DNA of 64,000 nucleotides from Cyanobium sp. AMD-g (lineage in GTDB: Bacteria > Cyanobacteriota > Cyanobacteriia > PCC-6307 > Cyanobiaceae), in assembly GCF_024346395.1 (NCBI RefSeq), contig NZ_JAGQCW010000009.1, positions 1-64,000 on the forward strand. Direction: 5' to 3'. Below, one piece after another: positions 1-64,000 of the stretch (the stretch's first letter is position 1; the number at the start of each line of letters is the position of its first letter). Below the pieces are notes generated by a model. The model was not told the origin of the DNA. It made no database searches and saw only the letters and a program-made list of their open reading frames with translations. Both the position numbers and the translations under genes were made by a program.

Positions 1-1792
<1,792 letters not shown>

Positions 1793-1828
1793 CAACGGGG
1801 GCACGGTTGCTGGTCATGCTGGACGGTC

Positions 1829-3889
1829 ATGGGCACGGTCCAACCATCACCAGCGATGGTTAAGACCCGGGGCAGGCGCTTCCCTGTCGCTTTGGCCACC
1901 GCATCGCCTTGGGAAGATGGCGCAGCTTGCCAGCGATCCATTCCCGACCCTGAAGTCCAGCCTGCGGTGGCCCACGCTCCGTTCGCCGCTCCCGGGGCGT
2001 CCTGCCCACGGGAGGGCTCGGTGCTGATCTGTGGCCTCGGATCCCTCGGCCAGGCCTGCCTGCTGCGCCTGCTGCCCTTCGACGTGCCGCTGCGCTGTCT
2101 GGATCGGGAGCGGCCGGACTGGCGCGATCCCCGCCTGGAGGAACGCTTCGCTTCCACGCTGGTGCTCGGGGACATGCGCCTGCCCCATGTGCTCTCCCAG
2201 GCCGGGGTCGAGACGGCCCGCGCCGTGCTGCTGCTCAGCACCGAGAGCACGGTGAACGTTGAGGCGGCCCTGCAGGTGCGGTTGCTCAATCCTTCGGCCG
2301 ACCTCGTGGTGCGCTCCTCCGGCCAGCTGGCCAGCCTTGGGGCCCTGCTCGAGGAGCGCTTGCCAGGGGTGGCCGTGGTGGATCCCCTGCTGCTCACCGC
2401 CGGGGCGATCACCGAGGCCCTCCGGCCCGGTGACCAGGAGGCCTGCTTTCGGGTGGATGGCCAGTCCTACCTGGTGGTGGAGGGGAACGACCCGGCCCGC
2501 CGGCAGCAGCGCAGCCTGCGCCAGGACAGCCCGGCCCCGGCCCGCCCCCTGCAGGTGGTGCCGATGGGCACACACCACCACCGCTCGGAGGACGCTGTCC
2601 CCGCCACCACTGGCAGGGGGCGGTGGTTGGCACTGCGTCGTGGCCTGGGGGCTCCGCTGCGCCTGTGGCGCCATTGCAGCCGGCTGCAGCAGGCCGGATT
2701 GCTGATGATCCTGGCGTTGCTGGCCCTGGGTCTGGCCCTGTTCTCCGCCGGTGGCGGCTGGAGGCAGGGGGTGTTCGTCACCCTGGCGCTGCTGTTGGGG
2801 GAGTTCGTCGATCCGGTGAATGTGCTGCTGCCTCCGGGAGACGGCATCGCAGCGGCGGCCCCCTGGCTGATCGGCGTCACCCTGTTGTATTCCCTCATCG
2901 GAACGCTGCTCACCTCCGCCCTGGTGGCGGTGATCCTGGAGCGGCTGCTGCGGGAGCGGTTCGGGCTGGGCCGTCCCGGCCGCTTCCGTCGCGGCAGCCG
3001 CTGGATCCTGCTGGCCGAAGGGGACGAACTCGCCGTGCGGGTGGCTGACAACCTGGTCAGGGACGGTCTGCAGGTGCTGCGGATCGATGCGCGACCCGGC
3101 CCACCGCTGCAGCGGCCGGGACTGGTGGTCGTCCACCGCTGGGAGGCGGCCCTCGCCGCGCTGCAGCACTGCCGGCTGGAGGGAATCGGCCTGCTGTCGG
3201 TGGATCTGCTCGCCAATCTTCAGGAGACCCTGCAGCTGCAGAAGTCCTGGCCCGAGGCCCGCTACGCGATCCTCTCCCATGCGGTCGAGGCGGCGGAACG
3301 ACTCGGCGACCTGCTCGGTGGCGTGGCGGTGATCTCCAGCATGGATCTGGTGGCCGATGCGGTGGTGGCCACGGCCTTCGGCGAACGGGTGGAAGAGATC
3401 TGCCGCCTCGATGGGGTCAACCACCTGCTGGTGCGCTACCGGATCAGGCAGGGTGACGGCCTCTGCGGGCTCAACCTCTCCCGGGTCGAGCAGGGCTATG
3501 GGGTCACCACCATCCATCTGCTGCGTCCCGGCCGCCGTTCCCCCCTGGTGCTGCCCTCCCTTGATCTGGTCCTGGCGGCGGGGGATCAGTTGGTGGTGCT
3601 GGCCACCCTGCGTCAGCTGCGCCGGATCGAGCTGGGCTGTCCCGTTCCACCTGGCTGGCGCCTGCGACTGCAAGGCTCCCCCAGGGAAGAGGGTCGCTTC
3701 GAGGCGCTGCAGTCCCTGGCCCGGCATCTGGGCGGCGCACCGGGGGCGATGGCGCCTCTGCTTGATGGGGCGGAGCATGTCACCCCGGCCCTCGACCGAG
3801 AGCTGGCCGAACAGCTGGCGGAGGAACTTCGCCGCCAGGGCCTCCGCTGCGCGGTGGAAGCCCTGGCGAGTGAGGGCCTGAAGCCATGA
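1829..3889 (+). CDS. TrkA/RCK-domain membrane protein (potassium-channel-like)
   Basis: 686 residues. A first nucleotide-binding fold begins at VLICGLGSLGQ (about residue 65). It is followed by two or three hydrophobic segments (about 290-375), then a second RCK-like fold (about 390-520) and a TrkA-C-like tail. This resembles cyanobacterial TrkA-N/TrkA-C ion-channel proteins that gate potassium flux with NAD or nucleotide binding. I cannot find a clear GYG-type selectivity filter between the membrane segments, so transport is unproven. The start is uncertain: ATG 1829 is used, while a GTG near 2021 just before the Rossmann motif is an alternative. Its last codons overlap the next gene as ATGA, suggesting translational coupling. 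Confidence 0.7.
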   Translation: MGTVQPSPAMVKTRGRRFPVALATASPWEDGAACQRSIPDPEVQPAVAHAPFAAPGASCPREGSVLICGLGSLGQACLLRLLPFDVPLRCLDRERPDWRDPRLEERFASTLVLGDMRLPHVLSQAGVETARAVLLLSTESTVNVEAALQVRLLNPSADLVVRSSGQLASLGALLEERLPGVAVVDPLLLTAGAITEALRPGDQEACFRVDGQSYLVVEGNDPARRQQRSLRQDSPAPARPLQVVPMGTHHHRSEDAVPATTGRGRWLALRRGLGAPLRLWRHCSRLQQAGLLMILALLALGLALFSAGGGWRQGVFVTLALLLGEFVDPVNVLLPPGDGIAAAAPWLIGVTLLYSLIGTLLTSALVAVILERLLRERFGLGRPGRFRRGSRWILLAEGDELAVRVADNLVRDGLQVLRIDARPGPPLQRPGLVVVHRWEAALAALQHCRLEGIGLLSVDLLANLQETLQLQKSWPEARYAILSHAVEAAERLGDLLGGVAVISSMDLVADAVVATAFGERVEEICRLDGVNHLLVRYRIRQGDGLCGLNLSRVEQGYGVTTIHLLRPGRRSPLVLPSLDLVLAAGDQLVVLATLRQLRRIELGCPVPPGWRLRLQGSPREEGRFEALQSLARHLGGAPGAMAPLLDGAEHVTPALDRELAEQLAEELRRQGLRCAVEALASEGLKP

Positions 3890-5697
3890 ACGACCTCACG
3901 CACGCCCCGGACAGCTGGCTGCTCGACACGTTGAGGGCCTTGAGGAGCACCTTGGAGCGCAACGAGGTGGAGGAGGCCGCCAGCCTGGAAGCCATTCATC
4001 CCGACTACCGCGTCAGTGCCCGCAACCTGCTGCATTTCATCGCTTTCCATCGCCATGCCCATCCGGGCCTGCCGAAGGCGCTGCGACGACGGGGTCTCTG
4101 TCCCCTTACCGATTGCGACGCGCACCTGTTGTCCAGTCTTGAGGCGGTGATCACCGCCCTCGAAGCGCTGGAGGGTCTGGGGCCCTCAACGGCGACCCAG
4201 GAACAGCCGGGCGGTGCCGACGTGCTGGAGCAGCATTGCGACCGGTTGTTCGGAGCCCTGGCCGCCGCGGGGGTCGCCGGGATCATGGTCACCCTGCCGG
4301 CGGAGGCGGCCGAGCGCCCCGCCCTGATCGCTGATCTGCTGGAGGCGGGGATGTCCATTGCCCGCATCAACTGCGCCCATGACGACCCGGTGGCCTGGGG
4401 CCGGATGGTGGACGCGCTCAGCCAGGCCCGGGTGACCACCGGGCGCCCCTGTGCGATGGCCATGGACCTGGCGGGCCCGAAGCTGCGCATCGGCCAGCTG
4501 GCCCTCCAGCCCGCGGTGATCCGCGCCCGTCCCCCCCGCGACCGGATGGGGCGGCCCACCCAACCGGTGCGGATCCTGGCGGTGCCGCCGGGAGCCCCGC
4601 CCCGGCCACAGGACACGGAAGCCGTGCTGTTGCCGGCGCGGCTGTCGAAAGCGAAGCGGCTGAAGCAGGGGGATCGCCTGCAGGGGCGGGATGCCTCCGG
4701 CCGCCGGCGGACCCTCACCGTGGTTCGCCGCGGCCCCGATGGGGTGCTGCTGCTGCAGGCCGACAAGACCTGCTATTTCACCTCCGGCCTGGTGTTCCGC
4801 CAGCGGCATGGCAAAGCACGGCTGCGCGTGGGTCCGCTGGCGCCGGTGAGCGGCGAACGGCTGCTGCTCCCGGGCGACGCCATCCGTCTGACGCCGGAGC
4901 CGGACCAGGGCGCAGCCACACTCCCCTGCACCCTGCCGGAGGTGTTCTTTGATCTGCGCCTGGGCGAGCGGGTCCTCTTCGACGACGGCCGCATCGGCGG
5001 GGTGATCCGGGCCGTGTCACCCCAGGAGGTGGTGCTGGAGGTCACCACGGCCCAGGCCAGGGGCAGCCGTCTCCGCTCCGACAAGGGGATCAATTTCCCC
5101 GACAGTGACCTGCGCACGCCGGCGATCACGGCCAAGGACATCGAGGACCTGGCGTTTGTGACCCGGCACGCCGACATGATCTGCTACTCCTTTGTGCACC
5201 GGGAGTCGGACATCCAGACCCTGCGCCAGTGCCTGGAGGACCGGGGCCGGGGCGATCTGGCGGTGGTGCTCAAGATTGAAACCCGCCAGGCCTTTCTGAA
5301 CCTGCCCCGGCTGCTGCTCGCGGCCATGGCCCACGGCGCCCCGGTGGGCGTGATGATCGCCCGTGGCGATCTGGCGATCGAGTGCGGCTGGGAGGCCCTG
5401 GCTCCGATTCAGGAGGAAATCCTGCGGATCTGCGCCGCGGCGCACGTTCCCTGCATCTGGGCGACCGAGGTGCTCGACACGCTGGCCCAGCACGGCCATC
5501 CCACCCGCGCTGAGATCACCGATGCGGCCATGGGGGCCCGGGCCGATGCGGTCATGCTCAACAAGGGGCCCAACATCACGGCCACGGTGAACCTGCTGGA
5601 GGCCATCGTGGCCCGCAGCGCCAGCGATCTGAGCCAGCCCCTGCTGACATGTTTGGCGTTCCAAAGCAACTGTGAACCTGACAACCCGGTCCCGTGA
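3886..5697 (+). CDS. pyruvate-kinase-like protein, barrel only, with novel N-terminus
   Basis: 603 residues. After about 125 residues without a recognised domain comes a pyruvate-kinase barrel. It has AGMSIARINCAHDD (substrate loop, where RxN is expected), AMDLAGPKLRIG, KGINFPD, the KIE segment carrying the catalytic lysine, MIARGDLAIE, and ATEVLDTLAQHGHPTRAE followed by DAAMGARADAVMLNKGP. A B-domain-like insert lies between about 215 and 390. The protein ends right after the barrel, so the C-terminal effector-binding domain of normal pyruvate kinase is missing. It probably converts phosphoenolpyruvate and ADP to pyruvate and ATP with altered regulation, or has a different role. ATGA overlap with the TrkA-like gene suggests one transcript. 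Confidence 0.75.
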   Translation: MNDLTHAPDSWLLDTLRALRSTLERNEVEEAASLEAIHPDYRVSARNLLHFIAFHRHAHPGLPKALRRRGLCPLTDCDAHLLSSLEAVITALEALEGLGPSTATQEQPGGADVLEQHCDRLFGALAAAGVAGIMVTLPAEAAERPALIADLLEAGMSIARINCAHDDPVAWGRMVDALSQARVTTGRPCAMAMDLAGPKLRIGQLALQPAVIRARPPRDRMGRPTQPVRILAVPPGAPPRPQDTEAVLLPARLSKAKRLKQGDRLQGRDASGRRRTLTVVRRGPDGVLLLQADKTCYFTSGLVFRQRHGKARLRVGPLAPVSGERLLLPGDAIRLTPEPDQGAATLPCTLPEVFFDLRLGERVLFDDGRIGGVIRAVSPQEVVLEVTTAQARGSRLRSDKGINFPDSDLRTPAITAKDIEDLAFVTRHADMICYSFVHRESDIQTLRQCLEDRGRGDLAVVLKIETRQAFLNLPRLLLAAMAHGAPVGVMIARGDLAIECGWEALAPIQEEILRICAAAHVPCIWATEVLDTLAQHGHPTRAEITDAAMGARADAVMLNKGPNITATVNLLEAIVARSASDLSQPLLTCLAFQSNCEPDNPVP

Positions 5698-5727
5698 TTT
5701 CAGTCTCAGGGCGGAAGACAGGAACGG

Positions 5728-6015
5728 TCAGCCGTTGGAAGTGTCAAAAAGAGAATCGCGGGTGAATTTGAGTCCTTTCCAGATCTTTTTGATTTTCGCG
5801 TAGGCCTCGTCCTGGCTCATTTTGCCGTTGGCCTGAAGGCCAACGATCAGCCCCACCTGATCGGCGAAGGACTCCAGATTCTGATGAAACATCAGCCGCT
5901 CAGGGCTCCAGTCGTGGCCGCGATAGCTGCCATGGGCCTCCATGGGAGACTTGACATCGCCCTCCTGCCGGCCGAGTTCGGGATGGATCGGTCCCGTGGA
6001 GGGTTGGTTCGTCAA
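5728..6015 (-). CDS. small conserved cyanobacterial protein (DUF7219-like)
   Basis: 95 residues from a TTG start at 6015. No membrane segment or signal peptide. The C-terminal half (MFHQNLESFADQVGLIVGLQ, then MSQDEAYAKIKKIWKGLK) resembles a short helical family widespread in cyanobacteria and of unknown function, which I recall as DUF7219. It converges with the pyruvate-kinase-like gene and is divergent from corA. No function is assigned. Confidence 0.6.
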   Translation of the reverse strand: MTNQPSTGPIHPELGRQEGDVKSPMEAHGSYRGHDWSPERLMFHQNLESFADQVGLIVGLQANGKMSQDEAYAKIKKIWKGLKFTRDSLFDTSNG

Positions 6016-6117
6016 CGTTTCATCTTGATCAGTTTGTGATGCTAGCCAGCCCGCCTTAAGACCCCGTAAAGGGCGTGGCCCACCGCGTCAGCCATACCCA
6101 CCGCCCGGCAGCTGCGG

Positions 6118-7245
6118 TTGAATCGTGGCAACAACCGGAATCCCGTGGTGCGACTCACCCCAGGGGCGCTGAACTCCCAGCGCCTGGAGCAGCGTCCGGC
6201 GGGCCTTCCCACCCATCTCTATGTCCATGGTGGACGCGGTCCCACCCGGGCCGATGTGGTGCTGTTCCTCGATTCCGGACCGGTGCGCACCGCCACTCCC
6301 GCCATCGAGCAGCTGGCCGGCCTGCGCCAGGCGGGCACCCCGCTCTGGCTGCGACTGCAGGGTCTCGGGGATCGCCACTACATCCAGGAGCTCTTCGACC
6401 GCCTGGAGGTGCCGGCGGTGTTGCTGGCACCTCTGCTGGAGGTGCCCCAGCGGCCCCAGGTGAACGGATTGGAGGATGTGCTGCTGGTGGTGCTGCACCG
6501 GCTCAGCTTCGCCAAGGATCCGGCCCATCTGGTCAGCGAGCAGGTGGGCCTGGTGCTGCTTCCCGGCTTGCTGATCACCCTGGAGGAGGGCTGCGGAGGG
6601 GATCCCTTCCCCGATCTCACCGAGTGGCTGCTGTCCAAGTCGGGGTCCCTGGCCGACCGGGACCTGGATGACATCCTGCACTTTCTCATCGATGACCTGC
6701 TGGATGATCTGTTCCCGATGCTGGAGGCGATGTCCCAGCGGCTGGATGCGCTGGAGGAATCCTCCCTGCGCAACCCCCGCCCCCTGATCCTGCGCCGTTC
6801 CTATGAATTCAGGAGCAACCTGCGCGTCATCCGCACCCTGATCTGGCCCCTGCGCCACCAGATCCGCCTGCTGCTGCGTCAACGGCAGCGATTGCTGGGC
6901 ACCGAGGCCCTGGAGGGCTTCCGGGACATGGCCGAACTCGTCGACCAGCTGTTCGAGGCCTGCGGGTCATTGCGGGGTCAGTGCGATGCCATCACCCAGT
7001 CCTATGCGGCCAGCGTCGGCAACAGGATGAACCAGGTGATGAAGACCCTGACGATCCTCACCAGCATCTTCGCGCCGCTCACGTTCATCGTCGGCATCTA
7101 TGGCATGAACTTCGAATTCATGCCCGAGCTGACATGGCGCCATGGTTACGCCTTCGTGATGTTGCTCATGCTCCTGATCGCCACGCTGCAGGCCTGGTGG
7201 TTGTGGCGGCGGGGCTGGTTCCAGGACTGGACAGGGCAGGGCTGA
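6118..7245 (+). CDS. corA: CorA-family magnesium/divalent cation transporter
   Basis: 375 residues. A long soluble N-terminal domain and a helical region lead to two C-terminal membrane helices (about 310-330 and 345-365). The signature YGMNFEFMPEL follows the first, containing the GMN motif that forms the CorA pore entrance. CorA proteins form homopentameric inner-membrane channels for Mg2+ and sometimes Co2+ or Ni2+. The start used is a TTG at 6118, and a short N-terminal extension is uncertain. It is a monocistronic-looking gene between a divergent small gene and pstS. The Ni2+-dependent enzyme encoded near 53 kb makes minor Ni2+ transport conceivable, but nothing in the sequence shows it. 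Confidence 0.93.
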   Translation: MNRGNNRNPVVRLTPGALNSQRLEQRPAGLPTHLYVHGGRGPTRADVVLFLDSGPVRTATPAIEQLAGLRQAGTPLWLRLQGLGDRHYIQELFDRLEVPAVLLAPLLEVPQRPQVNGLEDVLLVVLHRLSFAKDPAHLVSEQVGLVLLPGLLITLEEGCGGDPFPDLTEWLLSKSGSLADRDLDDILHFLIDDLLDDLFPMLEAMSQRLDALEESSLRNPRPLILRRSYEFRSNLRVIRTLIWPLRHQIRLLLRQRQRLLGTEALEGFRDMAELVDQLFEACGSLRGQCDAITQSYAASVGNRMNQVMKTLTILTSIFAPLTFIVGIYGMNFEFMPELTWRHGYAFVMLLMLLIATLQAWWLWRRGWFQDWTGQG

Positions 7246-7363
7246 AACGGCCCCCTTGCGGCACGGCGAGTTCCCGGCTGCGGCCACAATCTGTCCTTAA
7301 CCCAACCCCTCGGCTTGCTGGTGCAGGATCGGCGCAGCGCCCTTCCTTCGCTGGTCTTGAACC

Positions 7364-8440
7364 ATGGTCCTGAAGCTGCCTGCGGCCGTCCAGACGAGGG
7401 GCGTGATGGCCTGCAGTGGACTGGGTGTCCTCCTCGGCGCCTGGCTGGCGCCATCGGTGGCTCCGGTGCCAGCCCAGGCCCAGACGGGCACGGCACCGGT
7501 GGTGCGCATCGAGGGATCGAGCACCGTCTTCCCGATCATGGAGGAGGCCGCCAAGGCCTTCCAGAAGCGACAGGGGGATCGCCCGGTCAGCATTGCCCTG
7601 AAGGAGACGGGCAGCTCGGCCGGGATGCGCAGCTTCTGCCGTGGGGACATTCCGATCAGCAACTCCTCCCGTCCGATCAGCTCCAAGGAGCTGAAGGCCT
7701 GTGCCGCCAAGGGGGTCACGTTCATTGAACTGCCGCTGGCCTTCGATGCCATTTCGGTGGTGGTCCATCCCAGCAACAGCTGGGCCAGCCGCATCAGCAC
7801 CGCCGAGCTCTCCACCCTGTGGAACCGCAAGGCGCAGGGACGCATCAAGCGGTGGAAGCAGGTGAATGCCGCCTGGCCGGATCGGCCGATCAATCTCTGT
7901 GGACCTGGCGCCGACTCAGGAACGTTTGATTACTTCAACAAGGCGATCAATGGGGATTCTCGAAATTCCCGCACCGATTACACCGCCAGTGAAGACGATA
8001 ACGTTCTTGTACGTTGTGTTGAGAAGAACCCCCTGGCGCTGGGCTATTTCGGCTTTTCCTACTACCGCGCCCAGGCCGGCAAGCTGAAGGCGCTCGCCAT
8101 CACAGGGCCCAAGGGAACCTGGCCGCCGACGATCAGCAATGTGCAGCAGGAACGCTACGTGCCGCTGTCGCGACCCTTGTTCGTCTACATCAACGACAAG
8201 GATCTCAGGGACCGGCCTGAGGTGCGTCGTTTCATCACCTTTACGGTCCAAGGGGGATTGCGTTTCAGTGAAAGGGCCGGTGTGATCCCCCTGCCTCCAG
8301 ACACCTATCGTGTCGTTGAATCCAAGCTCTATCGCCACCTGATCGGTACCTCCTTTGGGGGTGATCTGCCCATCGGGCTCTCGATCAATGAAGCGATCCG
8401 GCGCAGCTTCGAGCAGATCCGTTCGAAATCACCCCGTTGA
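7364..8440 (+). CDS. pstS: phosphate ABC transporter substrate-binding protein (PstS/SphX type)
   Basis: 358 residues with a signal peptide (about 1-41, ending AQAQT). The mature protein starts with VVRIEGSSTVFPIMEEAA and continues with GSSAGMRSFCRGDIPISNSSRPIS and the GPGADSGTFDYF loop, both phosphate-contacting regions in PstS. It should bind orthophosphate in the periplasm for PstCAB, whose genes are not in the window. The form resembles cyanobacterial SphX-type binding proteins. It heads a run of phosphate-related genes (CHAD, Crp-type, PhoB-like, PhoR-like) on the same strand. A single CTTAACCC, like half of a cyanobacterial Pho box, lies at 7296-7303. This is not enough to call an operator. 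Confidence 0.93.
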   Translation: MVLKLPAAVQTRGVMACSGLGVLLGAWLAPSVAPVPAQAQTGTAPVVRIEGSSTVFPIMEEAAKAFQKRQGDRPVSIALKETGSSAGMRSFCRGDIPISNSSRPISSKELKACAAKGVTFIELPLAFDAISVVVHPSNSWASRISTAELSTLWNRKAQGRIKRWKQVNAAWPDRPINLCGPGADSGTFDYFNKAINGDSRNSRTDYTASEDDNVLVRCVEKNPLALGYFGFSYYRAQAGKLKALAITGPKGTWPPTISNVQQERYVPLSRPLFVYINDKDLRDRPEVRRFITFTVQGGLRFSERAGVIPLPPDTYRVVESKLYRHLIGTSFGGDLPIGLSINEAIRRSFEQIRSKSPR

Positions 8441-8458
8441 GGCCTCCGGGCCCCTCCC

Positions 8459-9430
8459 ATGGCCAGCCCGCACGATGACCACCCGTTCAGCAACGGAGCG
8501 TTCGCCGTCGATCTGATCGCCCGCTTCACCAACAAGCTGGTGTCGCTGCAGGGGCCGGTGCTGGCCGACAGCGACCCCGAACCCCTGCATCAGATGCGGG
8601 TGGCGTTACGGCGTCTGCGCACCTGCCTGCACCAGTTCGCCCCAGCCCTGCAGCTGCCCAAGGCCGTCGCCGACCCCCGTCTGGCCAAGACGGTGCGGCG
8701 GCTTGGCATGGCGCGGGACCTGGATGTGCTCAGGGAACGGCTCGAGCAGGATCTGATGCCCGAGCTGCCCGAGGCGGAGCGGAAGGCCCTCAAGCCCGTG
8801 CTGAAACAGCTGCGGCGCGAGCGGGCCCTGGCCTACGAGCAGGTGGTCAGCACCCTGCAGAGCGGCGGCTACCTGAAGCTGCTTTCCCAGCTGCAGGGTT
8901 GGCTGCGGCATCCCGAGCTCACGCCCCTGGGGGAGCTGCCGTTGCTGGGCTGGACCCTGGAGTGGCAGACCCCGATGATCGCCGGGTTGTTCCTGCACCC
9001 TGGCTGGTTCATCCTTGAGCAGCAGGGGGACATGGAACGGGTTCACGACCTGCGCAAGCGGCTCAAGACGGCCCGATACGGACTGGAGAATCTCGGGGCT
9101 GTCACCGGCTCGCGCTGCCGGCAGTGGGTGGTGGAACTGAGGGATCTGCAGGAGCTGCTCGGGGAACTCAACGATCTCCATGTTCTGGAGCGGGCGATCG
9201 ACGACCAGTTGCCGTCCGGTCTGGCCAGGAGCCTGCCGGCGATGGAGTCCCTGTTGCGCTGCAGGGCCCAGGGCTGCTGGGAACAGTGGCGGCAGCGGGC
9301 CGATGGACTGATGCTGCCCGATCGGCGCCGCAGCCTGTCAACGGCCCTCTGGCTGGAGCGGCACTCCGACAGTCCGTCTGGCAGCCAGCCCGAATCGGCT
9401 CTATCGGCCCTGGCCTTACCGAGCTCTTAA
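8459..9430 (+). CDS. CHAD-domain protein
   Basis: 323 residues made almost entirely of helical CHAD repeats. The landmark HQMRVALRRLRTCLHQF near residue 43 and a second copy, VHDLRKRLKTARYGLENL, near 195 carry the conserved histidines and arginines. CHAD domains bind inorganic polyphosphate and often sit beside polyphosphate or phosphate-transport genes. No CYTH triphosphatase domain is fused here. The gene lies 18 bases after pstS and ends 77 bases before the Crp-family gene, so it probably belongs to a phosphate-response transcript. A role in polyphosphate granule binding or storage is inferred from the family and context. Confidence 0.88.
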   Translation: MASPHDDHPFSNGAFAVDLIARFTNKLVSLQGPVLADSDPEPLHQMRVALRRLRTCLHQFAPALQLPKAVADPRLAKTVRRLGMARDLDVLRERLEQDLMPELPEAERKALKPVLKQLRRERALAYEQVVSTLQSGGYLKLLSQLQGWLRHPELTPLGELPLLGWTLEWQTPMIAGLFLHPGWFILEQQGDMERVHDLRKRLKTARYGLENLGAVTGSRCRQWVVELRDLQELLGELNDLHVLERAIDDQLPSGLARSLPAMESLLRCRAQGCWEQWRQRADGLMLPDRRRSLSTALWLERHSDSPSGSQPESALSALALPSS

Positions 9431-9507
9431 CCAAAGCACTACCAGCTCTTTGCCCATTCGCTGGGTGTCGCTGCATACAATTCGCTGCATCCGACGCGCT
9501 TTTCCCG

Positions 9508-10140
9508 ATGGTATTCACGCTTTCCCGTGAATCCGGTAGCAAGGATGGATTCCGCGATCTTCTCGAAGCCAATTACCAGAAACGCAGTCTGGTTCATGTC
9601 AGTGCCGGCAGCAATGTGCCGCTGCTGAAGAATAACGTCTGGCTTGTGGTCCGCGGCATGGTGAAACTCAGTGCCATCACGATTCACGGTGACGACATGC
9701 TGCTCGGGCTGGCCGGCCCGAACGAACCCTTCGGCGATCCCCTCAACGGCGTTGAGGCCTATGCCGCCACCACCCTGGTTGACACCGACCTGCTCTGCCT
9801 GAGCTGCGCCGAGATCCGCCAGGACGGCGCCCTGGCCGTGGCCATGCTTGAGGCCCTCGGACTGCGCATCCAGCAGAGCCAGGCCCTGCTGGCCCTGATG
9901 GGGCTCAAGCGCGTCGATGAACGGGTGCGTGGCTTTCTTGAACTCCTGGCCAGTGAGTATGGCCAGCCCTGCGAATCGGGCCTGCGCCTCAACCTGCGCC
10001 TGACCCACCAGGAGGTGGCCAGCGCCCTGGCCACCACCCGCGTCACCGTCACCCGCGTCATCGGCGCCCTGCGCGATGAAGGCTGGTTGCAACTCGACGG
10101 CCAACGCCGCCTGGTGGTCAGCTATCTGCCACGCCGTTGA
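9508..10140 (+). CDS. Crp/Fnr-family transcriptional regulator (PtrA-like candidate)
   Basis: 210 residues from ATG 9508. An N-terminal cyclic-nucleotide-binding-like barrel (about 20-115) is followed by a dimer helix and a winged helix-turn-helix. The latter has LTHQEVASALATTRVTVTRVIGALRDEGWL, typical of Crp/NtcA/Fnr DNA recognition. The sensing domain lacks obvious cAMP contacts and Fnr cysteines. It is not NtcA itself. Marine Synechococcus have a phosphate-linked Crp-type activator, PtrA, and the position between PstS/CHAD and PhoBR makes that role attractive. The identity is inference from context only. The stop lies 44 bases before the response regulator. Confidence 0.85.
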   Translation: MVFTLSRESGSKDGFRDLLEANYQKRSLVHVSAGSNVPLLKNNVWLVVRGMVKLSAITIHGDDMLLGLAGPNEPFGDPLNGVEAYAATTLVDTDLLCLSCAEIRQDGALAVAMLEALGLRIQQSQALLALMGLKRVDERVRGFLELLASEYGQPCESGLRLNLRLTHQEVASALATTRVTVTRVIGALRDEGWLQLDGQRRLVVSYLPRR

Positions 10141-10184
10141 GACAGTTCTGGGATCTGCCCCCCGTAGACCCTGATAATGCCGGG

Positions 10185-10877
10185 ATGCATCCCCCCCTCC
10201 TGGTTGTCGAGGACGACGACACGATCCGCGAAACGATCCGTGACGTCCTCGTTCTGGAGGGGTTTTCGGTCACGGCCTGTGCCAATGGCCGTGAGGCCCT
10301 GCGCACCCTGCAGGAGTGCCCGCCGGGCGAGGAGTTTTCCCTGGTCGTGCTGGATCTGATGCTGCCGGGCCTGGGGGGCCTGGATCTCTGCCGCCAGTTG
10401 CGTTCCGCCGGCAACCAGACCCCCATCCTGGTGGTCAGTGCCCGCGACAGCGAGACCGACCGGGTCCTGGGGCTTGAGGTGGGCGCCGACGACTACCTGA
10501 TCAAGCCCTTCGGCCTGCGGGAGCTGGTGGCCCGCTGCCGGGCCCTGCTGCGCCGCAGCCGCTCCGTGGAGGTCAGCGCCAAGGTGTTTCAGCACGCCAA
10601 CCTCAGCCTGTACCCCGAGGAGTGCCGGGTCACCCGCGATGGCCTCGAGGTGAATCTTTCCCCCAAGGAGTACCGGCTGCTGGAGCTGTTCATGCAGAAC
10701 CCGCGCCGCGTCTGGAGCCGCGACAAGTTGCTGGAGCGGGTCTGGGGTTACGACTACTTCGGCGACAGCAAGACCGTCGACGTGCACATCCGCTGGCTGC
10801 GCGAAAAGCTGGAGGCCAATCCTTCGGCACCCGAACATCTGATCACCGTCCGGGGCTTCGGCTACCGCTTCGGCTGA
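10185..10877 (+). CDS. phoB: OmpR/PhoB-family response regulator
   Basis: 230 residues from ATG 10185. The receiver domain begins LLVVEDDDTIRE, has the phosphoacceptor aspartate in VVLDLMLPG, and the conserved lysine in DDYLIKPFG. A winged-helix output domain follows, with LSPKEYRLLELFMQNP and VDVHIRWLREKLE and ending RGFGYRFG. This is the architecture of PhoB/SphR, which activates phosphate-starvation genes. The PhoB assignment rests on pstS and CHAD upstream and the abutting PhoR-like kinase. Another OmpR-family role cannot be excluded from the sequence. The kinase ATG follows its stop codon directly, with no gap. Confidence 0.85.
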   Translation: MHPPLLVVEDDDTIRETIRDVLVLEGFSVTACANGREALRTLQECPPGEEFSLVVLDLMLPGLGGLDLCRQLRSAGNQTPILVVSARDSETDRVLGLEVGADDYLIKPFGLRELVARCRALLRRSRSVEVSAKVFQHANLSLYPEECRVTRDGLEVNLSPKEYRLLELFMQNPRRVWSRDKLLERVWGYDYFGDSKTVDVHIRWLREKLEANPSAPEHLITVRGFGYRFG

Positions 10878-11987
10878 ATGGGGTTGCTGCTAGCCGGGCT
10901 GCTCGGTCTGGCTCTGGGTTGGCTGCTGGGACGCCGCCGCCGCCGCCCCGGCCAGGGTCTCTCCGGGCTTTCGTTGCGGCAACTGCTGCGCTGGATCGGA
11001 GAGGCCCCTGATGGTTGGTTGATTCTCGACGGGGCCGATCGCATCCAGCTGATCAATCTGCGGGCCGAACGGCTGCTGGATGCCCCCGGGGCCGGACTGC
11101 GCCGTCAGGAACCGCTCGAGAGGGTCTGCCATTCCCCCGAACTGCTGGAGGGGATCCGCAACGCCCGCCGGCGGGAGCGCCCCCAGCGGCTGGACTGGGA
11201 GCCGGGCGACCAGCAACTGGCCGTGGTCGTCCTGCCCGGCGAGGGCGGCTGGGTGGCGGTGATGCTCCAGAGCCGTCGTTCGCTCGAAGCCCAGCTGGAG
11301 CAGCAGGAGCGTTGGGTGAGTGATGTGGCCCACGAACTCAAGACGCCCCTGACGGCCCTGCTGCTGGTGGGGGACAGCCTCTCTGCCCACGTCAATGACG
11401 CCAATGCGGTGCTGGTGGAACGGCTGCAGCGGGAGTTGTTGCGGCTCCAGCGGCTGGTCGGCGATCTGTTGGAGCTGTCCCGGCTGGAGAACACCCTGCC
11501 GGAGGGGGTGCGGCTGCGCAGTCGTGTCGACCTGCCCCAGATGGTGCAACAGGTGTGGCTGGGGCTGCGCCCCCTGGCCGAGCGCCGCTGCATCCGCCTG
11601 GAGCTGGCGGCGGAGTCCCCCCTGGCCGTGATGGGCGATGGCTCGCGGCTGCACCGGGCCGTGCTCAACCTGCTGGACAATGCCCTGCGCTACAGCCCGG
11701 ACGGAGGCACGGTGCGGGTGGAGATCGAAGCGACGGCGGGGTGGTGCCTGCTGACCATCCGCGACGAGGGCCCCGGCCTGAGCGAGGACGACCTGGAGCA
11801 CATGTTCGAGCGCTTCTACCGCGGTGATCCCTCCCGGGTGCGCAGCGACCGGGGCGGCAGCGGCCTGGGCCTGGCGATCGTCCAGCAGATCGCCGTCACC
11901 CACGGCGGCCGCATCCAAGCCACCAACCATCCAGACGGGGGCGCCGTGATGGAGCTGCTGCTGCCGGCGGGGGCCGGAGATGGGTGA
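10878..11987 (+). CDS. phoR: sensor histidine kinase, PhoR-like
   Basis: 369 residues. One N-terminal membrane helix (about 2-18) is followed by an arginine-rich segment and a PAS-like domain (about 35-130). HisKA has VSDVAHELKTPLTALLL with the phosphorylated histidine. HATPase has the NLLDNALRYS N-box, DEGPGLSEDDLEHMFERFYR and GGSGLGLAIVQ. The domain order and short membrane anchor match cyanobacterial PhoR/SphS. It should phosphorylate the adjacent regulator when phosphate is scarce. It starts immediately after phoB and its last 8 bases overlap the aminotransferase gene. Phosphate as the stimulus is inferred from neighbours. Confidence 0.85.
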   Translation: MGLLLAGLLGLALGWLLGRRRRRPGQGLSGLSLRQLLRWIGEAPDGWLILDGADRIQLINLRAERLLDAPGAGLRRQEPLERVCHSPELLEGIRNARRRERPQRLDWEPGDQQLAVVVLPGEGGWVAVMLQSRRSLEAQLEQQERWVSDVAHELKTPLTALLLVGDSLSAHVNDANAVLVERLQRELLRLQRLVGDLLELSRLENTLPEGVRLRSRVDLPQMVQQVWLGLRPLAERRCIRLELAAESPLAVMGDGSRLHRAVLNLLDNALRYSPDGGTVRVEIEATAGWCLLTIRDEGPGLSEDDLEHMFERFYRGDPSRVRSDRGGSGLGLAIVQQIAVTHGGRIQATNHPDGGAVMELLLPAGAGDG

Positions 11988-13176
11988 AGCGCTCCCCCGG
12001 GCGGCAGGACGGATGGCGGCCGTGGCCGATCCGGTCATCGCCCAGGTGGGCGCCCTGATGCGCCAGCGGCCGCAGGCCCTTTCCCTGGCCCAGGGCATGG
12101 TGGCCTGGGCGCCACCGCCGGGAGTGGGCCGGGCCGTGGCCCTGGCACTGGCGGAAACGGATCGCCGGCTCGATCGCTACGGGCCGGTCCAGGGCGAGCC
12201 GGTCGTTCTGGAGGCCGTGCGGCGGGAGCTCAGCGAGGAACGCGGCCTGGATCTGGAGGGCAGCGAGCTGCTGATCACCGCCGGCAGCAACATGGCCTTC
12301 AACGCCATCGCCCAGGTGCTCTGCGACCCCGGCGACGAGGTGCTGCTACCGCTGCCGTTCTATTTCAACCACGCCATGGCGATCCGCCTGGCCGGTGGCG
12401 TGCCCGTGCCGGTGGCGGCGGGGCTGGTGCCCGACCCCGACCGGCTGGCGGCAGCGATCACCTCCCGCAGTCGCGCCATCGTGACGATCTCCCCCAACAA
12501 CCCCAGCGGTCTGGTGACCCCGCCGGAGGTGCTGGCGGCGATCAACAGCCTCTGCCACCGCCATGGGCTGGTGCATGTGAGCGACGAGGCCTACGCCGAT
12601 TTCGTCCACGGCTCGGTGCCCCACCGGAGTCCTGGCCGCTTGCCGGGCAGCGGCGGTCACACGGTGTCCCTGTTCTCCCTGTCCAAGGCCTACGGCATGG
12701 CGGGCTGGCGGGTGGGCTACGCGGCGGTTCCCCGCCAGCTGATGGGTGCCCTGGCCAAGGTTCAGGACACGGTGCTGATCTGCCCGCCCCAGGTGAGCCA
12801 GCGGGCGGCGCTGGCGGCCCTGGAGGCCGGACCCGCCTGGAGCCGCCCCCATGTCGAGGCCCTCGGCCAGCGGCGCCGGCAGATGCTCGCTGCGGTGGCG
12901 GCGGCCCGGGAGGGCGGCCTGGCGGTGGAGCTGCTGGGCCCGCCGGATGGTGCCTTCTATGGCCTGCTGCGGTTCCCCTGTGCACGGGATGGGGAGTCAT
13001 TGATGCGCCACCTGGTGCTGGGGCACGGGGTGGCGGCCCTGCCCGGCGACAGCTTCGGGCTGCCGCCGGCCGGGGGCCTGGGCCTGCTGCGGCTCAGCTA
13101 CGGCATGCTGGAAGCCCCTGACCTGGACAAGGCCCTGCGGCGCCTCTTCCAGGCGCTCGCCGCTCTGGACGCCTAG
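11980..13176 (+). CDS. class I/II PLP-dependent aminotransferase
   Basis: 398 residues of fold-type I aminotransferase. Visible motifs are ITAGSNMAFNAIAQ (PLP phosphate loop), SPNNPSG, the DEAYADF aspartate/tyrosine pair and SLSKAYGMAGWRVGY with the Schiff-base lysine. The C-terminal arginine that binds substrate carboxylate is probably in LRLSYG. It resembles aspartate/methionine-type aminotransferases. The amino-acid substrate cannot be fixed from the sequence. It overlaps the kinase gene by 8 bases, so it is co-transcribed with phoBR, but a phosphate-related role is not evident. Confidence 0.85.
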   Translation: MGEALPRAAGRMAAVADPVIAQVGALMRQRPQALSLAQGMVAWAPPPGVGRAVALALAETDRRLDRYGPVQGEPVVLEAVRRELSEERGLDLEGSELLITAGSNMAFNAIAQVLCDPGDEVLLPLPFYFNHAMAIRLAGGVPVPVAAGLVPDPDRLAAAITSRSRAIVTISPNNPSGLVTPPEVLAAINSLCHRHGLVHVSDEAYADFVHGSVPHRSPGRLPGSGGHTVSLFSLSKAYGMAGWRVGYAAVPRQLMGALAKVQDTVLICPPQVSQRAALAALEAGPAWSRPHVEALGQRRRQMLAAVAAAREGGLAVELLGPPDGAFYGLLRFPCARDGESLMRHLVLGHGVAALPGDSFGLPPAGGLGLLRLSYGMLEAPDLDKALRRLFQALAALDA

Positions 13177-13199
13177 GCCCTCCAGAGGCCTGCCCTGGT

Positions 13200-13913
13200 T
13201 CAGGGGGTCGCGCTGAGCGTTTTGCTTTCGCCCGCGGCAGCCAGCATCCAGAGAGCCGTGCCGTCCGGCCAAAGCAGCAGCAGCTTGCCGCCGGAGAGGA
13301 CGGCGAGGGGATCACTGAAGGGCAGCCCGGCGGCGCGCACCTTGGCCAGGGGCAAGCGCCGCCATTCCAGGCCGTCCGCCGGCACGACCATCCCATCTGG
13401 AGACTCCCGTGTGGCCGATGCCTGCTCCCACAGACCCGCCAGGGCCGTGGCCTCGGACGCCTCAAGGGGCCGTGCCTGCAGGGCCAGGGCAAGCAGCGTG
13501 GTGGACGCGGTTGCTTCCGCGCCGGCCCTCGAGAGGGGACGGTCCTGGGCGGCCCCCCGCTCCGCCGCCGAGGCCGTCGCCACCCGGTCCTGGCTCCGGC
13601 CCCTGTGGGCGTCGGTGCCACGCCGGTGGCTGGCCGACCCGGCGCGGGGTCCGGCCGGCAGATCCGTCGGTGGCGGCGGCGGCAGGGAGCTGAGCGAAGG
13701 CAGGGCCAGCAGCGGCAAGGACGGCTCCCTGGACTGCTGGCGGCTGAAGCGCAGCAACTCGGGGGTGTCGTCAGCTGGGATGGCGGCTCTGCTGGCCAGC
13801 GGACGCTGGGAGGGCCGCAACGCCGGCAGCAGCAGCAGCCCGTTCAGGGCCAGGGCCACCAGCAAAGGGAGCTGGAGACGGTGCCAACGGAGGAAGGACA
13901 GGCTGGCTTTCAT
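13200..13913 (-). CDS. single-pass membrane protein of the ExbB/ExbD-like operon
   Basis: 237 residues. One membrane helix near the N-terminus (about 13-32) is followed by a proline-rich linker (about 75-92) and a C-terminal region (about 180-237) with VLSGGKLLLLWPDGTALWML. This layout recalls TonB-type proteins, where a membrane anchor, proline linker and outer domain transmit force, but I see no TonB C-terminal signature. The start ATG overlaps the stop of the ExbD-like gene (ATGA), making it the fourth gene of one operon. Function unknown; a TonB-like or structural role is a guess. Confidence 0.6.
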   Translation of the reverse strand: MKASLSFLRWHRLQLPLLVALALNGLLLLPALRPSQRPLASRAAIPADDTPELLRFSRQQSREPSLPLLALPSLSSLPPPPPTDLPAGPRAGSASHRRGTDAHRGRSQDRVATASAAERGAAQDRPLSRAGAEATASTTLLALALQARPLEASEATALAGLWEQASATRESPDGMVVPADGLEWRRLPLAKVRAAGLPFSDPLAVLSGGKLLLLWPDGTALWMLAAAGESKTLSATP

Positions 13914-14275
13914 GGCAGTTGCAGTTCCAGGGGCAGGTCCGAGCGGCCCAGCTGGCCCATCAGCCCCTGCACCACCCCCCAGGGGACGTCACGGTCGGGA
14001 ACCAGCCGCAGCGTGGGGCTGCCCGGGCCGGCTTCAAGCCGTTGCAGAACGGGGATCAGCTGCCCCCTGGGGACCGGCTGGTTCCACAGCCGCAGCTGCC
14101 CATCGGCCGCCAGGCGCAGGCTGACGATCCCCTGGCTCGCCGGCCGCTGGGCCAGCCGCTGGGGCACCAGGATCAGCGCCAGGCTCAGCAGCGCCAGGCC
14201 CGTCGCCATCGTCCCGAGGGCCAGGACGTCCAGCGATGGCCCCCAGGGGGGGGTGGGATCGGCGTCTGCGTTCAT
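13910..14275 (-). CDS. ExbD/TolR-like protein
   Basis: 121 residues. One N-terminal membrane helix (about 17-36) is followed by a small periplasmic-type domain with IVSLRLAADGQLRLWNQPV and LRLVPDRDVPWGVVQGLM, matching the pattern of ExbD/TolR (strand, helix, D-x-x-V/A-x-x-G). Such proteins pair with ExbB/TolQ to use the proton gradient across the inner membrane. It overlaps both its upstream paralogue and its downstream neighbour by 4 bases. The essential membrane aspartate of ExbD appears as D at residue 16 in SLDVLALG, at the start of the helix. Confidence 0.7.
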   Translation of the reverse strand: MNADADPTPPWGPSLDVLALGTMATGLALLSLALILVPQRLAQRPASQGIVSLRLAADGQLRLWNQPVPRGQLIPVLQRLEAGPGSPTLRLVPDRDVPWGVVQGLMGQLGRSDLPLELQLP

Positions 14276-14625
14276 GGTTCCTGCTGGGGCAAGGCCAGCA
14301 CCACCGGCCTGGGACTGATCGCGCGCAGCTGGGCCAGGGAACGGCTCACCTGGCCCAGCGGCAGTGTGGCGGCCGGCAGGAAGCGGATTTCGGTGCTGGC
14401 TGGCTGCGAGGCCAGCAGGCCCGGCAGACGGCCGCGGGACACCGGCTCGCCGTTGGCGAACCAGCGATCCGCCGGCGCCTGCACGATCCACAGCGCCCCG
14501 GTGAGGGCCTGGCCGCCCTGGGGGCGCAGCCGCGGCTGGCGTTCTCGGGCCAGGTCCGCCAGGGCCGCGACCGATCCGCACAGCAGCAGGGTCAGCCCCA
14601 CCAGAGAGGCCAGGGCGTAGGTCAT
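14272..14625 (-). CDS. second ExbD/TolR-like protein
   Basis: 117 residues with an N-terminal membrane helix (about 3-24) and a periplasmic domain, LTGALWIVQAPADRWFANGEPV then EIRFLPAATLPLGQVSRSLAQL. This parallels the downstream ExbD-like gene, so the pair is a tandem duplication. Unlike its neighbour, the membrane helix shows no obvious acidic residue at the proton-path position, only D28 just after it. It may be a structural partner rather than a proton-conducting subunit. It overlaps the ExbB-like gene and the next ExbD-like gene by 4 bases each. Confidence 0.65.
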   Translation of the reverse strand: MTYALASLVGLTLLLCGSVAALADLARERQPRLRPQGGQALTGALWIVQAPADRWFANGEPVSRGRLPGLLASQPASTEIRFLPAATLPLGQVSRSLAQLRAISPRPVVLALPQQEP

Positions 14626-15119
14626 GGCTGGGCGGCCCAGGTACGGCCGAGGCGCTGCAGCCGCAGGCACTGGCTGCGCCGCAGCCATTGGTTGGCGACC
14701 AGGCTGGTGCTGGCGATCAGGCTGACGATCAGCCCGATGGCCGTGCTCAGCAGCACCTGGGCGAACCCGGCCAGGTTGGCCCCCGCCGGCAGCAGCAACT
14801 GGGGGCCGAGGCTGGCGAGCACCTGCATCAGACCGAGCACGGTGCCCACCAGCCCCAGCAAAGGGGCCAGCACGACGGCGGCCTGCAGCAGCGGTTCACC
14901 GAAGCGCATCTCCAGATCCCAGTCCTCCAGCTTCCGCCCGGCGGCAGGCGCTCCCTGCTCCGCCAGCAGCCGTTCCCACTGCTGGCGGCGGGAGGCCCGG
15001 GTGCGCCACCACTGCCACCAGAAGCGGCCCCGGTCGAGCGCGACGGTGACCACGGCGATGGAGAGCAGCAGCAGCAGCAGGGCGACGGGCCCATTGATCC
15101 CGGGGATCGGTGTCTTCAC
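14622..15119 (-). CDS. MotA/TolQ/ExbB-family proton channel subunit
   Basis: About 165 residues from a GTG at 15119 (an ATG at 15230 would add 37 polar residues and leave only 23 bases to cysK). Three membrane helices are visible. The family core LLQAAVVLAPLLGLVGTVLGLMQVL is followed by LLSTAIGLIVSLIAS, as in ExbB/TolQ. With the two ExbD-like proteins it should form an inner-membrane proton-driven motor. Cyanobacterial versions support TonB-dependent uptake or envelope functions, and no TonB receptor is present here to choose between them. It heads a four-gene operon read away from cysK. Confidence 0.78.
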   Translation of the reverse strand: MKTPIPGINGPVALLLLLLSIAVVTVALDRGRFWWQWWRTRASRRQQWERLLAEQGAPAAGRKLEDWDLEMRFGEPLLQAAVVLAPLLGLVGTVLGLMQVLASLGPQLLLPAGANLAGFAQVLLSTAIGLIVSLIASTSLVANQWLRRSQCLRLQRLGRTWAAQP

Positions 15120-15189
15120 CCCTGGCGACGTTCCATGGCTGAAGCCGATCGTATGGGCCGGTGCCGCCGTCGCGAGGTGCCGCAGCTGC

Positions 15190-15222
15190 TTGACAGTCCC
15201 CTGCGCGCGAACGCTGTCTAAG
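15190..15222 (+). promoter_or_regulatory. candidate cysK promoter
   Basis: A perfect -35 hexamer TTGACA lies at 15190-15195. The best downstream match is TCTAAG around 15217-15222, a weak -10 with a long spacer. It sits 32-64 bases before the cysK ATG. The -35 is convincing; the -10 is not. Confidence 0.35.
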
Positions 15223-15253
15223 GTGCCCATGGACCGGATCCAGAGGGAGCGCC

Positions 15254-16234
15254 ATGAGCCCCATCCACGCCGATAACAGCCTCAGCATCGGGCAGACCCC
15301 GCTGGTGGAGTTGCATCGCGTCACGGAGGGATGCGGGGCGAGGGTGCTGGCCAAAATCGAGGGCCGCAACCCGGCCTATTCGGTCAAGTGCCGCATCGGC
15401 GCCGCGATGATCTGGCAGGCGGAGAAGGATGGTCTGCTGGGGCCCGGCAAGGAACTGATCGAACCCACCAGCGGCAACACCGGCATCGCCCTGGCGTTCG
15501 TGGCCGCCTCAAGGGGTATCCCGCTCACGCTCACGATGCCGGAGACGATGAGCCTGGAGCGCCGCAAGCTGCTCACCGCCTACGGCGCCAACCTGGTTCT
15601 TACCGAAGGTCGGCTCGGCATGGGTGGGGCGATCGGCGCGGCCCGGGAGCTGGCGGAGTCCGACCCGGACCGCTGGGTGATGCTGCAGCAGTTCATGAAC
15701 CCGGCCAATCCCCGCATCCACCACGACACCACAGGGCCAGAAATCTGGAAGGACACCGACGGTGTGGTGGATGCGCTGGTGGCGGGCGTCGGCACCGGCG
15801 GCACCATCACCGGCGTCAGCCGCTACATCAAGACCACCCTCGGCAAGCCCCTGGTGTCGGTGGCGGTGGAGCCGCTCAACAGCCCTGTCATCCGCCAGAC
15901 CATCGCCGGCGAGGACCTCAAGCCTGGCCCCCACAAGATCCAGGGCATCGGCGCCGGGTTCGTGCCTGCCAACCTGGATCTCAGCCTGGTCGATCGGGTC
16001 GAGGCCGTCAGCGACGAGGAAGCGGTGACGATGGCCCGCCGCCTGATGAAGGAAGAGGGGATCCTGGCCGGCATCTCCTGCGGTGCCGCCACGGTGGCCG
16101 CCCTGCGGCTGGCCAGGGAGGACACCTTCGCGGGTCGCACCATCGTGGTGGTGTTGCCCGATTCCGGCGAGCGCTACCTCAGTTCGGTTCTGTTCGAAGG
16201 CATGTTCAACGAACGGGGCCTGGCTGTCGTTTGA
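15254..16234 (+). CDS. cysK: cysteine synthase (O-acetylserine sulfhydrylase)
   Basis: 326 residues. It makes cysteine from O-acetylserine and sulfide with PLP. The sequence has [14 protein letters not shown] with the PLP lysine, [13 protein letters not shown] (substrate loop), [10 protein letters not shown] (phosphate loop) and the terminal segment with [10 protein letters not shown]. These place it in the CysK/CysM family, CysK type by length. A strong Shine-Dalgarno AGAGGGAG lies 5-12 bases before the ATG, and a TTGACA element is upstream. The following small gene starts 37 bases after its stop. Confidence 0.96.
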
Positions 16235-16271
16235 TCCCACCAACCGCGCCCGCGCTTCAAGGACACCGCCG

Positions 16272-16697
16272 ATGAGTTATCTGCGCCAGATCATGCAGCG
16301 CCTCCACGACCGCTCCACCCCTTTGCCGGCGGCTGAGCGGGCTGAGGCCCCAGGCCGGCTTGAAGAGCATCTGGCCCTCTACGACGCACGGCTCGAGGCC
16401 TGCAGCGACGCCATGCTCCAGTACGAGGCTGCCTGGCTGGAGCAGCACATCGAAACCCTCGAACTCTGTGGGAGCCAGCCCACCATGCTGGCCAGCGCCG
16501 GTGGTGCCGAACGGGTCGAAGCCCTGCTGCAGGAGAGCCTGTGTTTTCGCCAGCGGCTCGAACGCTGCCTGCGGCAGCGGGGGGTGGAGGGAGGTGGGCT
16601 GCGGGCCGCCGTCGTGGCCAGTGAGCATGCCTGGGAACTCAGCGACACCGCCCTGCGACGGGCCTGGGGTTTTCCCGTGGAGCCACCAACCGCCTGA
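16272..16697 (+). CDS. hypothetical helical protein
   Basis: 141 residues from ATG 16272, mostly charged amphipathic helix, with no membrane segment or known motif. It begins [18 protein letters not shown] and has a central run rich in Glu, Leu and Cys ([17 protein letters not shown]). I do not recognise the family. It follows cysK closely and may share its transcript. Confidence 0.6.
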
Positions 16698-16792
16698 GGG
16701 GGCACTGTGCCCACCCGCGCACGCTGTACGCGTCGATACATCCCCCAGGCCCAGGCTCCCCAAGGATTCCCTGCGATTCCTGCTGCGGTCCC

Positions 16793-17074
16793 ATGGCGAG
16801 CTTCACGATCAGCCTGGAAGGGGGCAAGACCTTCACCTGCCCTGACGACACTTACATCCTCGATGCGGCGGAGGAGCAGGGCATCGATCTGCCCTATTCC
16901 TGCCGCGCCGGGGCCTGCAGCACCTGTGCCGGCAAGATCCTCTCCGGCAGCGTCGACCAGTCGGACCAGAGCTTCCTGGACGATGAGCAGATCGGCGCAG
17001 GCTTCGCCCTGCTCTGCGTCAGCTACCCGCTCTCCGACTGCACCATCCAGCCAGGCGTCGAAGAGGATCTCTGA
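16793..17074 (+). CDS. petF: plant-type [2Fe-2S] ferredoxin
   Basis: 93 residues. The four cluster ligands are in [13 protein letters not shown] (three cysteines) and, about 29 residues on, [13 protein letters not shown]. The fold opens with [26 protein letters not shown]. Such ferredoxins take electrons from photosystem I and pass them to FNR, nitrite reductase, thioredoxin reductase and oxygenases. It is one of possibly several ferredoxins. The short C-terminus EEDL is typical of cyanobacterial PetF paralogues. It is convergent with glutathione reductase, with 1 base between the stops. As the only ferredoxin in the window, it could supply the Rieske enzyme near 46 kb, but this is speculation. 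Confidence 0.95.
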
Positions 17075-17075
17075 A

Positions 17076-18434
17076 TCAGCCGGGCATGGTGACGAACTCC
17101 TCGGCCACCGAGGGGTGCAGGGCCATGGTGCGGTCGAAGTCGGCCTTGGTGGCCCCCATGCCGATGGCGATCGCCGCCATCTGAATGATCTCGGCGCTGT
17201 GCTCGCCCACCATGTGGCAGCCCACCACCTTGTCGGTGGCAGTCTCCACGATCAGTTTCAGCAGCACCCGTGGGCCCCGGGCCGGCAGGGCCTGGGCCAT
17301 GGGCCGGAAGCGGGCCCGGTGCACGCGGATGCCATCGGAGCCGAAGCGTTCGATCGCCGCTTCCTCGCTCAACCCCACCCCGGCCAGTTCCGGCTGGCTG
17401 AACACGGCACTGGCCACCAGGTCATGGTTCACCCGGCGGGGCTTGTTCCCGTACACGCTGTCGGCGAAGGCGCGGCCTTCATCCACCGCCACCGGCGTCA
17501 GGTTGATCCGGTCGGTCACGTCACCGACGGCATGGATGTGGGGCACGTTGGTGGTCTGGTCGGCGTCCACCGGGATGCGGTGGCCTTCCACCGCCACTCC
17601 GGCACACTCCAGCTGCAGCCCGTCGAGGAAGGGCCGCCGGCCGGTGGCCAGCAGCACGCCGCCGCAGGGGAGGACCTCGCCGCTCTGGGTGACGAGCTCC
17701 AGGGCTCCGGGCACGCCGGTGATGGCGGCGGGGCTGTGGGCGAAGCGGATCTCGATGCCTTCGGCCTCCATGGCCTCCTGCACGGCCGCGGAGGCCTCCC
17801 GGTCGAAGCCCCGCAGCAGATGGTCGCCCCGCACCAGCAGGGTCACCGCCACCCCCAGGCCATGCAGGATGCAGGCGAACTCACAGGCGATGAAGCCGGC
17901 CCCCACCACCACCACCTGGTCGGGGAAGCGCTCCTGCAGGAACATGTCATCGCTCACCCAGCCCAGCTCGGCCCCGGGGAACACGGGCCGGTGCGGGCGG
18001 CCGCCGGCGGCGATCAGGATCCGATCCCCCTTGAGCCGTCGGCTGGTGGAGGATCCGTGGACCACCTCGATGTGGTGGGGATCGGCGAAGCGGCCCCAGC
18101 CCCGCACCAGCTCGACACCCGCCTTGTCCAGCAGGCCGATATGGAGCTCATTGAGCCGGTCCACCTCGCGGCGCACGTTGGCGAGCAGCACCGAGGCGTC
18201 GGGCCGGAAACCATCCAGCTGCCAGCCGTAGCTGGCCGCATCGGCCAGCAGGTGCCGGTAGGCCGAGCCGTAGACCAGCAGTTTCTTGGGCACGCAGCCG
18301 CGGATCACGCAGGTGCCCCCCACCCGGTCGCCCTCCACGATCGCCACCGAGGCCCCGTAGGAGGCCGCCCGCTTGGCGGCGGCCAGGCCACCGGAGCCCG
18401 CCCCCAGCACGATCAGATCGAAGCAGTCGGTCAT
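17076..18434 (-). CDS. gor: glutathione-disulfide reductase
   Basis: 452 residues. FAD fold FDLIVLGAGSGGLAAAKRAA opens the protein. The redox-active disulfide is in GGTCVIRGCVPKKLL. The NAD(P)-binding segment has VVVGAGFIACEFACILHGLG, and the C-terminal dimer interface carries the catalytic MALHPSVAEEFVTM. It reduces glutathione disulfide with NAD(P)H in the cytosol. In cyanobacteria the cofactor preference cannot be read reliably, but RGDHLLRGFD after the fold suggests NADPH. The start ATG overlaps the stop of the upstream pentapeptide gene. Confidence 0.95.
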   Translation of the reverse strand: MTDCFDLIVLGAGSGGLAAAKRAASYGASVAIVEGDRVGGTCVIRGCVPKKLLVYGSAYRHLLADAASYGWQLDGFRPDASVLLANVRREVDRLNELHIGLLDKAGVELVRGWGRFADPHHIEVVHGSSTSRRLKGDRILIAAGGRPHRPVFPGAELGWVSDDMFLQERFPDQVVVVGAGFIACEFACILHGLGVAVTLLVRGDHLLRGFDREASAAVQEAMEAEGIEIRFAHSPAAITGVPGALELVTQSGEVLPCGGVLLATGRRPFLDGLQLECAGVAVEGHRIPVDADQTTNVPHIHAVGDVTDRINLTPVAVDEGRAFADSVYGNKPRRVNHDLVASAVFSQPELAGVGLSEEAAIERFGSDGIRVHRARFRPMAQALPARGPRVLLKLIVETATDKVVGCHMVGEHSAEIIQMAAIAIGMGATKADFDRTMALHPSVAEEFVTMPG

Positions 18435-19087
18435 GGCAGCAGGGCGTCGTGGAGCAGGGTGCCATCCAGCATGGCGTCCCGGAGATCGGTGTCCCGCAGG
18501 TCGCAGCCGCTCAGGTCGGCGTCGCGCAGATCGGCCCCCTCCATGTTGGCGCCGTAGAGGCAGGCGCCGCGGAGATCACTGCCCTGCAGCAGGGCCCCCT
18601 GCAGCAGGGCGAAGCTGAGATCGGCCCCCTGGAAATCGGTCCCGCCCAGGTCGGTGCGCTGGTCGAGGCCCCCTCTGAAGTCGGCCTCCACCAGCCGGGC
18701 GGCCCGCCAGCGGCTGTGGGCCCCCAGGACGCCCCGCAGGCAACAGCGGTGCATCAGGGCGCCGCCGAAATCGGCCCCCTGCAGCCGGGCCGCCGAGAGG
18801 TCGGCCTCGTGCCAGAAGGAGCCGCCGGCCGCCACCGCCGAAAGGTCGGCCCCCCAGAGCAGCGCCTGCTGGAAGCAGGCGCCCTCCACGTTGGCCCCCG
18901 CCAGGCGGGCATGGCCGAAGCGCCCTTCCTTGAAGCAGCCACCGCTCAGGTTGCAGTCGCCCAGATCGAGGGCCACGCCATCGAGATCGCCCAGCCGCAG
19001 GCCGGCGAAGTCGCGTCGGCCCTCCGCCAGGGCACGTTTGAGGGCGTCGAGGTCGGCGGGGAGGTCAGAGGATGGCCGCAAGGGCAT
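18431..19087 (-). CDS. pentapeptide-repeat protein
   Basis: 218 residues built of A(D/N)LxX-type five-residue repeats from about 35 to the end. Examples are ADLSAARLQGADFGGAL and GADLRDADLSGCDLRDTDLR. These form a right-handed beta-helix. The protein has no signal peptide or membrane helix, so it is probably cytosolic. Pentapeptide proteins are abundant in cyanobacteria and mostly of unknown role. It overlaps gor by 4 bases and the ArsR gene by 23 bases, so the three probably form one operon. Confidence 0.9.
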   Translation of the reverse strand: MPLRPSSDLPADLDALKRALAEGRRDFAGLRLGDLDGVALDLGDCNLSGGCFKEGRFGHARLAGANVEGACFQQALLWGADLSAVAAGGSFWHEADLSAARLQGADFGGALMHRCCLRGVLGAHSRWRAARLVEADFRGGLDQRTDLGGTDFQGADLSFALLQGALLQGSDLRGACLYGANMEGADLRDADLSGCDLRDTDLRDAMLDGTLLHDALLP

Positions 19088-19370
19088 CGAGTTGCTGGCG
19101 GCGGGAGGCGAGCATCAGCTTTCTGGCCTGAACCAGGAGCTGGAAGACGCCCTTGTCGATCACTTCATAGAACACCAGGCTGCCTTCGGGACGGCGGCGC
19201 ACCACCCCGGCGATCGTGAGCAGCTTGAGATGCTTGGACACCAGGGCCTGGCTGAGGCCGGTCTTCTCGACGACGGCGGTGACGTTCAGTGGGCCCGGAC
19301 GCAGGGTCTCGAGCACGGTCAGGCGGTTGGGTTCGGAGAACACCTTGAAATAGTCAGCCAGGGATTCCAT
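19065..19370 (-). CDS. ArsR-family transcriptional regulator
   Basis: 101 residues from ATG 19370. It is a winged helix with LADYFKVFSEPNRLTVLETL, then TAVVEKTGLSQALVSKHLKLLTIAGVVRRRPEG (recognition helix SQALVSKHL). No cysteine appears in the DNA-binding or alpha-5 regions, so the classic metal-sensing sites of ArsR/SmtB are absent. It may sense redox state, a small molecule or nothing. It is divergent from the acsF-like gene across 145 bases that hold the motif at 19486, and is a candidate regulator of the low-oxygen island. Control of that operon is inference. Confidence 0.88.
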   Translation of the reverse strand: MESLADYFKVFSEPNRLTVLETLRPGPLNVTAVVEKTGLSQALVSKHLKLLTIAGVVRRRPEGSLVFYEVIDKGVFQLLVQARKLMLASRRQQLDALAAIL

Positions 19371-19485
19371 CGACCGCTCGGGGCCCGGATTTTGCCAGAT
19401 GGTACCACGCTGTCGTCTCAGTCCAGTCTTGCAAAATCGTGAAAACAATCTTCTGCATCACCCAGAACACGTAGTATCACGTTTT

Positions 19486-19495
19486 CGTTATGACG
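19486..19495. promoter_or_regulatory. candidate operator before acsF (CGTTATGACG)
   Basis: A near-palindrome CGTTATGACG sits 20 bases before the acsF ATG, preceded by GTAGTATCACGTTTT. The closely related perfect palindrome CGTTATAACG precedes the heme oxygenase gene at 23055-23064. Two related sites before two functionally linked genes suggest one regulator, possibly the adjacent ArsR protein or a ChlR-like activator not seen here. Confidence 0.35.
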
Positions 19496-19515
19496 TGAAG
19501 CACGTCGCCTCCCTG

Positions 19516-20568
19516 ATGACAGCCACCCTCTCCTCCGCTGCCGCGGGCGCCTCAGCTGTCGCGCCGGCGGCCCCGCACCTGCGCGAGGACCTGCTGACGC
19601 CGCGGTTCTACACGACCCAGATCGCCAAAGCGGCCCGCACGGATCTGGAGCCGCAGCGGCTGGCCTTCGACGCGATGCTCGCCGAGATGGAGGCGGACTA
19701 CAACCGCGACCACTTCGATCGCAAGGCATCGCTGGACCGGCTCCGCGACCTCAGCCCCGAGGAGAAGGAGGCGTATGAGAGCTATCTGGTGCGCTCCTGC
19801 GTGTCGGAGTTCTCCGGATTCCTGCTGTTCAAGGAGCTTTCCCGGCGGCTCCTCCAGGCGCAGCGTCCCGAGATGGGCCGGCTGTTCCAGCTGATGGCCC
19901 GCGATGAGGCCCGCCATGCCGGCTTCCTCAACCGGGCCCTGGTGGCCGAGGGCATCGAGATCGACCTGCCCAGCCTCAGCACCAAGCGACCGATCACCTG
20001 GTTCCCCCTGAGCTGGGTGCTCTACAGCGTCTTCCTGTCGGAAAAGATCGGCTACTGGCGTTACATCCTGATCGACCGCCACCTCAAGGCCCACCCCGAC
20101 AGCAACTTCGCGCCCCTGTTCGATTTCTTCGAACCCTGGTGCCAGGACGAGAACCGCCACGGCGACATCTTCAACATGCTGATCCGCTGCTGGCCCGCCC
20201 TGCGCCAGGGATTTCGCGGCAAGTTGCTGAGTCGCTTCTTTCTCTGGTCGGTGTTTCTCACCCACAGCCTTACGGTGTGCGAGCGCGGCGACTTCTATCG
20301 GATCCTGGGCATGGATCCGGAACGGTTCGATGCGGAGGTGATGCGCCAGACCAACCGCACGGCCCGCCGTGTCTTCCCCTGGGTCTTCGACCTGGAGAAC
20401 GGCCAGTTCATTGCCCTGCGCGATCGCCTCGTCGCCTGCTTCCAGGAGATGGGCGCCGCCCGCCGCCAGGGGGCCTCCCCCTTGCGCCAGCTCGGCCTGA
20501 AGCTGCGCTTCGGTGGGCTGCTGTGGCGCCAGTTCTTCCAGCCGATGGTGCGGGTGGAGACGGCCTGA
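19516..20568 (+). CDS. acsF: Mg-protoporphyrin IX monomethyl ester oxidative cyclase (AcsF/ChlA)
   Basis: 350 residues from ATG 19516. This diiron enzyme forms the isocyclic ring of chlorophyll using oxygen. Family landmarks are LLTPRFYTTQIAKA, NRDHFDRK, RDEARHAGFLNRAL (ExxH iron ligands), SEKIGYWRYILIDRHL and FFEPWCQDENRHGDIF (second ExxH). Many cyanobacteria carry a second cyclase (ChlAII) induced at low oxygen with heme oxygenase 2 and HemN. Here heme oxygenase and hemN are close by on the same strand, so this is probably the low-oxygen isoform. The aerobic copy would be elsewhere. The upstream region has a possible operator. Confidence 0.93.
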   Translation: MTATLSSAAAGASAVAPAAPHLREDLLTPRFYTTQIAKAARTDLEPQRLAFDAMLAEMEADYNRDHFDRKASLDRLRDLSPEEKEAYESYLVRSCVSEFSGFLLFKELSRRLLQAQRPEMGRLFQLMARDEARHAGFLNRALVAEGIEIDLPSLSTKRPITWFPLSWVLYSVFLSEKIGYWRYILIDRHLKAHPDSNFAPLFDFFEPWCQDENRHGDIFNMLIRCWPALRQGFRGKLLSRFFLWSVFLTHSLTVCERGDFYRILGMDPERFDAEVMRQTNRTARRVFPWVFDLENGQFIALRDRLVACFQEMGAARRQGASPLRQLGLKLRFGGLLWRQFFQPMVRVETA

Positions 20569-20644
20569 GACCGGCCTGCCGGCGGTGTGTCCGGCGGGTC
20601 CTTCCAGCGAATTGTTCAGCCCCTGCTCCCTTGCGTTCTCTGCC

Positions 20645-21334
20645 ATGCCCCAGCCCCATCTGAGCGCCGCCTACTGCGACGCCTACAGCCGCATCAATGC
20701 CCTGGTGATCGTGGGGGAGGGGTTGGCGGACAGCCACTTCCGCCTGCTGGCCGGCCTCCTGCCGGAGGACAGGGACGACCTGATGTGGCTGGCGGCGATG
20801 GAGGGGCGCCATGCCCGCGACTTCGCCGACTGCGGCAGGGAGCTGGGGATCCGGCCGGACCTGCCGCTGGCGCAGCGGCTGTTCGCGCCCCTGCATCGCC
20901 TGTTCCGCGAGGCGGTGCGCACGGGGGATCTGGTCAGCGCCCTGGTGATCCAGTGCCTGATCGTGGAGAGCTTCGCCGTGGCGGCCTACCGCTGCTATCA
21001 GCCGGTGGCCGATGCCTACGCCGCCCCGATCCTCCAGACGGTGCTGGACGATGAGGTTGAACATCTCCACTATGGCGAGCGTTGGCTGGCCGCCTGGTTT
21101 CCTGAGGTGGCGGCTCCGATCGCGGCCTGCTGCGAGCGCGCTGTCCCGATCGTGCTGGCGATGCTCAATGCTGTGCATGACGATCTCACCGGCATCGGCA
21201 TCGACCCGGCCGAGCTGGTGGGCGAATTCGTGGGCTGCTTCCAGGCGGCGATCGAGGCGGTCGGCTTCGAGCCGCGCCAGGCCCGGGGGCTGGTGGCGCG
21301 ACTGGCGGGCCAGGTGGTGGAGCTGGCGGCCTAG
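20645..21334 (+). CDS. aldehyde-deformylating-oxygenase-like ferritin-family diiron protein
   Basis: 229 residues. It aligns end to end with cyanobacterial ADO: DAYSRINALVIVGE, LAAMEGRHARDF, LVIQCLIVESFAVAAY, PVADAYAAPIL and DDEVEHLHYGERWL. The iron ligands of ADO (E32, E60/H63, E115, E144/H147) all have matches. ADO converts fatty aldehydes to alkanes and formate. The usual partner, acyl-ACP reductase, is not adjacent. Identity is clearly lower than for standard ADO (VGE replaces EGE, the C-terminus is distinct), and the gene sits after acsF, so its substrate may differ. It starts 76 bases after acsF and converges with ldh, with 1 base between the stops. Confidence 0.75.
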   Translation: MPQPHLSAAYCDAYSRINALVIVGEGLADSHFRLLAGLLPEDRDDLMWLAAMEGRHARDFADCGRELGIRPDLPLAQRLFAPLHRLFREAVRTGDLVSALVIQCLIVESFAVAAYRCYQPVADAYAAPILQTVLDDEVEHLHYGERWLAAWFPEVAAPIAACCERAVPIVLAMLNAVHDDLTGIGIDPAELVGEFVGCFQAAIEAVGFEPRQARGLVARLAGQVVELAA

Positions 21335-21335
21335 C

Positions 21336-22376
21336 TCAGAACCCCGCCTCATCGAGCATGCGCCGCAGCACTTCGGCGCTGTGGCGCAGCTGCCCCATCT
21401 CCTTCTCGGTCAGGGCCATCTGCACCAGGGCGGCGGCGCCGCTGTCGTTGACGATCGTGGGCAGGCTGAGGCAGACATCGGGCAGGCCGTAGTGGCCGTG
21501 GCTGCGGCTGCTCACCGTGAGCATCTGGTCCTTGCTGCGCAGCACCGCCTCGACGATCTCGGCGGTGGCCAGTCCGATCGCCCAGGAGGTGCTGCCCTTG
21601 AGCCGGATGATCTCGTAGGCCGCCTGGCGCACCTCGCTGTGGAACAGCTCCTGAAGCTCAGGATCCGCCAGGGTGCGGCTGCCTTCCCAACCGCCATCGA
21701 CCAGCCCGGAGCCAGCCACCACCACCCGGCTCCACACCGGCACCTCGGAATCGCCGTGTTCGCCGATCACCCAGGCCTGGACGTCGTGGGGATCGATGCC
21801 TAGCCGGCGACTGATGGCCATGCGGAAGCGGGCCGAATCGAGCACGGTGCCCGAGCCGATCACCCGGTGGGCGGGGAAGCCGCTCAGCTGGCCGGCGATG
21901 TGGGTGAGCACATCCACAGGGTTGCTCACCACCAGCAGCACCGCCCGGGGGCAGTGGAGGGCGATCGGCGGCACCAGCTTGCGGAACAGGGCCGCATTGC
22001 GCTCGATCAGCTCCCGTCGCGACTGGCCCGGCTGCTGGGCCACTCCGGCGCTGATCACCACCAGATCGGCATCCCGTCCCTCCGCCTCCACGCTCCCGGC
22101 CCGCAGGTCGGTGCGGGGCAGGAACGGCAGGCCATGGCAGAGGTCCATCACCTCCCCCTCCAGCCGGTCATGGGCCACATCCACCAGCACCAGCTCCTCC
22201 TGGCAGCCCCGATGCAGGATCGCCACGGCGCAGGCCATGCCCACGGCGCCGCAGCCCACAATCACCACCTTGCGGCCGGGCAGGGTGCGCCCCCGCGCCT
22301 GGGCGCCGGTGGGAAGGAGCAGGTTGCAGAAAGGGGCGGCTGAGGCGTCGCCGACGGCCGGGGTGAGATCAGGCAC
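21336..22376 (-). CDS. ldh: L-lactate dehydrogenase
   Basis: 346 residues from a GTG. NAD fold KVVIVGCGAVGMACAVAIL, then GVAQQPGQSRRELIERN where the glutamine after GVA marks lactate rather than malate specificity. VSNPVDVLTHIA and the catalytic histidine in VIGEHGDSEVPVWS follow. It reduces pyruvate to lactate, a fermentation route used in the dark or without oxygen. This places a fermentative gene among oxygen-limited tetrapyrrole genes. The first 30 or so residues (low complexity, up to TLPGRK) are unusual and may be mis-started; ATG codons nearer the fold are absent. Convergent with the ADO-like gene. Confidence 0.92.
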   Translation of the reverse strand: MPDLTPAVGDASAAPFCNLLLPTGAQARGRTLPGRKVVIVGCGAVGMACAVAILHRGCQEELVLVDVAHDRLEGEVMDLCHGLPFLPRTDLRAGSVEAEGRDADLVVISAGVAQQPGQSRRELIERNAALFRKLVPPIALHCPRAVLLVVSNPVDVLTHIAGQLSGFPAHRVIGSGTVLDSARFRMAISRRLGIDPHDVQAWVIGEHGDSEVPVWSRVVVAGSGLVDGGWEGSRTLADPELQELFHSEVRQAAYEIIRLKGSTSWAIGLATAEIVEAVLRSKDQMLTVSSRSHGHYGLPDVCLSLPTIVNDSGAAALVQMALTEKEMGQLRHSAEVLRRMLDEAGF

Positions 22377-22564
22377 CGGCGGCCGGGGCCTGGGGGTGGC
22401 TGGAACAGGTCGTTGCGGTTGGGTTCACTGCGCCTCCGCCCTGGGAATCGGGCCGTCATCCCAACGGAAACACCACCAGGCGTCGCTGTCACGGCCCCGG
22501 GATCACCGTTGGGGGTGTTCCCCGAGGCCAGCAAACGGAGGCCATCGGTGCCGGGATTCCTCCT
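22377..22564. other. 188-base spacer between ldh and a hypothetical gene
   Basis: No gene or clear signal seen. It presumably carries the ldh promoter for the minus strand. Confidence 0.4.
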
Positions 22565-22981
22565 CTAGGTCCTGTCGGCGCGGGAGGCGGTGTCGGCGGC
22601 CGGCGCCCGGGGCGGCAGTCCCCCCGCCCGCTCCTGCAGCCAGCCGGCCGGCAGAGCGAGGCTGCCGGCGCAGCCGCCGAAGCGCAGCTGCAGCCAGGTG
22701 ATCACTGCCGCATCGCCGGCCACGATCGCTTCGATCTGCTCTTCGCAGTGGGGGACGGCGGGGCTGGCCCCTGGCGGCCGGCTGAAGGCCTGGCCCAGCC
22801 GCAGCTCCTCCACCAGATCCGGCCCCAGATACCAGAGCTCCACATCAGCTCCCAGGCGCTGGCGACGTTCCTCGATCAGTTCCCGCAACTGGCCGTCCTG
22901 GCTGAGCTCGCCCAGGGGAGCCACCAGAAGGGAGAAGGAGCGCAGGGGCGCGGTGGTCGGGGTCTGGTTGGTGGCGGACAT
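22565..22981 (-). CDS. conserved-looking hypothetical protein
   Basis: 138 residues from ATG 22981. The core FSLLVAPLGELSQDGQLRELIEERRQRLGADVELWYLGPDLVEEL has good coding bias and a regular alpha/beta pattern. The last 25 residues (PPRAPAADTASRADRT) are low complexity. No membrane helix or known motif. It is divergent from the heme oxygenase gene across 130 bases, which hold the palindrome at 23055. It may share regulation with the low-oxygen island. Function unknown. Confidence 0.55.
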   Translation of the reverse strand: MSATNQTPTTAPLRSFSLLVAPLGELSQDGQLRELIEERRQRLGADVELWYLGPDLVEELRLGQAFSRPPGASPAVPHCEEQIEAIVAGDAAVITWLQLRFGGCAGSLALPAGWLQERAGGLPPRAPAADTASRADRT

Positions 22982-23054
22982 GGTGGGTGGGTGTGGGAGC
23001 GGATTGAGCGGGTTGCAACGAAAGTGTTGCCACAGAAGCATGGAACAATAGTAC

Positions 23055-23064
23055 CGTTATAACG
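23055..23064. promoter_or_regulatory. candidate operator before heme oxygenase (CGTTATAACG)
   Basis: Perfect 10-base palindrome CGTTATAACG, 48 bases before the heme oxygenase ATG and between divergent genes. It differs at one base from CGTTATGACG before acsF. Both have AGTA(T/C) a few bases upstream, which suggests a common binding protein. Confidence 0.35.
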
Positions 23065-23111
23065 TATGGCGTAGCGCCCCTCCGGGCCCTTTCCCCCCAG
23101 CGCCGTTCCCC

Positions 23112-23801
23112 ATGACCACCGCCATCCCTGCCGCCATCTCCGACCATGCCAGGCCCGCCGATGTGCTCGCCCGCAAGGGGTTCGGTCCCCGGGTGCGCCA
23201 GCTCCATGGCCGCATCGGTGTCGCCCACCACCAGGCCGAGGGCATGTCCTTCTCCCGGTCGCTGCTGGCGGGCCAGGCCAATCCGTGCCAGCTGGCGGCC
23301 CTGATCCGTGCCCTCGCGCCCGCCTACGACCTGATCGAAGCCCAGGGCCCCCTGCTCGCTGCCGCCCTGGGGGCCGAGGGCTTCCCCTGGGCCGACCTGG
23401 CCCGCAGCCAGGCCCTGCACCAGGACATCGCCAGGCTGGCCGTTGTCCCGGCCACGCCCGCTTCCGCGGCGGCCGGGATCTGGCTGGAGCACCTGCAGCG
23501 TCTGACCCAGCAGGCCCCGCATCGGTTCATGGCCCATGTCTATGTGCGCTACGGCGGCGATCTCTCCGGTGGCCAGCAGCTGGCCGAGCAGGCCCAGGCC
23601 ATCCTCGCCAGCCAGGGCCTGCCGCCCCTGCAGTTCTGGCAGTTCCAGCGCCCCATCCCTGAGCTGAAGCAGGAGCTGCATGACGCCATCGAACGGATGG
23701 AGCTCAGCGAGGACGAGGAGCAGGAGCTGCTGGAGGAATCCGTGGTCGCCTTCCACGACACCCAGCGATTGCTGGCGGAGCTGGGGGACCTCGCCGCCTA
23801 G
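23112..23801 (+). CDS. ho: heme oxygenase
   Basis: 229 residues. It opens heme to biliverdin with ferredoxin electrons, the first step to phycobilins. The proximal histidine lies in LHGRIGVAHHQAEGMSFSRSLL. The distal glycine helix is RFMAHVYVRYGGDLSGGQQLAEQAQ, a textbook match. By position next to hemN and near acsF it probably corresponds to the low-oxygen isoform HO2, but isoform type cannot be read from motifs. A palindromic site lies upstream. hemN starts 54 bases after its stop, so they are probably co-transcribed. Confidence 0.94.
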   Translation: MTTAIPAAISDHARPADVLARKGFGPRVRQLHGRIGVAHHQAEGMSFSRSLLAGQANPCQLAALIRALAPAYDLIEAQGPLLAAALGAEGFPWADLARSQALHQDIARLAVVPATPASAAAGIWLEHLQRLTQQAPHRFMAHVYVRYGGDLSGGQQLAEQAQAILASQGLPPLQFWQFQRPIPELKQELHDAIERMELSEDEEQELLEESVVAFHDTQRLLAELGDLAA

Positions 23802-23855
23802 CGCCCCGGCCTACCCGCCTCCACCACGACCACGCCCCAACCCCCTCCCCACACC

Positions 23856-25226
23856 ATGACCCCAGCGGCCACCGTTTCAGCGCCCGGCGCCTCCACCATT
23901 GATCTGCTGCTCAAGCACGACCGGCCCGTCCCCCGCTACACGAGCTATCCCACGGCCGCGGCCTTTCACGGCGGCGTCACGGCGGCCGACCTCGAGATCC
24001 AGCTGGCCCGCCCCACGGACGAACCGCTGTCGCTCTATGTGCATGTGCCCTTCTGCCGCAACGCCTGCTGGTTCTGTGGCTGCAACCGCGTCACCACCGG
24101 CGCCGGTTCGAAGGTGGTGGGTCCCTACCTGGAGGCCCTGGCGGCTGAACTGGAGCTGATCTCCCGCCGCTCCACCCAGCGGCGGCGCCTGGCCCAGCTG
24201 CACTGGGGCGGCGGCACCCCCAACTATCTGACGATCCCCGAGCGCGAAAGCCTCTGGCGGTTGATCGAGCGTCACTTCGATCTGGAAGACGACCTGGAGG
24301 CCTCCATCGAGGTCAACCCGGAGGTGCTCAGCCGGGAGGATGTGCTCGCGCTGCGCCGCCTGGGCTTTTCCCGGATCAGCTTCGGCATCCAGGATGCCGA
24401 TCCCCTGGTGCAGCGGGCGGTGAACCGGGTGGTGCCGGTGGACCAGCTGCGCCGGGCCATGGCCTGGATGCGGGAGGCGGGCTTCGCCAGCGTCAACGTG
24501 GATCTGATCTGCGGTCTGCCGCTCCAGACGCCGGAGCGCTTCGACGCCACCCTGGCCCTGGTGCAGGACCTGCGCCCTGATCGGGTGTCTCTGTTCTCCT
24601 TCGCCTACCTCCCCGACCAGCTGCCCCTGCAGCGCAAGATCGCGCCGGAGGATCTGCCCTCCCAGCGGCAGCGGCTGCAGATGCTGGAGAGTGCCGCCTC
24701 CCGGCTGGGTGGGTGCGGCTACGACGCCATCGGCATGGATCACTACGCCCTCTCCGGCGACAGCCTGGCCGTCGCGGCCCGGCAGGGGCGCCTGCACCGC
24801 AACTTCCAGGGCTACACCACCGGTGGGGAGCTGGAGCTGCTGGGGGTGGGGCCCACGGCCATCAGCCAGTTTCCCGGGCTGTTCAGCCAGAACCAGCGGG
24901 ATCTGAAGGCCTACGCCGCCAGCATCGCCGCCGGCCAGCTGCCGGTGGAGCGGGGGCTGGTGGTGTGCGATCCGGAGGTGCTGGAGCGGCGTGAACTGAT
25001 CCGGGAAGTGATGTGCCATTTCCAGGTGGCGATCGATCCGGAGCGCTACGCCGCCGAATGGGCCGCCCTCGGGGACCTGGCCGGCGACGGGCTGGTGCGA
25101 CTCAGCCAGGTCGATGGCCTGGGCCTGGTGGAGGTCACCGCCTCGGGCCGCTGGCTGATCCGCACCGTGGCGGCCGTGTTCGATCCCTCCCAGCGCCGGG
25201 CGGCCTCCGGCTCGCGGCTGATCTGA
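23856..25226 (+). CDS. hemN: oxygen-independent coproporphyrinogen III oxidase (radical SAM)
   Basis: 456 residues. It decarboxylates two propionates of coproporphyrinogen III without oxygen, using SAM and a [4Fe-4S] cluster. The cluster motif CRNACWFCGCN has cysteines at CxxxCxxC. The start RYTSYPTAAAFHGGV matches HemN. HWGGGTPNYL, EVNPEVL, RISFGIQD and GMDHYALSGDSL follow family order. The HemN-specific N-terminal extension favours true HemN over HemW. It backs up the oxygen-requiring HemF when oxygen falls. Partner genes nearby are ho and acsF. Confidence 0.95.
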   Translation: MTPAATVSAPGASTIDLLLKHDRPVPRYTSYPTAAAFHGGVTAADLEIQLARPTDEPLSLYVHVPFCRNACWFCGCNRVTTGAGSKVVGPYLEALAAELELISRRSTQRRRLAQLHWGGGTPNYLTIPERESLWRLIERHFDLEDDLEASIEVNPEVLSREDVLALRRLGFSRISFGIQDADPLVQRAVNRVVPVDQLRRAMAWMREAGFASVNVDLICGLPLQTPERFDATLALVQDLRPDRVSLFSFAYLPDQLPLQRKIAPEDLPSQRQRLQMLESAASRLGGCGYDAIGMDHYALSGDSLAVAARQGRLHRNFQGYTTGGELELLGVGPTAISQFPGLFSQNQRDLKAYAASIAAGQLPVERGLVVCDPEVLERRELIREVMCHFQVAIDPERYAAEWAALGDLAGDGLVRLSQVDGLGLVEVTASGRWLIRTVAAVFDPSQRRAASGSRLI

Positions 25227-25232
25227 GCGGCC

Positions 25233-25952
25233 TCAGCCCTCCAGGACGCAGTTGATCTTCAGTTCGAAGGGCACGGCGCTGGCGGGCAGTCGCAGCAGCT
25301 CGGCGGTGAGGGCGGCCAGGTCCTCGGGCTGGGTCATGGCGTCGGCGGAAACTGCCGTCACCTGGGAGGCCATGCTCGTGTTCACCCAGCCCGGGCAGAT
25401 CGCCGTCACGCGGATCCCGGCGTTCCAGCCCTCGTTGCGCATGGACTGGCAGAGGGCCATCAGGGCGAACTTGCTGCAGGGATAGGCCGCCAGGGGCCCC
25501 TTCACCCGCTGGCCGCTCATCGACACCAGGGTGATCACGCGGCCGTCGCCGCTGGCCACCAGTGCCGGCCAGGCGGCCCGGCTGAGCCACCAGGGTCCCA
25601 TCAGATTGACGTGCCAAAGAGCCTCGATTTCCGCTTCCTGGCCGGCCTCAAACAGCAGGCCCACCCGGGAGAACACCCCGGCGCAGTGGACCAGCCCGTC
25701 GATGGCACCGAACTGGGCCAGGGTCGCTGCCACCCAGTTGCTGGCCTGGCTGGGGTCGCGGGCGTCGTAGGTCTGCAGCAGCACCTGTTCGGGGCTGAGG
25801 CGGGCGGCCTCCAGCAGCGGGCCTTCCGGAAGCCTGGCGGGATCCCGCACCCCCAGGCTGAGCCGATGGCCGTCGGCCAGGGCCCTCTCGGCGATGGCGC
25901 GGCCGATGCCCCGGCTGGCGCCGCTGATCAGCAGGGTGCGGGGCTGGGTCAT
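25233..25952 (-). CDS. short-chain dehydrogenase/reductase
   Basis: 239 residues of classical SDR. The nucleotide motif is LLISGASRGIGRAIAERAL (TGxxxGxG with S for T). NLMGPWWLS, the catalytic serine in LVSMSGQRVKGPLAAYPCSKFAL (YxxxK with tyrosine and lysine), and ICPGWVNTSMA follow. The cofactor is likely NADP. The substrate is unknown. It converges on hemN and is followed on the opposite side by the glnB terminator, so it has its own promoter between 25953 and 25980. Confidence 0.9.
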   Translation of the reverse strand: MTQPRTLLISGASRGIGRAIAERALADGHRLSLGVRDPARLPEGPLLEAARLSPEQVLLQTYDARDPSQASNWVAATLAQFGAIDGLVHCAGVFSRVGLLFEAGQEAEIEALWHVNLMGPWWLSRAAWPALVASGDGRVITLVSMSGQRVKGPLAAYPCSKFALMALCQSMRNEGWNAGIRVTAICPGWVNTSMASQVTAVSADAMTQPEDLAALTAELLRLPASAVPFELKINCVLEG

Positions 25953-25981
25953 GGCCGGCAGGTGTGGGGCAAGGGAGGGAC

Positions 25982-26014
25982 AAAAAAAGGAGCTGACCGC
26001 CGTGGTCAGCTCCT
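25982..26014 (-). terminator. intrinsic terminator of glnB
   Basis: Read on the minus strand, a 10-base-pair stem GGAGCTGACC / GGTCAGCTCC with a 5-base loop is followed by a T7 run. It lies 35 bases after the glnB stop. Confidence 0.85.
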
Positions 26015-26048
26015 GGTGATGGTCTCCTGAGCCGCAGGGAACCTGGGG

Positions 26049-27580
<1,532 letters not shown>

Positions 27581-27689
27581 TGTGAGGGGAAGAATCCTTC
27601 CTCATTGGCCACCTTTCACCCTCTGTGTCTAGGGAGCAAGCCTCTGTAGCAACAACAACAAACATCCGGTCCGACGAGCAAACGGTCAC

Positions 27690-27716
27690 AAAAAAAGCCG
27701 GGAGTGCTTCCCGGCT
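27690..27716 (-). terminator. intrinsic terminator of cpcB
   Basis: On the minus strand AGCCGGGA / TCCCGGCT pairs around a 5-base loop (8-base-pair stem) and is followed by T7. It sits about 30 bases after the cpcB stop, so transcripts end without a cpcA gene. Confidence 0.85.
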
Positions 27717-27744
27717 CCGTGTTTGGCGAAGGGAGGGGCCGGAC

Positions 27745-28263
27745 TCAGGCGACGGCGGCGGCGGCGCGGTCGAAGTAGGTGCCCACTTCCGACATCAGGG
27801 CGGCGCAGTCCCCCTGGGTGATGCCGTTGCGATCACTGGCGATGGCGATGGCGGCGTCCTTCATCTTGCGGATGCCTTCGGCCACCGAAGCTCCGGGGAC
27901 GCCGAGGGCTAGGTAGGTCTCACGCAGGCCGTTGAGGCAGCGGTCCTCGAGGACAGAGGCATCACCGGTGAAGATCGCGTAGGTGATGTAACGCAGAACG
28001 ATCTCCATGTCGCGCAGGCAGGCGGCCATGCGGCGATGGGTGTAGGCGTTGCCCCCGGGGGCGATCAGGGCGGGCTGCTGGTCGAACAGATCGCGGGCGG
28101 CGTTGGTGACGATCTTCGAGGCGTTGGAGGTGATGCGGTTGACGGTGTCCATCCGCTTGTTGCTCTCGGCCACCATGGCTGCCAGGGCGTCGATCTGGCC
28201 GGGGCTGAGGAACTCGCCGCGGGCGTCGGCCTGGGCAACGAGCTTGGTGAAGGCGTCGAACAT
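27745..28263 (-). CDS. cpcB: C-phycocyanin beta subunit, orphan copy
   Basis: 172 residues, the exact family length. Chromophore cysteines are at 82 ([10 protein letters not shown]) and 153 ([10 protein letters not shown]), and the methylated asparagine is N72 ([12 protein letters not shown]). It binds phycocyanobilin and assembles with CpcA in phycobilisome rods. Unusually, no cpcA follows. A terminator lies directly downstream, and the next gene is the Amt remnant. The protein looks fully intact, so it may be a second beta copy, a leftover of a broken cpcBA operon, or a partner for an alpha subunit encoded elsewhere. Confidence 0.93.
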
Positions 28264-28385
28264 GGGGTGTCGCTGGTGGCGCGGGTTCCCAAACTTTAGG
28301 TTCGTCGTCCTTGGTGGTGCGAGGGCCGCCTCTGGTTTTTGGCCATGGGGGGATGCCTAGGCTGAAGAGACCATTTGTCCCTGCC

Positions 28386-29681
28386 ATGGCCGGCTCCATC
28401 TCCGTGCCATTCGAGCCCATGGACTGGGCAGAGCTGGCCGCGGAGGCGGCGCCCACCCTCGCCACCCCAGCCTTTCGGGATCCGGCGACAGGGCCCACCA
28501 GTCCCCAGGCCCTGTGGCGTCTGTTCGGCCGTCCGGAAGGGGAGGTCCGGGTGACGCTCTACCGGGACCACCACGCCTGGTGCCCGTACTGCCAGAAGGT
28601 CTGGCTGTGGCTGGAGGAGCAGCGGATTCCTTATCGGATCCGAAAGGTGACGATGTTCTGCTACGGGCAGAAGGAACCCTGGTACACCGACCTGGTACGG
28701 GGCGGCATGTTGCCGGCCCTTGAGCTGGACGGTCGGCTGATCACCGAGAGCGACCGCATTCTGGAAGCCCTTGAGGCGAGTTTCGGTCCGCTTGGGCAGG
28801 GAATGAACGCCCAGCAGGTGCTTCCCCTGCGCCAGTTGGAGCGTCAGTTGTTCCGGGCCTGGTGCCAGTGGCTCTGCGTCCCGAGCCGCGGGGCCCGGGA
28901 GGAGGCGCGGGGCCAGCAGGGTTTCGATCGCTTCGCCGAACGCTTCGCCAGCGCCCTCAACGCCGGCCCCGGACCGTTTCTGCTGGGGGAGCTGGGCACG
29001 GTGGACCTGATCTTCGTGCCCTACCTCGAGCGCATGAACGCCAGCCTGGCTTACTACAAGGGGTACCTGCTGCGGGAGCGCTACCCGGCCATCGATCGCT
29101 GGTTCCATGCCCTCGAGCAGCGTTCCACCTATCTGGGCACCCAGAGCGACTTCCACACCCACGCCCACGACCTACCCCCCCAGATGGGGGGCTGTTACGC
29201 CAGCGGTCTGCCGCAGCAGCAGGCCATGGCGCAGCGCATCGATGCCGGCCCCTGGCCGCTGGTGGCCCCACCCGGCTCCGATCCCGAAACCAGCCAGAGC
29301 GAGCCGGCAGATGCGGCCGGCGTGGCCCTGGCCAGGGTGCTGCGGCACCGGGACACCCTGCTGGCACGCAATCCCCTCGGCCGTGACGGGCTGGATCGGC
29401 CCTTGCGCTGCGCGCTCACCCTCCTGATCACCGGAAGCGAGTGCCCGCCGCCGGCGGGATCGGCCAAGGGGCTGCGCTACCTGCGCGATCGCATCAGCGT
29501 GCCGAGGGACATGCCACTGCACGCCGCCCGTCGGCTGCGCCGCTCCTTTGAGGCCACCGCCCGCCTGGATCCGGCCAACGCCACCGCCCAGGGGGAGCCG
29601 ATTCCGGTGCAGCATCGCCGCGACCAGGATCCGTCTCCATTCCTGGCCGGTGCGAACCGCTCCGCAGGTGCGGCCCCTTAG
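28386..29681 (+). CDS. glutathione S-transferase family protein
   Basis: 431 residues from ATG 28386. A thioredoxin-like N-terminal domain carries WCPYCQKVWLWLEEQRIPY (CPYC) and LPALELDGRLITESDRILEAL (cis-proline and ES glutathione contact). A helical C-terminal domain has FLLGELGTVDLIFVPYLERM. About 180 residues beyond the usual GST end form an extra domain of unknown function. It probably conjugates or reduces substrates with glutathione. It is divergent from cpcB, and glutathione reductase is encoded at 17 kb. Confidence 0.85.
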   Translation: MAGSISVPFEPMDWAELAAEAAPTLATPAFRDPATGPTSPQALWRLFGRPEGEVRVTLYRDHHAWCPYCQKVWLWLEEQRIPYRIRKVTMFCYGQKEPWYTDLVRGGMLPALELDGRLITESDRILEALEASFGPLGQGMNAQQVLPLRQLERQLFRAWCQWLCVPSRGAREEARGQQGFDRFAERFASALNAGPGPFLLGELGTVDLIFVPYLERMNASLAYYKGYLLRERYPAIDRWFHALEQRSTYLGTQSDFHTHAHDLPPQMGGCYASGLPQQQAMAQRIDAGPWPLVAPPGSDPETSQSEPADAAGVALARVLRHRDTLLARNPLGRDGLDRPLRCALTLLITGSECPPPAGSAKGLRYLRDRISVPRDMPLHAARRLRRSFEATARLDPANATAQGEPIPVQHRRDQDPSPFLAGANRSAGAAP

Positions 29682-29707
29682 CGTTAGCTCCATCGCTGCA
29701 GGTGGCC

Positions 29708-30283
29708 ATGGCCCATCCTTCGTGGCCCAGGCCCCCGGGGGGGAGTGCCGCCCTCCTGCCGCTGGCGGCGCTCTTGTTGCTGCTCGGCAGCGCGGCGCCC
29801 GGCGCCCGAGCCCTGGAGCTGGGCGGCCGCACCGCGTTCGTGCGGGCCCCCTGGAAGGTGACCCTCACCAGCTACACCACCAACGTGGGCCAATCCCCGG
29901 CGGAGTACTTTTTCACCCTCAGCCTCGATGAGCTGGCGGGTGCCTCCCTCGGCGGGCTGACCATCCAGCAGACCAGGGGTGCCGACTGGCAGTTCCCCTT
30001 CGCCGTCGAGCGGACCCGGGCCTTCCTGGGGGCCCCCCGTCGCGAGGGCCGCCAGATCCCCGTGCTGGCCAGCTTCGAACCGGCCGCTAGGCGCTTCACC
30101 CTGCAATTCCCTGAGCCCGTTCCCCCCGGGGCGACCGTCACCGTGTCGCTGCGGCCCTGGTTCAACCCCGTCCAGGCCGACACCTATCTGTTTCAGGTCA
30201 CGGCGATTCCAGCCGGACCGGGCCCAGTGGCAAGCCCGGTGGGGGTGGGTACCCTGCGCATCTACCAACCCAACGACTGGTGA
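29708..30283 (+). CDS. DUF2808-family secreted or envelope protein
   Basis: 191 residues with a signal peptide (hydrophobic about 18-32, cleavage near ALELGG). The mature domain FYFTL-like strand YFFTLSLDELAGASLGGLTIQQ, then VTVSLRPWFNPVQADTYLFQVTAIP, matches the DUF2808 cyanobacterial family, predicted beta-rich and extracytoplasmic. Role unknown. It starts 26 bases after the GST gene and precedes the DUF427 gene. Confidence 0.8.
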   Translation: MAHPSWPRPPGGSAALLPLAALLLLLGSAAPGARALELGGRTAFVRAPWKVTLTSYTTNVGQSPAEYFFTLSLDELAGASLGGLTIQQTRGADWQFPFAVERTRAFLGAPRREGRQIPVLASFEPAARRFTLQFPEPVPPGATVTVSLRPWFNPVQADTYLFQVTAIPAGPGPVASPVGVGTLRIYQPNDW

Positions 30284-30326
30284 GCTGAGCGGGGGTCAGA
30301 ATGGTCACACTTCGACGGCGTCAGTG

Positions 30327-30605
30327 ATGCAGGCCAGCTGGAATGGAAGGGTGATCGCCAGCAGCGATGACATCGTGACGGTGGAAGGCAACGCCTACTT
30401 CCCGGCGGAGTCGCTGGATGAAGCCTGCATCAGGCCTTCCAACCACCGCTCGGTCTGCGGCTGGAAGGGGGAAGCCCACTACTACGACCTGGTGGTGGAC
30501 GGCAAGGAGAATGCCAATGCCGTCTGGTACTACCCGGAGCCGAAGGAGGCCGCCAGCAACATCCGTGGCCGGGTGGCCTTCTGGAAAGGCGTGTCGGTGG
30601 CCTGA
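30327..30605 (+). CDS. DUF427-family protein
   Basis: 92 residues with the family pattern MQASWNGRVIASSDDIVTVEGNAYFP, then STNH-like RPSNHRSVCGWKGEAHYYDL and NAVWYYPEPKEAASNIRGRVAFW. DUF427 is a small beta-barrel of unknown biochemical role, common in cyanobacteria and plants. ATG 30327 is preceded by GTG in frame. It probably shares a transcript with the DUF2808 gene. Confidence 0.88.
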   Translation: MQASWNGRVIASSDDIVTVEGNAYFPAESLDEACIRPSNHRSVCGWKGEAHYYDLVVDGKENANAVWYYPEPKEAASNIRGRVAFWKGVSVA

Positions 30606-30610
30606 GAGCT

Positions 30611-30889
30611 TCAGGTGCCCGGGTAGCGCAGGGTGCGCCATTCACCGCTAACCGTGCTCACTTCCACGCCGATGCCCACCGGTCCCTGCACGGGGCCGAA
30701 TTCTTCCTGCCACCAGTGCAGCGCCTCACTCCAGGCCGCATCCAGGGACTCGTAGAGGTCGTCGAGGATCGGATGGGGTTCACCCTGCTGATCCACCAGC
30801 CGGTAGGTGCGGCAGGAGGAAGAACTGCTGCGCTGACGGGTCTGAGGAAAGGAGATCGCCACGTCTTGCCTCGTATACAGGAATGGCAT
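30611..30889 (-). CDS. small hypothetical protein
   Basis: 92 residues, with a serine run (SSSSS near residue 21) and a C-terminal region ending RTLRYPGT. The core RLVDQQGEPHPILDDLYESLDAAWSEALHWW looks like a compact alpha/beta unit. No signal peptide. I do not recognise it. It is convergent with the DUF427 gene (5 bases apart). Confidence 0.55.
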   Translation of the reverse strand: MPFLYTRQDVAISFPQTRQRSSSSSCRTYRLVDQQGEPHPILDDLYESLDAAWSEALHWWQEEFGPVQGPVGIGVEVSTVSGEWRTLRYPGT

Positions 30890-30944
30890 TCTGCCCCCTG
30901 TGACAGATCTGAACTGTCACCTTCACAACATCTTTCGGTGTTGT

Positions 30945-32084
30945 TCAGGCGGTTGGGCCCCCGGCGCTGTCACGGCTGGGGGGGCGTTTGCGGCCCGTGC
31001 GGTGACTGACCTGGCGGCTGCGCTCCTGATAGCGGTGCACCACCGGCAGCCTCTCCTGCTGGTAGTGCTGCAGGGCCAGCTCCGGGGTGGCGGAGCTGCC
31101 GGGGGCAAGCCAGGCGGCCAGGGCCACCGCATCCTCCAGTCCCGCCGTCATGCCCCGGGCCTGGGAAGAGCTCATCGCATGGGCGGCGTCGCCGATCAGG
31201 GCCACCCGCCCGGCAACGAACGCCGGCAGGGGGTCGATGTCGAACGACCAGTTCGCCACCACCCCTTCCGGGTCCGTGGCACGGATGATGGCGGCGGCAT
31301 CGGCGGGCAGCTTGGCCAGGGCGGCAGCCGGCACCCCCTCCTCCAGCAGCCTCTGCCTGGTCTCCCGATCGTCGGGGAGCTCCTCCTCCTGGAAGAAGCC
31401 CCAGTGGGTGCGCCCGTTCCCTTCCCCATCGGGGCCCAGATCGAAGAAATTGGCGTAAATGCCCCGGCCGCGGGCATAGACGAAGAAATCCCCGCCCGCG
31501 CAGAAGGTGTCGTCGGTCACGACCCCGCGCCAGACCCGATCGCCGAGGTACTGCAGGCGCCGCTCGGGGCGGAGCAGGGCGGCCACCTTGGAAAAGACTC
31601 CGTCGGCTCCGATCAGCAGATCGCCCGTCCATGGGGGGCCTTCGGCGAACTGCGCTTCGACGCCTTCCTGGCTTTGGCTCCAGCTGACGAGGCAGCGACC
31701 GCCCTGGAAGCCAGCGGGATCGAAATGGCGCCAGAGGGCGTCCAGGATGGCGCGCCGGTGAATCAGCAGCGACGGCAACGCGTCGGCTTCCCGTTCGGCC
31801 GGGCTGGCGTCGATCAGATCACCCCTCAGGTTGCGGAAGACGAACCGCTGGACCGGATGGCCACCGGCCAGCAGATCGTCGAGCAGTCCGGGGATCGCGG
31901 CGGCGGCCACCGCCTCGACGCCACTTTTCACAAGCAGGATCCCGCAGCCTTCGGTGCGCAGCCGTGGTGAGCGTTCGAACAGGGAGACCCGATGGCCCTG
32001 GCGCTGCAGGATCAGCGAGAGCAGCAGGCCGGAACTGCCGGCCCCCACCACGGCGATGCGAAGGCCGGCGGGGGCGGAACTCAT
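30945..32084 (-). CDS. FAD-dependent monooxygenase (aromatic hydroxylase/epoxidase-like)
   Basis: 379 residues. FAD Rossmann motif IAVVGAGSSGLLLSLIL, the DG motif in LIGADGVFSKV and the second FAD motif RVALIGDAAHAMSSSQARGM (GD) define the PHBH-like group that includes salicylate hydroxylases and zeaxanthin epoxidase. No membrane domain. Substrate unknown; a carotenoid or quinone is plausible in a cyanobacterium. Its ATG overlaps the stop of the upstream TerB-like gene (ATGA), so they are co-expressed. Confidence 0.83.
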   Translation of the reverse strand: MSSAPAGLRIAVVGAGSSGLLLSLILQRQGHRVSLFERSPRLRTEGCGILLVKSGVEAVAAAAIPGLLDDLLAGGHPVQRFVFRNLRGDLIDASPAEREADALPSLLIHRRAILDALWRHFDPAGFQGGRCLVSWSQSQEGVEAQFAEGPPWTGDLLIGADGVFSKVAALLRPERRLQYLGDRVWRGVVTDDTFCAGGDFFVYARGRGIYANFFDLGPDGEGNGRTHWGFFQEEELPDDRETRQRLLEEGVPAAALAKLPADAAAIIRATDPEGVVANWSFDIDPLPAFVAGRVALIGDAAHAMSSSQARGMTAGLEDAVALAAWLAPGSSATPELALQHYQQERLPVVHRYQERSRQVSHRTGRKRPPSRDSAGGPTA

Positions 32085-32500
32085 GCGCTCACGGCGGGCT
32101 CCAGGATGCTGGCATGGAGGACGTCCATCACCTCCAGGACCTTGCTGGTTTCCTCTGGATCCAGGCGCAGGGTGGTGGCGAGGTCGGCGAGAATCTTCTG
32201 CTCCTGATCCTGCAGTGGACCGTCGGAGCGCATGATCTCCGCTGCCACGGCGTAGGCCGTGTGGCGCTGGCGGTCATCGAGCACCGAGGCCGCTTCCTCC
32301 ATCAGCCCGATCGATCCCTTGGCCCGCAGGCCCTGAAGCAGGGTGTCCATCAGGGTGATCATCTCCTTGTCACTGCGACCCTTGAAGGGGGCGCGGTAAT
32401 CAAGGGCGTGGCGCAGGGCCCGTGTGCCCGCCATGGTGAGAGCACCATCCCAGGAGACGGCGGCGAGTGCGACCGCGGCGAAGGCCGTAGGTGCGTCCAT
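32081..32500 (-). CDS. TerB-like helical protein
   Basis: 139 residues from ATG 32500. An all-helical protein with the pattern of TerB/tellurite-resistance-like domains: FAAVALAAVSWDGALTMAGTRAL, LLQGLRAKGSIGLMEEAASVL, RHTAYAVAAEIMRSDGPLQDQE and KILADLATTLRLDPEETSKVL. Acidic residues (WDG, SDG) fit metal-binding positions of TerB. The family link is my pattern judgement and the biological role is unknown. It is the upstream partner of the FAD monooxygenase. Confidence 0.65.
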   Translation of the reverse strand: MDAPTAFAAVALAAVSWDGALTMAGTRALRHALDYRAPFKGRSDKEMITLMDTLLQGLRAKGSIGLMEEAASVLDDRQRHTAYAVAAEIMRSDGPLQDQEQKILADLATTLRLDPEETSKVLEVMDVLHASILEPAVSA

Positions 32501-32609
32501 GGATCGCGTCAAAAGCAAGGAACACCCGTCATCGTTCTCTCCAGGGGTGCCTGTCAGTGGCCGATGTGACCGAATCCACGAAAGAGTCCCCGGCGGCGCC
32601 CTTCGGGCC

Positions 32610-32876
32610 TCAGCGCCTGGTCGCCGCAGCACCGCCGTTCCCGCCTTCCCGGCACAGTCTCAGATACAGGGCGTCGGGTTCCTGGTAGCGGGCCGGGCGG
32701 CAGTCGTGCAGGCGGGCCAGCTGCTGCCAGCACACGGTCCGCTGCACCGTCTTGAGGCTCTTGCCTTCCCGCGCCAGCATGCGCATGGCCCGGCAGTAGG
32801 AGCCGTAGCGATCCTCCAGATCCCGGAGTTCGGCGGATCCGTCGGCGGCGGGGAGCTGGTCGGCTGGAGGTGGCAT
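32610..32876 (-). CDS. small conserved protein, RTVCW family, copy 1
   Basis: 88 residues. The core YGSYCRAMRMLAREGKSLKT, VQRTVCWQQLARLHDCRP and ARYQEPDALYLRLCRE is shared, with about half identity, with the protein at 53706-53984. It has two cysteines in the core and a helical pattern, and no membrane segment. The low-complexity N-terminus may be over-extended. A cyanobacterial family of unknown function. It stands between the TerB-like gene and the glnN terminator, on the same strand as glnN. Confidence 0.72.
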   Translation of the reverse strand: MPPPADQLPAADGSAELRDLEDRYGSYCRAMRMLAREGKSLKTVQRTVCWQQLARLHDCRPARYQEPDALYLRLCREGGNGGAAATRR

Positions 32877-32963
32877 GCATCGACTCCAGCACCTCCCACC
32901 ACGGCGCGACTGTGCCGAAGGGAACCAAGCGCGCAGGACGTGAGGCCCCTCCAGCTGCAGGCC

Positions 32964-32990
32964 AAAAAAAGAGGGCCCCGAAGGGCCCTT
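32964..32990 (-). terminator. intrinsic terminator of glnN
   Basis: On the minus strand AGGGCCC-TTCG-GGGCCCT forms a stable stem with a UUCG-type tetraloop, followed by T7. It lies 22 bases after the glnN stop. Confidence 0.85.
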
Positions 32991-33011
32991 CAGCAGGTGA
33001 GGCCTGGGGGC

Positions 33012-35180
33012 TCAGCGGATGAACAGCATCTCCTGGTAGGAGGGCAGGGGCCAGAGGTTGTCATCGACCAGGGCCTCCAGGCCATCGACCACTTCCCGCA
33101 GCTGATGCATCAGGGGCATCAGGGTGTCGGCGGAGTAGCGCATGTGCGCAATGGTGCCGTGGGGAGCCTGGCTGATGGCACTTTCGAGCGCACTGCTGAG
33201 TTCCATCAGCTTGGCGCTGAGGGACGCGACCTTGTGCTGGGTGTCCGGGGACACCTGGAGGCCCATGGAGGTCTGCAGTTGCAGGGAACTGGCCAGTTCA
33301 CCCAGGTAGCGCATGGCGGCCGGGTAGATCTGGGTCTGGGCGATCTGCACCGCCAGCTTGGCCTCCACGTCGATGGCCAGCACGTACTGCTCGGCGTAGA
33401 CCTCGAAGCGGCTCTCCAGCTCCAGGGGGGTGAGGACACCCTGCTGGGCGAACAGGTCGCGGACTTCAGGCCGCTGCAGCACCGGCAGGGAATCGGCGGT
33501 GGTGGGAAGGTTCTCCAGGCCCCGCTCCTCCACGGCGATGCGGTGCCACTCGCTGGAATAGCCGTCGCCACCGAACACCACGTTGCCGTGGTCGGTCATG
33601 ATCTGCTTCAGCACGGAGAAGGCGGCACCCGGCAGGCTTTCGCCGGCGGCCATCTTCTGCTCCAGCTGGTCGCTCATGTAGGCGAGTGAATCGGCCAGGA
33701 TCGTGTTCATGGCCACCAGGGGGCCGGCCACCGACTGATTGGAGCCGACGGCGCGGAACTCGAAACGGTTGCCGGTGAAGGCAAAGGGTGAGGTGCGGTT
33801 GCGGTCGCCGGGATCCTTGGGGAACTCCGGCAGGGTGTCGACGCCCAGTTGCATGACGCCGGCATGGGTGGAGCCCGTCACGTCACCTTCCTTGATCTGG
33901 CGGAAGACGTCCTCCAGCTGGCTGCCCAGATAGACGGAGATGATCGCCGGAGGGGCCTCGTTGGCGCCGAGGCGGTGATCGTTGCCGGCGGTGGCCACAA
34001 CGGCCCGCATCAGGGGGCCGAACTTGTGCACGCCGCGGATGACGGCCCCGCAGAACAGCAGGAACTGCATGTTCTCGTGGGGGGTGTTGCCGGGATCCAG
34101 CAGGTTGCCCTGGGTGGGGTTGCCCACCGACCAGTTGACGTGCTTGCCGGAGCCGTTGATGCCTTCGAAGGGCTTCTCATGCAGCAGGCAGTTCATGCCG
34201 TGGCGGCGTGCCGTGCTCTTGAGAATGGTCATGATCAGCTGCTGGTGATCCGTGGCCACGTTGGCCGCCTCGAAGAACGGGGCGATTTCGAACTGGCCCG
34301 GTGCCACCTCGTTGTGGCGAGTCTTGGCGGGGATGCCCAGCTTGTACAGCTGACGTTCCACGTCCTGCATGTACACCTGCACCCGCTGGGGGATGGCGCC
34401 GAAGTAGTGGTCGTCGAACTGCTGGCCCTTGGCAGAGGGCTTGCCGAACAGGGTGCGGCCGGCCAGGAGAAGGTCGGGACGCAGGGGGACGTAGGCGCTG
34501 TCGATGAGGAAGTATTCCTGCTCAGCGCCGCAGCTGGAGTTGACCGGGGCCACCTCGGTTTCACCCAGCAGCCGCAGCAGGCGCTGGGCCTGCTTGTTCA
34601 TGGCGGCGTTGGAGCGCAGCAGGGGGGTCTTCTTGTCGAGGGCCTCGCCGGTCCAGGAGATGAAGACGGTGGGGATGCAGAGCGTGAGACCGTTGGGGGT
34701 CTCCATCAGGAAGGCTGGGCTGGTGATGTCCCAGGCGGTGTAGCCGCGGGCCTCGAAGGTGGTGCGGATGCCGCCGCTCGGGAACGAGGAGCCGTCGGGC
34801 TCGCCCTGCACCAGCACCTTGCCGGTGAATTCAGTGATCACCGAGCCATCCGCCTGAACCGAGATGAAGCCGTCGTGCTTCTCGGCGGTCGCGTTGGTGA
34901 GTGGGTAGAAGACGTGGGCGTAGTAGAGAGCGCCGCGGCCGGTCGCCCACTCCTTCATCGCCTGGGCCACCACGTTGGCGACGGAGACGTCGAGCTTGCC
35001 GTTCTCCTTGATGGTGCGCTGCACCGACTTGAAAATGTCCTTGGGCAGGGCCGCCTTCATCTTGGCCAGGCTGAACACGTCGCTGGCCCAGAGCTCATCG
35101 AGGGACTCGATGGGGGGGGTCACCACCGGCGGGCGCTGGTGAATCTCCTGAATGGCGGCGAAGCGTTGGGGGCTGGGCAT
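33012..35180 (-). CDS. glnN: glutamine synthetase type III
   Basis: 722 residues from ATG 35180, the usual GSIII length (a TTG at 35213 is an alternative). It makes glutamine from glutamate, ammonia and ATP. Signature parts are [17 protein letters not shown], the catalytic [44 protein letters not shown] and [19 protein letters not shown] in cyanobacteria is induced by nitrogen limitation, normally through NtcA. I did not find a clean GTA-N8-TAC site upstream. It is one of three glutamine-synthetase-family genes in this window. Confidence 0.96.
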
Positions 35181-35285
35181 GGAAACAGCGTTGGTCGGCT
35201 GGAGGGTATCCAATCCTTGCGTCCTGCCCCATGGGTGGTGCCGTTGATACAGAACGGCAGGTTGCCCAGCGGCCGGGCCGAACCC

Positions 35286-35714
35286 TCAGCTCAGGTACGA
35301 GCGGATTGCCGGCCGGCACCAGAACACCAGTGCCGTCAGGGTGAGACCCCAGGCCAGGGGAGCTGCCACGGCCAGCAGGAGGCGCTCCTCGCCCACCAGG
35401 GTCATCCGCACGATGCCGTAGGCCATCTCAATCGCCAGATCCAGCGACAGCGCCACAATCGCCAGCACCTGGCCCCACAGCCGCCACTTCAGCAACGCGA
35501 CGCAAGCCAGCACCCCCAGGGCCACCGCGGGCAGCACGGCGCTGGTGTAAACGACGACATTGGCCGTTCTCCAGATGCTGCTGAGCAGGATCGCCGCCAG
35601 GCCCAGCGGCAGGACCAGCAGGTTGGCCACCAGGCCGATCCAGGCCAGGACGCGATAGCCCCGTGGTGGCTGGAGTTCCGCCAGGGCGGCCGGTGTCGTC
35701 AAGAGCGTCTGCAT
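35286..35714 (-). CDS. four-helix membrane protein of unknown function
   Basis: 142 residues from ATG 35714. Four hydrophobic helices are predicted (about 22-48, 52-75, 78-105, 115-137), with short loops. No family signature. It resembles small inner-membrane proteins with no catalytic motif. The next upstream gene on this strand ends 13 bases before its start, so it is likely co-transcribed. Confidence 0.6.
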   Translation of the reverse strand: MQTLLTTPAALAELQPPRGYRVLAWIGLVANLLVLPLGLAAILLSSIWRTANVVVYTSAVLPAVALGVLACVALLKWRLWGQVLAIVALSLDLAIEMAYGIVRMTLVGEERLLLAVAAPLAWGLTLTALVFWCRPAIRSYLS

Positions 35715-35727
35715 CCCTGTGATTGTC

Positions 35728-36093
35728 TCAGTTGCGGTCGGGAAGGGCGCCGTCCCGGTCGGATCGAAACACCAGGTCAAGGTCCGGCATCACCTGAGCC
35801 GCGATCGCCACCAGCGTCTCGAACAGTTGCTTGGTGTGGGGCGCGCCGGCCCCCATGGCTTCCCGACTCATCAGCACCAGTTCCAGCACAGGCCCATCCG
35901 CCTTGGCCTGCACGTCGGCGATCAGCTGCAGCCGCAGCATCTCGTGCTCCCCCCGGACCATGGCACTGAGGTGGGCGGGGGAGCGATGCTCCACCTCGGC
36001 GTGAAACCGCTGGATCAGGGGATCGAGGCGACCGATGAGTTCAGGTGGCGGCAGCGGCTGCCGGGGCCGGAAGAGGAGCAGAAAACGGGCCAT
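35728..36093 (-). CDS. hypothetical protein
   Basis: 121 residues from ATG 36093. It begins ARFLLLFRPRQPLPPPELIG, which is not a convincing signal peptide. A mixed alpha/beta body follows with LELVLMSREAMGAGAPHT. No motif recognised. It is transcribed toward the membrane-protein gene. Confidence 0.5.
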   Translation of the reverse strand: MARFLLLFRPRQPLPPPELIGRLDPLIQRFHAEVEHRSPAHLSAMVRGEHEMLRLQLIADVQAKADGPVLELVLMSREAMGAGAPHTKQLFETLVAIAAQVMPDLDLVFRSDRDGALPDRN

Positions 36094-36162
36094 GACGTCC
36101 GGCTGTTGTCCCCATCCTGAAGCCGGGGCGAGGAAGTGCACCACCGTGCCAGCCAGCTCCCC

Positions 36163-36855
36163 TCAGCGCAGCTCGAACAGCAGCAGATCTGCCCCAACGG
36201 CGCCGGCCTCGAAGCTGTCGGCTGGGGCCGCCGGAAAGCCGAGTCCGTCGCCCCGCTGCATAGGCTGCCCGAAGGCTGACCCCTGGCCAGAGATCAGCTG
36301 CAACCAGCCAGAGGTCCCAGGGGCGATGGCCAGCACCAGGCGCTCTCCTGCCGCAGGTTGTGCCCGCCAGAGCCGCACCCGACGGTTGATGGCGAGGGCC
36401 CCCTGGTGTCCATCCGGATCCAGCAGCGGTGTCCAGCCGGGCTGGAGCCGGAACGGTTCCTGGCGATAGGCCGGGGGGTGGCCCGCCCGATCCGGCTCGA
36501 TCCAGATCTGCAGCAGCCGGCAGGGGCTCTCGCCCTGGTTCATCTCGCTGTGCACCACGCCGGTGCCGGCGCTCATCGCCTGCACCTCTCCGGCCCGCAG
36601 CACCTCGCTGTGGCCCATGGAGTCGTGGTGGTTGAGCTGGCCGTCCACCATCACCGTGACGATCTCCATGTCCCGGTGCGGATGCATGCCGAAGCCGCGG
36701 CCGGCGGCGATCGTGTCGTCGTTGATCACCCGCAGCGGCCCGAACCCCATCCAGGCCGGATCGTGGTGGTGGGAGAAGGAGAAGCTGTGCCAGCTGTCCA
36801 GCCAGTCGAGCTGGCTGTGGAAGCGCTCGCCGGCGGGTCGGAAGACAATGGTCAT
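36163..36855 (-). CDS. pirin-family protein (YhhW-like, quercetin 2,3-dioxygenase type)
   Basis: 230 residues. A two-lobed cupin. Metal ligands fall in GFGMHPHRDMEIVTVMVDGQL (HxH...E) and HSEMNQGESP follows. The start MTIVFRPAGERFHSQLDWLDSWHSFSF is typical of bacterial YhhW. Some members dioxygenate quercetin; many have no proven substrate. It is the last gene of a three-gene redox operon after OYE and FMN reductase, and is 11 bases from the FMN reductase. Confidence 0.88.
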   Translation of the reverse strand: MTIVFRPAGERFHSQLDWLDSWHSFSFSHHHDPAWMGFGPLRVINDDTIAAGRGFGMHPHRDMEIVTVMVDGQLNHHDSMGHSEVLRAGEVQAMSAGTGVVHSEMNQGESPCRLLQIWIEPDRAGHPPAYRQEPFRLQPGWTPLLDPDGHQGALAINRRVRLWRAQPAAGERLVLAIAPGTSGWLQLISGQGSAFGQPMQRGDGLGFPAAPADSFEAGAVGADLLLFELR

Positions 36856-36866
36856 GGGGTGGGGTT

Positions 36867-37385
36867 TCAGGGTTGGATCAGTTCCATGCGCTGGAGGCGG
36901 TGGACGATGTCGTCGATGCTGCTGTCCTTGGCGGGATTGCTGCGGCTGCTGGAGAGCTGGCGACCCACCACGTTGGCCCCGAGATGGGCCAGCTGGATGC
37001 GCAGCACGGCCAGCACCTCGACGCCGGGCCCGCCGGAATGGGTCGCGATCGCGATCGGCCGGCCGTTGAACAGGCTGCGGAACCCGTCCCCCTGCACCGA
37101 GAGCCAGGCGATGGCGCTGGTCAGCACCGGCGGCAGGGAGCCGTTGTACTCGGGCGCGCAGATCAACCAGCGCGGCGCGGCCTCGAGCCGGCGGCTCAGC
37201 TCCTCCACCTCGGCGGGAAGGCCGGAGGCCGCGTGGGTGCGCGGGTTGTAGAGCGGCAGGGAGAGGGTGGTGAGGTCGAGCACCTCGGCGGCCATGCCAC
37301 GGGCGCGGCCGGCGGCGGCGAAACGCTCGGCGAGTTTGAGGTTCTCGCCGTTGCTGGCACTGAGCACCAGAAGATCGGTGGACAT
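36867..37385 (-). CDS. NADPH-dependent FMN reductase / quinone reductase
   Basis: 172 residues, flavodoxin-like. MSTDLLVLSASNGENLKLAERF (phosphate loop), APEYNGSLPPVLTSAIAWLS (FMN-site segment PEYN) and [16 protein letters not shown] match the ArsH/YieF quinone-chromate reductase family. It reduces quinones or free flavin. The start ATG follows the OYE stop by 1 base. It may supply reduced flavin or share a xenobiotic electrophile role with OYE. Confidence 0.88.
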   Translation of the reverse strand: MSTDLLVLSASNGENLKLAERFAAAGRARGMAAEVLDLTTLSLPLYNPRTHAASGLPAEVEELSRRLEAAPRWLICAPEYNGSLPPVLTSAIAWLSVQGDGFRSLFNGRPIAIATHSGGPGVEVLAVLRIQLAHLGANVVGRQLSSSRSNPAKDSSIDDIVHRLQRMELIQP

Positions 37386-37386
37386 G

Positions 37387-38454
37387 TCAGGCGGATTCCA
37401 GGAAGGGGTAGTCGGTGTAGCCGGCAGCACCGGCGGTGTAGTAGGTGGCCGGGTCGGGGGACTGCAGGGGTGCGCCCAGGCGCAGGCGCTCGGGCAGGTC
37501 CGGGTTGGCCAGGAACGGCGTGCCGAAGGCCACCGCATCCAGCTGCCCGGAGGCGATGGCGGTATTGGCCTCCTCGGCCGTGTAGCCCATGTTCCCCACC
37601 AGCGCCCCGCTGAAGCCGGCCCGGATCGGGGTGAGCACATCGCCGTGCTGCTGGCCGAGGAAGTCCCCGCGCATCACGTGCAGGTAATCCAGGCCGGTGC
37701 TCTCCAGCCGCTGGGCCAGCCAGCCCGACAGACCGACGGGGTCGCTGTCGACCATGGCGTTGTAGCCGTTCAGCGGCGAGATCCGCAGGCCCACCAGGGG
37801 CGATTCGGCCCTGGCGGCCTCCAGCACCTCCAGCAGCAGCCGGGCCCGGTTGGCCACCGGTCCGCCGTAGGGCCCCTGCCGCCGGTTGCTGCCATCCCGC
37901 AGGAAAGCGTCGAGCAGGTAGCCGTTGGCGCCATGCACCTCGACACCGTCGAAGCCCGCGTCGATGGCGTTGCGGGTGGCCTGCCGGAACCCCGTCACGA
38001 TCCCCGGCAGTTCGTCGTCGGCCAGTTCCCGGGGGACGACGTAGGGCTGTTTCCCCTCGGGGGTGTGCACCTCGTCGCCGGTGATGGCGATCGGGCTCGG
38101 CGCCACCGGCTGGCGACCCCCGTTGAGCAGGGGGTGGCAGGCCCGCCCGCCGTGCCAGATCTGCAGCACGATGCGCCCACCGGCCGCATGGACCGCGTCG
38201 GTGGTGAGCCGCCAGCCCGCCACCTGGGCCGCCGAATGGATGCCGGGCTCGTGCCAGAAGGCCGAGTTGCCCTCCATGACCATCGTGGCTTCGGCGATCA
38301 GCAGGCCGGCGCTGGCCCGCTGCTGGTAATAGGTCGCCATCAGAGGCCCCGGAACGTGGTCCGGCTCGGCCCGGCATCGGGTGAGGGGAGCCATCAACAC
38401 CCGGTTGGGCAACCGCAGCGGGCCCACGGTCAGGGGGGTGAACAGGTCGCTCAT
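37387..38454 (-). CDS. old-yellow-enzyme NADH:flavin oxidoreductase (alkene reductase)
   Basis: 355 residues, TIM barrel with FMN. LFTPLTVGPLRLPNRVLMAPLTRCRAEPD starts the protein. Active-site features are GRACHPLLNGG and FDGVEVHGANGYLLDAFLRDGSNRR (HxxN pair), and the FMN phosphate site lies in NTAIASGQLDAVAFGTPFLANPDL. The family reduces activated carbon-carbon double bonds and nitro compounds. It is divergent from HxlR gene 38599, whose product probably controls it. Confidence 0.93.
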   Translation of the reverse strand: MSDLFTPLTVGPLRLPNRVLMAPLTRCRAEPDHVPGPLMATYYQQRASAGLLIAEATMVMEGNSAFWHEPGIHSAAQVAGWRLTTDAVHAAGGRIVLQIWHGGRACHPLLNGGRQPVAPSPIAITGDEVHTPEGKQPYVVPRELADDELPGIVTGFRQATRNAIDAGFDGVEVHGANGYLLDAFLRDGSNRRQGPYGGPVANRARLLLEVLEAARAESPLVGLRISPLNGYNAMVDSDPVGLSGWLAQRLESTGLDYLHVMRGDFLGQQHGDVLTPIRAGFSGALVGNMGYTAEEANTAIASGQLDAVAFGTPFLANPDLPERLRLGAPLQSPDPATYYTAGAAGYTDYPFLESA

Positions 38455-38598
38455 GGGGCAGTGACCAGCCGGCTGGAGCGGGGATGCCCCGAGCCGTAAG
38501 GGATTGTTAAGGTCATGGCGCGACTCTGGAGGACGCGCACCCTGACTGACAAGAACGCACCGGCTTGTGCCTGGGGCACCCGCCGGTAACCCAGACCT

Positions 38599-38955
38599 GT
38601 GACCGCCTCCTTTCCCGATCCCGAGCCCTCAGGCGGCTCGGAGCTCTGTCCGGCGGAGCTGGCCCTGAGGGTGGTGCGCGGCCGCTGGAAGCTGCTGATC
38701 CTCTGCCGTCTCAGCGAGGGTCCCCAGCGCTTCTCGGCCCTGCAGCGGTCCCTGGCGGGGGTGAGCCACAAAGTGCTCACGGCCCAGCTGCGGGAGCTGG
38801 AGGCCGATGCCGTCGTCTGCCGGCGTGTCTTCGGCGAGGTGCCGCCGCGGGTGGAGTACGACCTCAGCGAGCGGGGTCGGGAGCTCCTGCCCGTGCTGGA
38901 AGGTCTGCACGCCTGGGGAGCGGCAGCCCCGCCAGCGGTGGAAGCTGGGGAATGA
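38599..38955 (+). CDS. HxlR-family transcriptional regulator
   Basis: 118 residues from a GTG. A winged helix: LALRVVRGRWKLLILCRLSEGPQRFSALQRSLAGVSHKVLTAQLRELEADAVVCRRVFGEVPPRVEYDLSERGREL. HxlR proteins often sense electrophiles or aldehydes through cysteines (here C near the first helix and C in VVCRRV). The divergent OYE operon across 144 bases is the likely target, plus autoregulation. The 3' end overlaps the bcsA-like gene by 92 bases on the opposite strand. Confidence 0.9.
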   Translation: MTASFPDPEPSGGSELCPAELALRVVRGRWKLLILCRLSEGPQRFSALQRSLAGVSHKVLTAQLRELEADAVVCRRVFGEVPPRVEYDLSERGRELLPVLEGLHAWGAAAPPAVEAGE

Positions 38956-40867
38956 GGCTGCGGCGGAACCAGCTTTCCGGCGCGATCCGCTGCAGGCTTC
39001 GCAGCAGCACCTGTGGCAGGGTGCGCAGCTCGAAGGGGGCCCGCAGGGTGGGCCAAAGACCCTCGCGTCGGTAGAGCAAGGTCTCGAGCTGATCCCGCTG
39101 CAAGGGGGTGAGCGGTCCCCAGGTTCCGCCGATGGCAGCGCCGCGTTGGGCCACCCGCACGAACGGCAGTGTTTGGCCTGGCAGAAGGCCCTCCACGCAG
39201 AGGCGGGCGGTGGCCTCCAGGGCGCGGGCAGCGTCTTTGCTCTCCAGGCTGAGTTCGGCGCCCGTGGCACTGATCGCCTGCAGCCGTCCCGGCACCATCC
39301 CCCCCTGGTGGTGCAGCCGGACCGGCAGGGACAGGGCGAACCAGGGCACCCCATCACTCCGGGGCCGATCCCAGCAGCTCCGGATCGCCAGCAGCAGCAG
39401 CAGAGCGTTGAGCAGGCTCCAGCCCAGCAGCACCCCGAGGGTGGCGGCCGAGACCGGCAGCGCCGCCCCCTGGCCCGCCAGCAGCGGCTGCCGACCCGAC
39501 GCCAGGTTGGCCAAGGCCAGAAGTTGCAGGCCGAGCAGCACCAGCAGCGGCAGTAGCAGGCCCGCATCGGGGCCGGTGGGCCCCTGGCCGGTTACCGCCT
39601 TCGGGGTGACCCGGAACTGCCGCGGCCGCCCCAGGGCCGTGGACACCACGGCGGCGCAGATCGGCAGCAGGAAGATCCAGCGGTAAAGCTCCGGCAGGAT
39701 CGCCGCCCGGGAGTGGCCGCTCAGCCAGCGGGTGAGCAGCCATTGGCAGAGGAAGAACGGCAGGGCCACGCTGACCAGCGCTTCCCCGCCGATCAGGATC
39801 GGGGCAATGCCCAGCAGGCCCAGGCTGAGCGGTGTGCAGAGCATCACCAACTGGGCCGGGAAACTGAACCAGTGCAGGATGCCCTCGCTGTAGGCCAGCC
39901 GTTGCAGTGGACTGAGCCCGGGGATCCGCAGCGGGTCGGCGCCCGTGCGCAGGGTCTGCAGCGAACCGCTGCCCCAGCGGCAGCGTTGCCGGGCCATGGC
40001 CGCCGCCGTGAACGGGGCCAGGCCGGCGCTGAGCTTCTCCGAGAGGTAGTGGTTGCGGTAGCCCGCGGCCGTGATCCGGATACCGGTGGCGAGATCCTCC
40101 GAGGGAGTGGCCGTTTCGAAGCCCCCCACCCGCTCCAGGGCGTGGCGCCGCATCACGAACGAGGTGCCGGCGCAGACCACCGCATTGAGGTTCTGGCGGG
40201 TGGGCTGGATCCAGCGGTAGAAGCTCTCCTCATCCGGCAGCAGCCAGCGCTCCAGCCGCAGGTTGCGCATCACAGGATCGGCATTCATGTAGCTCTGGGG
40301 GGTCTGCACGAACCCCACGGACGGGTCCGTGAACAGGCCGACCGTGCGGCTCAGGAACGGCCGCAGGGGCACGACATCGGCATCGAACACCGCCACCAGA
40401 TCGCCCTGGCAGTGGCGCAGACCGTGGTTGAGGTTGCCGGCCTTGGCGTGGGCGTGGTCGACCCGGGCGAGGTAGCGGCAGCCGAGGCGGTCACAGAGTT
40501 CGGCCAGCTCCGGCCGCCCAGCATCATCCAGCAGCCAGACCGTCAGCGCCGGGTAGTCCATCGCCAGGCAGCCCCGCAGGCAGCGTTCCACCAGTTCGGC
40601 TGGTTCCCCACAGGTGGGCACAAGCACATCGACCGCCGGGGCCGGCATCGGGATCGGGCCTGCGGCAGGCGCGGGCCGCGCGGGCAGCAGGGTGAACCAG
40701 AGTTGCAGGAAGAAGCCGGCCAGCAGAACCAGTTCGGCGGCCAGCGTCAGCAGGCTCACCGTGGTGGACAGAGGGGTGGCCAGGTTGAGGCTTGCGTTGA
40801 GGCGCCAGCTCAGATAGCGGGCCCCCAGCACCGTCAGCAGCAACACGGCCCAGGGCAAGCGCGTCAT
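38864..40867 (-). CDS. bcsA: cellulose-synthase-like glycosyltransferase family 2 with PilZ domain
   Basis: 667 residues from ATG 40867. Two N-terminal membrane helices, a GT2 core and four or more helices are followed by a PilZ-like C-terminal domain. Active-site motifs are DVLVPTCGEP, LLDDAGRPE, AVFDADVVP (DxD), PSEDLATGIR (SED for TED) and QRCRWGSGS (QxxRW). No BcsB partner is nearby. It could polymerise a beta-linked glucan in the envelope, and PilZ suggests c-di-GMP control. The RxxxR motif of PilZ is not obvious. A terminator at 40950 argues against longer starts. Confidence 0.87.
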   Translation of the reverse strand: MTRLPWAVLLLTVLGARYLSWRLNASLNLATPLSTTVSLLTLAAELVLLAGFFLQLWFTLLPARPAPAAGPIPMPAPAVDVLVPTCGEPAELVERCLRGCLAMDYPALTVWLLDDAGRPELAELCDRLGCRYLARVDHAHAKAGNLNHGLRHCQGDLVAVFDADVVPLRPFLSRTVGLFTDPSVGFVQTPQSYMNADPVMRNLRLERWLLPDEESFYRWIQPTRQNLNAVVCAGTSFVMRRHALERVGGFETATPSEDLATGIRITAAGYRNHYLSEKLSAGLAPFTAAAMARQRCRWGSGSLQTLRTGADPLRIPGLSPLQRLAYSEGILHWFSFPAQLVMLCTPLSLGLLGIAPILIGGEALVSVALPFFLCQWLLTRWLSGHSRAAILPELYRWIFLLPICAAVVSTALGRPRQFRVTPKAVTGQGPTGPDAGLLLPLLVLLGLQLLALANLASGRQPLLAGQGAALPVSAATLGVLLGWSLLNALLLLLAIRSCWDRPRSDGVPWFALSLPVRLHHQGGMVPGRLQAISATGAELSLESKDAARALEATARLCVEGLLPGQTLPFVRVAQRGAAIGGTWGPLTPLQRDQLETLLYRREGLWPTLRAPFELRTLPQVLLRSLQRIAPESWFRRSLIPQLPPLAGLPLPRRADLPARAGAPDPAR

Positions 40868-40949
40868 CGACCCTGTCCAATTGTTAAGCAAACCTAGGTG
40901 GTTTCCACGGGTCCCGGCCGCGGCCCCCCTCCACGCCAGCGGCTCCCAT

Positions 40950-40981
40950 GAAAAAGCCCGGCTTCCAGGAGAGCCGGGCTT
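40950..40981 (-). terminator. intrinsic terminator upstream of bcsA-like gene
   Basis: On the minus strand AAGCCCGGCT and AGCCGGGCTT pair (10 base pairs) around a 7-base loop, followed by T5. It ends transcription arriving from the right. The nearest gene is the glutamine-synthetase-like gene 500 bases away. Confidence 0.75.
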
Positions 40982-41495
40982 GGGGTGGAACGGGGATCGT
41001 TCCTGGCTTGTGTTGATGGGTCTGATGTCGGTGTGTGCTTGACGATCAGAAGGGCTGACGATCAGGTCCTTGGAGACCGTTGATGGGTGATGACGAAAAG
41101 GGGCCGAGGATGCCCACACCGTCATAATCGCGCCATCGAAAAGAGGTCAGCTGAGATGGGGATCCGTGGGAGTCCCCGGGGGGTGGTTTTCGGAGTCGGA
41201 GTTGCGGGCGGTGGCACCTGGGGCCGAGGCATCCAGGAGCTGGCTTCCGTAGACCCGTGGGCACCTGCACGATGCATCGGGTGATCTGCAAGAGAACGGG
41301 AAACCGTTGGTGGGAACAAGACTGTTGGAGCAGGGGCCTGCCGTCAACGAACTCCTGACATCTGACCGGGTGGTGTCTCTTCCATCGCTGGAGCCTCCTG
41401 GTTGATGTCGTCACTCTCTTCCTTCTGGAGCGTCCTGGCTATAGGCAGTTCTGCTGATCTTCCCCTGGCCCGGAGATGACGGGCCCCTGGCGATC
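40982..41495. other. 514-base intergenic region with no clear gene
   Basis: No convincing protein frame on either strand: the frames present use atypical codons and lack ribosome sites. No tRNA, rnpB, ssrA or 6S RNA landmark was recognised. It ends at a strong terminator (40950-40981), so it may be a long 3' leader or hold an unannotated small RNA. A few imperfect inverted repeats are present. Confidence 0.4.
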
Positions 41496-42743
41496 TCAGC
41501 CATCGCTGCGCTGGGCGATCAGGGCTTCGTAGGCCGTGCAGAACACCTCGCCCAGGGAGTCCCGCAGCGGTCCGTCGTGGCGGAACGCCTCCAGGGCATC
41601 GGCCTGACAGGTGGGCAGGGAGGGCGCACCGTCGGGTGCCTGCACATAGGTGTTTCGATCGCTGCGGGGGCCAGGGTCGAGGCGGCGTTCGATGCCGTCG
41701 AGCCCCGCCGCCAGCACGGCGGCCTGGAGCAGATAGGGGTTGGCGGCGCCGTCACCGAGGCGCAGTTCGATCCGTTGGTCGTCGGGGATGCGCACCATGT
41801 GGGTGCGGTTGTTGCCGCCGTAACTGATCCAGGACGGCGACCAGGTGGCACCGGAGCTGGTGACCGATCGGGCCAGGCGCCGGTAGCTGCCGGCCACCGG
41901 ATTGGTGAGGGCGCACAGGGCCGGGGCGTGGGCCAGCAGGCCGGCGAGAAACTGATAGGCGAGTTCCGACAGGCCCTTCTCCCCCGCAGGGTCGTGGAAC
42001 ACGTTGTGCCCCGCTTCGTCCCAGAGGGAGGCGTGCAGGTGGGCGCCGTTGCCGGTGAGGGCCGGGATCGGCTTGGGCTGGAAGCTCACCCGCACGCCAT
42101 GGCGTTCAGCCAGCGCGGCCGCCATGACCCGGAAGAAGGCATGGCGGTCGGCGGTCAGCAGGGATTCGGCATAGGTCCAGTTGAGCTCGAACTGGCCGTT
42201 GGCGTCCTCGTGATCGGCCTGGTACGGCCCCCAGCCGAGGTTCTCCATGCCCTCGAGCAGCTCACTGATCAGGGGGTAATGGCGCATCAGGGCCAGCTGG
42301 TCGTAGCAGGGCTTCGACTGCCGATCGAGTCCATCGGCGATGGCCTCCCGCTCCGGGTCCATCAGGAAGAACTCCGCCTCCACGCCACTGCGGAACTGCA
42401 GGCCCAGGGCGGCCGCCCTGGCGATCTGCCGTTGCAGCACACGGCGGGGGGACTGCTCCAGCGCCACGCCCTCCACCTGCAGATCGGTGGCCACCCAGGC
42501 CACCTCCTTCTGCCAGGGCAGCACCATCAGGCTGGTGGCATCGGGGATCGCCAGCACGTCCGGGTCGGCCGGCGTCATGTCGAGCCAGGCGGCGAAACCG
42601 GCGAAACCGGCCCCGGAACGGGCCAGTTCGGCGGCCGCGGCGGCTGGTACAAGCTTGGCCCGCTGCACCCCGAACAGATCGCAGAACGAGAACAGGAAGT
42701 GCCGGATGCCATGGGTGGCGGCGAAGCGGGCCAGGTCGGTCAT
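41496..42743 (-). CDS. glutamine-synthetase-family ligase (gamma-glutamyl-type), copy 1
   Basis: 415 residues, shorter than GlnA. Metal/ATP residues conserved with GS are GVEAEFFLMD, DHEDANGQFELNW, GNGAHLHASLWDE (HxH intact), NPVAGSYRRL and RIELRLGDGAANPYLLQAA. The N-terminus FLFSFCDLFGVQRAKLVP is the GS beta-grasp. Such short GS-like proteins ligate glutamate to amines other than ammonia (ethanolamine, polyamines, isopropylamine). The substrate here is unknown. It ends a minus-strand block after a desaturase and a hydrolase, and has a paralogue at 49766 inside the guanidine operon. Confidence 0.88.
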   Translation of the reverse strand: MTDLARFAATHGIRHFLFSFCDLFGVQRAKLVPAAAAAELARSGAGFAGFAAWLDMTPADPDVLAIPDATSLMVLPWQKEVAWVATDLQVEGVALEQSPRRVLQRQIARAAALGLQFRSGVEAEFFLMDPEREAIADGLDRQSKPCYDQLALMRHYPLISELLEGMENLGWGPYQADHEDANGQFELNWTYAESLLTADRHAFFRVMAAALAERHGVRVSFQPKPIPALTGNGAHLHASLWDEAGHNVFHDPAGEKGLSELAYQFLAGLLAHAPALCALTNPVAGSYRRLARSVTSSGATWSPSWISYGGNNRTHMVRIPDDQRIELRLGDGAANPYLLQAAVLAAGLDGIERRLDPGPRSDRNTYVQAPDGAPSLPTCQADALEAFRHDGPLRDSLGEVFCTAYEALIAQRSDG

Positions 42744-42785
42744 CGGTTGGTGGTGAGGGGATGGGGGACGGGGGCCTTGGCGACG

Positions 42786-43817
42786 TCAGCCGGCGCAGAG
42801 CCGGTCCACGGCGGCCCGCAGCTGGCGCTGCTCGGCCGGGGCGTCCCGGGGATTGCCGGCCCTGTGCCCCAGGTCGGACTCCAGGACCTCGAAGTGGGCA
42901 CCGCTGATCAGGGCGGCCTCGGCTCCACAGTCCTCGGGGGTGAAGTAGAGGTCGTGGCGACCGGCGATCACGGTGGTGCGGGCCTGGATCCGGCCCAGGG
43001 CTGCGGCCAGATCGGCCTCGGCGTCCCCCGTGGCGACCCCCGCGGCGGCGGCCACATCGTTCGTCAGCCAGACATCCAGCATCGCCAGCAGGTCGTGGGG
43101 GTCGTGGCGGCGGTAGGCCGGCAGCCAGGCCTCCTCCACGTAGGCCTCGACGCTGGTGTAACCCAGCTGCTGATGGGCACCGCGGCGGTAGAAGGACTGG
43201 CTCGCGGCCCAGCTGGCGTAGATGAGGGCAAAGGTGCGCAACCCCTGCTCCGGTGCACCCCGGAAGCGGTGTCCATCCCAGCTGGAATCGGCAGTGAGGG
43301 CCTGGCGCAGGCTGAGCAGGAACACCCGGTTGTGGGCCGTGGTGCGCGCCGTGCCACACACACAGCACATCCGCTGGGTTCGTTCCGGCTCCAGCACCCC
43401 CCAGTGGTAGGCCTGCTGGGCCCCCATCGACCAGCCGTAGATCAGGGCCGGCGAGGTCACCGCGAACACCTCCTCCAACAGCCGGCGCTGGGCGGCCACG
43501 TTGTCGCGGTGATCGACGGGCCAGCGGCCGCCGGCCAGCCCAGGATCACCGCTGCTCGGGCTGCTGGAGCGGCCGTTGCCGAACTGGCTCACCAGCACCA
43601 CGCACCAGCGTTCCGGATCGAGGATCGGGCCCACCACCCAGTCGATGTCCTCCGGCCAGGCGCCATAGGAGCTCGGGTAGAGCACCAGGTTGGAGCGGTC
43701 GCCTGCGAGCGTTCCGTAGACCCGGTAGTCGAGCCAGGCGGCGGGAAGCGTTCCCCCCGTGGCGAGGGGAAAATCCCCGAGCGCGAAGCGGCGCGGGGAC
43801 GCGGGGGTGGGTGGCAA
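42786..43817 (-). CDS. alpha/beta hydrolase (homoserine-acetyltransferase-like)
   Basis: About 343 residues. The fold has WLDYRVYGTLAGDRSNLVLYPSSYG, the nucleophile elbow LIYGWSMGAQQAYHW (GWSMG, serine), and a likely catalytic aspartate and histidine in ARTTVIAGRHDLYFTPED and LESDLGHRAG. This is the layout of MetX-type and related hydrolases. Without the homoserine motif its substrate is unknown: ester, amide or acyl transfer are possible. The start is uncertain; a TTG at 43817 is used, because no ATG is near. It follows the desaturase by 11 bases. Confidence 0.78.
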   Translation of the reverse strand: MPPTPASPRRFALGDFPLATGGTLPAAWLDYRVYGTLAGDRSNLVLYPSSYGAWPEDIDWVVGPILDPERWCVVLVSQFGNGRSSSPSSGDPGLAGGRWPVDHRDNVAAQRRLLEEVFAVTSPALIYGWSMGAQQAYHWGVLEPERTQRMCCVCGTARTTAHNRVFLLSLRQALTADSSWDGHRFRGAPEQGLRTFALIYASWAASQSFYRRGAHQQLGYTSVEAYVEEAWLPAYRRHDPHDLLAMLDVWLTNDVAAAAGVATGDAEADLAAALGRIQARTTVIAGRHDLYFTPEDCGAEAALISGAHFEVLESDLGHRAGNPRDAPAEQRQLRAAVDRLCAG

Positions 43818-43828
43818 GGGATCTGGAC

Positions 43829-44869
43829 TCAGGGGAGGGCGAGCCGGGAGGGGTCCTGCAGGAAGCTGCGGTGCACCGCTAGGTAGCCCTGGCCCGTGTG
43901 CACCAGATGGGGGGCCAGATGGCCATGGGCCTCGGCCAGGGCGTGAAAGGGGAGCGAGGGGTAAAGGTGGTGCTCGACGTGGAAGGGCATCTCCCACATC
44001 AGCCAGCGCAGGGGCCCCAGGGTGCTGGTGGTGCGGGTGTTGCTCAGTCCGTCGGCGTCCGTGCTGCAGCCGCCGTGCTCGGCCATCAGCACGAAGCGCA
44101 GCAGCGGCTGGCCAACCGCGAGGGGCAGCATCCAGAACCAGAATAGGGCGGCGTTGGCCTGCCACAGGGAGGCCACCAGCAGCACGGCGTAAACGCCGAA
44201 TTGAAGCCGGATCGAGCGTGTGACGGCCGCGGCCGCCTCGGCGGGGATGTAGGGCCTGCCGCCGAAGCCACCGTGCAGGCCGGCGGCATGGCCCCGGAGC
44301 TTGCCGATCCACCAGGGAAGGCCACTGAGCTCCAGCAGATAGCCGGCCAGGGTGCTGGGGGGGGCGTCCTCCAGCTCCGGATCAAGGCCCGGCTGGTGGG
44401 TGAAGCGATGGTGCCACTGGTGGTAGCGGCGGTAGTAATCGGCGTTGTAGAAGCTCAGTACACCGGCCCACCAGGCCACGGCGTCGTTGAGACCCTTGCC
44501 GGCAAAGGCGGTGCGGTGACCGCACTCGTGCATGGCGCAGAAGCCGAAAGCCAGGCCCCAGCCCAGCAGCAGCAGGCCCACCAGCCGCAGAGCCCAGAAC
44601 GCTGCAGCGGGAAGGGTGGGCGGCATGGGCCATCCCCACAGCAGAGCCCCCAGCCCGAGCACCGAGATGTGGAAGGCCAGCCGGCGCCAGCCGGGCCCGT
44701 CCCGTCGCTCGTTGAGGCGCTGCAGCAGCGGACCGGACAACAGTGGAAGAGCGGCGCCCGGGCCGGCCGCCGGTGGCGCGGAGGGTGGTGAGGCGGTCAA
44801 GAAGGTCGCCGTTGGTCGGCGGTGGGAGACGTCGTCAACCCACTGTCCCGCTCGGAGTCCGCCGGACAC
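43829..44869 (-). CDS. membrane fatty-acid-desaturase-like diiron enzyme
   Basis: 346 residues from a GTG. Three histidine boxes are intact: HECGHRT, HQWHHRFTH and HVEHHLYPS, with four membrane helices between them. This family includes acyl-lipid desaturases and hydroxylases such as beta-carotene or alkane hydroxylases. It sits in an operon with an alpha/beta hydrolase and a GS-like ligase, beside a guanidine cluster, which is not the setting of a normal lipid desaturase. The substrate may be a nitrogen compound or a lipid. It uses reduced ferredoxin or rubredoxin. The first 40 residues are low complexity and the start is uncertain. Confidence 0.85.
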   Translation of the reverse strand: MSGGLRAGQWVDDVSHRRPTATFLTASPPSAPPAAGPGAALPLLSGPLLQRLNERRDGPGWRRLAFHISVLGLGALLWGWPMPPTLPAAAFWALRLVGLLLLGWGLAFGFCAMHECGHRTAFAGKGLNDAVAWWAGVLSFYNADYYRRYHQWHHRFTHQPGLDPELEDAPPSTLAGYLLELSGLPWWIGKLRGHAAGLHGGFGGRPYIPAEAAAAVTRSIRLQFGVYAVLLVASLWQANAALFWFWMLPLAVGQPLLRFVLMAEHGGCSTDADGLSNTRTTSTLGPLRWLMWEMPFHVEHHLYPSLPFHALAEAHGHLAPHLVHTGQGYLAVHRSFLQDPSRLALP

Positions 44870-44971
44870 CGTTCGTCACGAACACTTGCACCGGGTGTGG
44901 CTCCCGGTGGGGATGGTGACCCGCCGGGGGCCTGCGGCAGGGAAGAGTGGGATCTGTGTCGTGACGCTCCG

Positions 44972-45832
44972 GTGCCTTCCCTGCTGTTCTTCTCCCTCTG
45001 GGGCTTTGAGGGGCCCCTCAGCACGGCCCTGGAGACGGCCGAGCGGGGGGGCTTCGACGGGCTGGAGCTGAACATTCAGCATCCGTCCCTGATCGGCGAC
45101 CCGGACGGACCCGCCCGCCTGCAGGAGGCCGGCAGACCCCTGGTGCTGGAGGTGGTCACCGGCGGCGGTTACGTGCCGGAGTTGGCCGTCACGCCGACGC
45201 AGCATCTGGCGGAACTTGCTGACCAACTGAGCCGATGCGCCGAACTCCGCCCCCACCGGGTGACCGTGCTCACCGGCAGCGACGCCTGGCCCCTGGAACG
45301 GCAACGGTCCTTCCTGGCCGAGGCCCAGGCGCTGGCCGCCGCCAGCGGCCTGCCGGTGAGCTTTGAAACCCACCGGTCCAGGTGCCTGGGGATGCCCTGG
45401 ACGATCACGCTGCTGCTGCAGGCCGTCCCGGGGCTGCGGCTGACGGCCGACCTGAGCCACTGGTGCGTCGTGTCCGAACGGCTGATGACCCCGGACCTGG
45501 AGCCGGTGCAGGTAATGGCCGACCGGGTCGACCACATCCATGCCCGGGTGGGCCATGCCCAGGGTCCCCAGGTGTCCCATCCCTTCGCCCCCGAGCATGC
45601 GGAGGCCCTGGCGGCCCATCGGGCCTGCTGGCAGCTGTTCAGTGCCCGGGCGCTGGAGCGCGGGGCGCCGCCGCCCAGCTTCACGCCCGAATTCGGACCG
45701 GACGGCTACATGCCCACCCTGCCGTTCACCGATCAGCCGGTGGCCGATCTGCTGACAATCAACACGGCGATGGCTCAGTGGTTGCGCAGCCAGCCTTTAG
45801 CTGGAAACAGCGATAAGCTGTGTTCATCGTGA
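44972..45832 (+). CDS. sugar-phosphate isomerase/epimerase-like TIM barrel
   Basis: 286 residues from GTG 44972 (no ATG fits). LFFSLWGFEGPLSTALETAERGGFDGLEL starts a barrel of the xylose-isomerase-like AP-endonuclease-2 family. Metal-site segments are LVLEVVTGGGYVP, PVSFETHRSRCLG (Glu), LRLTADLSHWCVV (Asp, His) and FTPEFGPDGYMP (Glu). The spacing E...D...H...E matches Zn or Mn epimerases. The substrate is unclear. It is divergent from the desaturase operon and lies between the two nitrogen blocks. It may form part of the same pathway. Confidence 0.78.
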   Translation: MPSLLFFSLWGFEGPLSTALETAERGGFDGLELNIQHPSLIGDPDGPARLQEAGRPLVLEVVTGGGYVPELAVTPTQHLAELADQLSRCAELRPHRVTVLTGSDAWPLERQRSFLAEAQALAAASGLPVSFETHRSRCLGMPWTITLLLQAVPGLRLTADLSHWCVVSERLMTPDLEPVQVMADRVDHIHARVGHAQGPQVSHPFAPEHAEALAAHRACWQLFSARALERGAPPPSFTPEFGPDGYMPTLPFTDQPVADLLTINTAMAQWLRSQPLAGNSDKLCSS

Positions 45833-45835
45833 ACA
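45821..45835. promoter_or_regulatory. palindrome TGTTCA-TCG-TGAACA
   Basis: Perfect 6-3-6 inverted repeat spanning the isomerase stop codon and 13 bases before the start of the small gene. It could be an operator (size typical of ArsR/MerR-like regulators) or a weak hairpin. No regulator gene for it is adjacent. Confidence 0.3.
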
Positions 45836-45848
45836 GAGTTACGTCGTG

Positions 45849-46064
45849 ATGAACGTGATCGACGCCCCGACCACCACGCCGTCGGCCAACCATTCCAGCG
45901 GAGGGTCCGATCTTCGCCAGGCTGCACTGGTTGCATCCCTGCGCGCCCGCTACGCCATCGCTGAGCAGCGCCAGGACGCGGACGCCAAGCGGGCCCTGTT
46001 CAAGGAGGCCGCCTACCTGGGCATCCGCCCCGACGCGTACCAGGGCTCCAGCAGCGCCGCGTAG
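45849..46064 (+). CDS. small hypothetical protein
   Basis: 71 residues from ATG 45849. After a Thr/Ser-rich tail at the N-terminus comes a helix-rich core, DLRQAALVASLRARYAIAEQ and ADAKRALFKEAAYLGIRPDAY. The 3' end overlaps the Rieske gene on the opposite strand by 52 bases. It has a plausible coding bias, but no known family. Confidence 0.45.
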   Translation: MNVIDAPTTTPSANHSSGGSDLRQAALVASLRARYAIAEQRQDADAKRALFKEAAYLGIRPDAYQGSSSAA

Positions 46065-47062
46065 ATCGCCTGCTGGTGCAGGATCCGGGCCTCCAGCCGG
46101 TGCGGCGGCCCGGTGCGGAACCCCTCGCCGTACCCCCGCTCGGCGGATTCCACCAGCGCGCGGTCTTCGGCGAGGAACTGCACCATCTCCGCCATCAGGG
46201 ACTGCCCTTCCCCCAGGCGCTCCTGCGGGCCCAGAAGCCACACCTGCATGGTGCAGCTGTCCAGATCCTTTGGCAGAAACTGGATCAGGGCCAGGCGTCC
46301 GTCGGGCCACAACAGCAGGTGGTTCCAGGGCGGCAGACCGAAGGTGAGGAATTCGGCGTCCCCTTCCTGCCACGGGGTGGCCAGAACGTTGGCCCAGGTG
46401 CCGAACCGATGGCTGTAGTGGCGTACCGGCCCCTGCATCCGGTGCAGGGTGGTGGGATGGGCGATGGCGACGTGGTAATCGTCGAGGGTGTTGTCGTGGG
46501 CGATTTTCCAGTTGCAGGCCAGGGTTTGCCTGTGGAAGGCCAGGGACGCCAGGGGACGGGCCAGGGCAACGGCGGCTTCCTGCAGCGGCAGATCGAGCTG
46601 CTCATCGAGGGGGATCGGATCGGCACCAAGGGCCACCCAGAGCAGGGAGGCCCGCACCTGGCAGGCGAGGGCCTCCAGCGGCCAGGCTTCGCGATCGAAC
46701 GGTTCGATGAACTCCGCTTCCCGAGCGGCCGCCAGCAGCGTTCCGCCTAGGTCGTAGGTCCAGCCGTGGTAGGGGCACACCAATCTGCGGCAGGCCACGG
46801 TCCCCTCGGCCGGCTCCCGGAAGGCCACGGCCCGGTGGGGACAACGGTTGCGGAAGGCCCGAACGACGCCATCGCTGCCGTGGCAGAGCAGCACCGGCAG
46901 GCCCTGCAGTTCCACCGCCCGTACATGGCCCGCGGGGAGCTCGGCGGCCGCGGCGACGGGATGCCAGAAACGCGATGCATAGTGCACGCGCTCAAGGGCG
47001 GCGACGGCCTCGGAGCGGTAGAGCTCCGGAGGCAGGAAAGCGGCTGTGGCGGCGGACGGCAT
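46013..47062 (-). CDS. Rieske non-heme iron oxygenase
   Basis: 349 residues from ATG 47062. Rieske cluster ligands CPHRAVAF and CPYHGWTYD (CxH-x17-CxxH). The catalytic domain has KIAHDNTLDDYHVAIAHPTTLH with aspartate and two histidines for mononuclear iron. It is a one-protein alpha-type oxygenase like PaO or N-demethylating enzymes, needing ferredoxin reductase from elsewhere. The ATG lies 10 bases after the guanidine-type ABC ATPase, so it is the last gene of that run. N-demethylation or hydroxylation of a substituted guanidine is my inference. Confidence 0.88.
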   Translation of the reverse strand: MPSAATAAFLPPELYRSEAVAALERVHYASRFWHPVAAAAELPAGHVRAVELQGLPVLLCHGSDGVVRAFRNRCPHRAVAFREPAEGTVACRRLVCPYHGWTYDLGGTLLAAAREAEFIEPFDREAWPLEALACQVRASLLWVALGADPIPLDEQLDLPLQEAAVALARPLASLAFHRQTLACNWKIAHDNTLDDYHVAIAHPTTLHRMQGPVRHYSHRFGTWANVLATPWQEGDAEFLTFGLPPWNHLLLWPDGRLALIQFLPKDLDSCTMQVWLLGPQERLGEGQSLMAEMVQFLAEDRALVESAERGYGEGFRTGPPHRLEARILHQQAIYAALLEPWYASGRMPR

Positions 47063-47072
47063 GGCAGGGCGC

Positions 47073-47840
47073 TCAGAGCAGGGAGCCATCCAGGCTGCGC
47101 AGGCGTCCCGCCAGTTCCTCGCGCAGTTCCAGGAAGGGTTGGGACACCCGCAGGTGGCGCAGATCGGAGCGATCCAGCTGCACGGCCACGGTGTGAACAA
47201 TCCTGCCTGGCCTCGGCGCCATGATGTGGACTGTGCCGGCGAGCAGCAGGGCTTCCTCGATGTCGTGGGTGATCAGCAGGGCCGTGAGCCCCGTGGTCTT
47301 CCAGAGGTCGTGGAGGAACTCCTGCATGGACTCCCTGATCTGCAGATCCAGCGCCCCGAAGGGCTCATCCAGCAGCAGCACCTTCGGCTCGGTGGCCAGG
47401 GCCCGGGCGATCGCCACCCGCTGCTGCATGCCCCCGGAGAGTTCCCGCGGCAGCAGCCGGGCCGCGTCCGCCAGGCCGACGACGTCGAGGAAGTAGGCGG
47501 TCCGATCGCGGATCTCTGCCTTGCCCCTGCCCTGGAGCGACAGGCCGAAGGCGACGTTCTGGGCCGCCGTGAGCCAGGGGTAGAGACTGTACTTCTGGAA
47601 TACCATGCCCCGGTCGGATCCGGGGCGCCGGACCTGCTCACCATCCAGGTGGATGGTGCCCTCACTGGGCCGCTCCAGACCGGCGATCAGCCGCATCACG
47701 GTGGATTTGCCTGACCCCGAGCTTCCCACCAGGGCCATGAACTGGCCGGACACCAGCTCGAAGCTGATGTCCTCGAGGACGAGCTTGCGATCACGCCCCT
47801 CACCGAAGCTCTTGGAGACGTTGGAAACCTGGAGATGCAT
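47073..47840 (-). CDS. ABC transporter ATP-binding subunit (nitrate/taurine/guanidine type)
   Basis: 255 residues. Walker A GSSGSGKST, Q-loop region FQKYSLYPWLTA, signature LSGGMQQRVAIA and Walker B VLLLDEPFGALD are all intact, with the D-loop and LLITHDIEEAL. It belongs to the SsuB/TauB/NrtD subfamily that powers import of small organic or inorganic ions. The permease stop lies 5 bases upstream of its start. Together with the permease and lipoprotein it forms a complete importer downstream of the guanidine riboswitch genes. Confidence 0.93.
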   Translation of the reverse strand: MHLQVSNVSKSFGEGRDRKLVLEDISFELVSGQFMALVGSSGSGKSTVMRLIAGLERPSEGTIHLDGEQVRRPGSDRGMVFQKYSLYPWLTAAQNVAFGLSLQGRGKAEIRDRTAYFLDVVGLADAARLLPRELSGGMQQRVAIARALATEPKVLLLDEPFGALDLQIRESMQEFLHDLWKTTGLTALLITHDIEEALLLAGTVHIMAPRPGRIVHTVAVQLDRSDLRHLRVSQPFLELREELAGRLRSLDGSLL

Positions 47841-47845
47841 GGGGT

Positions 47846-48622
47846 TCAGTTGGCCCAGGAACAGGCCCGACGCATCAGGAATCGGAAGCCGAGATCGATG
47901 ATCAGGCCGATCAGGCCGATCACGATCAGTCCGACGAAAATCTCATCGGTGCGCAGGAATCTCTGGGCCAGGCTGATGCGTTTGCCCAGGCCTTCGTTGG
48001 CCGCCACCAGTTCGGCAACGATCACGAGATTCCAGGCGGACGCCATGTTGATCCGGTAGGTGTCGAGCACCTGGGGAGCAATGAAGGGGGCCACCACCCT
48101 GGTGAGGATCGGCAGACCCCGACCCCCCAGGGTGAGGGCCGTTTCCACAAGTTCTGAGGGAACGAACTTCACCGCATCCATGATCATCAGAGTGTTGAAG
48201 AAAAAGGTGCCGATGAAGATGAGCATCACCTTGGGTAGCTCTTCCAGACCGAAATAGATGATCAGCAGGGGTATGAAGGCCGGCGCCGGCATGTACCGGA
48301 TCAACCCCATCAGCGGCTCGAGCAGATAGCAGATGGTTCGGTTCGTGCCCATGGCGATGCCGATCGGCAAGGCCAGCCCGGCGGAGATCACGAATCCCAG
48401 GAAGACCCTCTGGATGCTGGCGATGGCGTCCTTGACCAGAATCCCCTGCTGGAACTGATCACTGCCCGCCAGCCACACCGCCCCGGGCCCGGGCAGGAAG
48501 AGCTTGTCGACCATGCCACTGGAGGTGGCGAGGAACCACACAACAAAGACCGTGATGATGCCGAGCACCCCCAGGACCCAGGGGTGATGGAAGAAGCGGC
48601 GCAGGGCAGGAGACCAGACCAT
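47846..48622 (-). CDS. ABC transporter permease (SsuC/TauC type)
   Basis: 258 residues from ATG 48622 (a TTG at 48631 overlaps the preceding stop). Six membrane helices are visible. The EAA loop is in ETALTLGGRGLPILTRVVAPFIAPQVLDTYRINMASAWNLVIVAELVAANEGLG, the SsuC pattern of nitrate, sulfonate and taurine importers. Length fits a homodimer. The pocket cannot be read for substrate. Confidence 0.93.
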   Translation of the reverse strand: MVWSPALRRFFHHPWVLGVLGIITVFVVWFLATSSGMVDKLFLPGPGAVWLAGSDQFQQGILVKDAIASIQRVFLGFVISAGLALPIGIAMGTNRTICYLLEPLMGLIRYMPAPAFIPLLIIYFGLEELPKVMLIFIGTFFFNTLMIMDAVKFVPSELVETALTLGGRGLPILTRVVAPFIAPQVLDTYRINMASAWNLVIVAELVAANEGLGKRISLAQRFLRTDEIFVGLIVIGLIGLIIDLGFRFLMRRACSWAN

Positions 48623-48627
48623 GGCGG

Positions 48628-49638
48628 TCAAGGGGCGTTGTCGACGAACTGGGAATTCAGCAGGTTGGTCAGGTCAGGCTTGTTCTTGGCCAGGCCTGTT
48701 TCCAGAAGGAAGACGCTGATCTGCTCGGCGGCATAGGGCAGCGACAGCATCGTGGTGCCCTGTTTGAAGTTGCTGCGGTTTTCCGCCAGGGTCTGGATGG
48801 TGGTGCCGGCGTTGTACGCCTTGAACTCCGCCTCGCTGACACCGGAGCGCTCCACCAGGATTGGCAGGGTGCCGGCGGGATCCTCCTCAATGGTCTTGAG
48901 GGTGGCGAACCAGGCATTGACGATCTTCTGGACTTTCTCAGGATTCTTGGCGACGAAGTCGGTGCGGCAGACGAGCAGGTCGCTGATCGCCCCCGGATGG
49001 TCCTTGGAGGTGGCCAGCGCCCGGCTGCCGGGACGCTTCAGGGCCTGGGTGGTGAAGGGCGCATAGACGCCCGCCGCATCCACCTTGCCGGCGGCGAAGG
49101 CCGCAGCAGCGGCGCCGGTTTCCAGGGGGACGAAGGTGATGTCCTTGGCGGAGAGCCCCGCCTCCTTGAGCACCTTCAGCAGCAGGAAGTGGTCGACCGT
49201 ACCTTCCTCGGCGGCCACCTTCTTACCCTTCAGACCAGGGATGGAGGTGATTTCCGCTGCGGCGATGATCTGGTCGTTGCCTGTGGAGAAATCGTTCTGC
49301 AGCACGACCTGCAGATCCGCACCGCCTGCCACGGAACTGATGGTGTCGTTGAGGGTCTGGCTGTTGCAGTCAAGCTGGCCGGCGTTGAGGGCATTGATGG
49401 AGTCGAGGTAACCGTCGAACCACTGCATCGATGCCGCCACACCCTGCGCCTTGAACAGGTCCTTGACCTCAGTGACTTTCCATGGGAACCAGCCTGGCCA
49501 GGCGCTGTAGCCGATCTTCACGGGTGCCTCCTGGCTGGCAGGTTGCTGGCAACCGGCCAGCAACCCTCCCCCGAGGGTGGCCATCAGGACGAGGGAAATC
49601 GCCCGGCGTTGACGACGAATGAAGGAGGGTTTCAACAT
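48628..49638 (-). CDS. ABC substrate-binding lipoprotein, guanidine-importer candidate
   Basis: 336 residues from ATG 49638. Signal peptide with lipobox LLAGC (cysteine about residue 31). Mature protein VKIGYSAWPGWFPWKVTEVKD then NAGQLDCNSQTLNDTISSVAGGADLQVVLQNDFSTGNDQIIAAAEITSI is an NMT1/ThiY-type binding fold. Synechocystis has an ABC transporter of this kind (sll1080-1082 region) in the same operon as GdmH, HypA and HypB, which is the basis for guanidine. The protein binds the substrate at the outer face of the membrane. 127 bases separate it from the GS-like gene, room for an extra promoter. Confidence 0.85.
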   Translation of the reverse strand: MLKPSFIRRQRRAISLVLMATLGGGLLAGCQQPASQEAPVKIGYSAWPGWFPWKVTEVKDLFKAQGVAASMQWFDGYLDSINALNAGQLDCNSQTLNDTISSVAGGADLQVVLQNDFSTGNDQIIAAAEITSIPGLKGKKVAAEEGTVDHFLLLKVLKEAGLSAKDITFVPLETGAAAAAFAAGKVDAAGVYAPFTTQALKRPGSRALATSKDHPGAISDLLVCRTDFVAKNPEKVQKIVNAWFATLKTIEEDPAGTLPILVERSGVSEAEFKAYNAGTTIQTLAENRSNFKQGTTMLSLPYAAEQISVFLLETGLAKNKPDLTNLLNSQFVDNAP

Positions 49639-49765
49639 CAGGAGATTCGGGGAAAGGGTGGCGTTTTGTAGAAGGGGCTCAGAGCTGATTTCGGCGTATT
49701 GGGAGATCACCTTGAGCGATGGTGTTCGCGGTGTCAGTGATGGTTGAAGCGCTTTGCTGAGGGCG

Positions 49766-51130
49766 TCAGAAGAACTCCAGATAACGCTGCTGCTCCCATT
49801 CGGAAACCGCAGAGTGGTAAGACTCCCACTCTTCTCTTTTGTAGGTGATAAATGCCTTGAACATGGCATCACCGAATACGCTTTTAGCAAGTGGATCCTG
49901 GGAGAAAGCATCGACGGCTTCGCCGAGGGTTCTCGGCAGCATCGTCAGGCCCCGTTCAGCCCGTTCTGCTGCGCTGAGTGTGTAGGCATTGACCAGATTG
50001 GGCGCACCCGGATCCAGTTCTTCGCGGATTCCTTCCAGCCCGGCTGCGAGCATCAGGGCGGCGCCAAGATAGGGGTTGCAGGAAATGTCGGCGGCCCGGC
50101 ACTCCACCCGTCCACCTGGTGAGGGAATGCGCAGCATATTGGTGCGATTGTTGTTGCCGTAGCACACGAAAACCGGAGCCCACGTGAATCCTGACATGCT
50201 CCCCTGCGCCACCAATCGCTTGTAACTGTTCACCGTCGGGGCGATCACCGCGCAGATGGCGGGTGCGTGGCGGAGAACGCCGGCGATGAAGTGCTCGGCC
50301 AGTCTGGTGACCTTCCCCGGGGTGGCTTCGGGGGTGGCAAACAGGTTGGCGCCCGTCTGTCCATCGGCCAGGGACATGTTGAAGTGGGCGCCGCTGCCGG
50401 TGCGATCGCCGAAGGGCTTGGGCATGAAGGTGGCCAGCAGGCCATGGCGATGGGCGATCTCCTTGGCCATCAGCTTGAAGAAGGTGAGCCGATCGGCCAT
50501 GGTGAGGACTTCGGCGTAATCGAAGTCGGTTTCGAACTGGCCAGGACCATCCTCGTGATCGAAGGAATAGACCCCCCAGCCCAGATCGTTCATGGCCTGC
50601 ACCAGTTCGTCCAGCCAGGGCAGGTTGTCGAGCAGGCCGCGTACGTCGTAGGCGGGTTTGTCGAGAGTGTCGCGATCGCTGTAGGGCACCCAGCCGCCCG
50701 CCGCGCCTTTCTTGAGCACGAAGAATTCGGTCTCGATGCCGAGGTTGAAGCGGAAGCCCATGGCGGTGGCCTCCTGGCGGACACGGCCGAGGATGTGGCG
50801 ACTGCAGGCGTCGAAGGGCTGGCTGTGCAGATGCAGGTCACTGGCGAACCAGGCCACCTCCCGCTGCCAGGGCAGCACCGTGACACTGGCTGGATCGGGG
50901 ACGGCGGCCACCTCGTCGTCGCTCACCTCCTGGGGCACCCCATCGAGGGCCGCTCCGGTGAACAGTTCGGAGCCGGCCATCATCTGGCCCAGATGCTCGA
51001 GGGGCACGGCCTTGGCCTTGCTGACGCCGTGCAGATCAACGAAGCTCGCCAGGGCGTATCGGACCCCCTTGGCCCGCAGGTCGGCCTGCAGGGCTGCGGT
51101 CGGGTCGGAGGCTGGATGCTGGTGACTCAT
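49766..51130 (-). CDS. glutamine-synthetase-family ligase, copy 2, guanidine operon
   Basis: 454 residues. GS hallmarks are YALASFVDLHGVSKAKAVPL, GIETEFFVLKK, FDHEDGPGQFETDF, TGSGAHFNMSL and RVECRAADISCNPYLGAAL. The second histidine of the canonical HxH is asparagine here (AHFN), which would alter the catalytic pocket. It is likely a glutamyl-ligase acting on an amine other than ammonia. Its ATG overlaps the hypB2 stop, so it is translated with the nickel chaperones. Glutamylation of guanidine-derived products, or a regulatory role, are both only hypotheses. Paralogue at 41496 keeps both histidines. Confidence 0.88.
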   Translation of the reverse strand: MSHQHPASDPTAALQADLRAKGVRYALASFVDLHGVSKAKAVPLEHLGQMMAGSELFTGAALDGVPQEVSDDEVAAVPDPASVTVLPWQREVAWFASDLHLHSQPFDACSRHILGRVRQEATAMGFRFNLGIETEFFVLKKGAAGGWVPYSDRDTLDKPAYDVRGLLDNLPWLDELVQAMNDLGWGVYSFDHEDGPGQFETDFDYAEVLTMADRLTFFKLMAKEIAHRHGLLATFMPKPFGDRTGSGAHFNMSLADGQTGANLFATPEATPGKVTRLAEHFIAGVLRHAPAICAVIAPTVNSYKRLVAQGSMSGFTWAPVFVCYGNNNRTNMLRIPSPGGRVECRAADISCNPYLGAALMLAAGLEGIREELDPGAPNLVNAYTLSAAERAERGLTMLPRTLGEAVDAFSQDPLAKSVFGDAMFKAFITYKREEWESYHSAVSEWEQQRYLEFF

Positions 51131-51831
51131 CAGGCGTGGATCAGGGCTGGGGTGGTCTGAACGCTGGTCAGCTGGGCGGCGAGCCAGTCGTGCCAGGCGT
51201 CGAAGCCTGCACCGCTGGTGGCGGAGAGGCGGAACACGGCGCAGCGGGGATTCACCTGGCGGATGTGGGCTTCGATCCGCTCCACATCCACCGGCAGGTG
51301 GGGCAGGAGGTCCACCTTGGTGATCAGCACGCAGTCGGCTTCCCGGAACATGACCGGGTACTTGAGCGGCTTGTCGTCGCCCTCGGTGACGCTGAGGAGG
51401 GCCACCTTGCGGTGCTCACCGATGGCGAATTCGGCGGGGCAGACCAGGTTGCCCACGTTCTCCACCCAAAGCAGATCCAGTCCGGCCGGGTCCAGCCGCT
51501 GCTGCAGGAGCTTCAGCCCACCGCTCACCATCGCGGCATCAAGGTGGCAGGCGCGGCCGGTGGTGATCGGCACCACCGGAATCCCCACGGCCTCCAGCCG
51601 CTCGGCATCGAGCAGGGTGGTCATGTCGCCTTCCAGCACAGCCATGGCCCAGCGGCTGGAGAGGGAGGCCAGGCTGCGCTCCAGCAGGGACGTCTTGCCG
51701 GCCCCGGGGCTGCTCATCACGTTGAGGCAGAGCAGGTTCCAGGCGTCGAAGTGCTCGCGGTTGTGGTCGGCCCGGTGCTGGTTGGCCGCCAGCAGGTTGA
51801 GGCCGAGGGTGTCTTCGAGGGGCATGTGCAT
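51130..51831 (-). CDS. hypB: HypB-family GTPase, nickel chaperone for guanidine hydrolase
   Basis: 233 residues. GTP-binding motifs [15 protein letters not shown] (P-loop), [28 protein letters not shown] and [11 protein letters not shown] are typical HypB; the metal cysteine and histidine of [12 protein letters not shown] (CH) are conserved. HypB works with HypA to insert nickel. It has no long histidine tail. In Synechocystis these genes are dedicated to the guanidine hydrolase, and the window shows no hydrogenase genes. It is 6 bases after hypA and overlaps the GS-like gene. Confidence 0.93.
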
Positions 51832-51837
51832 GGCGGA

Positions 51838-52239
51838 TCAGCAGGCGGGGGTGAAGCAGGTTGCGGTGGGCGGTGTGGTGGCGGTCTCGAAGCCGTAGGC
51901 GACGGAGCGGATCCGCAGTTCGCGGCCGTTGACGATCTCCTCCATCGGGTGCTGGCAACAGGGGGAGCGGAAGCCGTTGGCTGGATCGGGGCTGTAGGTG
52001 GCCTGGCAGCGGACGCAGCGACCCACAAGGGGCACCGACTCGATCACCAGTTCGGACCCGTCGAGCCAGGTGCCCTTCACCGCATCGGACCAGGTGACCA
52101 CCAGTTGGTCGGGTTCGACGCAGGTGAAGGTGCCCACCTCAAGGTGGACCCGGTCCACCAGGGGCACCCGGGGGGCGTGCTGCTGCTTCCATTCGTGCAT
52201 GGAGAGGAGCAGGCAGCGGGTCATGTCGACTTCGTGCAC
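51838..52239 (-). CDS. hypA: HypA-family nickel chaperone
   Basis: 133 residues from a GTG. It opens MHEV (nickel-binding MHE motif), has the HypA body VDRVHLEVGTFTCVEPDQL and zinc CVRCQA and CQHP pairs. It transfers Ni2+ to the hydrolase with HypB. The start codon is 4 bases after the gdmH stop, so it is tightly coupled to it. The zinc site has an unusual CC (PCCQHP) in the second pair. Confidence 0.92.
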   Translation of the reverse strand: MHEVDMTRCLLLSMHEWKQQHAPRVPLVDRVHLEVGTFTCVEPDQLVVTWSDAVKGTWLDGSELVIESVPLVGRCVRCQATYSPDPANGFRSPCCQHPMEEIVNGRELRIRSVAYGFETATTPPTATCFTPAC

Positions 52240-52243
52240 CCCC

Positions 52244-53458
52244 CTATCTCCAGGCGCGGTCGACCTGCATGTTGCAGTCGCTGTGAAGCCAGGCAGGGGC
52301 TGACTTGCGGGGCAGCTGGCCGCTCACCACGAGGTGGGCCATGGTGTCGCAGATGACCCGGGTGGCCATCAGGGACGTCATGTCGCTGACGTCGTAGGGG
52401 GGCGAGACCTCCACCACCTCAAGGCCGCAGACCGGCACGTTGCGCACGATCAGCTCCAGCAGCTTCAGGGCTTCACGCGGCAGCAGTCCCCCCGGCTCGG
52501 GCCAGCCGGTGCCCGGCACAAAGCCGGCATCGATGCAGTCGATGTCGAAGGAGATGTAGACGCAGTCGGTGCCGTCGGTGGCCCGTTCGATGGCGTACCT
52601 GGCCGCCGCCTCCAGGCCCATGTCGCAGATGTCGGTGACGGTGAGCACGTTGGTGCCCCGCTCGCGGCAGACTTTCACCCCTTCGCGCGGCACCTGCCAG
52701 CCGCCGATGCCCAGCTGCACCAGGTTCTCCGCCGGGGCGTTGGCCATGTTGGTCGCATGGAACCACGGGGTGGTGTGCATGCGCTCGTCAAGGTCGGTCT
52801 CCTGGGTGTCGACGTGGCGATCGAAGTGGATGATGCCCACCTTCTTGTCCCCGAGGTGGCGGCAGACGCCCCGGACGGTGGGGAAGCCGATCGAGTGGTC
52901 GCCGCCCAGGATGATCGGGAAGGCGCCGCTGGCGAACACGTGGGCGATGCCCTTGGAAATCTGATCGAAGCTCTTCTCGTTGTTGGCGGGGATGGTGAAG
53001 ATGTCACCCACGTCGCAGAGCGTGATCTGCTCTCGCAGGTCGACCCCCATTTCGTAGTTGTACGGGGTGTACAGGGCTGAAATGCGCCGGATGCCCTGGG
53101 GGCCGAAGCGGGTGCCGGGGCGGTAGGTGGTGCCGCTGTCGTGGGGCACGCCCACCACAGCCACGTCAAACTGCCCGACCCGGTTCACATCCTCCAGGTA
53201 AGGGGCCTTCATGAAGGTGTTGATGCCGGCGTAGTGGGGCAGCTCGCCGCGGGAGAAGGTGGAGATGCGCCGATCGACGATGCTTTCGGCCGCCTCCAGG
53301 CCGTAGCGAAGTCCCTGGTCAACCTCCTGTTGCCAGCCCGTCAGGGGCAGGGCGGCTTCTTTCTCCAGGGCCCGGGCCCCTTCGCTGCCGGCAGGGTGAC
53401 CACCCCGCGCAAAAGCATCGGACGCATCAGCTGTGCTGCCGCTGGACGGTTCATTCAT
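52244..53458 (-). CDS. gdmH: Ni2+-dependent guanidine hydrolase (ureohydrolase family)
   Basis: 404 residues. Guanidine + water to urea + ammonia is the reaction of the Synechocystis homologue Sll1077. Two-metal arginase-fold ligands are visible: GGDHS (H188), DRHVD (D213, H215, D217) and SFDIDCIDAGF (D305, D307). About 90 N-terminal residues before the fold, as in GdmH, distinguish it from agmatinase. The riboswitch upstream, two adjacent Ni chaperones and an importer confirm the role far better than motif content. Start ATG 53458 with AGAGGT at a modest distance; another ATG 4 bases downstream is out of frame. The urea would need urease encoded elsewhere. Confidence 0.93.
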   Translation of the reverse strand: MNEPSSGSTADASDAFARGGHPAGSEGARALEKEAALPLTGWQQEVDQGLRYGLEAAESIVDRRISTFSRGELPHYAGINTFMKAPYLEDVNRVGQFDVAVVGVPHDSGTTYRPGTRFGPQGIRRISALYTPYNYEMGVDLREQITLCDVGDIFTIPANNEKSFDQISKGIAHVFASGAFPIILGGDHSIGFPTVRGVCRHLGDKKVGIIHFDRHVDTQETDLDERMHTTPWFHATNMANAPAENLVQLGIGGWQVPREGVKVCRERGTNVLTVTDICDMGLEAAARYAIERATDGTDCVYISFDIDCIDAGFVPGTGWPEPGGLLPREALKLLELIVRNVPVCGLEVVEVSPPYDVSDMTSLMATRVICDTMAHLVVSGQLPRKSAPAWLHSDCNMQVDRAWR

Positions 53459-53484
53459 TCAGACCTCTGGGCACGGTGGGAATG

Positions 53485-53632
53485 GGGCGGTCTCCCGGGC
53501 TTTTGTCCCTCCGTGCCACTCGCTGTTTCAGGGGCGTGGGCCACACAAAACAGTGAGTGTGCTTCTCTCGGACCAGACATCCATTCCACGGGTGGCAGAG
53601 CCAGCTGTGGGGGATCGGAACCCTAGAAGCAA
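53485..53632 (-). promoter_or_regulatory. guanidine-I (ykkC) riboswitch
   Basis: Read on the minus strand upstream of gdmH, the conserved ykkC blocks occur in order and spacing: CTAGGGTTCCG (near 53626-53616), CTGGTCCGAGAG (near 53576-53565), then CACGGAGGGACAAAAG and CCCGGGAGA (near 53515-53488). The first loop and the variable hairpin fit between. The last block ends about 30 bases before the gdmH ATG. Guanidine binding stabilises this fold and turns the gene on, either by preventing termination or freeing the ribosome site; the short distance suggests either. Confidence 0.95.
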
Positions 53633-53673
53633 CTTCCGCACAGGCATGGTGAAGGCCCATGGGGCTGACCGTT

Positions 53674-53687
53674 GTGACGGTTGCTAC
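53674..53687. promoter_or_regulatory. candidate NtcA site before guanidine riboswitch (one mismatch)
   Basis: GTG-N8-TAC on the plus strand, equal to GTA-N8-CAC on the minus strand, one base from the NtcA consensus GTA-N8-TAC. Its centre is about 41 bases upstream of the riboswitch 5' edge (near 53639), the spacing expected for NtcA activation. The -10 region (CACCAT) is weak. Confidence 0.3.
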
Positions 53688-53705
53688 CGGAACTCCCTGG
53701 TCGGC

Positions 53706-53984
53706 TCAGGTGGGGCAGGGGAGACCCGCCGCCTTGCGGTTGGTTTCGCGGCGCAACAACAGAAAAAGGTAGTCCGGGTCCTTGTACTGGCTCGGCAGGC
53801 ACTGGTGCAGCTGCTCGAGGCGGTGCCAGCAGACCGTTCGCTGGATCTTCTTCAGGGTTCGTCCTTCCCGGACCAACAGACGCAGAGCTTTGCAATACAT
53901 CGAATAGTTGGCCTCCAGTTCACCGATGGTGACTTTCGGGATCGTGGCCTTCGGCAGGGACGCTGGAAGCGATCGGGTGCTCAT
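53706..53984 (-). CDS. small conserved protein, RTVCW family, copy 2
   Basis: 92 residues from ATG 53984. Core YSMYCKALRLLVREGRTLKK, IQRTVCWHRLEQLHQCLP and YKDPDYLFLLLRRE. It is the paralogue of the protein at 32610-32876, with the second conserved cysteine again just before P. It lies directly upstream of the guanidine riboswitch in the same direction, but its stop is about 70 bases before it, so a separate promoter is likely. Function unknown. Confidence 0.72.
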   Translation of the reverse strand: MSTRSLPASLPKATIPKVTIGELEANYSMYCKALRLLVREGRTLKKIQRTVCWHRLEQLHQCLPSQYKDPDYLFLLLRRETNRKAAGLPCPT

Positions 53985-54210
53985 CGGCCATCCTTCGGGG
54001 CAGGCCCCGCAGAGATCCTTCCACTGTCGTCCATGGCCGGCCATCGCGCGCCCCCCAAACGGGGACATTGCCGCTGGACGCACCGCCAGGGGCTGCTGCT
54101 GCCGGCTGTGCCGATGGGGCCGGCCATGGGGGTTCGCTGACCCGAACGGGGCGATGGTGCTGCACCCCTTCCGATTCAGTTAAGGTTTTGGCAACAGATC
54201 GACACCAGCC

Positions 54211-54369
54211 ATGAACGCTGACCATCCCGTTCTGAATGCGCTGCTGGCGCAGCTCCGCTCCCTCAACGAGCAGTACAGCCGTCTGCCCAACGAAATCAAC
54301 AGGTACCGCGTTGTCCGCCAGGAGCAGCTGATCTCCCAGTGGGCCCCAGGCTTCAGCCTTGCTGCCTGA
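54211..54369 (+). CDS. 52-residue small protein, tandem copy 1
   Basis: 52 residues: MNADHPVLNALLAQL, then SLNEQYSRLPNEINRYRVVRQEQLISQWAPG. The pattern HPV-x4-L-x3-L-x2-QY and RYRxVRQEQLIxQW is repeated in the next gene, so both are real. Helical, charged, no membrane segment. Function unknown. It lies on the strand opposite to the guanidine operon. Confidence 0.75.
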   Translation: MNADHPVLNALLAQLRSLNEQYSRLPNEINRYRVVRQEQLISQWAPGFSLAA

Positions 54370-54438
54370 GCCGCCCTGCGCCTCGGGCCTTGCAGTGATT
54401 AATTTTCAATAAGATATCGATACCTCTCCGGTGAGGCC

Positions 54439-54597
54439 ATGAACAAAAATCATCCCGTCTACCACTCGCTCGTCTCCAGGCTGGAGAGCCTCAAGGATCA
54501 GTACCGGCGCAATCCCTGCGAGACAAGCCGCTATCGGCTGGTACGACAGGAGCAGTTGATCGCCCAGTGGGTCCAGAGTTCCGATTCTCCCGCCTGA
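54439..54597 (+). CDS. 52-residue small protein, tandem copy 2
   Basis: 52 residues: MNKNHPVYHSLVSRL, then SLKDQYRRNPCETSRYRLVRQEQLIAQWVQ. Same length and pattern as the gene 69 bases upstream, an evident tandem duplication. A GTGAGG ribosome site precedes its ATG. It stands 144 bases before ppk2. Unknown function. Confidence 0.75.
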   Translation: MNKNHPVYHSLVSRLESLKDQYRRNPCETSRYRLVRQEQLIAQWVQSSDSPA

Positions 54598-54741
54598 GGG
54601 TGGCTCAGCGACGTCGGCCGGGTACGGCGATCCCGGCTGAGCTTGCCAAGCGAAGTTGCCAGTTTGTCCCGGGGTGACCATTGTTGCCGTCTCTCCGCCG
54701 TGGATCGGCTATTTCGTCAACAGCTCACCTTCCGCAGTGGC

Positions 54742-55704
54742 ATGGGTAAGAAAGACAAAAGTGGTGCCAAGGTCAAGGCCGAAAAGCCCAAGGCGCTGAG
54801 CGGCAAGGGCAAGTCCGAAAAGAAATCCGGCAATGCTCACCGATCCGGCGGGATCATTGAGGCGGATCTCTACTCCCCCTCTCCCTTTTTCGACGACCTC
54901 GCCATCCATTCAGAAGGCCGTCCCCCCAAGCTGGACCGGAAGTTCTACGAGAAGGAACTGGCCCGGCTGCAGGTGGAGCTCGTCAAGATGCAGTACTGGG
55001 TGAAACATGTGGGCTACCGCATGATCCTGCTGTTCGAAGGCCGTGACGCCGCCGGCAAGGGCGGCACCATCAAACGGATCACCGAGCCCCTGAATCCCCG
55101 CGGCTGCAACGTGGTGGCCCTGGGCACCCCATCCGACCAGCAGAAGTCCCAGTGGTACTTCCAGCGTTATGTCGAGAACTTCCCTTCAGCCGGGGAGATC
55201 GTGCTCTTCGACCGCAGTTGGTACAACCGGGCCGGCGTTGAGAAGGTGATGGGCTTCTGCGCGCCGGAGCAGGTGGACGAGTTCATGCTGTCCTGCCCGG
55301 AATTCGAGCGCATGCTCGTGCGCAGCGGCATCACCCTGATCAAGTACTGGTTCTCCGTCAGCGACGATGAGCAGGAGATCCGTTTTCGCTCCCGTCTCGA
55401 GGATCCGGCCCGGCGCTGGAAGCTCAGCCCGATGGATCTGGAATCCCGCGATCGCTGGGTGGAGTTCTCCCGGGCCAAGGACGAGATGTTCGCCCACACC
55501 AACATCCCGGAGGCCCCCTGGTTCACCGTCGAGGCCAACGACAAGCGTCGGGCCAGGCTCAACTGCATCCGTCACCTGCTCAGCAAGGTCCCCTATGAGG
55601 ACATGACCCCGGCCGCCATCGAGTTGCCCCCCCGCAAGAGCGGCGGCGACTACCAGCGGCCCCCGATGAACGAGCAGTTCTTCGTCCCTAACGCTTACCC
55701 CTGA
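54742..55704 (+). CDS. ppk2: polyphosphate kinase 2
   Basis: 320 residues from ATG 54742. A lysine-rich leader (about 1-40) is followed by the PPK2 core: Walker A LFEGRDAAGKGGTIKRI, NPRGCNVVALGTPSDQQ, Walker-B-like FDRSWYNRAGVEKVMGF and the lid segment. PPK2 uses polyphosphate to phosphorylate nucleoside di- or monophosphates. With the CHAD and PhoBR genes at 8-12 kb, the strain shows a polyphosphate economy. The 3' end overlaps the CPBP gene on the other strand by 10 bases. Confidence 0.94.
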   Translation: MGKKDKSGAKVKAEKPKALSGKGKSEKKSGNAHRSGGIIEADLYSPSPFFDDLAIHSEGRPPKLDRKFYEKELARLQVELVKMQYWVKHVGYRMILLFEGRDAAGKGGTIKRITEPLNPRGCNVVALGTPSDQQKSQWYFQRYVENFPSAGEIVLFDRSWYNRAGVEKVMGFCAPEQVDEFMLSCPEFERMLVRSGITLIKYWFSVSDDEQEIRFRSRLEDPARRWKLSPMDLESRDRWVEFSRAKDEMFAHTNIPEAPWFTVEANDKRRARLNCIRHLLSKVPYEDMTPAAIELPPRKSGGDYQRPPMNEQFFVPNAYP

Positions 55705-58082
55705 ATCCCCTGGCCAAGCCGCCGTCGGCCCCCCAGCAGCTCCAGCCAGATCAGCACCACCAGCCAGTGGATCAGCACCGGCGGCCAGATCGAGCCGGTG
55801 GCGAGGTAAGCGATCACGCAAACCACTCCCATCAAACTGGCCAGAAGCAGAAAGCGCCCGTCATCGAACAGGTGCCGTCCCTGGGGATACCAGAGCCTGC
55901 CGGCCAGGGGATGCCAGGCCACGAACAACCCCACACTCAGAGCCCCCCAGGCGAGGCTGTTCCAGACGCCAAGACCTTCGAGCGGGTGCGGCATCAGGGC
56001 CGCACGGAACAGGGTTTCTTCGATCAGGGAAGGGGTCAGCAGCAGCACGATCGCCTGACGCACCACCACCATGGGACGTAGCCTCGGCCGCTGCGCCGAC
56101 AGGAATCCCGTGCCACGGCCCAGGGCCAGGGCGACGGCGGCATAGGCCCCCAGCAGCAGGGCGCCCAAGGCCAGCCCGCGACCCGTCAGGGGGGCGAAGT
56201 AGGCATCCATCAGTCGGGGCAGGACCACCCCCACCAGGGGCAACTGGCCCAGCAACTGGGTTGGAGCCAGGGGGGCCAGGCGCTCGTCGACCCCGGGAAG
56301 TTGGTTGGTGCGCACCAGACGCAGGCGGTCGCCATGGCGCAGGAACACCCCGGCCATCTCATCGTGGGCCCGGCGGGGCAGCATGGAGCGCCAGCTGAGC
56401 ACCCCGTCCCACAGGCTGCGGCTGGTCTGGAACCGGTCCTGGCCATCGCCAGGGTTGTCCATGAGCGAGGCGTTGTGGCGCCAGTCCTCGCGCACCATGC
56501 CGAAGGGGGTCAGCAGGGCATTGAGGGACTGCGCCAGCGACGCCAGCCGGGGCAGGTCCCGGCCGTCCAGCTCCCGGCGACGGCGGCGCAGCTGGTCGAT
56601 GGCGATCCAGAGGGCCTGGCTGGAATCCTGCACGCAGGAGATGGCCGGACTGACCAGGGACACTCCGCTGCCGTCGCCGCTGCGGTAGCGGGCCATCAGC
56701 ACCTCCGCCTGGATCGCCAGTTCCTCCAGCAGCACCGGCTCGGTGCGCACCAGCACGTCGGAGATCGGACGGGTACCCAGCCAGCCGCGTTGGAGGTTGC
56801 CGGTGTAGGCACTCCAGTCCTGGCTGCCGGAGACGATGCCGTTGGGGTTGTTGGCGTAGATCTGGTGGTAGCGCAACTCGAAACGGGGCTGGCCCGTGAA
56901 GGGGTCGATCACCACCCGGGCGGCGCCGAAGGCGAAATGGCCCGTGACCGTGAAACCGCTGATCGGCTCGCCGTCGGGGCCACCGATGCCACCGAAGTTG
57001 TGGATCACCAGGGAGCGGTCGCCGGGCTGCCACGGGGTCTGGGCACCACCGGGGAGCAGGTCGACCCGGTTGACGCGGCCGCGGCGGGTCTGGTCGGCAC
57101 TCCAGTTGACCCGGCTGATGTGGTCCAGCCCGGCGGTGGTGCCCCGCAGGAGCTGGTCGCTCGCCAGGGAGGTGAGCCGGCGGGGCTCCAGGGCCTGGGC
57201 CGTGAAGGTGCCGGCGCTATCCGGGGCTCCGTAGAGGTACCAGCCGTCGGCGCCCGCAGGCGTCTCCAGCAGCCCCTCCGGATCGAAGAAGCGCCGGCCG
57301 TGGCGATCGGGTGGCTGGCGGGGCAGCCTGACGGTCTCGATGGCGCCGCTGAAGCCGCCCCGGAGCCGGTCGTAATGCTGCACCCGGAAACGCTCAGGCT
57401 CGGCAGGATCACGGGAGCGCAGCTGCACCAGGCCCACCCAGCGGCCGGTGCTCTGCAGCGGCGGACGGCCGATGCGCAACACGGGCTCCCCGTCCCGCCG
57501 CTCGAGCTGCACCGCCTCCAGCGCCACGGTGATGTCGTCGTGGGGGTGGGCTCCGGCCAGGGACTGCAGCGGCCCCACGTCAGCGCGGCCGTTGAGCCGG
57601 GTGGGAACCACATTGCCCTGCTGGGCCGCCAGGCGGGCCTCGGCCCCGAGCAGCACCGGCGTTCGCACGTTGCCCACCAGGGCTTGCAGCTTCGGGTCGT
57701 CCAGCCAGCCCAGACGCAGACGCCGGCCGATCAGGTCGTCATGGCCGGCCGGGGCCTGCTCCACCTCCAGCCACACCCAGTCTTCGCCGCCCTGGGCCAT
57801 GGCGGCGGCAGGGGGGAGAATCAGCCGCCCAAACCAGTCGCCGTGGGGGCGGTAAAGGGCCGGGTCCGGCCGACGCTCCAAGGGGTAGTGCGCCGGACGG
57901 TTGAAGGGGGCGCGCCAGGCCAGGTCATAGCTGGTGGGGGGTGGCGGCCCCGGCTGGGCCAGGGCGGCCCTGGCCAGGGGCAGGAACAGCAGCGCCAGGG
58001 CGGCGATGGCCAGCAGGAAGGCAGGCCAGCGGCGGAGGTGCTGGGGACGCCGCCTCAGCTCTGGCAGTGGCAGGGGAAACAA
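55695..58082 (-). CDS. CPBP-family intramembrane protease with large N-terminal region
   Basis: 795 residues. One N-terminal membrane helix (about 17-43) is followed by about 480 residues of soluble, beta-rich region, a helical linker, and a C-terminal multi-helix membrane domain. The CPBP motifs are SLIEETLFRAAL (EExxxR), then a histidine in FVAWHPLAG and HWLV near the end. This places it among Abi/CaaX-type proteases. Standard CPBP proteins are 200-300 residues, so the large domain, possibly periplasmic, is unusual. Function unknown; the next gene is a rhomboid protease 4 bases upstream. Confidence 0.82.
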   Translation of the reverse strand: MFPLPLPELRRRPQHLRRWPAFLLAIAALALLFLPLARAALAQPGPPPPTSYDLAWRAPFNRPAHYPLERRPDPALYRPHGDWFGRLILPPAAAMAQGGEDWVWLEVEQAPAGHDDLIGRRLRLGWLDDPKLQALVGNVRTPVLLGAEARLAAQQGNVVPTRLNGRADVGPLQSLAGAHPHDDITVALEAVQLERRDGEPVLRIGRPPLQSTGRWVGLVQLRSRDPAEPERFRVQHYDRLRGGFSGAIETVRLPRQPPDRHGRRFFDPEGLLETPAGADGWYLYGAPDSAGTFTAQALEPRRLTSLASDQLLRGTTAGLDHISRVNWSADQTRRGRVNRVDLLPGGAQTPWQPGDRSLVIHNFGGIGGPDGEPISGFTVTGHFAFGAARVVIDPFTGQPRFELRYHQIYANNPNGIVSGSQDWSAYTGNLQRGWLGTRPISDVLVRTEPVLLEELAIQAEVLMARYRSGDGSGVSLVSPAISCVQDSSQALWIAIDQLRRRRRELDGRDLPRLASLAQSLNALLTPFGMVREDWRHNASLMDNPGDGQDRFQTSRSLWDGVLSWRSMLPRRAHDEMAGVFLRHGDRLRLVRTNQLPGVDERLAPLAPTQLLGQLPLVGVVLPRLMDAYFAPLTGRGLALGALLLGAYAAVALALGRGTGFLSAQRPRLRPMVVVRQAIVLLLTPSLIEETLFRAALMPHPLEGLGVWNSLAWGALSVGLFVAWHPLAGRLWYPQGRHLFDDGRFLLLASLMGVVCVIAYLATGSIWPPVLIHWLVVLIWLELLGGRRRLGQGIQG

Positions 58083-58086
58083 GTCG

Positions 58087-58668
58087 CTAGCTCCCCCCCT
58101 CGCGGTGGATCGCCAGTGCGGCCAGCAGCCCCCCGGCGAAACCGGAGGCGTGCCCGATCCAGCTCACCCCCGGGGGACTCAGGAAGGGCAACAGGCTGGG
58201 CAGGGCCCCCCCGTAGGCGAACAGGGCCGTGAGCGACAACAGGATGGAAAGTGGGCGACGCTCCAGCCAGCCGATCAGCAGCAGGTAGCCCAGCAGTCCG
58301 TAGATCACCCCTGACAGGCCATGGCTGGCCTGATGCCAGAACAGCCAGACCGGAATGGCCGTGGCGTAGACCCCCAGCCACACGGCCAGATAGTCGCCGC
58401 GGCTCTTGGCCAGCACCAGCCAGGAGAGGGGCAGGAACCAGAGGCTGTTGCTGATCAGGTGCCCGAAACCGCCATGGCTGAAAGGGGCTGTCAGCACGCC
58501 GAGGAAGGCCCCCCCCGGCACCATCGGAAGGTTCCAGCGCCCCCCGAAGACCAGCTGGTCGATGATCTCCTGGACCCAGGGCACCGCCAGGATCAACAGG
58601 GGCAGCACGGCCACACCCTTGAGGTGGGACAGGCTGCGGTCGAGCCGCTGGGCAAGAGATCCGGCCAT
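58087..58668 (-). CDS. rhomboid-family intramembrane serine protease
   Basis: 193 residues, six membrane helices. FSHGGFGHLISNS near 63 has the HxxxxH and N of rhomboid. The catalytic serine is in HGLSG (S119) and the histidine in WIGHASGF (H173). It should cleave membrane proteins within the bilayer. Transcribed just before the CPBP protease; two intramembrane proteases in one operon suggest a shared envelope-processing pathway. Confidence 0.88.
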   Translation of the reverse strand: MAGSLAQRLDRSLSHLKGVAVLPLLILAVPWVQEIIDQLVFGGRWNLPMVPGGAFLGVLTAPFSHGGFGHLISNSLWFLPLSWLVLAKSRGDYLAVWLGVYATAIPVWLFWHQASHGLSGVIYGLLGYLLLIGWLERRPLSILLSLTALFAYGGALPSLLPFLSPPGVSWIGHASGFAGGLLAALAIHREGGS

Positions 58669-58706
58669 GGCCGACGTCGTGGTGGGCAAAGCGTTGCGCG
58701 CCTGTC

Positions 58707-59672
58707 CTAGCCCCTCAGCGGACCGCGCAGCAGCAGCCACCACAGCGGAACCGAGACCAGGGCCAGGGCTGTGCTCCACAGCACCAGAGCCGCCACCGCT
58801 TCCGCCGCCCCCTGCTGCTTGGCAAAGGCACTCTCCTGAAGCCCCACGCCGGCCGCTTCCGTCAACAGCAGCACCGAGACGGCGGTGGGTGCCGCCGCCT
58901 GCAGCACCACCGCATCCCGCAGCAGGGACGGCAATCCCAGCAGGCTGGCCAGCAGCAGCATGGCCAGGGGCAACGCCAGCAGCTTGCCCGCCAGGGCCAC
59001 CCCCAGCCCGGGGGGGCACTCAGGGCTCGGATGGCGACGCCGCAGCACCAGAGCCAGCCGCATCCCGACCATCGCCAGGGCCACCAGCACCACCAGGCGT
59101 GCGGGCCACCACAGCCACTGGGCCAGCGTGGCGCTCCAGGGGGTCTGGTGCACCACCATGGCGAGCCCCAGACCCCGGATGGCCGGGCTGGTGGCCAGGA
59201 CCCGCAGCTGCTGGCGGAGGCTGCCGGCGCGCTGGTCGACCAGCAGCGGACCGAGGCTCCAGGTGATCAGGGTGGCCATCAGATCGAAAGCGATCGTGAA
59301 GCCGATGGCCTCGGCCGGGAGCAGGGCCAGGCCCACAGGAAGTCCCCAGTAGGCCGTGTTGCCCACGATGCAGCCCAGTTGCAGGCTGCCGTTGGGAATC
59401 CGCCGGCGCAGGGCCGGCAGGCGCAGCAGCAGCAGCCCCAGTCCCGAGGCGGCGGCGGCCATCAGCGCCGCCGTGAGCAGGTTGGCCTGGAAGCCCGCGC
59501 GCAGCAGCAGGGCCACCAGGCTGATCGGGATGCCCCATGTCATCAGGGGTGGGGCCAGCCTCCCCGGCAGCCCAGGGAACCGGAGCCCCAGCAACAATCC
59601 GATCCCCAGGGCCGGCACCAGTTCGAGCAGGAAGCGCAGCACCAGCCCTCCCCCAGCTGCCGGACCTCCCAC
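58707..59672 (-). CDS. AEC-family (auxin efflux carrier) transporter
   Basis: 321 residues with about ten hydrophobic helices in two repeats: FLLELVPALGIGLLLGLRFPGLP, GIPISLVALLLRAG, SLQLGCIVGNTAYWGLPVGLALL, LPLAMLLLAS and QAAAPTAVSVLLLTEAAG. The two GNxxxWGLP- and APTA-type segments are the AEC signature. It exports or imports organic acids such as malate or lactate in bacteria, but the substrate here is unknown. It is divergent from the SPFH gene. Confidence 0.85.
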   Translation of the reverse strand: MGGPAAGGGLVLRFLLELVPALGIGLLLGLRFPGLPGRLAPPLMTWGIPISLVALLLRAGFQANLLTAALMAAAASGLGLLLLRLPALRRRIPNGSLQLGCIVGNTAYWGLPVGLALLPAEAIGFTIAFDLMATLITWSLGPLLVDQRAGSLRQQLRVLATSPAIRGLGLAMVVHQTPWSATLAQWLWWPARLVVLVALAMVGMRLALVLRRRHPSPECPPGLGVALAGKLLALPLAMLLLASLLGLPSLLRDAVVLQAAAPTAVSVLLLTEAAGVGLQESAFAKQQGAAEAVAALVLWSTALALVSVPLWWLLLRGPLRG

Positions 59673-59737
59673 GATGGCGGCCCTGGGCCACCAACGCTGC
59701 CTAGGGTCGTGGCACCCCCATGGTTTCCAGGATCCCG

Positions 59738-60541
59738 ATGCAATCCCCCATGCGCTCCGGCGCAGATAACGGCTTCGGCGGCCTCTGGCAGCTGATCTTC
59801 GCCGCCGTGCTGGGAGGACTGGTGCTGCTCACCCAGACGGTGTTCATCGTGCCGGCGGGCAGCGTCGCCGTGGTCACGACCCTCGGCAAGGTCACGGGCG
59901 CGCCCCGGCAGCCGGGGGCCAACTTCAAGGTCCCTCTGGCCCAGAACACCTCCCTCTTCGATGTGCGCACCCAGGTGCGGCCGGAGCAGTTCTCCACCCT
60001 CACCAAGGACCTGCAGGTGATCCAGGCCACCGCGACGGTGAAGTACGCCATGAAGCCCGCCGAGGCGGGTCGCATCTACGAAACGATCGCCACCGACGAC
60101 CAGCAGATCTATCCGCGGGTGATCCAGCCGTCCCTGCTGAAGGCCCTCAAGTCGGTGTTCTCCCAGTACGAACTGGTGACCATCGCCACCGAGTGGAACT
60201 CCATCTCGGAACTGGTGCAGGAGAAGGTGGCTGAAGAGCTGCGCAAATTCGACTACGTGACCGTCCAGGGCCTGGATCTCACCGGCCTGCAGATCGCCGA
60301 GGAGTATCGCGCCGCGATCGAGCAGAAGCAGATCGCCGAACAGCAACTGCTGCGGGCCCAGACAGAGGTTCTGATCGCCGAGCAGGAGGCCAAGCGGTAC
60401 CAGACCCTCAATTCCAGCCTCGACGACCAGGTGCTCTACAAGCTGTTCCTGGATAAGTGGGACGGTCAGACGTCGGTGGTGCCCGCCCTGCCAGGGGCGG
60501 CAGGGGGCGGCAACCCGGTGATTGTCAACGGTCGCCGCTGA
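59738..60541 (+). CDS. prohibitin/SPFH (Band 7) family membrane protein
   Basis: 267 residues from ATG 59738. One N-terminal membrane helix (about 15-35), then SPFH domain VPAGSVAVVTTLGKVTGAPRQPGANFKVPL and DLQVIQATATVKYAMKPAEAGRIYETIA. A coiled-coil tail RAAIEQKQIAEQQLLRAQTEVLIAEQEAKRYQ follows. Such proteins form ring scaffolds in membrane microdomains, the cyanobacterial prohibitin being Phb1-like. The next gene begins 11 bases after its stop. Confidence 0.9.
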   Translation: MQSPMRSGADNGFGGLWQLIFAAVLGGLVLLTQTVFIVPAGSVAVVTTLGKVTGAPRQPGANFKVPLAQNTSLFDVRTQVRPEQFSTLTKDLQVIQATATVKYAMKPAEAGRIYETIATDDQQIYPRVIQPSLLKALKSVFSQYELVTIATEWNSISELVQEKVAEELRKFDYVTVQGLDLTGLQIAEEYRAAIEQKQIAEQQLLRAQTEVLIAEQEAKRYQTLNSSLDDQVLYKLFLDKWDGQTSVVPALPGAAGGGNPVIVNGRR

Positions 60542-60552
60542 ATCCGCCCCCC

Positions 60553-61536
60553 ATGGCTGACGCCATTCTCGACGTGGACCTGCTGGCCTTCGAGCGGGGC
60601 AGCCAACGGGCCAGGGAGGCCGTGGTCGATGGCGTCAGACGCAGTCTGGCCACCGGCTTCGTCTACACCAACAGCGATCTCCCCGTCGATCTGCTGGATT
60701 CCGCGTACGGCCTCCTGAGGCGGTTCTTCGCCCTGGAGGCTGGGGCCAAGCGGCGTTTCCGCGCCCCGGGCGCCAACGGCCAGACCGGCTACACAGAGTT
60801 GCTGGTGGAAACCGCCGCCGGCAGCGCACATCCTGACTGGAAGGAGATGCTGAACTGGTCGGCCCCGTTGCCGCTGGGCCATCCCCTGCGGCGCCGGTTC
60901 CCGGAGCTCTATCCCGAGCAGGTCCTGCCGGAGGCGGCCGTGCCCGGCATCACGGCCCTGCTGGCCGAGTTCCACCGGGCGATCGCCGATCTGCAACGGC
61001 GTTTCCTGCGGGTGATCGCCCTGGGCATGGGCTGCGCGGAAGACTTCTTCGAGGAGATGGTGTCTGAGGCCCCCACTCTCACCCGGGCCCTGCGTTACCC
61101 GCCCATGGCCCAGGCCCCGGCGCAGGGCCATCTCTGGGCGGCGGCCCATGGGGACATCAACCTGATCACCGCCCTGCCGCGGGCCACGGGACCCGGCCTG
61201 CAGGTGCGGGTGGCTGGGGAATGGCTGGAGGCTGCCCCGCCGGAGGGGCGGGTGATCATCAACACGGGGCTGATGCTGGAGCGCCTCTCCAACGGCCGCA
61301 TCCCCACCGGCTGGCACCGGGTGATGGCGCCGGCAGGGGCCACCGATGAGCGCCACAGCGTTGTCCAGTTCTGCCATGCCAGGCCCTGGACAATCCTGGC
61401 TCCGGTGCCGTCCTGTTGCGGGCCCGACCACCCCCAGCGCTACAGCGCCATCCGTGCCGCGGATGCCCTCGAGGAGGTCCTCTACCGCATCAATCTTCTG
61501 GAGAACGGGGTGGCTACTGGTGCAGAGAACGGCTGA
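60553..61536 (+). CDS. 2-oxoglutarate/Fe(II)-dependent oxygenase-like protein (IPNS family)
   Basis: 327 residues from ATG 60553. Iron and 2-oxoglutarate motifs are HGDINLITAL (HxD), distal histidine in GWHRVMAP, and RHSVVQFCH with the arginine. The N-terminal domain is the IPNS/gibberellin-oxidase type (YGLLRRFFALE). It hydroxylates or desaturates small molecules. The substrate is unknown. It probably shares a promoter with the SPFH gene. The 3' end overlaps a minus-strand small gene by 23 bases. Confidence 0.88.
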   Translation: MADAILDVDLLAFERGSQRAREAVVDGVRRSLATGFVYTNSDLPVDLLDSAYGLLRRFFALEAGAKRRFRAPGANGQTGYTELLVETAAGSAHPDWKEMLNWSAPLPLGHPLRRRFPELYPEQVLPEAAVPGITALLAEFHRAIADLQRRFLRVIALGMGCAEDFFEEMVSEAPTLTRALRYPPMAQAPAQGHLWAAAHGDINLITALPRATGPGLQVRVAGEWLEAAPPEGRVIINTGLMLERLSNGRIPTGWHRVMAPAGATDERHSVVQFCHARPWTILAPVPSCCGPDHPQRYSAIRAADALEEVLYRINLLENGVATGAENG

Positions 61537-61789
61537 TCCCGAGTCCCCCCTCGCCCATCAGTTCAACGATCCAGGGGGCCGGAATCCGCTCAATGTCGCC
61601 GGTGTCGATGTTCAGCACCCGGGCGAAGTCCGTCGGGGCTGGGCCACTGAGATCGCAGATCCGGCCGATGAACCAGGGCCGGCCGGCCATGGCCACCACG
61701 GCCAGATGGCCCGGGCGGGCCTCACGGAAGCGCTGGGGGTTGGCCCTCCTGAGGGGTGCCACCGCGGGATCGATCTGACCGGGTGCCAT
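61514..61789 (-). CDS. small conserved-looking hypothetical protein
   Basis: 91 residues from ATG 61789 (an alternative start at 61807 would begin inside the palindrome at 61801). Core GHLAVVAMAGRPWFIGRICDLSGPAPTDFARVLNIDTGDIERIPAPWIVELM. No membrane segment. Family unknown. It starts 12 bases from a LexA-type site, so it may be SOS controlled. Confidence 0.55.
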   Translation of the reverse strand: MAPGQIDPAVAPLRRANPQRFREARPGHLAVVAMAGRPWFIGRICDLSGPAPTDFARVLNIDTGDIERIPAPWIVELMGEGGLGISRSLHQ

Positions 61790-61800
61790 GGTCGAACTCT

Positions 61801-61814
61801 GGTACATCTGTACT
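61801..61814. promoter_or_regulatory. LexA/SOS-box-like sequence GGTACATCTGTACT
   Basis: GGTACATCTGTACT fits the cyanobacterial SOS-box consensus RGTAC-NNN-D-GTWC-B at every position. It lies between a minus-strand small gene (start 61789) and the plus-strand hli gene (start 61879). The nearer gene is the small one. Confidence 0.4.
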
Positions 61815-61878
61815 GTAGCCCGAAAACGCAGTGGTGCCCAGGCGCCGCATAGGGTGAAGGGATTGCGGGGCTGAAACG

Positions 61879-62115
61879 ATGGGCGAAGGCAGCAAGGAAG
61901 GCGGCGAACAGGCGTTTCTCTATGAGCCCATCGAACGCTTCGGGGAAGGGCTGACCACCTCCCGTCCCTGGAACCTCGGTGCGCTGACGGGGGTGGAACG
62001 GCTGAACGGACGGGCGGCGATGCTGGGCTTTGCGGCGGCCCTGATCGGTGAGCAGCTCACCGGTCAGGGCGTCATTGGTCAGCTGGCCCTGATGCTGCGC
62101 TGGCTGCTGGGCTAG
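61879..62115 (+). CDS. hli: high-light-inducible protein (CAB/ELIP/HLIP superfamily)
   Basis: 78 residues. The chlorophyll-binding helix ERLNGRAAMLGFAAALIGEQLTG (about 45-67) contains the generic ExxNGRxAMxGF of HLIPs. The N-terminal half is hydrophilic and a second hydrophobic stretch ends the protein. Hli proteins protect photosystem II and chlorophyll under strong light, in the thylakoid membrane. It is monocistronic-looking before sucrose-phosphate synthase. Confidence 0.93.
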   Translation: MGEGSKEGGEQAFLYEPIERFGEGLTTSRPWNLGALTGVERLNGRAAMLGFAAALIGEQLTGQGVIGQLALMLRWLLG

Positions 62116-62269
62116 GGCAGAGTGGTTGGGCGTCCGACCGCCTGCCCCTGGCCTGGCGATCCACTCCCGATGCATTTGGCCACCACAAATGGCACGGGAG
62201 TCTGCCTGGCAAGCCTCAATGCGGCGATACCTGGTCACACTGGAAGCAAGAAGGAAGGCAACGTGAGGC
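62116..62269. other. 154-base spacer before sucrose-phosphate synthase
   Basis: No gene recognised. It must hold the promoter of the downstream gene. Base composition is lower in GC than neighbours. Confidence 0.4.
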
Positions 62270-64000
62270 ATGACGATGGATGCCAAGAGCCATTCTCTCT
62301 ATATTTTGATGATCAGCATTCATGGCCTGATCCGTGGAAAGGATCTTGAGCTGGGACGAGATGCTGATACCGGTGGCCAGACGAAATACGTGGTGGAGTT
62401 AACCAAGGCCTTGGCTCGCCAGGCCTCTGTTGGGCAGGTCGATCTCGTCACCCGATGTGTACGTGATGCTGGCGTCTCGGCGGACTATGCAAGGCCGACG
62501 GAGGTGCTGCATCCCAAGGCACGCCTCATTCGCATCACGGCTGGACCAGACGTCTACATTCCCAAAGAAGAGCTCTGGTGCCACCTCGATACCTTCACCG
62601 ATGAGCTGTTTGGTTGGCTCCATCGCCAGCCCCGGCTGCCGGATGTGCTGCACAGCCACTACGCCGATGCCGGCTATGTGGGCGTTCGCCTCTCCCACCT
62701 CACGGGATTGCCTCTCATCCACACCGGCCACTCCCTCGGTCGGGACAAGGTCCGCCGGCTGCTTGCCCTCGGCTTGTCCGTCGAAGAGATCCAGCAGCGC
62801 TACAGGATGTCCGAGCGGATCAGTGCGGAAGAGGAGGTGTTGAACAGTGCCAATCTTGTGATCACGAGCACACATAATGAAATCGAAGAACAATACGAGT
62901 TGTATGACTGCTACACACCAGACAAAATGTTGGTCATCCCACCGGGAACCGATCTGAATCAGTTCCATCCTCCCACCGTCGGAGATGGGCCGGTCGCCTT
63001 TGCCAGCACACTCAGAAAGCATCTCAGAGAGCCTGAAAAGCCAATGATCTTGGCACTTTCGCGGCCGGACCAACGCAAGAATATCGTCTCACTTCTGGAC
63101 GCCTACGGGAAGTCAAGGCGTCTTCAGAGCATGGCCAATCTTGTGATAGTGGCGGGTAATCGAAACGACATACGCGAGCTCAGTGAGGGCGCTCAGGCTG
63201 TCCTGACAGAGCTGCTGCTTGTCATTGATTGCTATGAGTTGAACGGCCTTGTGGCTTTGCCAAAGCACCATTCCTCCAGTGACGTGGCGGACATTTATCG
63301 CTTGGCAGCTTTTTCGAAAGGTGTGTTTGTCAATCCTGCCCTTACCGAGCCCTTCGGGCTGACTCTGCTTGAAGCGGCGGCCAGTGGACTGCCACTCGTG
63401 GCGACGGAGGTCGGTGGGCCGGTGGACATCATCGGCAACTGTAAGAATGGGCTCCTGATTGATCCCCTTGATGAGGATTCCATCGCCGATGCCCTGCTTC
63501 AAATTCTGGAAGATCGGGAGCTTTGGTCAACGTTGTCAGCCAATGGACTGAAGAATGTCGCCAGGTTCTATTCCTGGGAAGCCCATGCCAAACGGTATCT
63601 CGAGAGCCTGCAGACTCTGGTGTTTCAGAGTCGGGTGGTTTCCCGACCGGCTCCCCTCTCCAAGGCGCCGACTGTCCAGACACGAACCTGCGCTCTCTTC
63701 ACGGCGATCGATAACACGCTGCTTGGCGACTCCCAGGCCCTTGCTAAGTTCGTCAAGCTGATGCGGGAGCAGCATCGCAGGGTGCTCTTTGGCATTGCCA
63801 CTGGCCGTCGGCTGAACTCGGTTCTCAAGATTCTGAAGGTTCATTCCATCCCGATACCAGATGTGCTGATCACCAGCCTAGGGACGGAGATCTACACCCC
63901 ACCCCAGCTGACGACAGACATCTCCTGGACGCATCACATCGACCATCTGTGGACCCCGCAGGTGATCAAGCGGTTGATGGATCCATTGCCGGGATTGACC
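62270..64000 (+). CDS. spsA: sucrose-phosphate synthase with HAD domain, cut by window edge
   Basis: At least 577 residues. It joins UDP- or ADP-glucose with fructose-6-phosphate. The glucosyltransferase (about 9-445) has HGLIRGKDLELGRDADTGGQTKYVVEL, HSHYADAGYVGV, GHSLGRDKVRRLL, SRPDQRKNI and EPFGLTLLEAAASGLPLVAT. A HAD-phosphatase-like domain begins near 475, but its first motif is FTAIDNT (Ala479) where DxDxT is required, so the phosphate step is probably inactive. Two ATGs are possible at 62270 and 62276. A separate sucrose phosphatase would be expected elsewhere. Lower GC than its neighbours. Confidence 0.94.
   Translation, partial: MTMDAKSHSLYILMISIHGLIRGKDLELGRDADTGGQTKYVVELTKALARQASVGQVDLVTRCVRDAGVSADYARPTEVLHPKARLIRITAGPDVYIPKEELWCHLDTFTDELFGWLHRQPRLPDVLHSHYADAGYVGVRLSHLTGLPLIHTGHSLGRDKVRRLLALGLSVEEIQQRYRMSERISAEEEVLNSANLVITSTHNEIEEQYELYDCYTPDKMLVIPPGTDLNQFHPPTVGDGPVAFASTLRKHLREPEKPMILALSRPDQRKNIVSLLDAYGKSRRLQSMANLVIVAGNRNDIRELSEGAQAVLTELLLVIDCYELNGLVALPKHHSSSDVADIYRLAAFSKGVFVNPALTEPFGLTLLEAAASGLPLVATEVGGPVDIIGNCKNGLLIDPLDEDSIADALLQILEDRELWSTLSANGLKNVARFYSWEAHAKRYLESLQTLVFQSRVVSRPAPLSKAPTVQTRTCALFTAIDNTLLGDSQALAKFVKLMREQHRRVLFGIATGRRLNSVLKILKVHSIPIPDVLITSLGTEIYTPPQLTTDISWTHHIDHLWTPQVIKRLMDPLPGLT

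Follow-up and report, generated by a model that had tools for sequence, protein, structure and literature searches.

The guanidine operon of Synechocystis PCC 6803 is reported to comprise a guanidine-I riboswitch, the guanidinase GdmH (Sll1077), two nickel chaperones and the ABC transporter Sll1080-1082. The 64,000-nucleotide stretch of Cyanobium sp. AMD-g DNA analysed here (the window) carries a comparable set on its minus strand together with genes for a glutamine-synthetase-family protein, GS1, and a Rieske oxygenase, which raises the question of what these two enzymes add to guanidine use.

A predicted guanidinase operon reaching to a Rieske oxygenase gene

53637-53490, minus: guanidine-I (ykkC) riboswitch aptamer (RF00442, 78.4 bits against a gathering cut-off of 63, E 2.9e-12)
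53458-52244, minus: GdmH, nickel guanidinase of the arginase family (7esr/7oi1, 771 bits; PF00491; motifs)
52239-51838, minus: HypA-type nickel chaperone, GTG start giving MHE (PF01155, 82 bits)
51831-51130, minus: HypB-type GTPase (TIGR00073, 276 bits; P-loop)
51130-49766, minus: GS1, GmaS-type gamma-glutamyl ligase, type III GS family (TIGR03105; 9qur, 388 bits; residues)
49638-48628, minus: ABC importer substrate-binding lipoprotein, SsuA family (TIGR01728, 223 bits against 163.5; N-terminus ends LLAGC)
48631-47846, minus: ABC importer permease (PF00528)
47840-47073, minus: ABC importer ATPase (PF00005)
47062-46013, minus: Rieske non-haem iron oxygenase alpha subunit, last operon gene (PF00355, PF00848)

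The intergenic gaps measure -4 to 10 nt, except for 127 nt ahead of the substrate-binding protein gene, and the set from riboswitch to Rieske gene likely forms one operon, as predicted from this spacing. The Rieske gene begins 10 nt past the ATPase gene, and this gene order is kept in relatives. The original prediction of a minus-strand guanidine gene set was borne out for the riboswitch, GdmH, HypA, HypB, the GS-family gene and the ABC importer; the "complete" operon had been given as 47073-53635, an extent that leaves out the Rieske gene at its end.

The aptamer is the sole gathering-level Rfam match within the window and the only guanidine-I riboswitch found across the 3.12-Mb genome. A ykkC riboswitch had been placed at 53485-53632 of the minus strand; the RF00442 match is real, about 5 bases away from these coordinates, and its score lies above the cut-off. 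The aptamer ends 31 nt ahead of the GdmH start codon, and its core was invariant in comparison with 29 other aptamers. Because the leader fold by itself was not significant (z -1.49), the riboswitch call rests on the covariance model. Pattern scans for promoters and terminators over 41000-54400 gave nothing above chance. As expression platform, a CCGTG anti-aptamer hairpin was rejected: it occurs in 7 of 107 aptamers against 5.9 expected, and all seven cases are the window and six relatives, so that it is not general. Guanidine-I aptamers are reported to recognize guanidine and not methylguanidine, and the present one is predicted to bind guanidine and to control the operon.

The guanidinase had been assigned to the GdmH type with a long N-terminus and a two-metal site. 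Supporting this assignment, an N-terminal part precedes the arginase domain (98-372), and the metal-site motifs GGDHS (185), FDRHVDT (212) and DIDCID (305) are identical in 7esr. Among PDB matches to the protein, known guanidinases score ahead of other ureohydrolases, with the Synechocystis entries 7esr/7oi1 as best matches (771 bits), 9fek ("Putative agmatinase 2") at 587 bits and the next match at 172 bits. HypB passes the TIGR00073 equivalog cut-off (276 against 121 bits); HypA stays under that of TIGR00100 (71.7 against 88.1 bits) but passes the general Pfam HypA cut-off (82 against 28.9 bits), which marks it as a divergent HypA homologue. The ABC importer fits guanidine transport by its SsuA-type family and its position. 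A urease alpha subunit is encoded in the genome, and no DUF1989 protein of the guanidine-carboxylase route was found there in a search that gave matches in two controls.

Across the class, 162 of 388 genomes carry GdmH (E<=1e-80), and the guanidine-I core pattern is present in 82 of 104 fetched loci holding GdmH, which excludes a chance arrangement. The riboswitch would switch on one operon for guanidine import via the ABC transporter; GdmH, nickel-loaded by HypA and HypB, would split guanidine into urea and ammonia, and the urease encoded elsewhere in the genome would complete the breakdown. Close homology makes this predicted core nearly certain. Within the full nitrogen-scavenging system envisaged originally, import and hydrolysis thus hold by homology, with urease alpha in the genome, while GS-based assimilation is very unlikely.

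GS1 is predicted to ligate an organic amine or guanidino compound

GS1 passes the cut-off of TIGR03105 (560 against 470 bits), a family named "type III glutamate--ammonia ligase". This name and the genetic linkage to GdmH favor the earlier view that GS1 is a glutamine synthetase assimilating the ammonia released by GdmH and urease. Its residues argue against that view: the GS Asp50 position is Thr58 and the GS flap Glu304 position is Trp317, so that both ammonia-GS marker residues are replaced, with Thr in 68/68 GS1 proteins and Trp in 82/82 GS1 and GS2 proteins. The replacements are changes described for GmaS, and the best PDB match carries the name glutamate-methylamine ligase. Moreover, 103 of the 162 GdmH genomes lack GS1. 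We rejected ammonia assimilation by GS1 on its residues and regard it as highly improbable.

The GmaS catalytic residues Asp177, Glu186 and Arg312 are kept in GS1 (residues 191, 200 and 329), whereas the amine-pocket residues Gln175 and Asn188 are Ser189 and Asp202, a change found in 68/68 aligned GS1 proteins. Based on this pocket, we filed GS1 as a GmaS-type amine ligase and not as GmaS. GS1 is very probably an ATP-dependent gamma-glutamyl ligase, which would gamma-glutamylate an organic amine or guanidino compound. For a methylglutamate-dehydrogenase route downstream of GS1, a SoxD search returned no match in this genome and none in any control genome.

Other cyanobacterial guanidine loci contain GS1 and the Rieske gene as well, at varying operon positions and also beside guanidine-carboxylase genes. 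GS1 takes three different positions in GdmH operons, and ten loci without GdmH in the stretch show the order riboswitch-GS1-ABC-Rieske with a guanidine-I aptamer directly upstream, confirmed in 7/7 of those scanned with Rfam. Co-occurrence of GS1 and the Rieske gene amounts to 29/86 against 25/302 genomes (10/39 against 11/120 at genus level, p 0.013). A GS1-clade gene is missing from 25 of the 54 Rieske genomes, and seven genomes (G397, G170, G421, G324, G523, G417 and G503) with GS1 inside or next to the GdmH operon gave no Rieske match. Among the 48 GS1 loci without GdmH, 26 have no aptamer pattern in the stretch, seven of which belong to a GATase/GS2/Fe-ADH set that shows no apparent connection to guanidine.

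A neighboring cassette contains a second ligase of this type:

44869-43829, minus: FA_desaturase-fold protein (PF00487)
43886-42786, minus: MetX-like alpha/beta hydrolase (NF005757, 352 bits against 332)
42743-41496, minus: GS2, second GmaS-type ligase (TIGR03105, 550 bits; 7cql GmaS, 503 bits)

GS2 keeps the GmaS pocket residues Gln175 and Asn188 in 14/14 proteins, and in one other locus (L067) this cassette directly follows the ATPase gene. A part of GS2 in guanidine use is uncertain.

A Rieske oxygenase family accompanies guanidine genes

The Rieske protein has the cluster ligands C74, H76, C96 and H99 (CxH/CxxH) and the iron ligands H197, H202 and D300 (2-His-1-carboxylate), which are kept in 37/37 aligned members, the window included. 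In a fold comparison, its predicted model was closest to CntA (Z 36.2); stachydrine demethylase (Z 33.5) and the ring dioxygenase terephthalate dioxygenase (Z 33.0) tied in rank, so that fold does not settle the chemistry. The protein fails NF058607 (glycine betaine monooxygenase GbcA; 82 against 670 bits).

The gene lies downstream on the operon strand in 18 of 99 GdmH regions and occurs in 45/162 GdmH-positive against 9/226 GdmH-negative genomes (17/85 against 4/74 at genus level, Fisher p 0.009); 117 of the 162 GdmH genomes have no Rieske gene at the threshold used. In Prochlorococcus, GdmH and the Rieske gene share one stretch in 7 of the 10 loci found; the remaining three are truncated on the upstream side. 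In a locus without GdmH (L248), the Rieske gene adjoins a guanidine-I aptamer and guanidine-carboxylase genes. Since nine g5/g9 genomes have the Rieske gene and no GmaS-like gene (E<=1e-70), the Rieske protein probably acts directly on a guanidine compound.

The family signature is NWK..HDNTL.DYH....H. For relatives elsewhere, 80 of at least 586 loci were examined, and the signature itself formed part of the search pattern. All 18 loci with the signature are cyanobacterial; in 15 the stretch also includes GdmH or the riboswitch, and the other three are Prochlorococcus contigs truncated before reaching that part. Among the 18, L283, L297 and L298 repeat genomes already counted. Of the 62 loci without the signature, 60 contained no riboswitch pattern, GdmH, GS1, CgdA or CgdB, and two gave weak matches (L345, GS1, 42%; L352, GdmH, 27%).

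We propose that the Rieske oxygenase would hydroxylate the N-attached carbon of an N-substituted guanidine, e.g. methylguanidine, and that the product would break down to an aldehyde and free guanidine, then a substrate of GdmH. A guanidinase is reported to have yielded no urea from methylguanidine. Such a release of guanidine is plausible, with somewhat more doubt than confidence on our side; the operon contains neither a Rieske reductase nor an MgdL-like lyase, which we count against it together with the reported failure of guanidine-I aptamers to recognize methylguanidine.

Alternatively, the extra enzymes might serve amines or quaternary amines (methylamine, betaine-like compounds) that share the importer, with no direct role in guanidine use. 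Methylamine is a reported GmaS substrate, carnitine is the substrate of CntA, and some GS1-clade genes sit in a Puu-like set without riboswitch. We consider this unlikely, given that the Rieske family accompanies guanidinase and guanidine-carboxylase genes alike, that the ten GS1-ABC-Rieske cassettes follow guanidine-I aptamers and that GS1 departs from GmaS at both pocket residues. The same cassettes and the co-occurrence of the two genes would also suit a series resembling aniline dioxygenase, in which the oxygenase acts on a gamma-glutamyl derivative made by GS1; the aniline and 1-naphthylamine pathways are described as placing a GS-like ligase ahead of a Rieske dioxygenase. Such an order is quite improbable in light of the Rieske genomes lacking a GS1-clade gene, the nine g5/g9 genomes without any GmaS-like match among them, the seven genomes with GS1 at the GdmH operon and no Rieske match, and the absence of a GATase or reductase gene from the operon.

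Release of guanidine by the Rieske protein is one part of a wider proposal, namely a guanidinase operon extended by a Rieske oxygenase and an amine gamma-glutamyl ligase, which we predict at just short of an even call. More tentatively still, there may be a cyanobacterial oxidative guanidine branch, in which the signature-bearing Rieske protein frees guanidine from its N-substituted forms and a GmaS-derived ligase with a more acidic pocket (Asn to Asp) gamma-glutamylates a guanidino compound or a diamine, for example agmatine, with the two modules joining either known degrading pathway, often under guanidine-I control. The extra enzymes suggest that the organism might also draw nitrogen from amines or guanidine-like compounds of greater complexity.

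Comparison with known systems

A 2025 review calls the natural origin of guanidine an open question; should the Rieske protein indeed liberate guanidine from N-substituted forms, this question would gain a direct genetic test in cyanobacteria including Prochlorococcus. The residue analysis corrects the likely reading of "type III glutamate--ammonia ligase" annotations in guanidine operons. Our literature search, which covered papers without their supplements, found none combining guanidine, Rieske, glutamine synthetase and riboswitch; the GS1 link may already be published in the 2022 GdmH paper or in a supplement.

The riboswitch-GdmH-HypAB-ABC core and the downstream Rieske gene are mostly known already. 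The marine Synechococcus/Prochlorococcus guanidinase cluster (speB2, Syn-eCAG_001/Pro-eCAG_004; PMC10119275) has in common with the present operon the riboswitch (in Synechococcus), hypAB, a TauABC-like importer and the Rieske gene, whose place downstream in Synechococcus/Cyanobium is in print there; its main text mentions neither a gene of the glutamine synthetase family nor a role for the oxygenase. In Vreelandella boliviensis, MgdH/MgdL demethylates methylguanidine (PMC12508155), and a guanidine-I riboswitch operon is likewise extended by an oxygenase. As described there, that system combines a 2-oxoglutarate/Fe(II) dioxygenase, a lyase and the carboxylase pathway, in contrast to the Rieske oxygenase and guanidinase found here; with protein families that differ, MgdH-like methylguanidine demethylation by the Rieske protein is an analogy.

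CntA, a C-N-cleaving carnitine monooxygenase, and stachydrine demethylase resemble the Rieske protein in fold and iron site at 25% and 24% identity, respectively, but differ in gene context, and residue 194 is Asp in the window and Glu in CntA. The AtdA (aniline) and NpaA (1-naphthylamine) systems share the pairing of a GS-like ligase with a Rieske oxygenase; as reported, they act on aromatic substrates and include beta subunit, reductase and GATase-like genes that are absent from this operon. With GmaS (RhGmaS, 7cql), GS1 shares the type III GS family, Asp177, Glu186, Arg312 and Trp300 as well as the loss of GS Asp50, and differs in that Gln175 is replaced by Ser and Asn188 by Asp. This operon and that of Synechocystis PCC 6803 have the riboswitch, the guanidinase, the chaperones and the importer in common. 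Additional enzymes had been noted for the present copy; the importer is no such addition, as it is already present in Synechocystis, whereas the GS-family enzyme GS1 and the Rieske gene are absent from the published description that we cite for that operon.

The guanidine operon and its neighbours

Scanned against Rfam, the 64-kb window gave one gathering-level match, a guanidine-I (ykkC) aptamer (RF00442; 78.4 bits versus a cut-off of 63), which is also the only guanidine-I aptamer found in the 3.12-Mb genome. The genes downstream of it all lie on the minus strand and are spaced by -4 to 10 nt, except for 127 nt upstream of the substrate-binding protein gene.

53637-53490, minus: guanidine-I aptamer
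53458-52244, minus: nickel guanidinase GdmH, followed by HypA and HypB
51130-49766, minus: GS1, a gamma-glutamylmethylamide synthetase (GmaS)-type ligase of the type III GS family, followed by the three genes of an SsuA-type ABC importer
47062-46013, minus: Rieske oxygenase alpha subunit
41496-44869, minus: neighbouring cassette of an FA_desaturase-fold protein, a MetX-like hydrolase and a second ligase, GS2
54643-55704 (plus), 53706-54083 (minus), 55695-58082 (minus): three upstream neighbours, namely a PPK2 polyphosphate kinase, a DUF3136 protein and a protein with a CAAX-protease (Rce1-like) domain

GdmH matched the solved Synechocystis enzyme with 771 bits, a second entry, 9fek ('Putative agmatinase 2', which we take to be the comammox guanidinase), with 587 bits and the next with 172 bits; a urease alpha gene is present in the genome. 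Close homology shows the predicted functions of this system to be guanidine sensing, import, nickel loading, hydrolysis and urease. The riboswitch-led guanidine operon of the original prediction was recovered by aptamer score and gene families; its gene list is correct from the riboswitch to the importer but had overlooked the terminal Rieske gene. Its 'Cyanobium-type' label agrees with a gene order common to named relatives, among them Synechococcus sp. BO 8801 and Cyanobium sp. N.Huapi 1H5.

The leader behind the aptamer is short in the window's family (L062-L078; 53458-53490 in the window). By a rough pattern, 3 of the family's 17 aptamers have a terminator-like GGGC..TTT within the next 110 nt, versus 69 of 90 elsewhere. 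In picocyanobacteria, a different expression platform may have evolved. The GS2 cassette, which adjoins the operon in the window, is also present in L067, L258, L260 and L261, and in L067, which has neither GS1 nor Rieske gene, it lies directly behind the importer of the GdmH operon.

Linkage across cyanobacteria

Among 388 genomes of the class, 162 were positive for GdmH (E<=1e-80), 183 had a GmaS-like match (E<=1e-70), of which 86 were assigned to the GS1 clade (85 with a best match at E<=1e-150, plus one contig fragment), and 54 had a Rieske match (E<=1e-25). The Rieske gene occurred in 45/162 GdmH-positive versus 9/226 GdmH-negative genomes (genus-level Fisher p 0.009), GS1 in 59/162 versus 27/226 (p 0.027), and the Rieske gene in 29/86 GS1 versus 25/302 non-GS1 genomes (p 0.013), with kinship not removed in any of these comparisons. 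In 99 fetched GdmH regions, the operon-strand accessory cluster with most loci was the Rieske family (18 loci, four genome families), followed by a GS family (15 loci, four families, GS2 copies counted in); a symporter-like cluster spanned five families yet only seven loci, five of them on the operon strand.

GS1 follows HypB in the window and seven loci, lies in the HypA/HypB interval in six and between substrate-binding protein and permease in two. On a quick tree, at least five changes were required for the label 'with GdmH in the stretch', so the association was gained or lost several times. Rfam confirmed the aptamer in 16 of 17 GdmH loci scanned, L105 being the exception. In the phylum sample, 45 of 93 aptamer-bearing genomes belong to one family (f31) with genomes of ~2 Mb outside the window's class.

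GS1 is a predicted amine ligase

GS1 exceeded the TIGR03105 cut-off (560 versus 470 bits), and its closest solved structures are 9qur, a glutamate--methylamine ligase (388 bits), and 7cql, RhGmaS (323 bits). The GmaS structure paper lists residues that tell GmaS from ammonia-using GS. We aligned 68 proteins of the GS1 clade (ORFs of <=400 aa and >=620 aa left out) and 14 of the GS2 clade, taken from the window and the fetched loci; many rows are near copies and the residue counts therefore not independent. The GS Asp50 position has Thr in 68/68 GS1, whereas the 14 GS2 have Ala, Cys or Ser there; the Glu304 position is Trp in 82/82. Both ligases share the catalytic Asp177, Glu186 and Arg312 of RhGmaS (82/82), whereas its amine-pocket residues Gln175 and Asn188 are Ser and Asp in GS1 (68/68) and unchanged in GS2 (14/14). 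Given the replacements at Asp50, Glu304 and the amine pocket, GS1 is expected to join glutamate to an amine-type nitrogen; ammonia is probably not its substrate, and methylamine may not be either. The original interpretation of import and hydrolysis agrees with the close homology, but its use of GS1 for ammonia does not fit these residues. GS2 (503 bits against 7cql) looks like an ordinary GmaS.

The Rieske oxygenase

All 37 aligned members have the iron triad H197/H202/D300 as well as the ligands of the Rieske cluster. The AlphaFold model (pLDDT 92.6) is closest in fold to CntA (Z 36.2, rmsd 2.3, 334 aligned), followed by stachydrine demethylase (Z 33.5), tied with terephthalate dioxygenase (Z 33.0). 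Of these, CntA and stachydrine demethylase break C-N bonds via hydroxylation beside the nitrogen, as fits their entry titles. Such chemistry would fit N-dealkylation by the Rieske protein, though it is no proof of it. Residue 194, three before the first iron-binding His and adjacent to an invariant Asp, is Asp in 15/37 and Cys in 22/37; this is where known Rieske oxygenases carry the bridging carboxylate. In L239, L257, L263, L264, L267, L273 and L275, GS1 is immediately preceded by a more distant Rieske protein (28-32% to the window's).

Separate cassettes and the roles of the two enzymes

Among the separate-cassette loci, hand-picked from search results and partly for GS1 and Rieske on one contig, 48 GS1 loci lack GdmH in the stretch, the aptamer pattern being present in 22 and absent from 26. 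The order aptamer, GS1, ABC, Rieske, with no GdmH in the stretch, occurs in ten loci that share one genus label, g171 (L223-L232); Rfam confirmed the aptamer in 7/7 scanned. In three of these genomes (G526, G426 and G477), GdmH-HypA-HypB was fetched separately (L090, L091, L117) with its own aptamer and no importer in the stretch, and so the guanidine system is split in two in these genomes. The split is not a genus rule: L088 has the whole set except GS1 in one operon. In L090, L091, L097 and L117 (4/9 loci, all one genus label), the opposite strand has an NsiR1 nitrogen-stress RNA match ~1 kb upstream of the aptamer that precedes GdmH.

The genome of L248 has no GdmH match; at this locus the Rieske gene is followed by a guanidine-I aptamer and then by two proteins read as DUF1989-like and one read as guanidine-carboxylase-like, names assigned from the translations with the help of the DUF1989 matches of L233. 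In L233 and L234, Rieske, MetX-like and GS1 genes adjoin an aptamer that is accompanied by two DUF1989 genes. Seven of the 26 GS1 loci without the aptamer pattern are a Puu-like gamma-glutamyl amine set with GATase, GS2 and Fe-ADH; GATase-GS1 faces GS2-Fe-ADH in L258 (1471-13906), L250, L251, L259, L266, L272 and L281, without guanidine-I aptamer, and L258 additionally has aldehyde dehydrogenases and a DUF1989/GCV_T fusion. In six Prochlorococcus loci (L288, L290, L291, L293, L294, L296), GdmH-HypA-HypB-ABC-Rieske is kept, but a guanidine-I aptamer above the cut-off is missing in 6/6; all six have a glutamine-II riboswitch ~5 kb downstream.

GS1 and the Rieske protein might act in series, for which aniline dioxygenase offers a precedent of ligase and oxygenase. 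We consider this the less likely arrangement: nine g5/g9 genomes carry the Rieske gene but no GmaS-like match at all, ten Prochlorococcus loci have it with no GS1 in the stretch, and other genomes have GS1 but no Rieske gene. We favour separate roles. By close homology, guanidine is sensed, imported and hydrolysed by nickel-loaded GdmH, with urea passing to urease; the Rieske protein may make guanidine from a compound that GdmH cannot use, and GS1 may capture an amine or guanidino compound as its gamma-glutamyl derivative. With methylguanidine, the guanidinase of N. inopinata yielded no detectable urea.

Comparison with known systems

The operon core is already known: the Synechocystis riboswitch-GdmH-chaperone-ABC operon is established (review; Wang 2021), and its maturation proteins are called GhaA and GhaB in a 2026 article. 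The link to a Rieske gene has been published in part. The 2023 study of marine picocyanobacteria (PMC10119275) describes a cluster with ykkC riboswitch in Synechococcus, hypAB and importer, and a putative Rieske protein downstream in most Synechococcus/Cyanobium genomes having the cluster; its main text does not mention glutamine synthetase, glnA, gamma-glutamyl, methylamine or oxygenase. Our extension would be a testable, fairly bold reading of two enzymes, the Rieske protein and GS1. In Vreelandella (PMC12508155), an oxygenase inside a guanidine-I operon likewise answers the problem posed by methylguanidine, but it is a different oxygenase from the Rieske protein.
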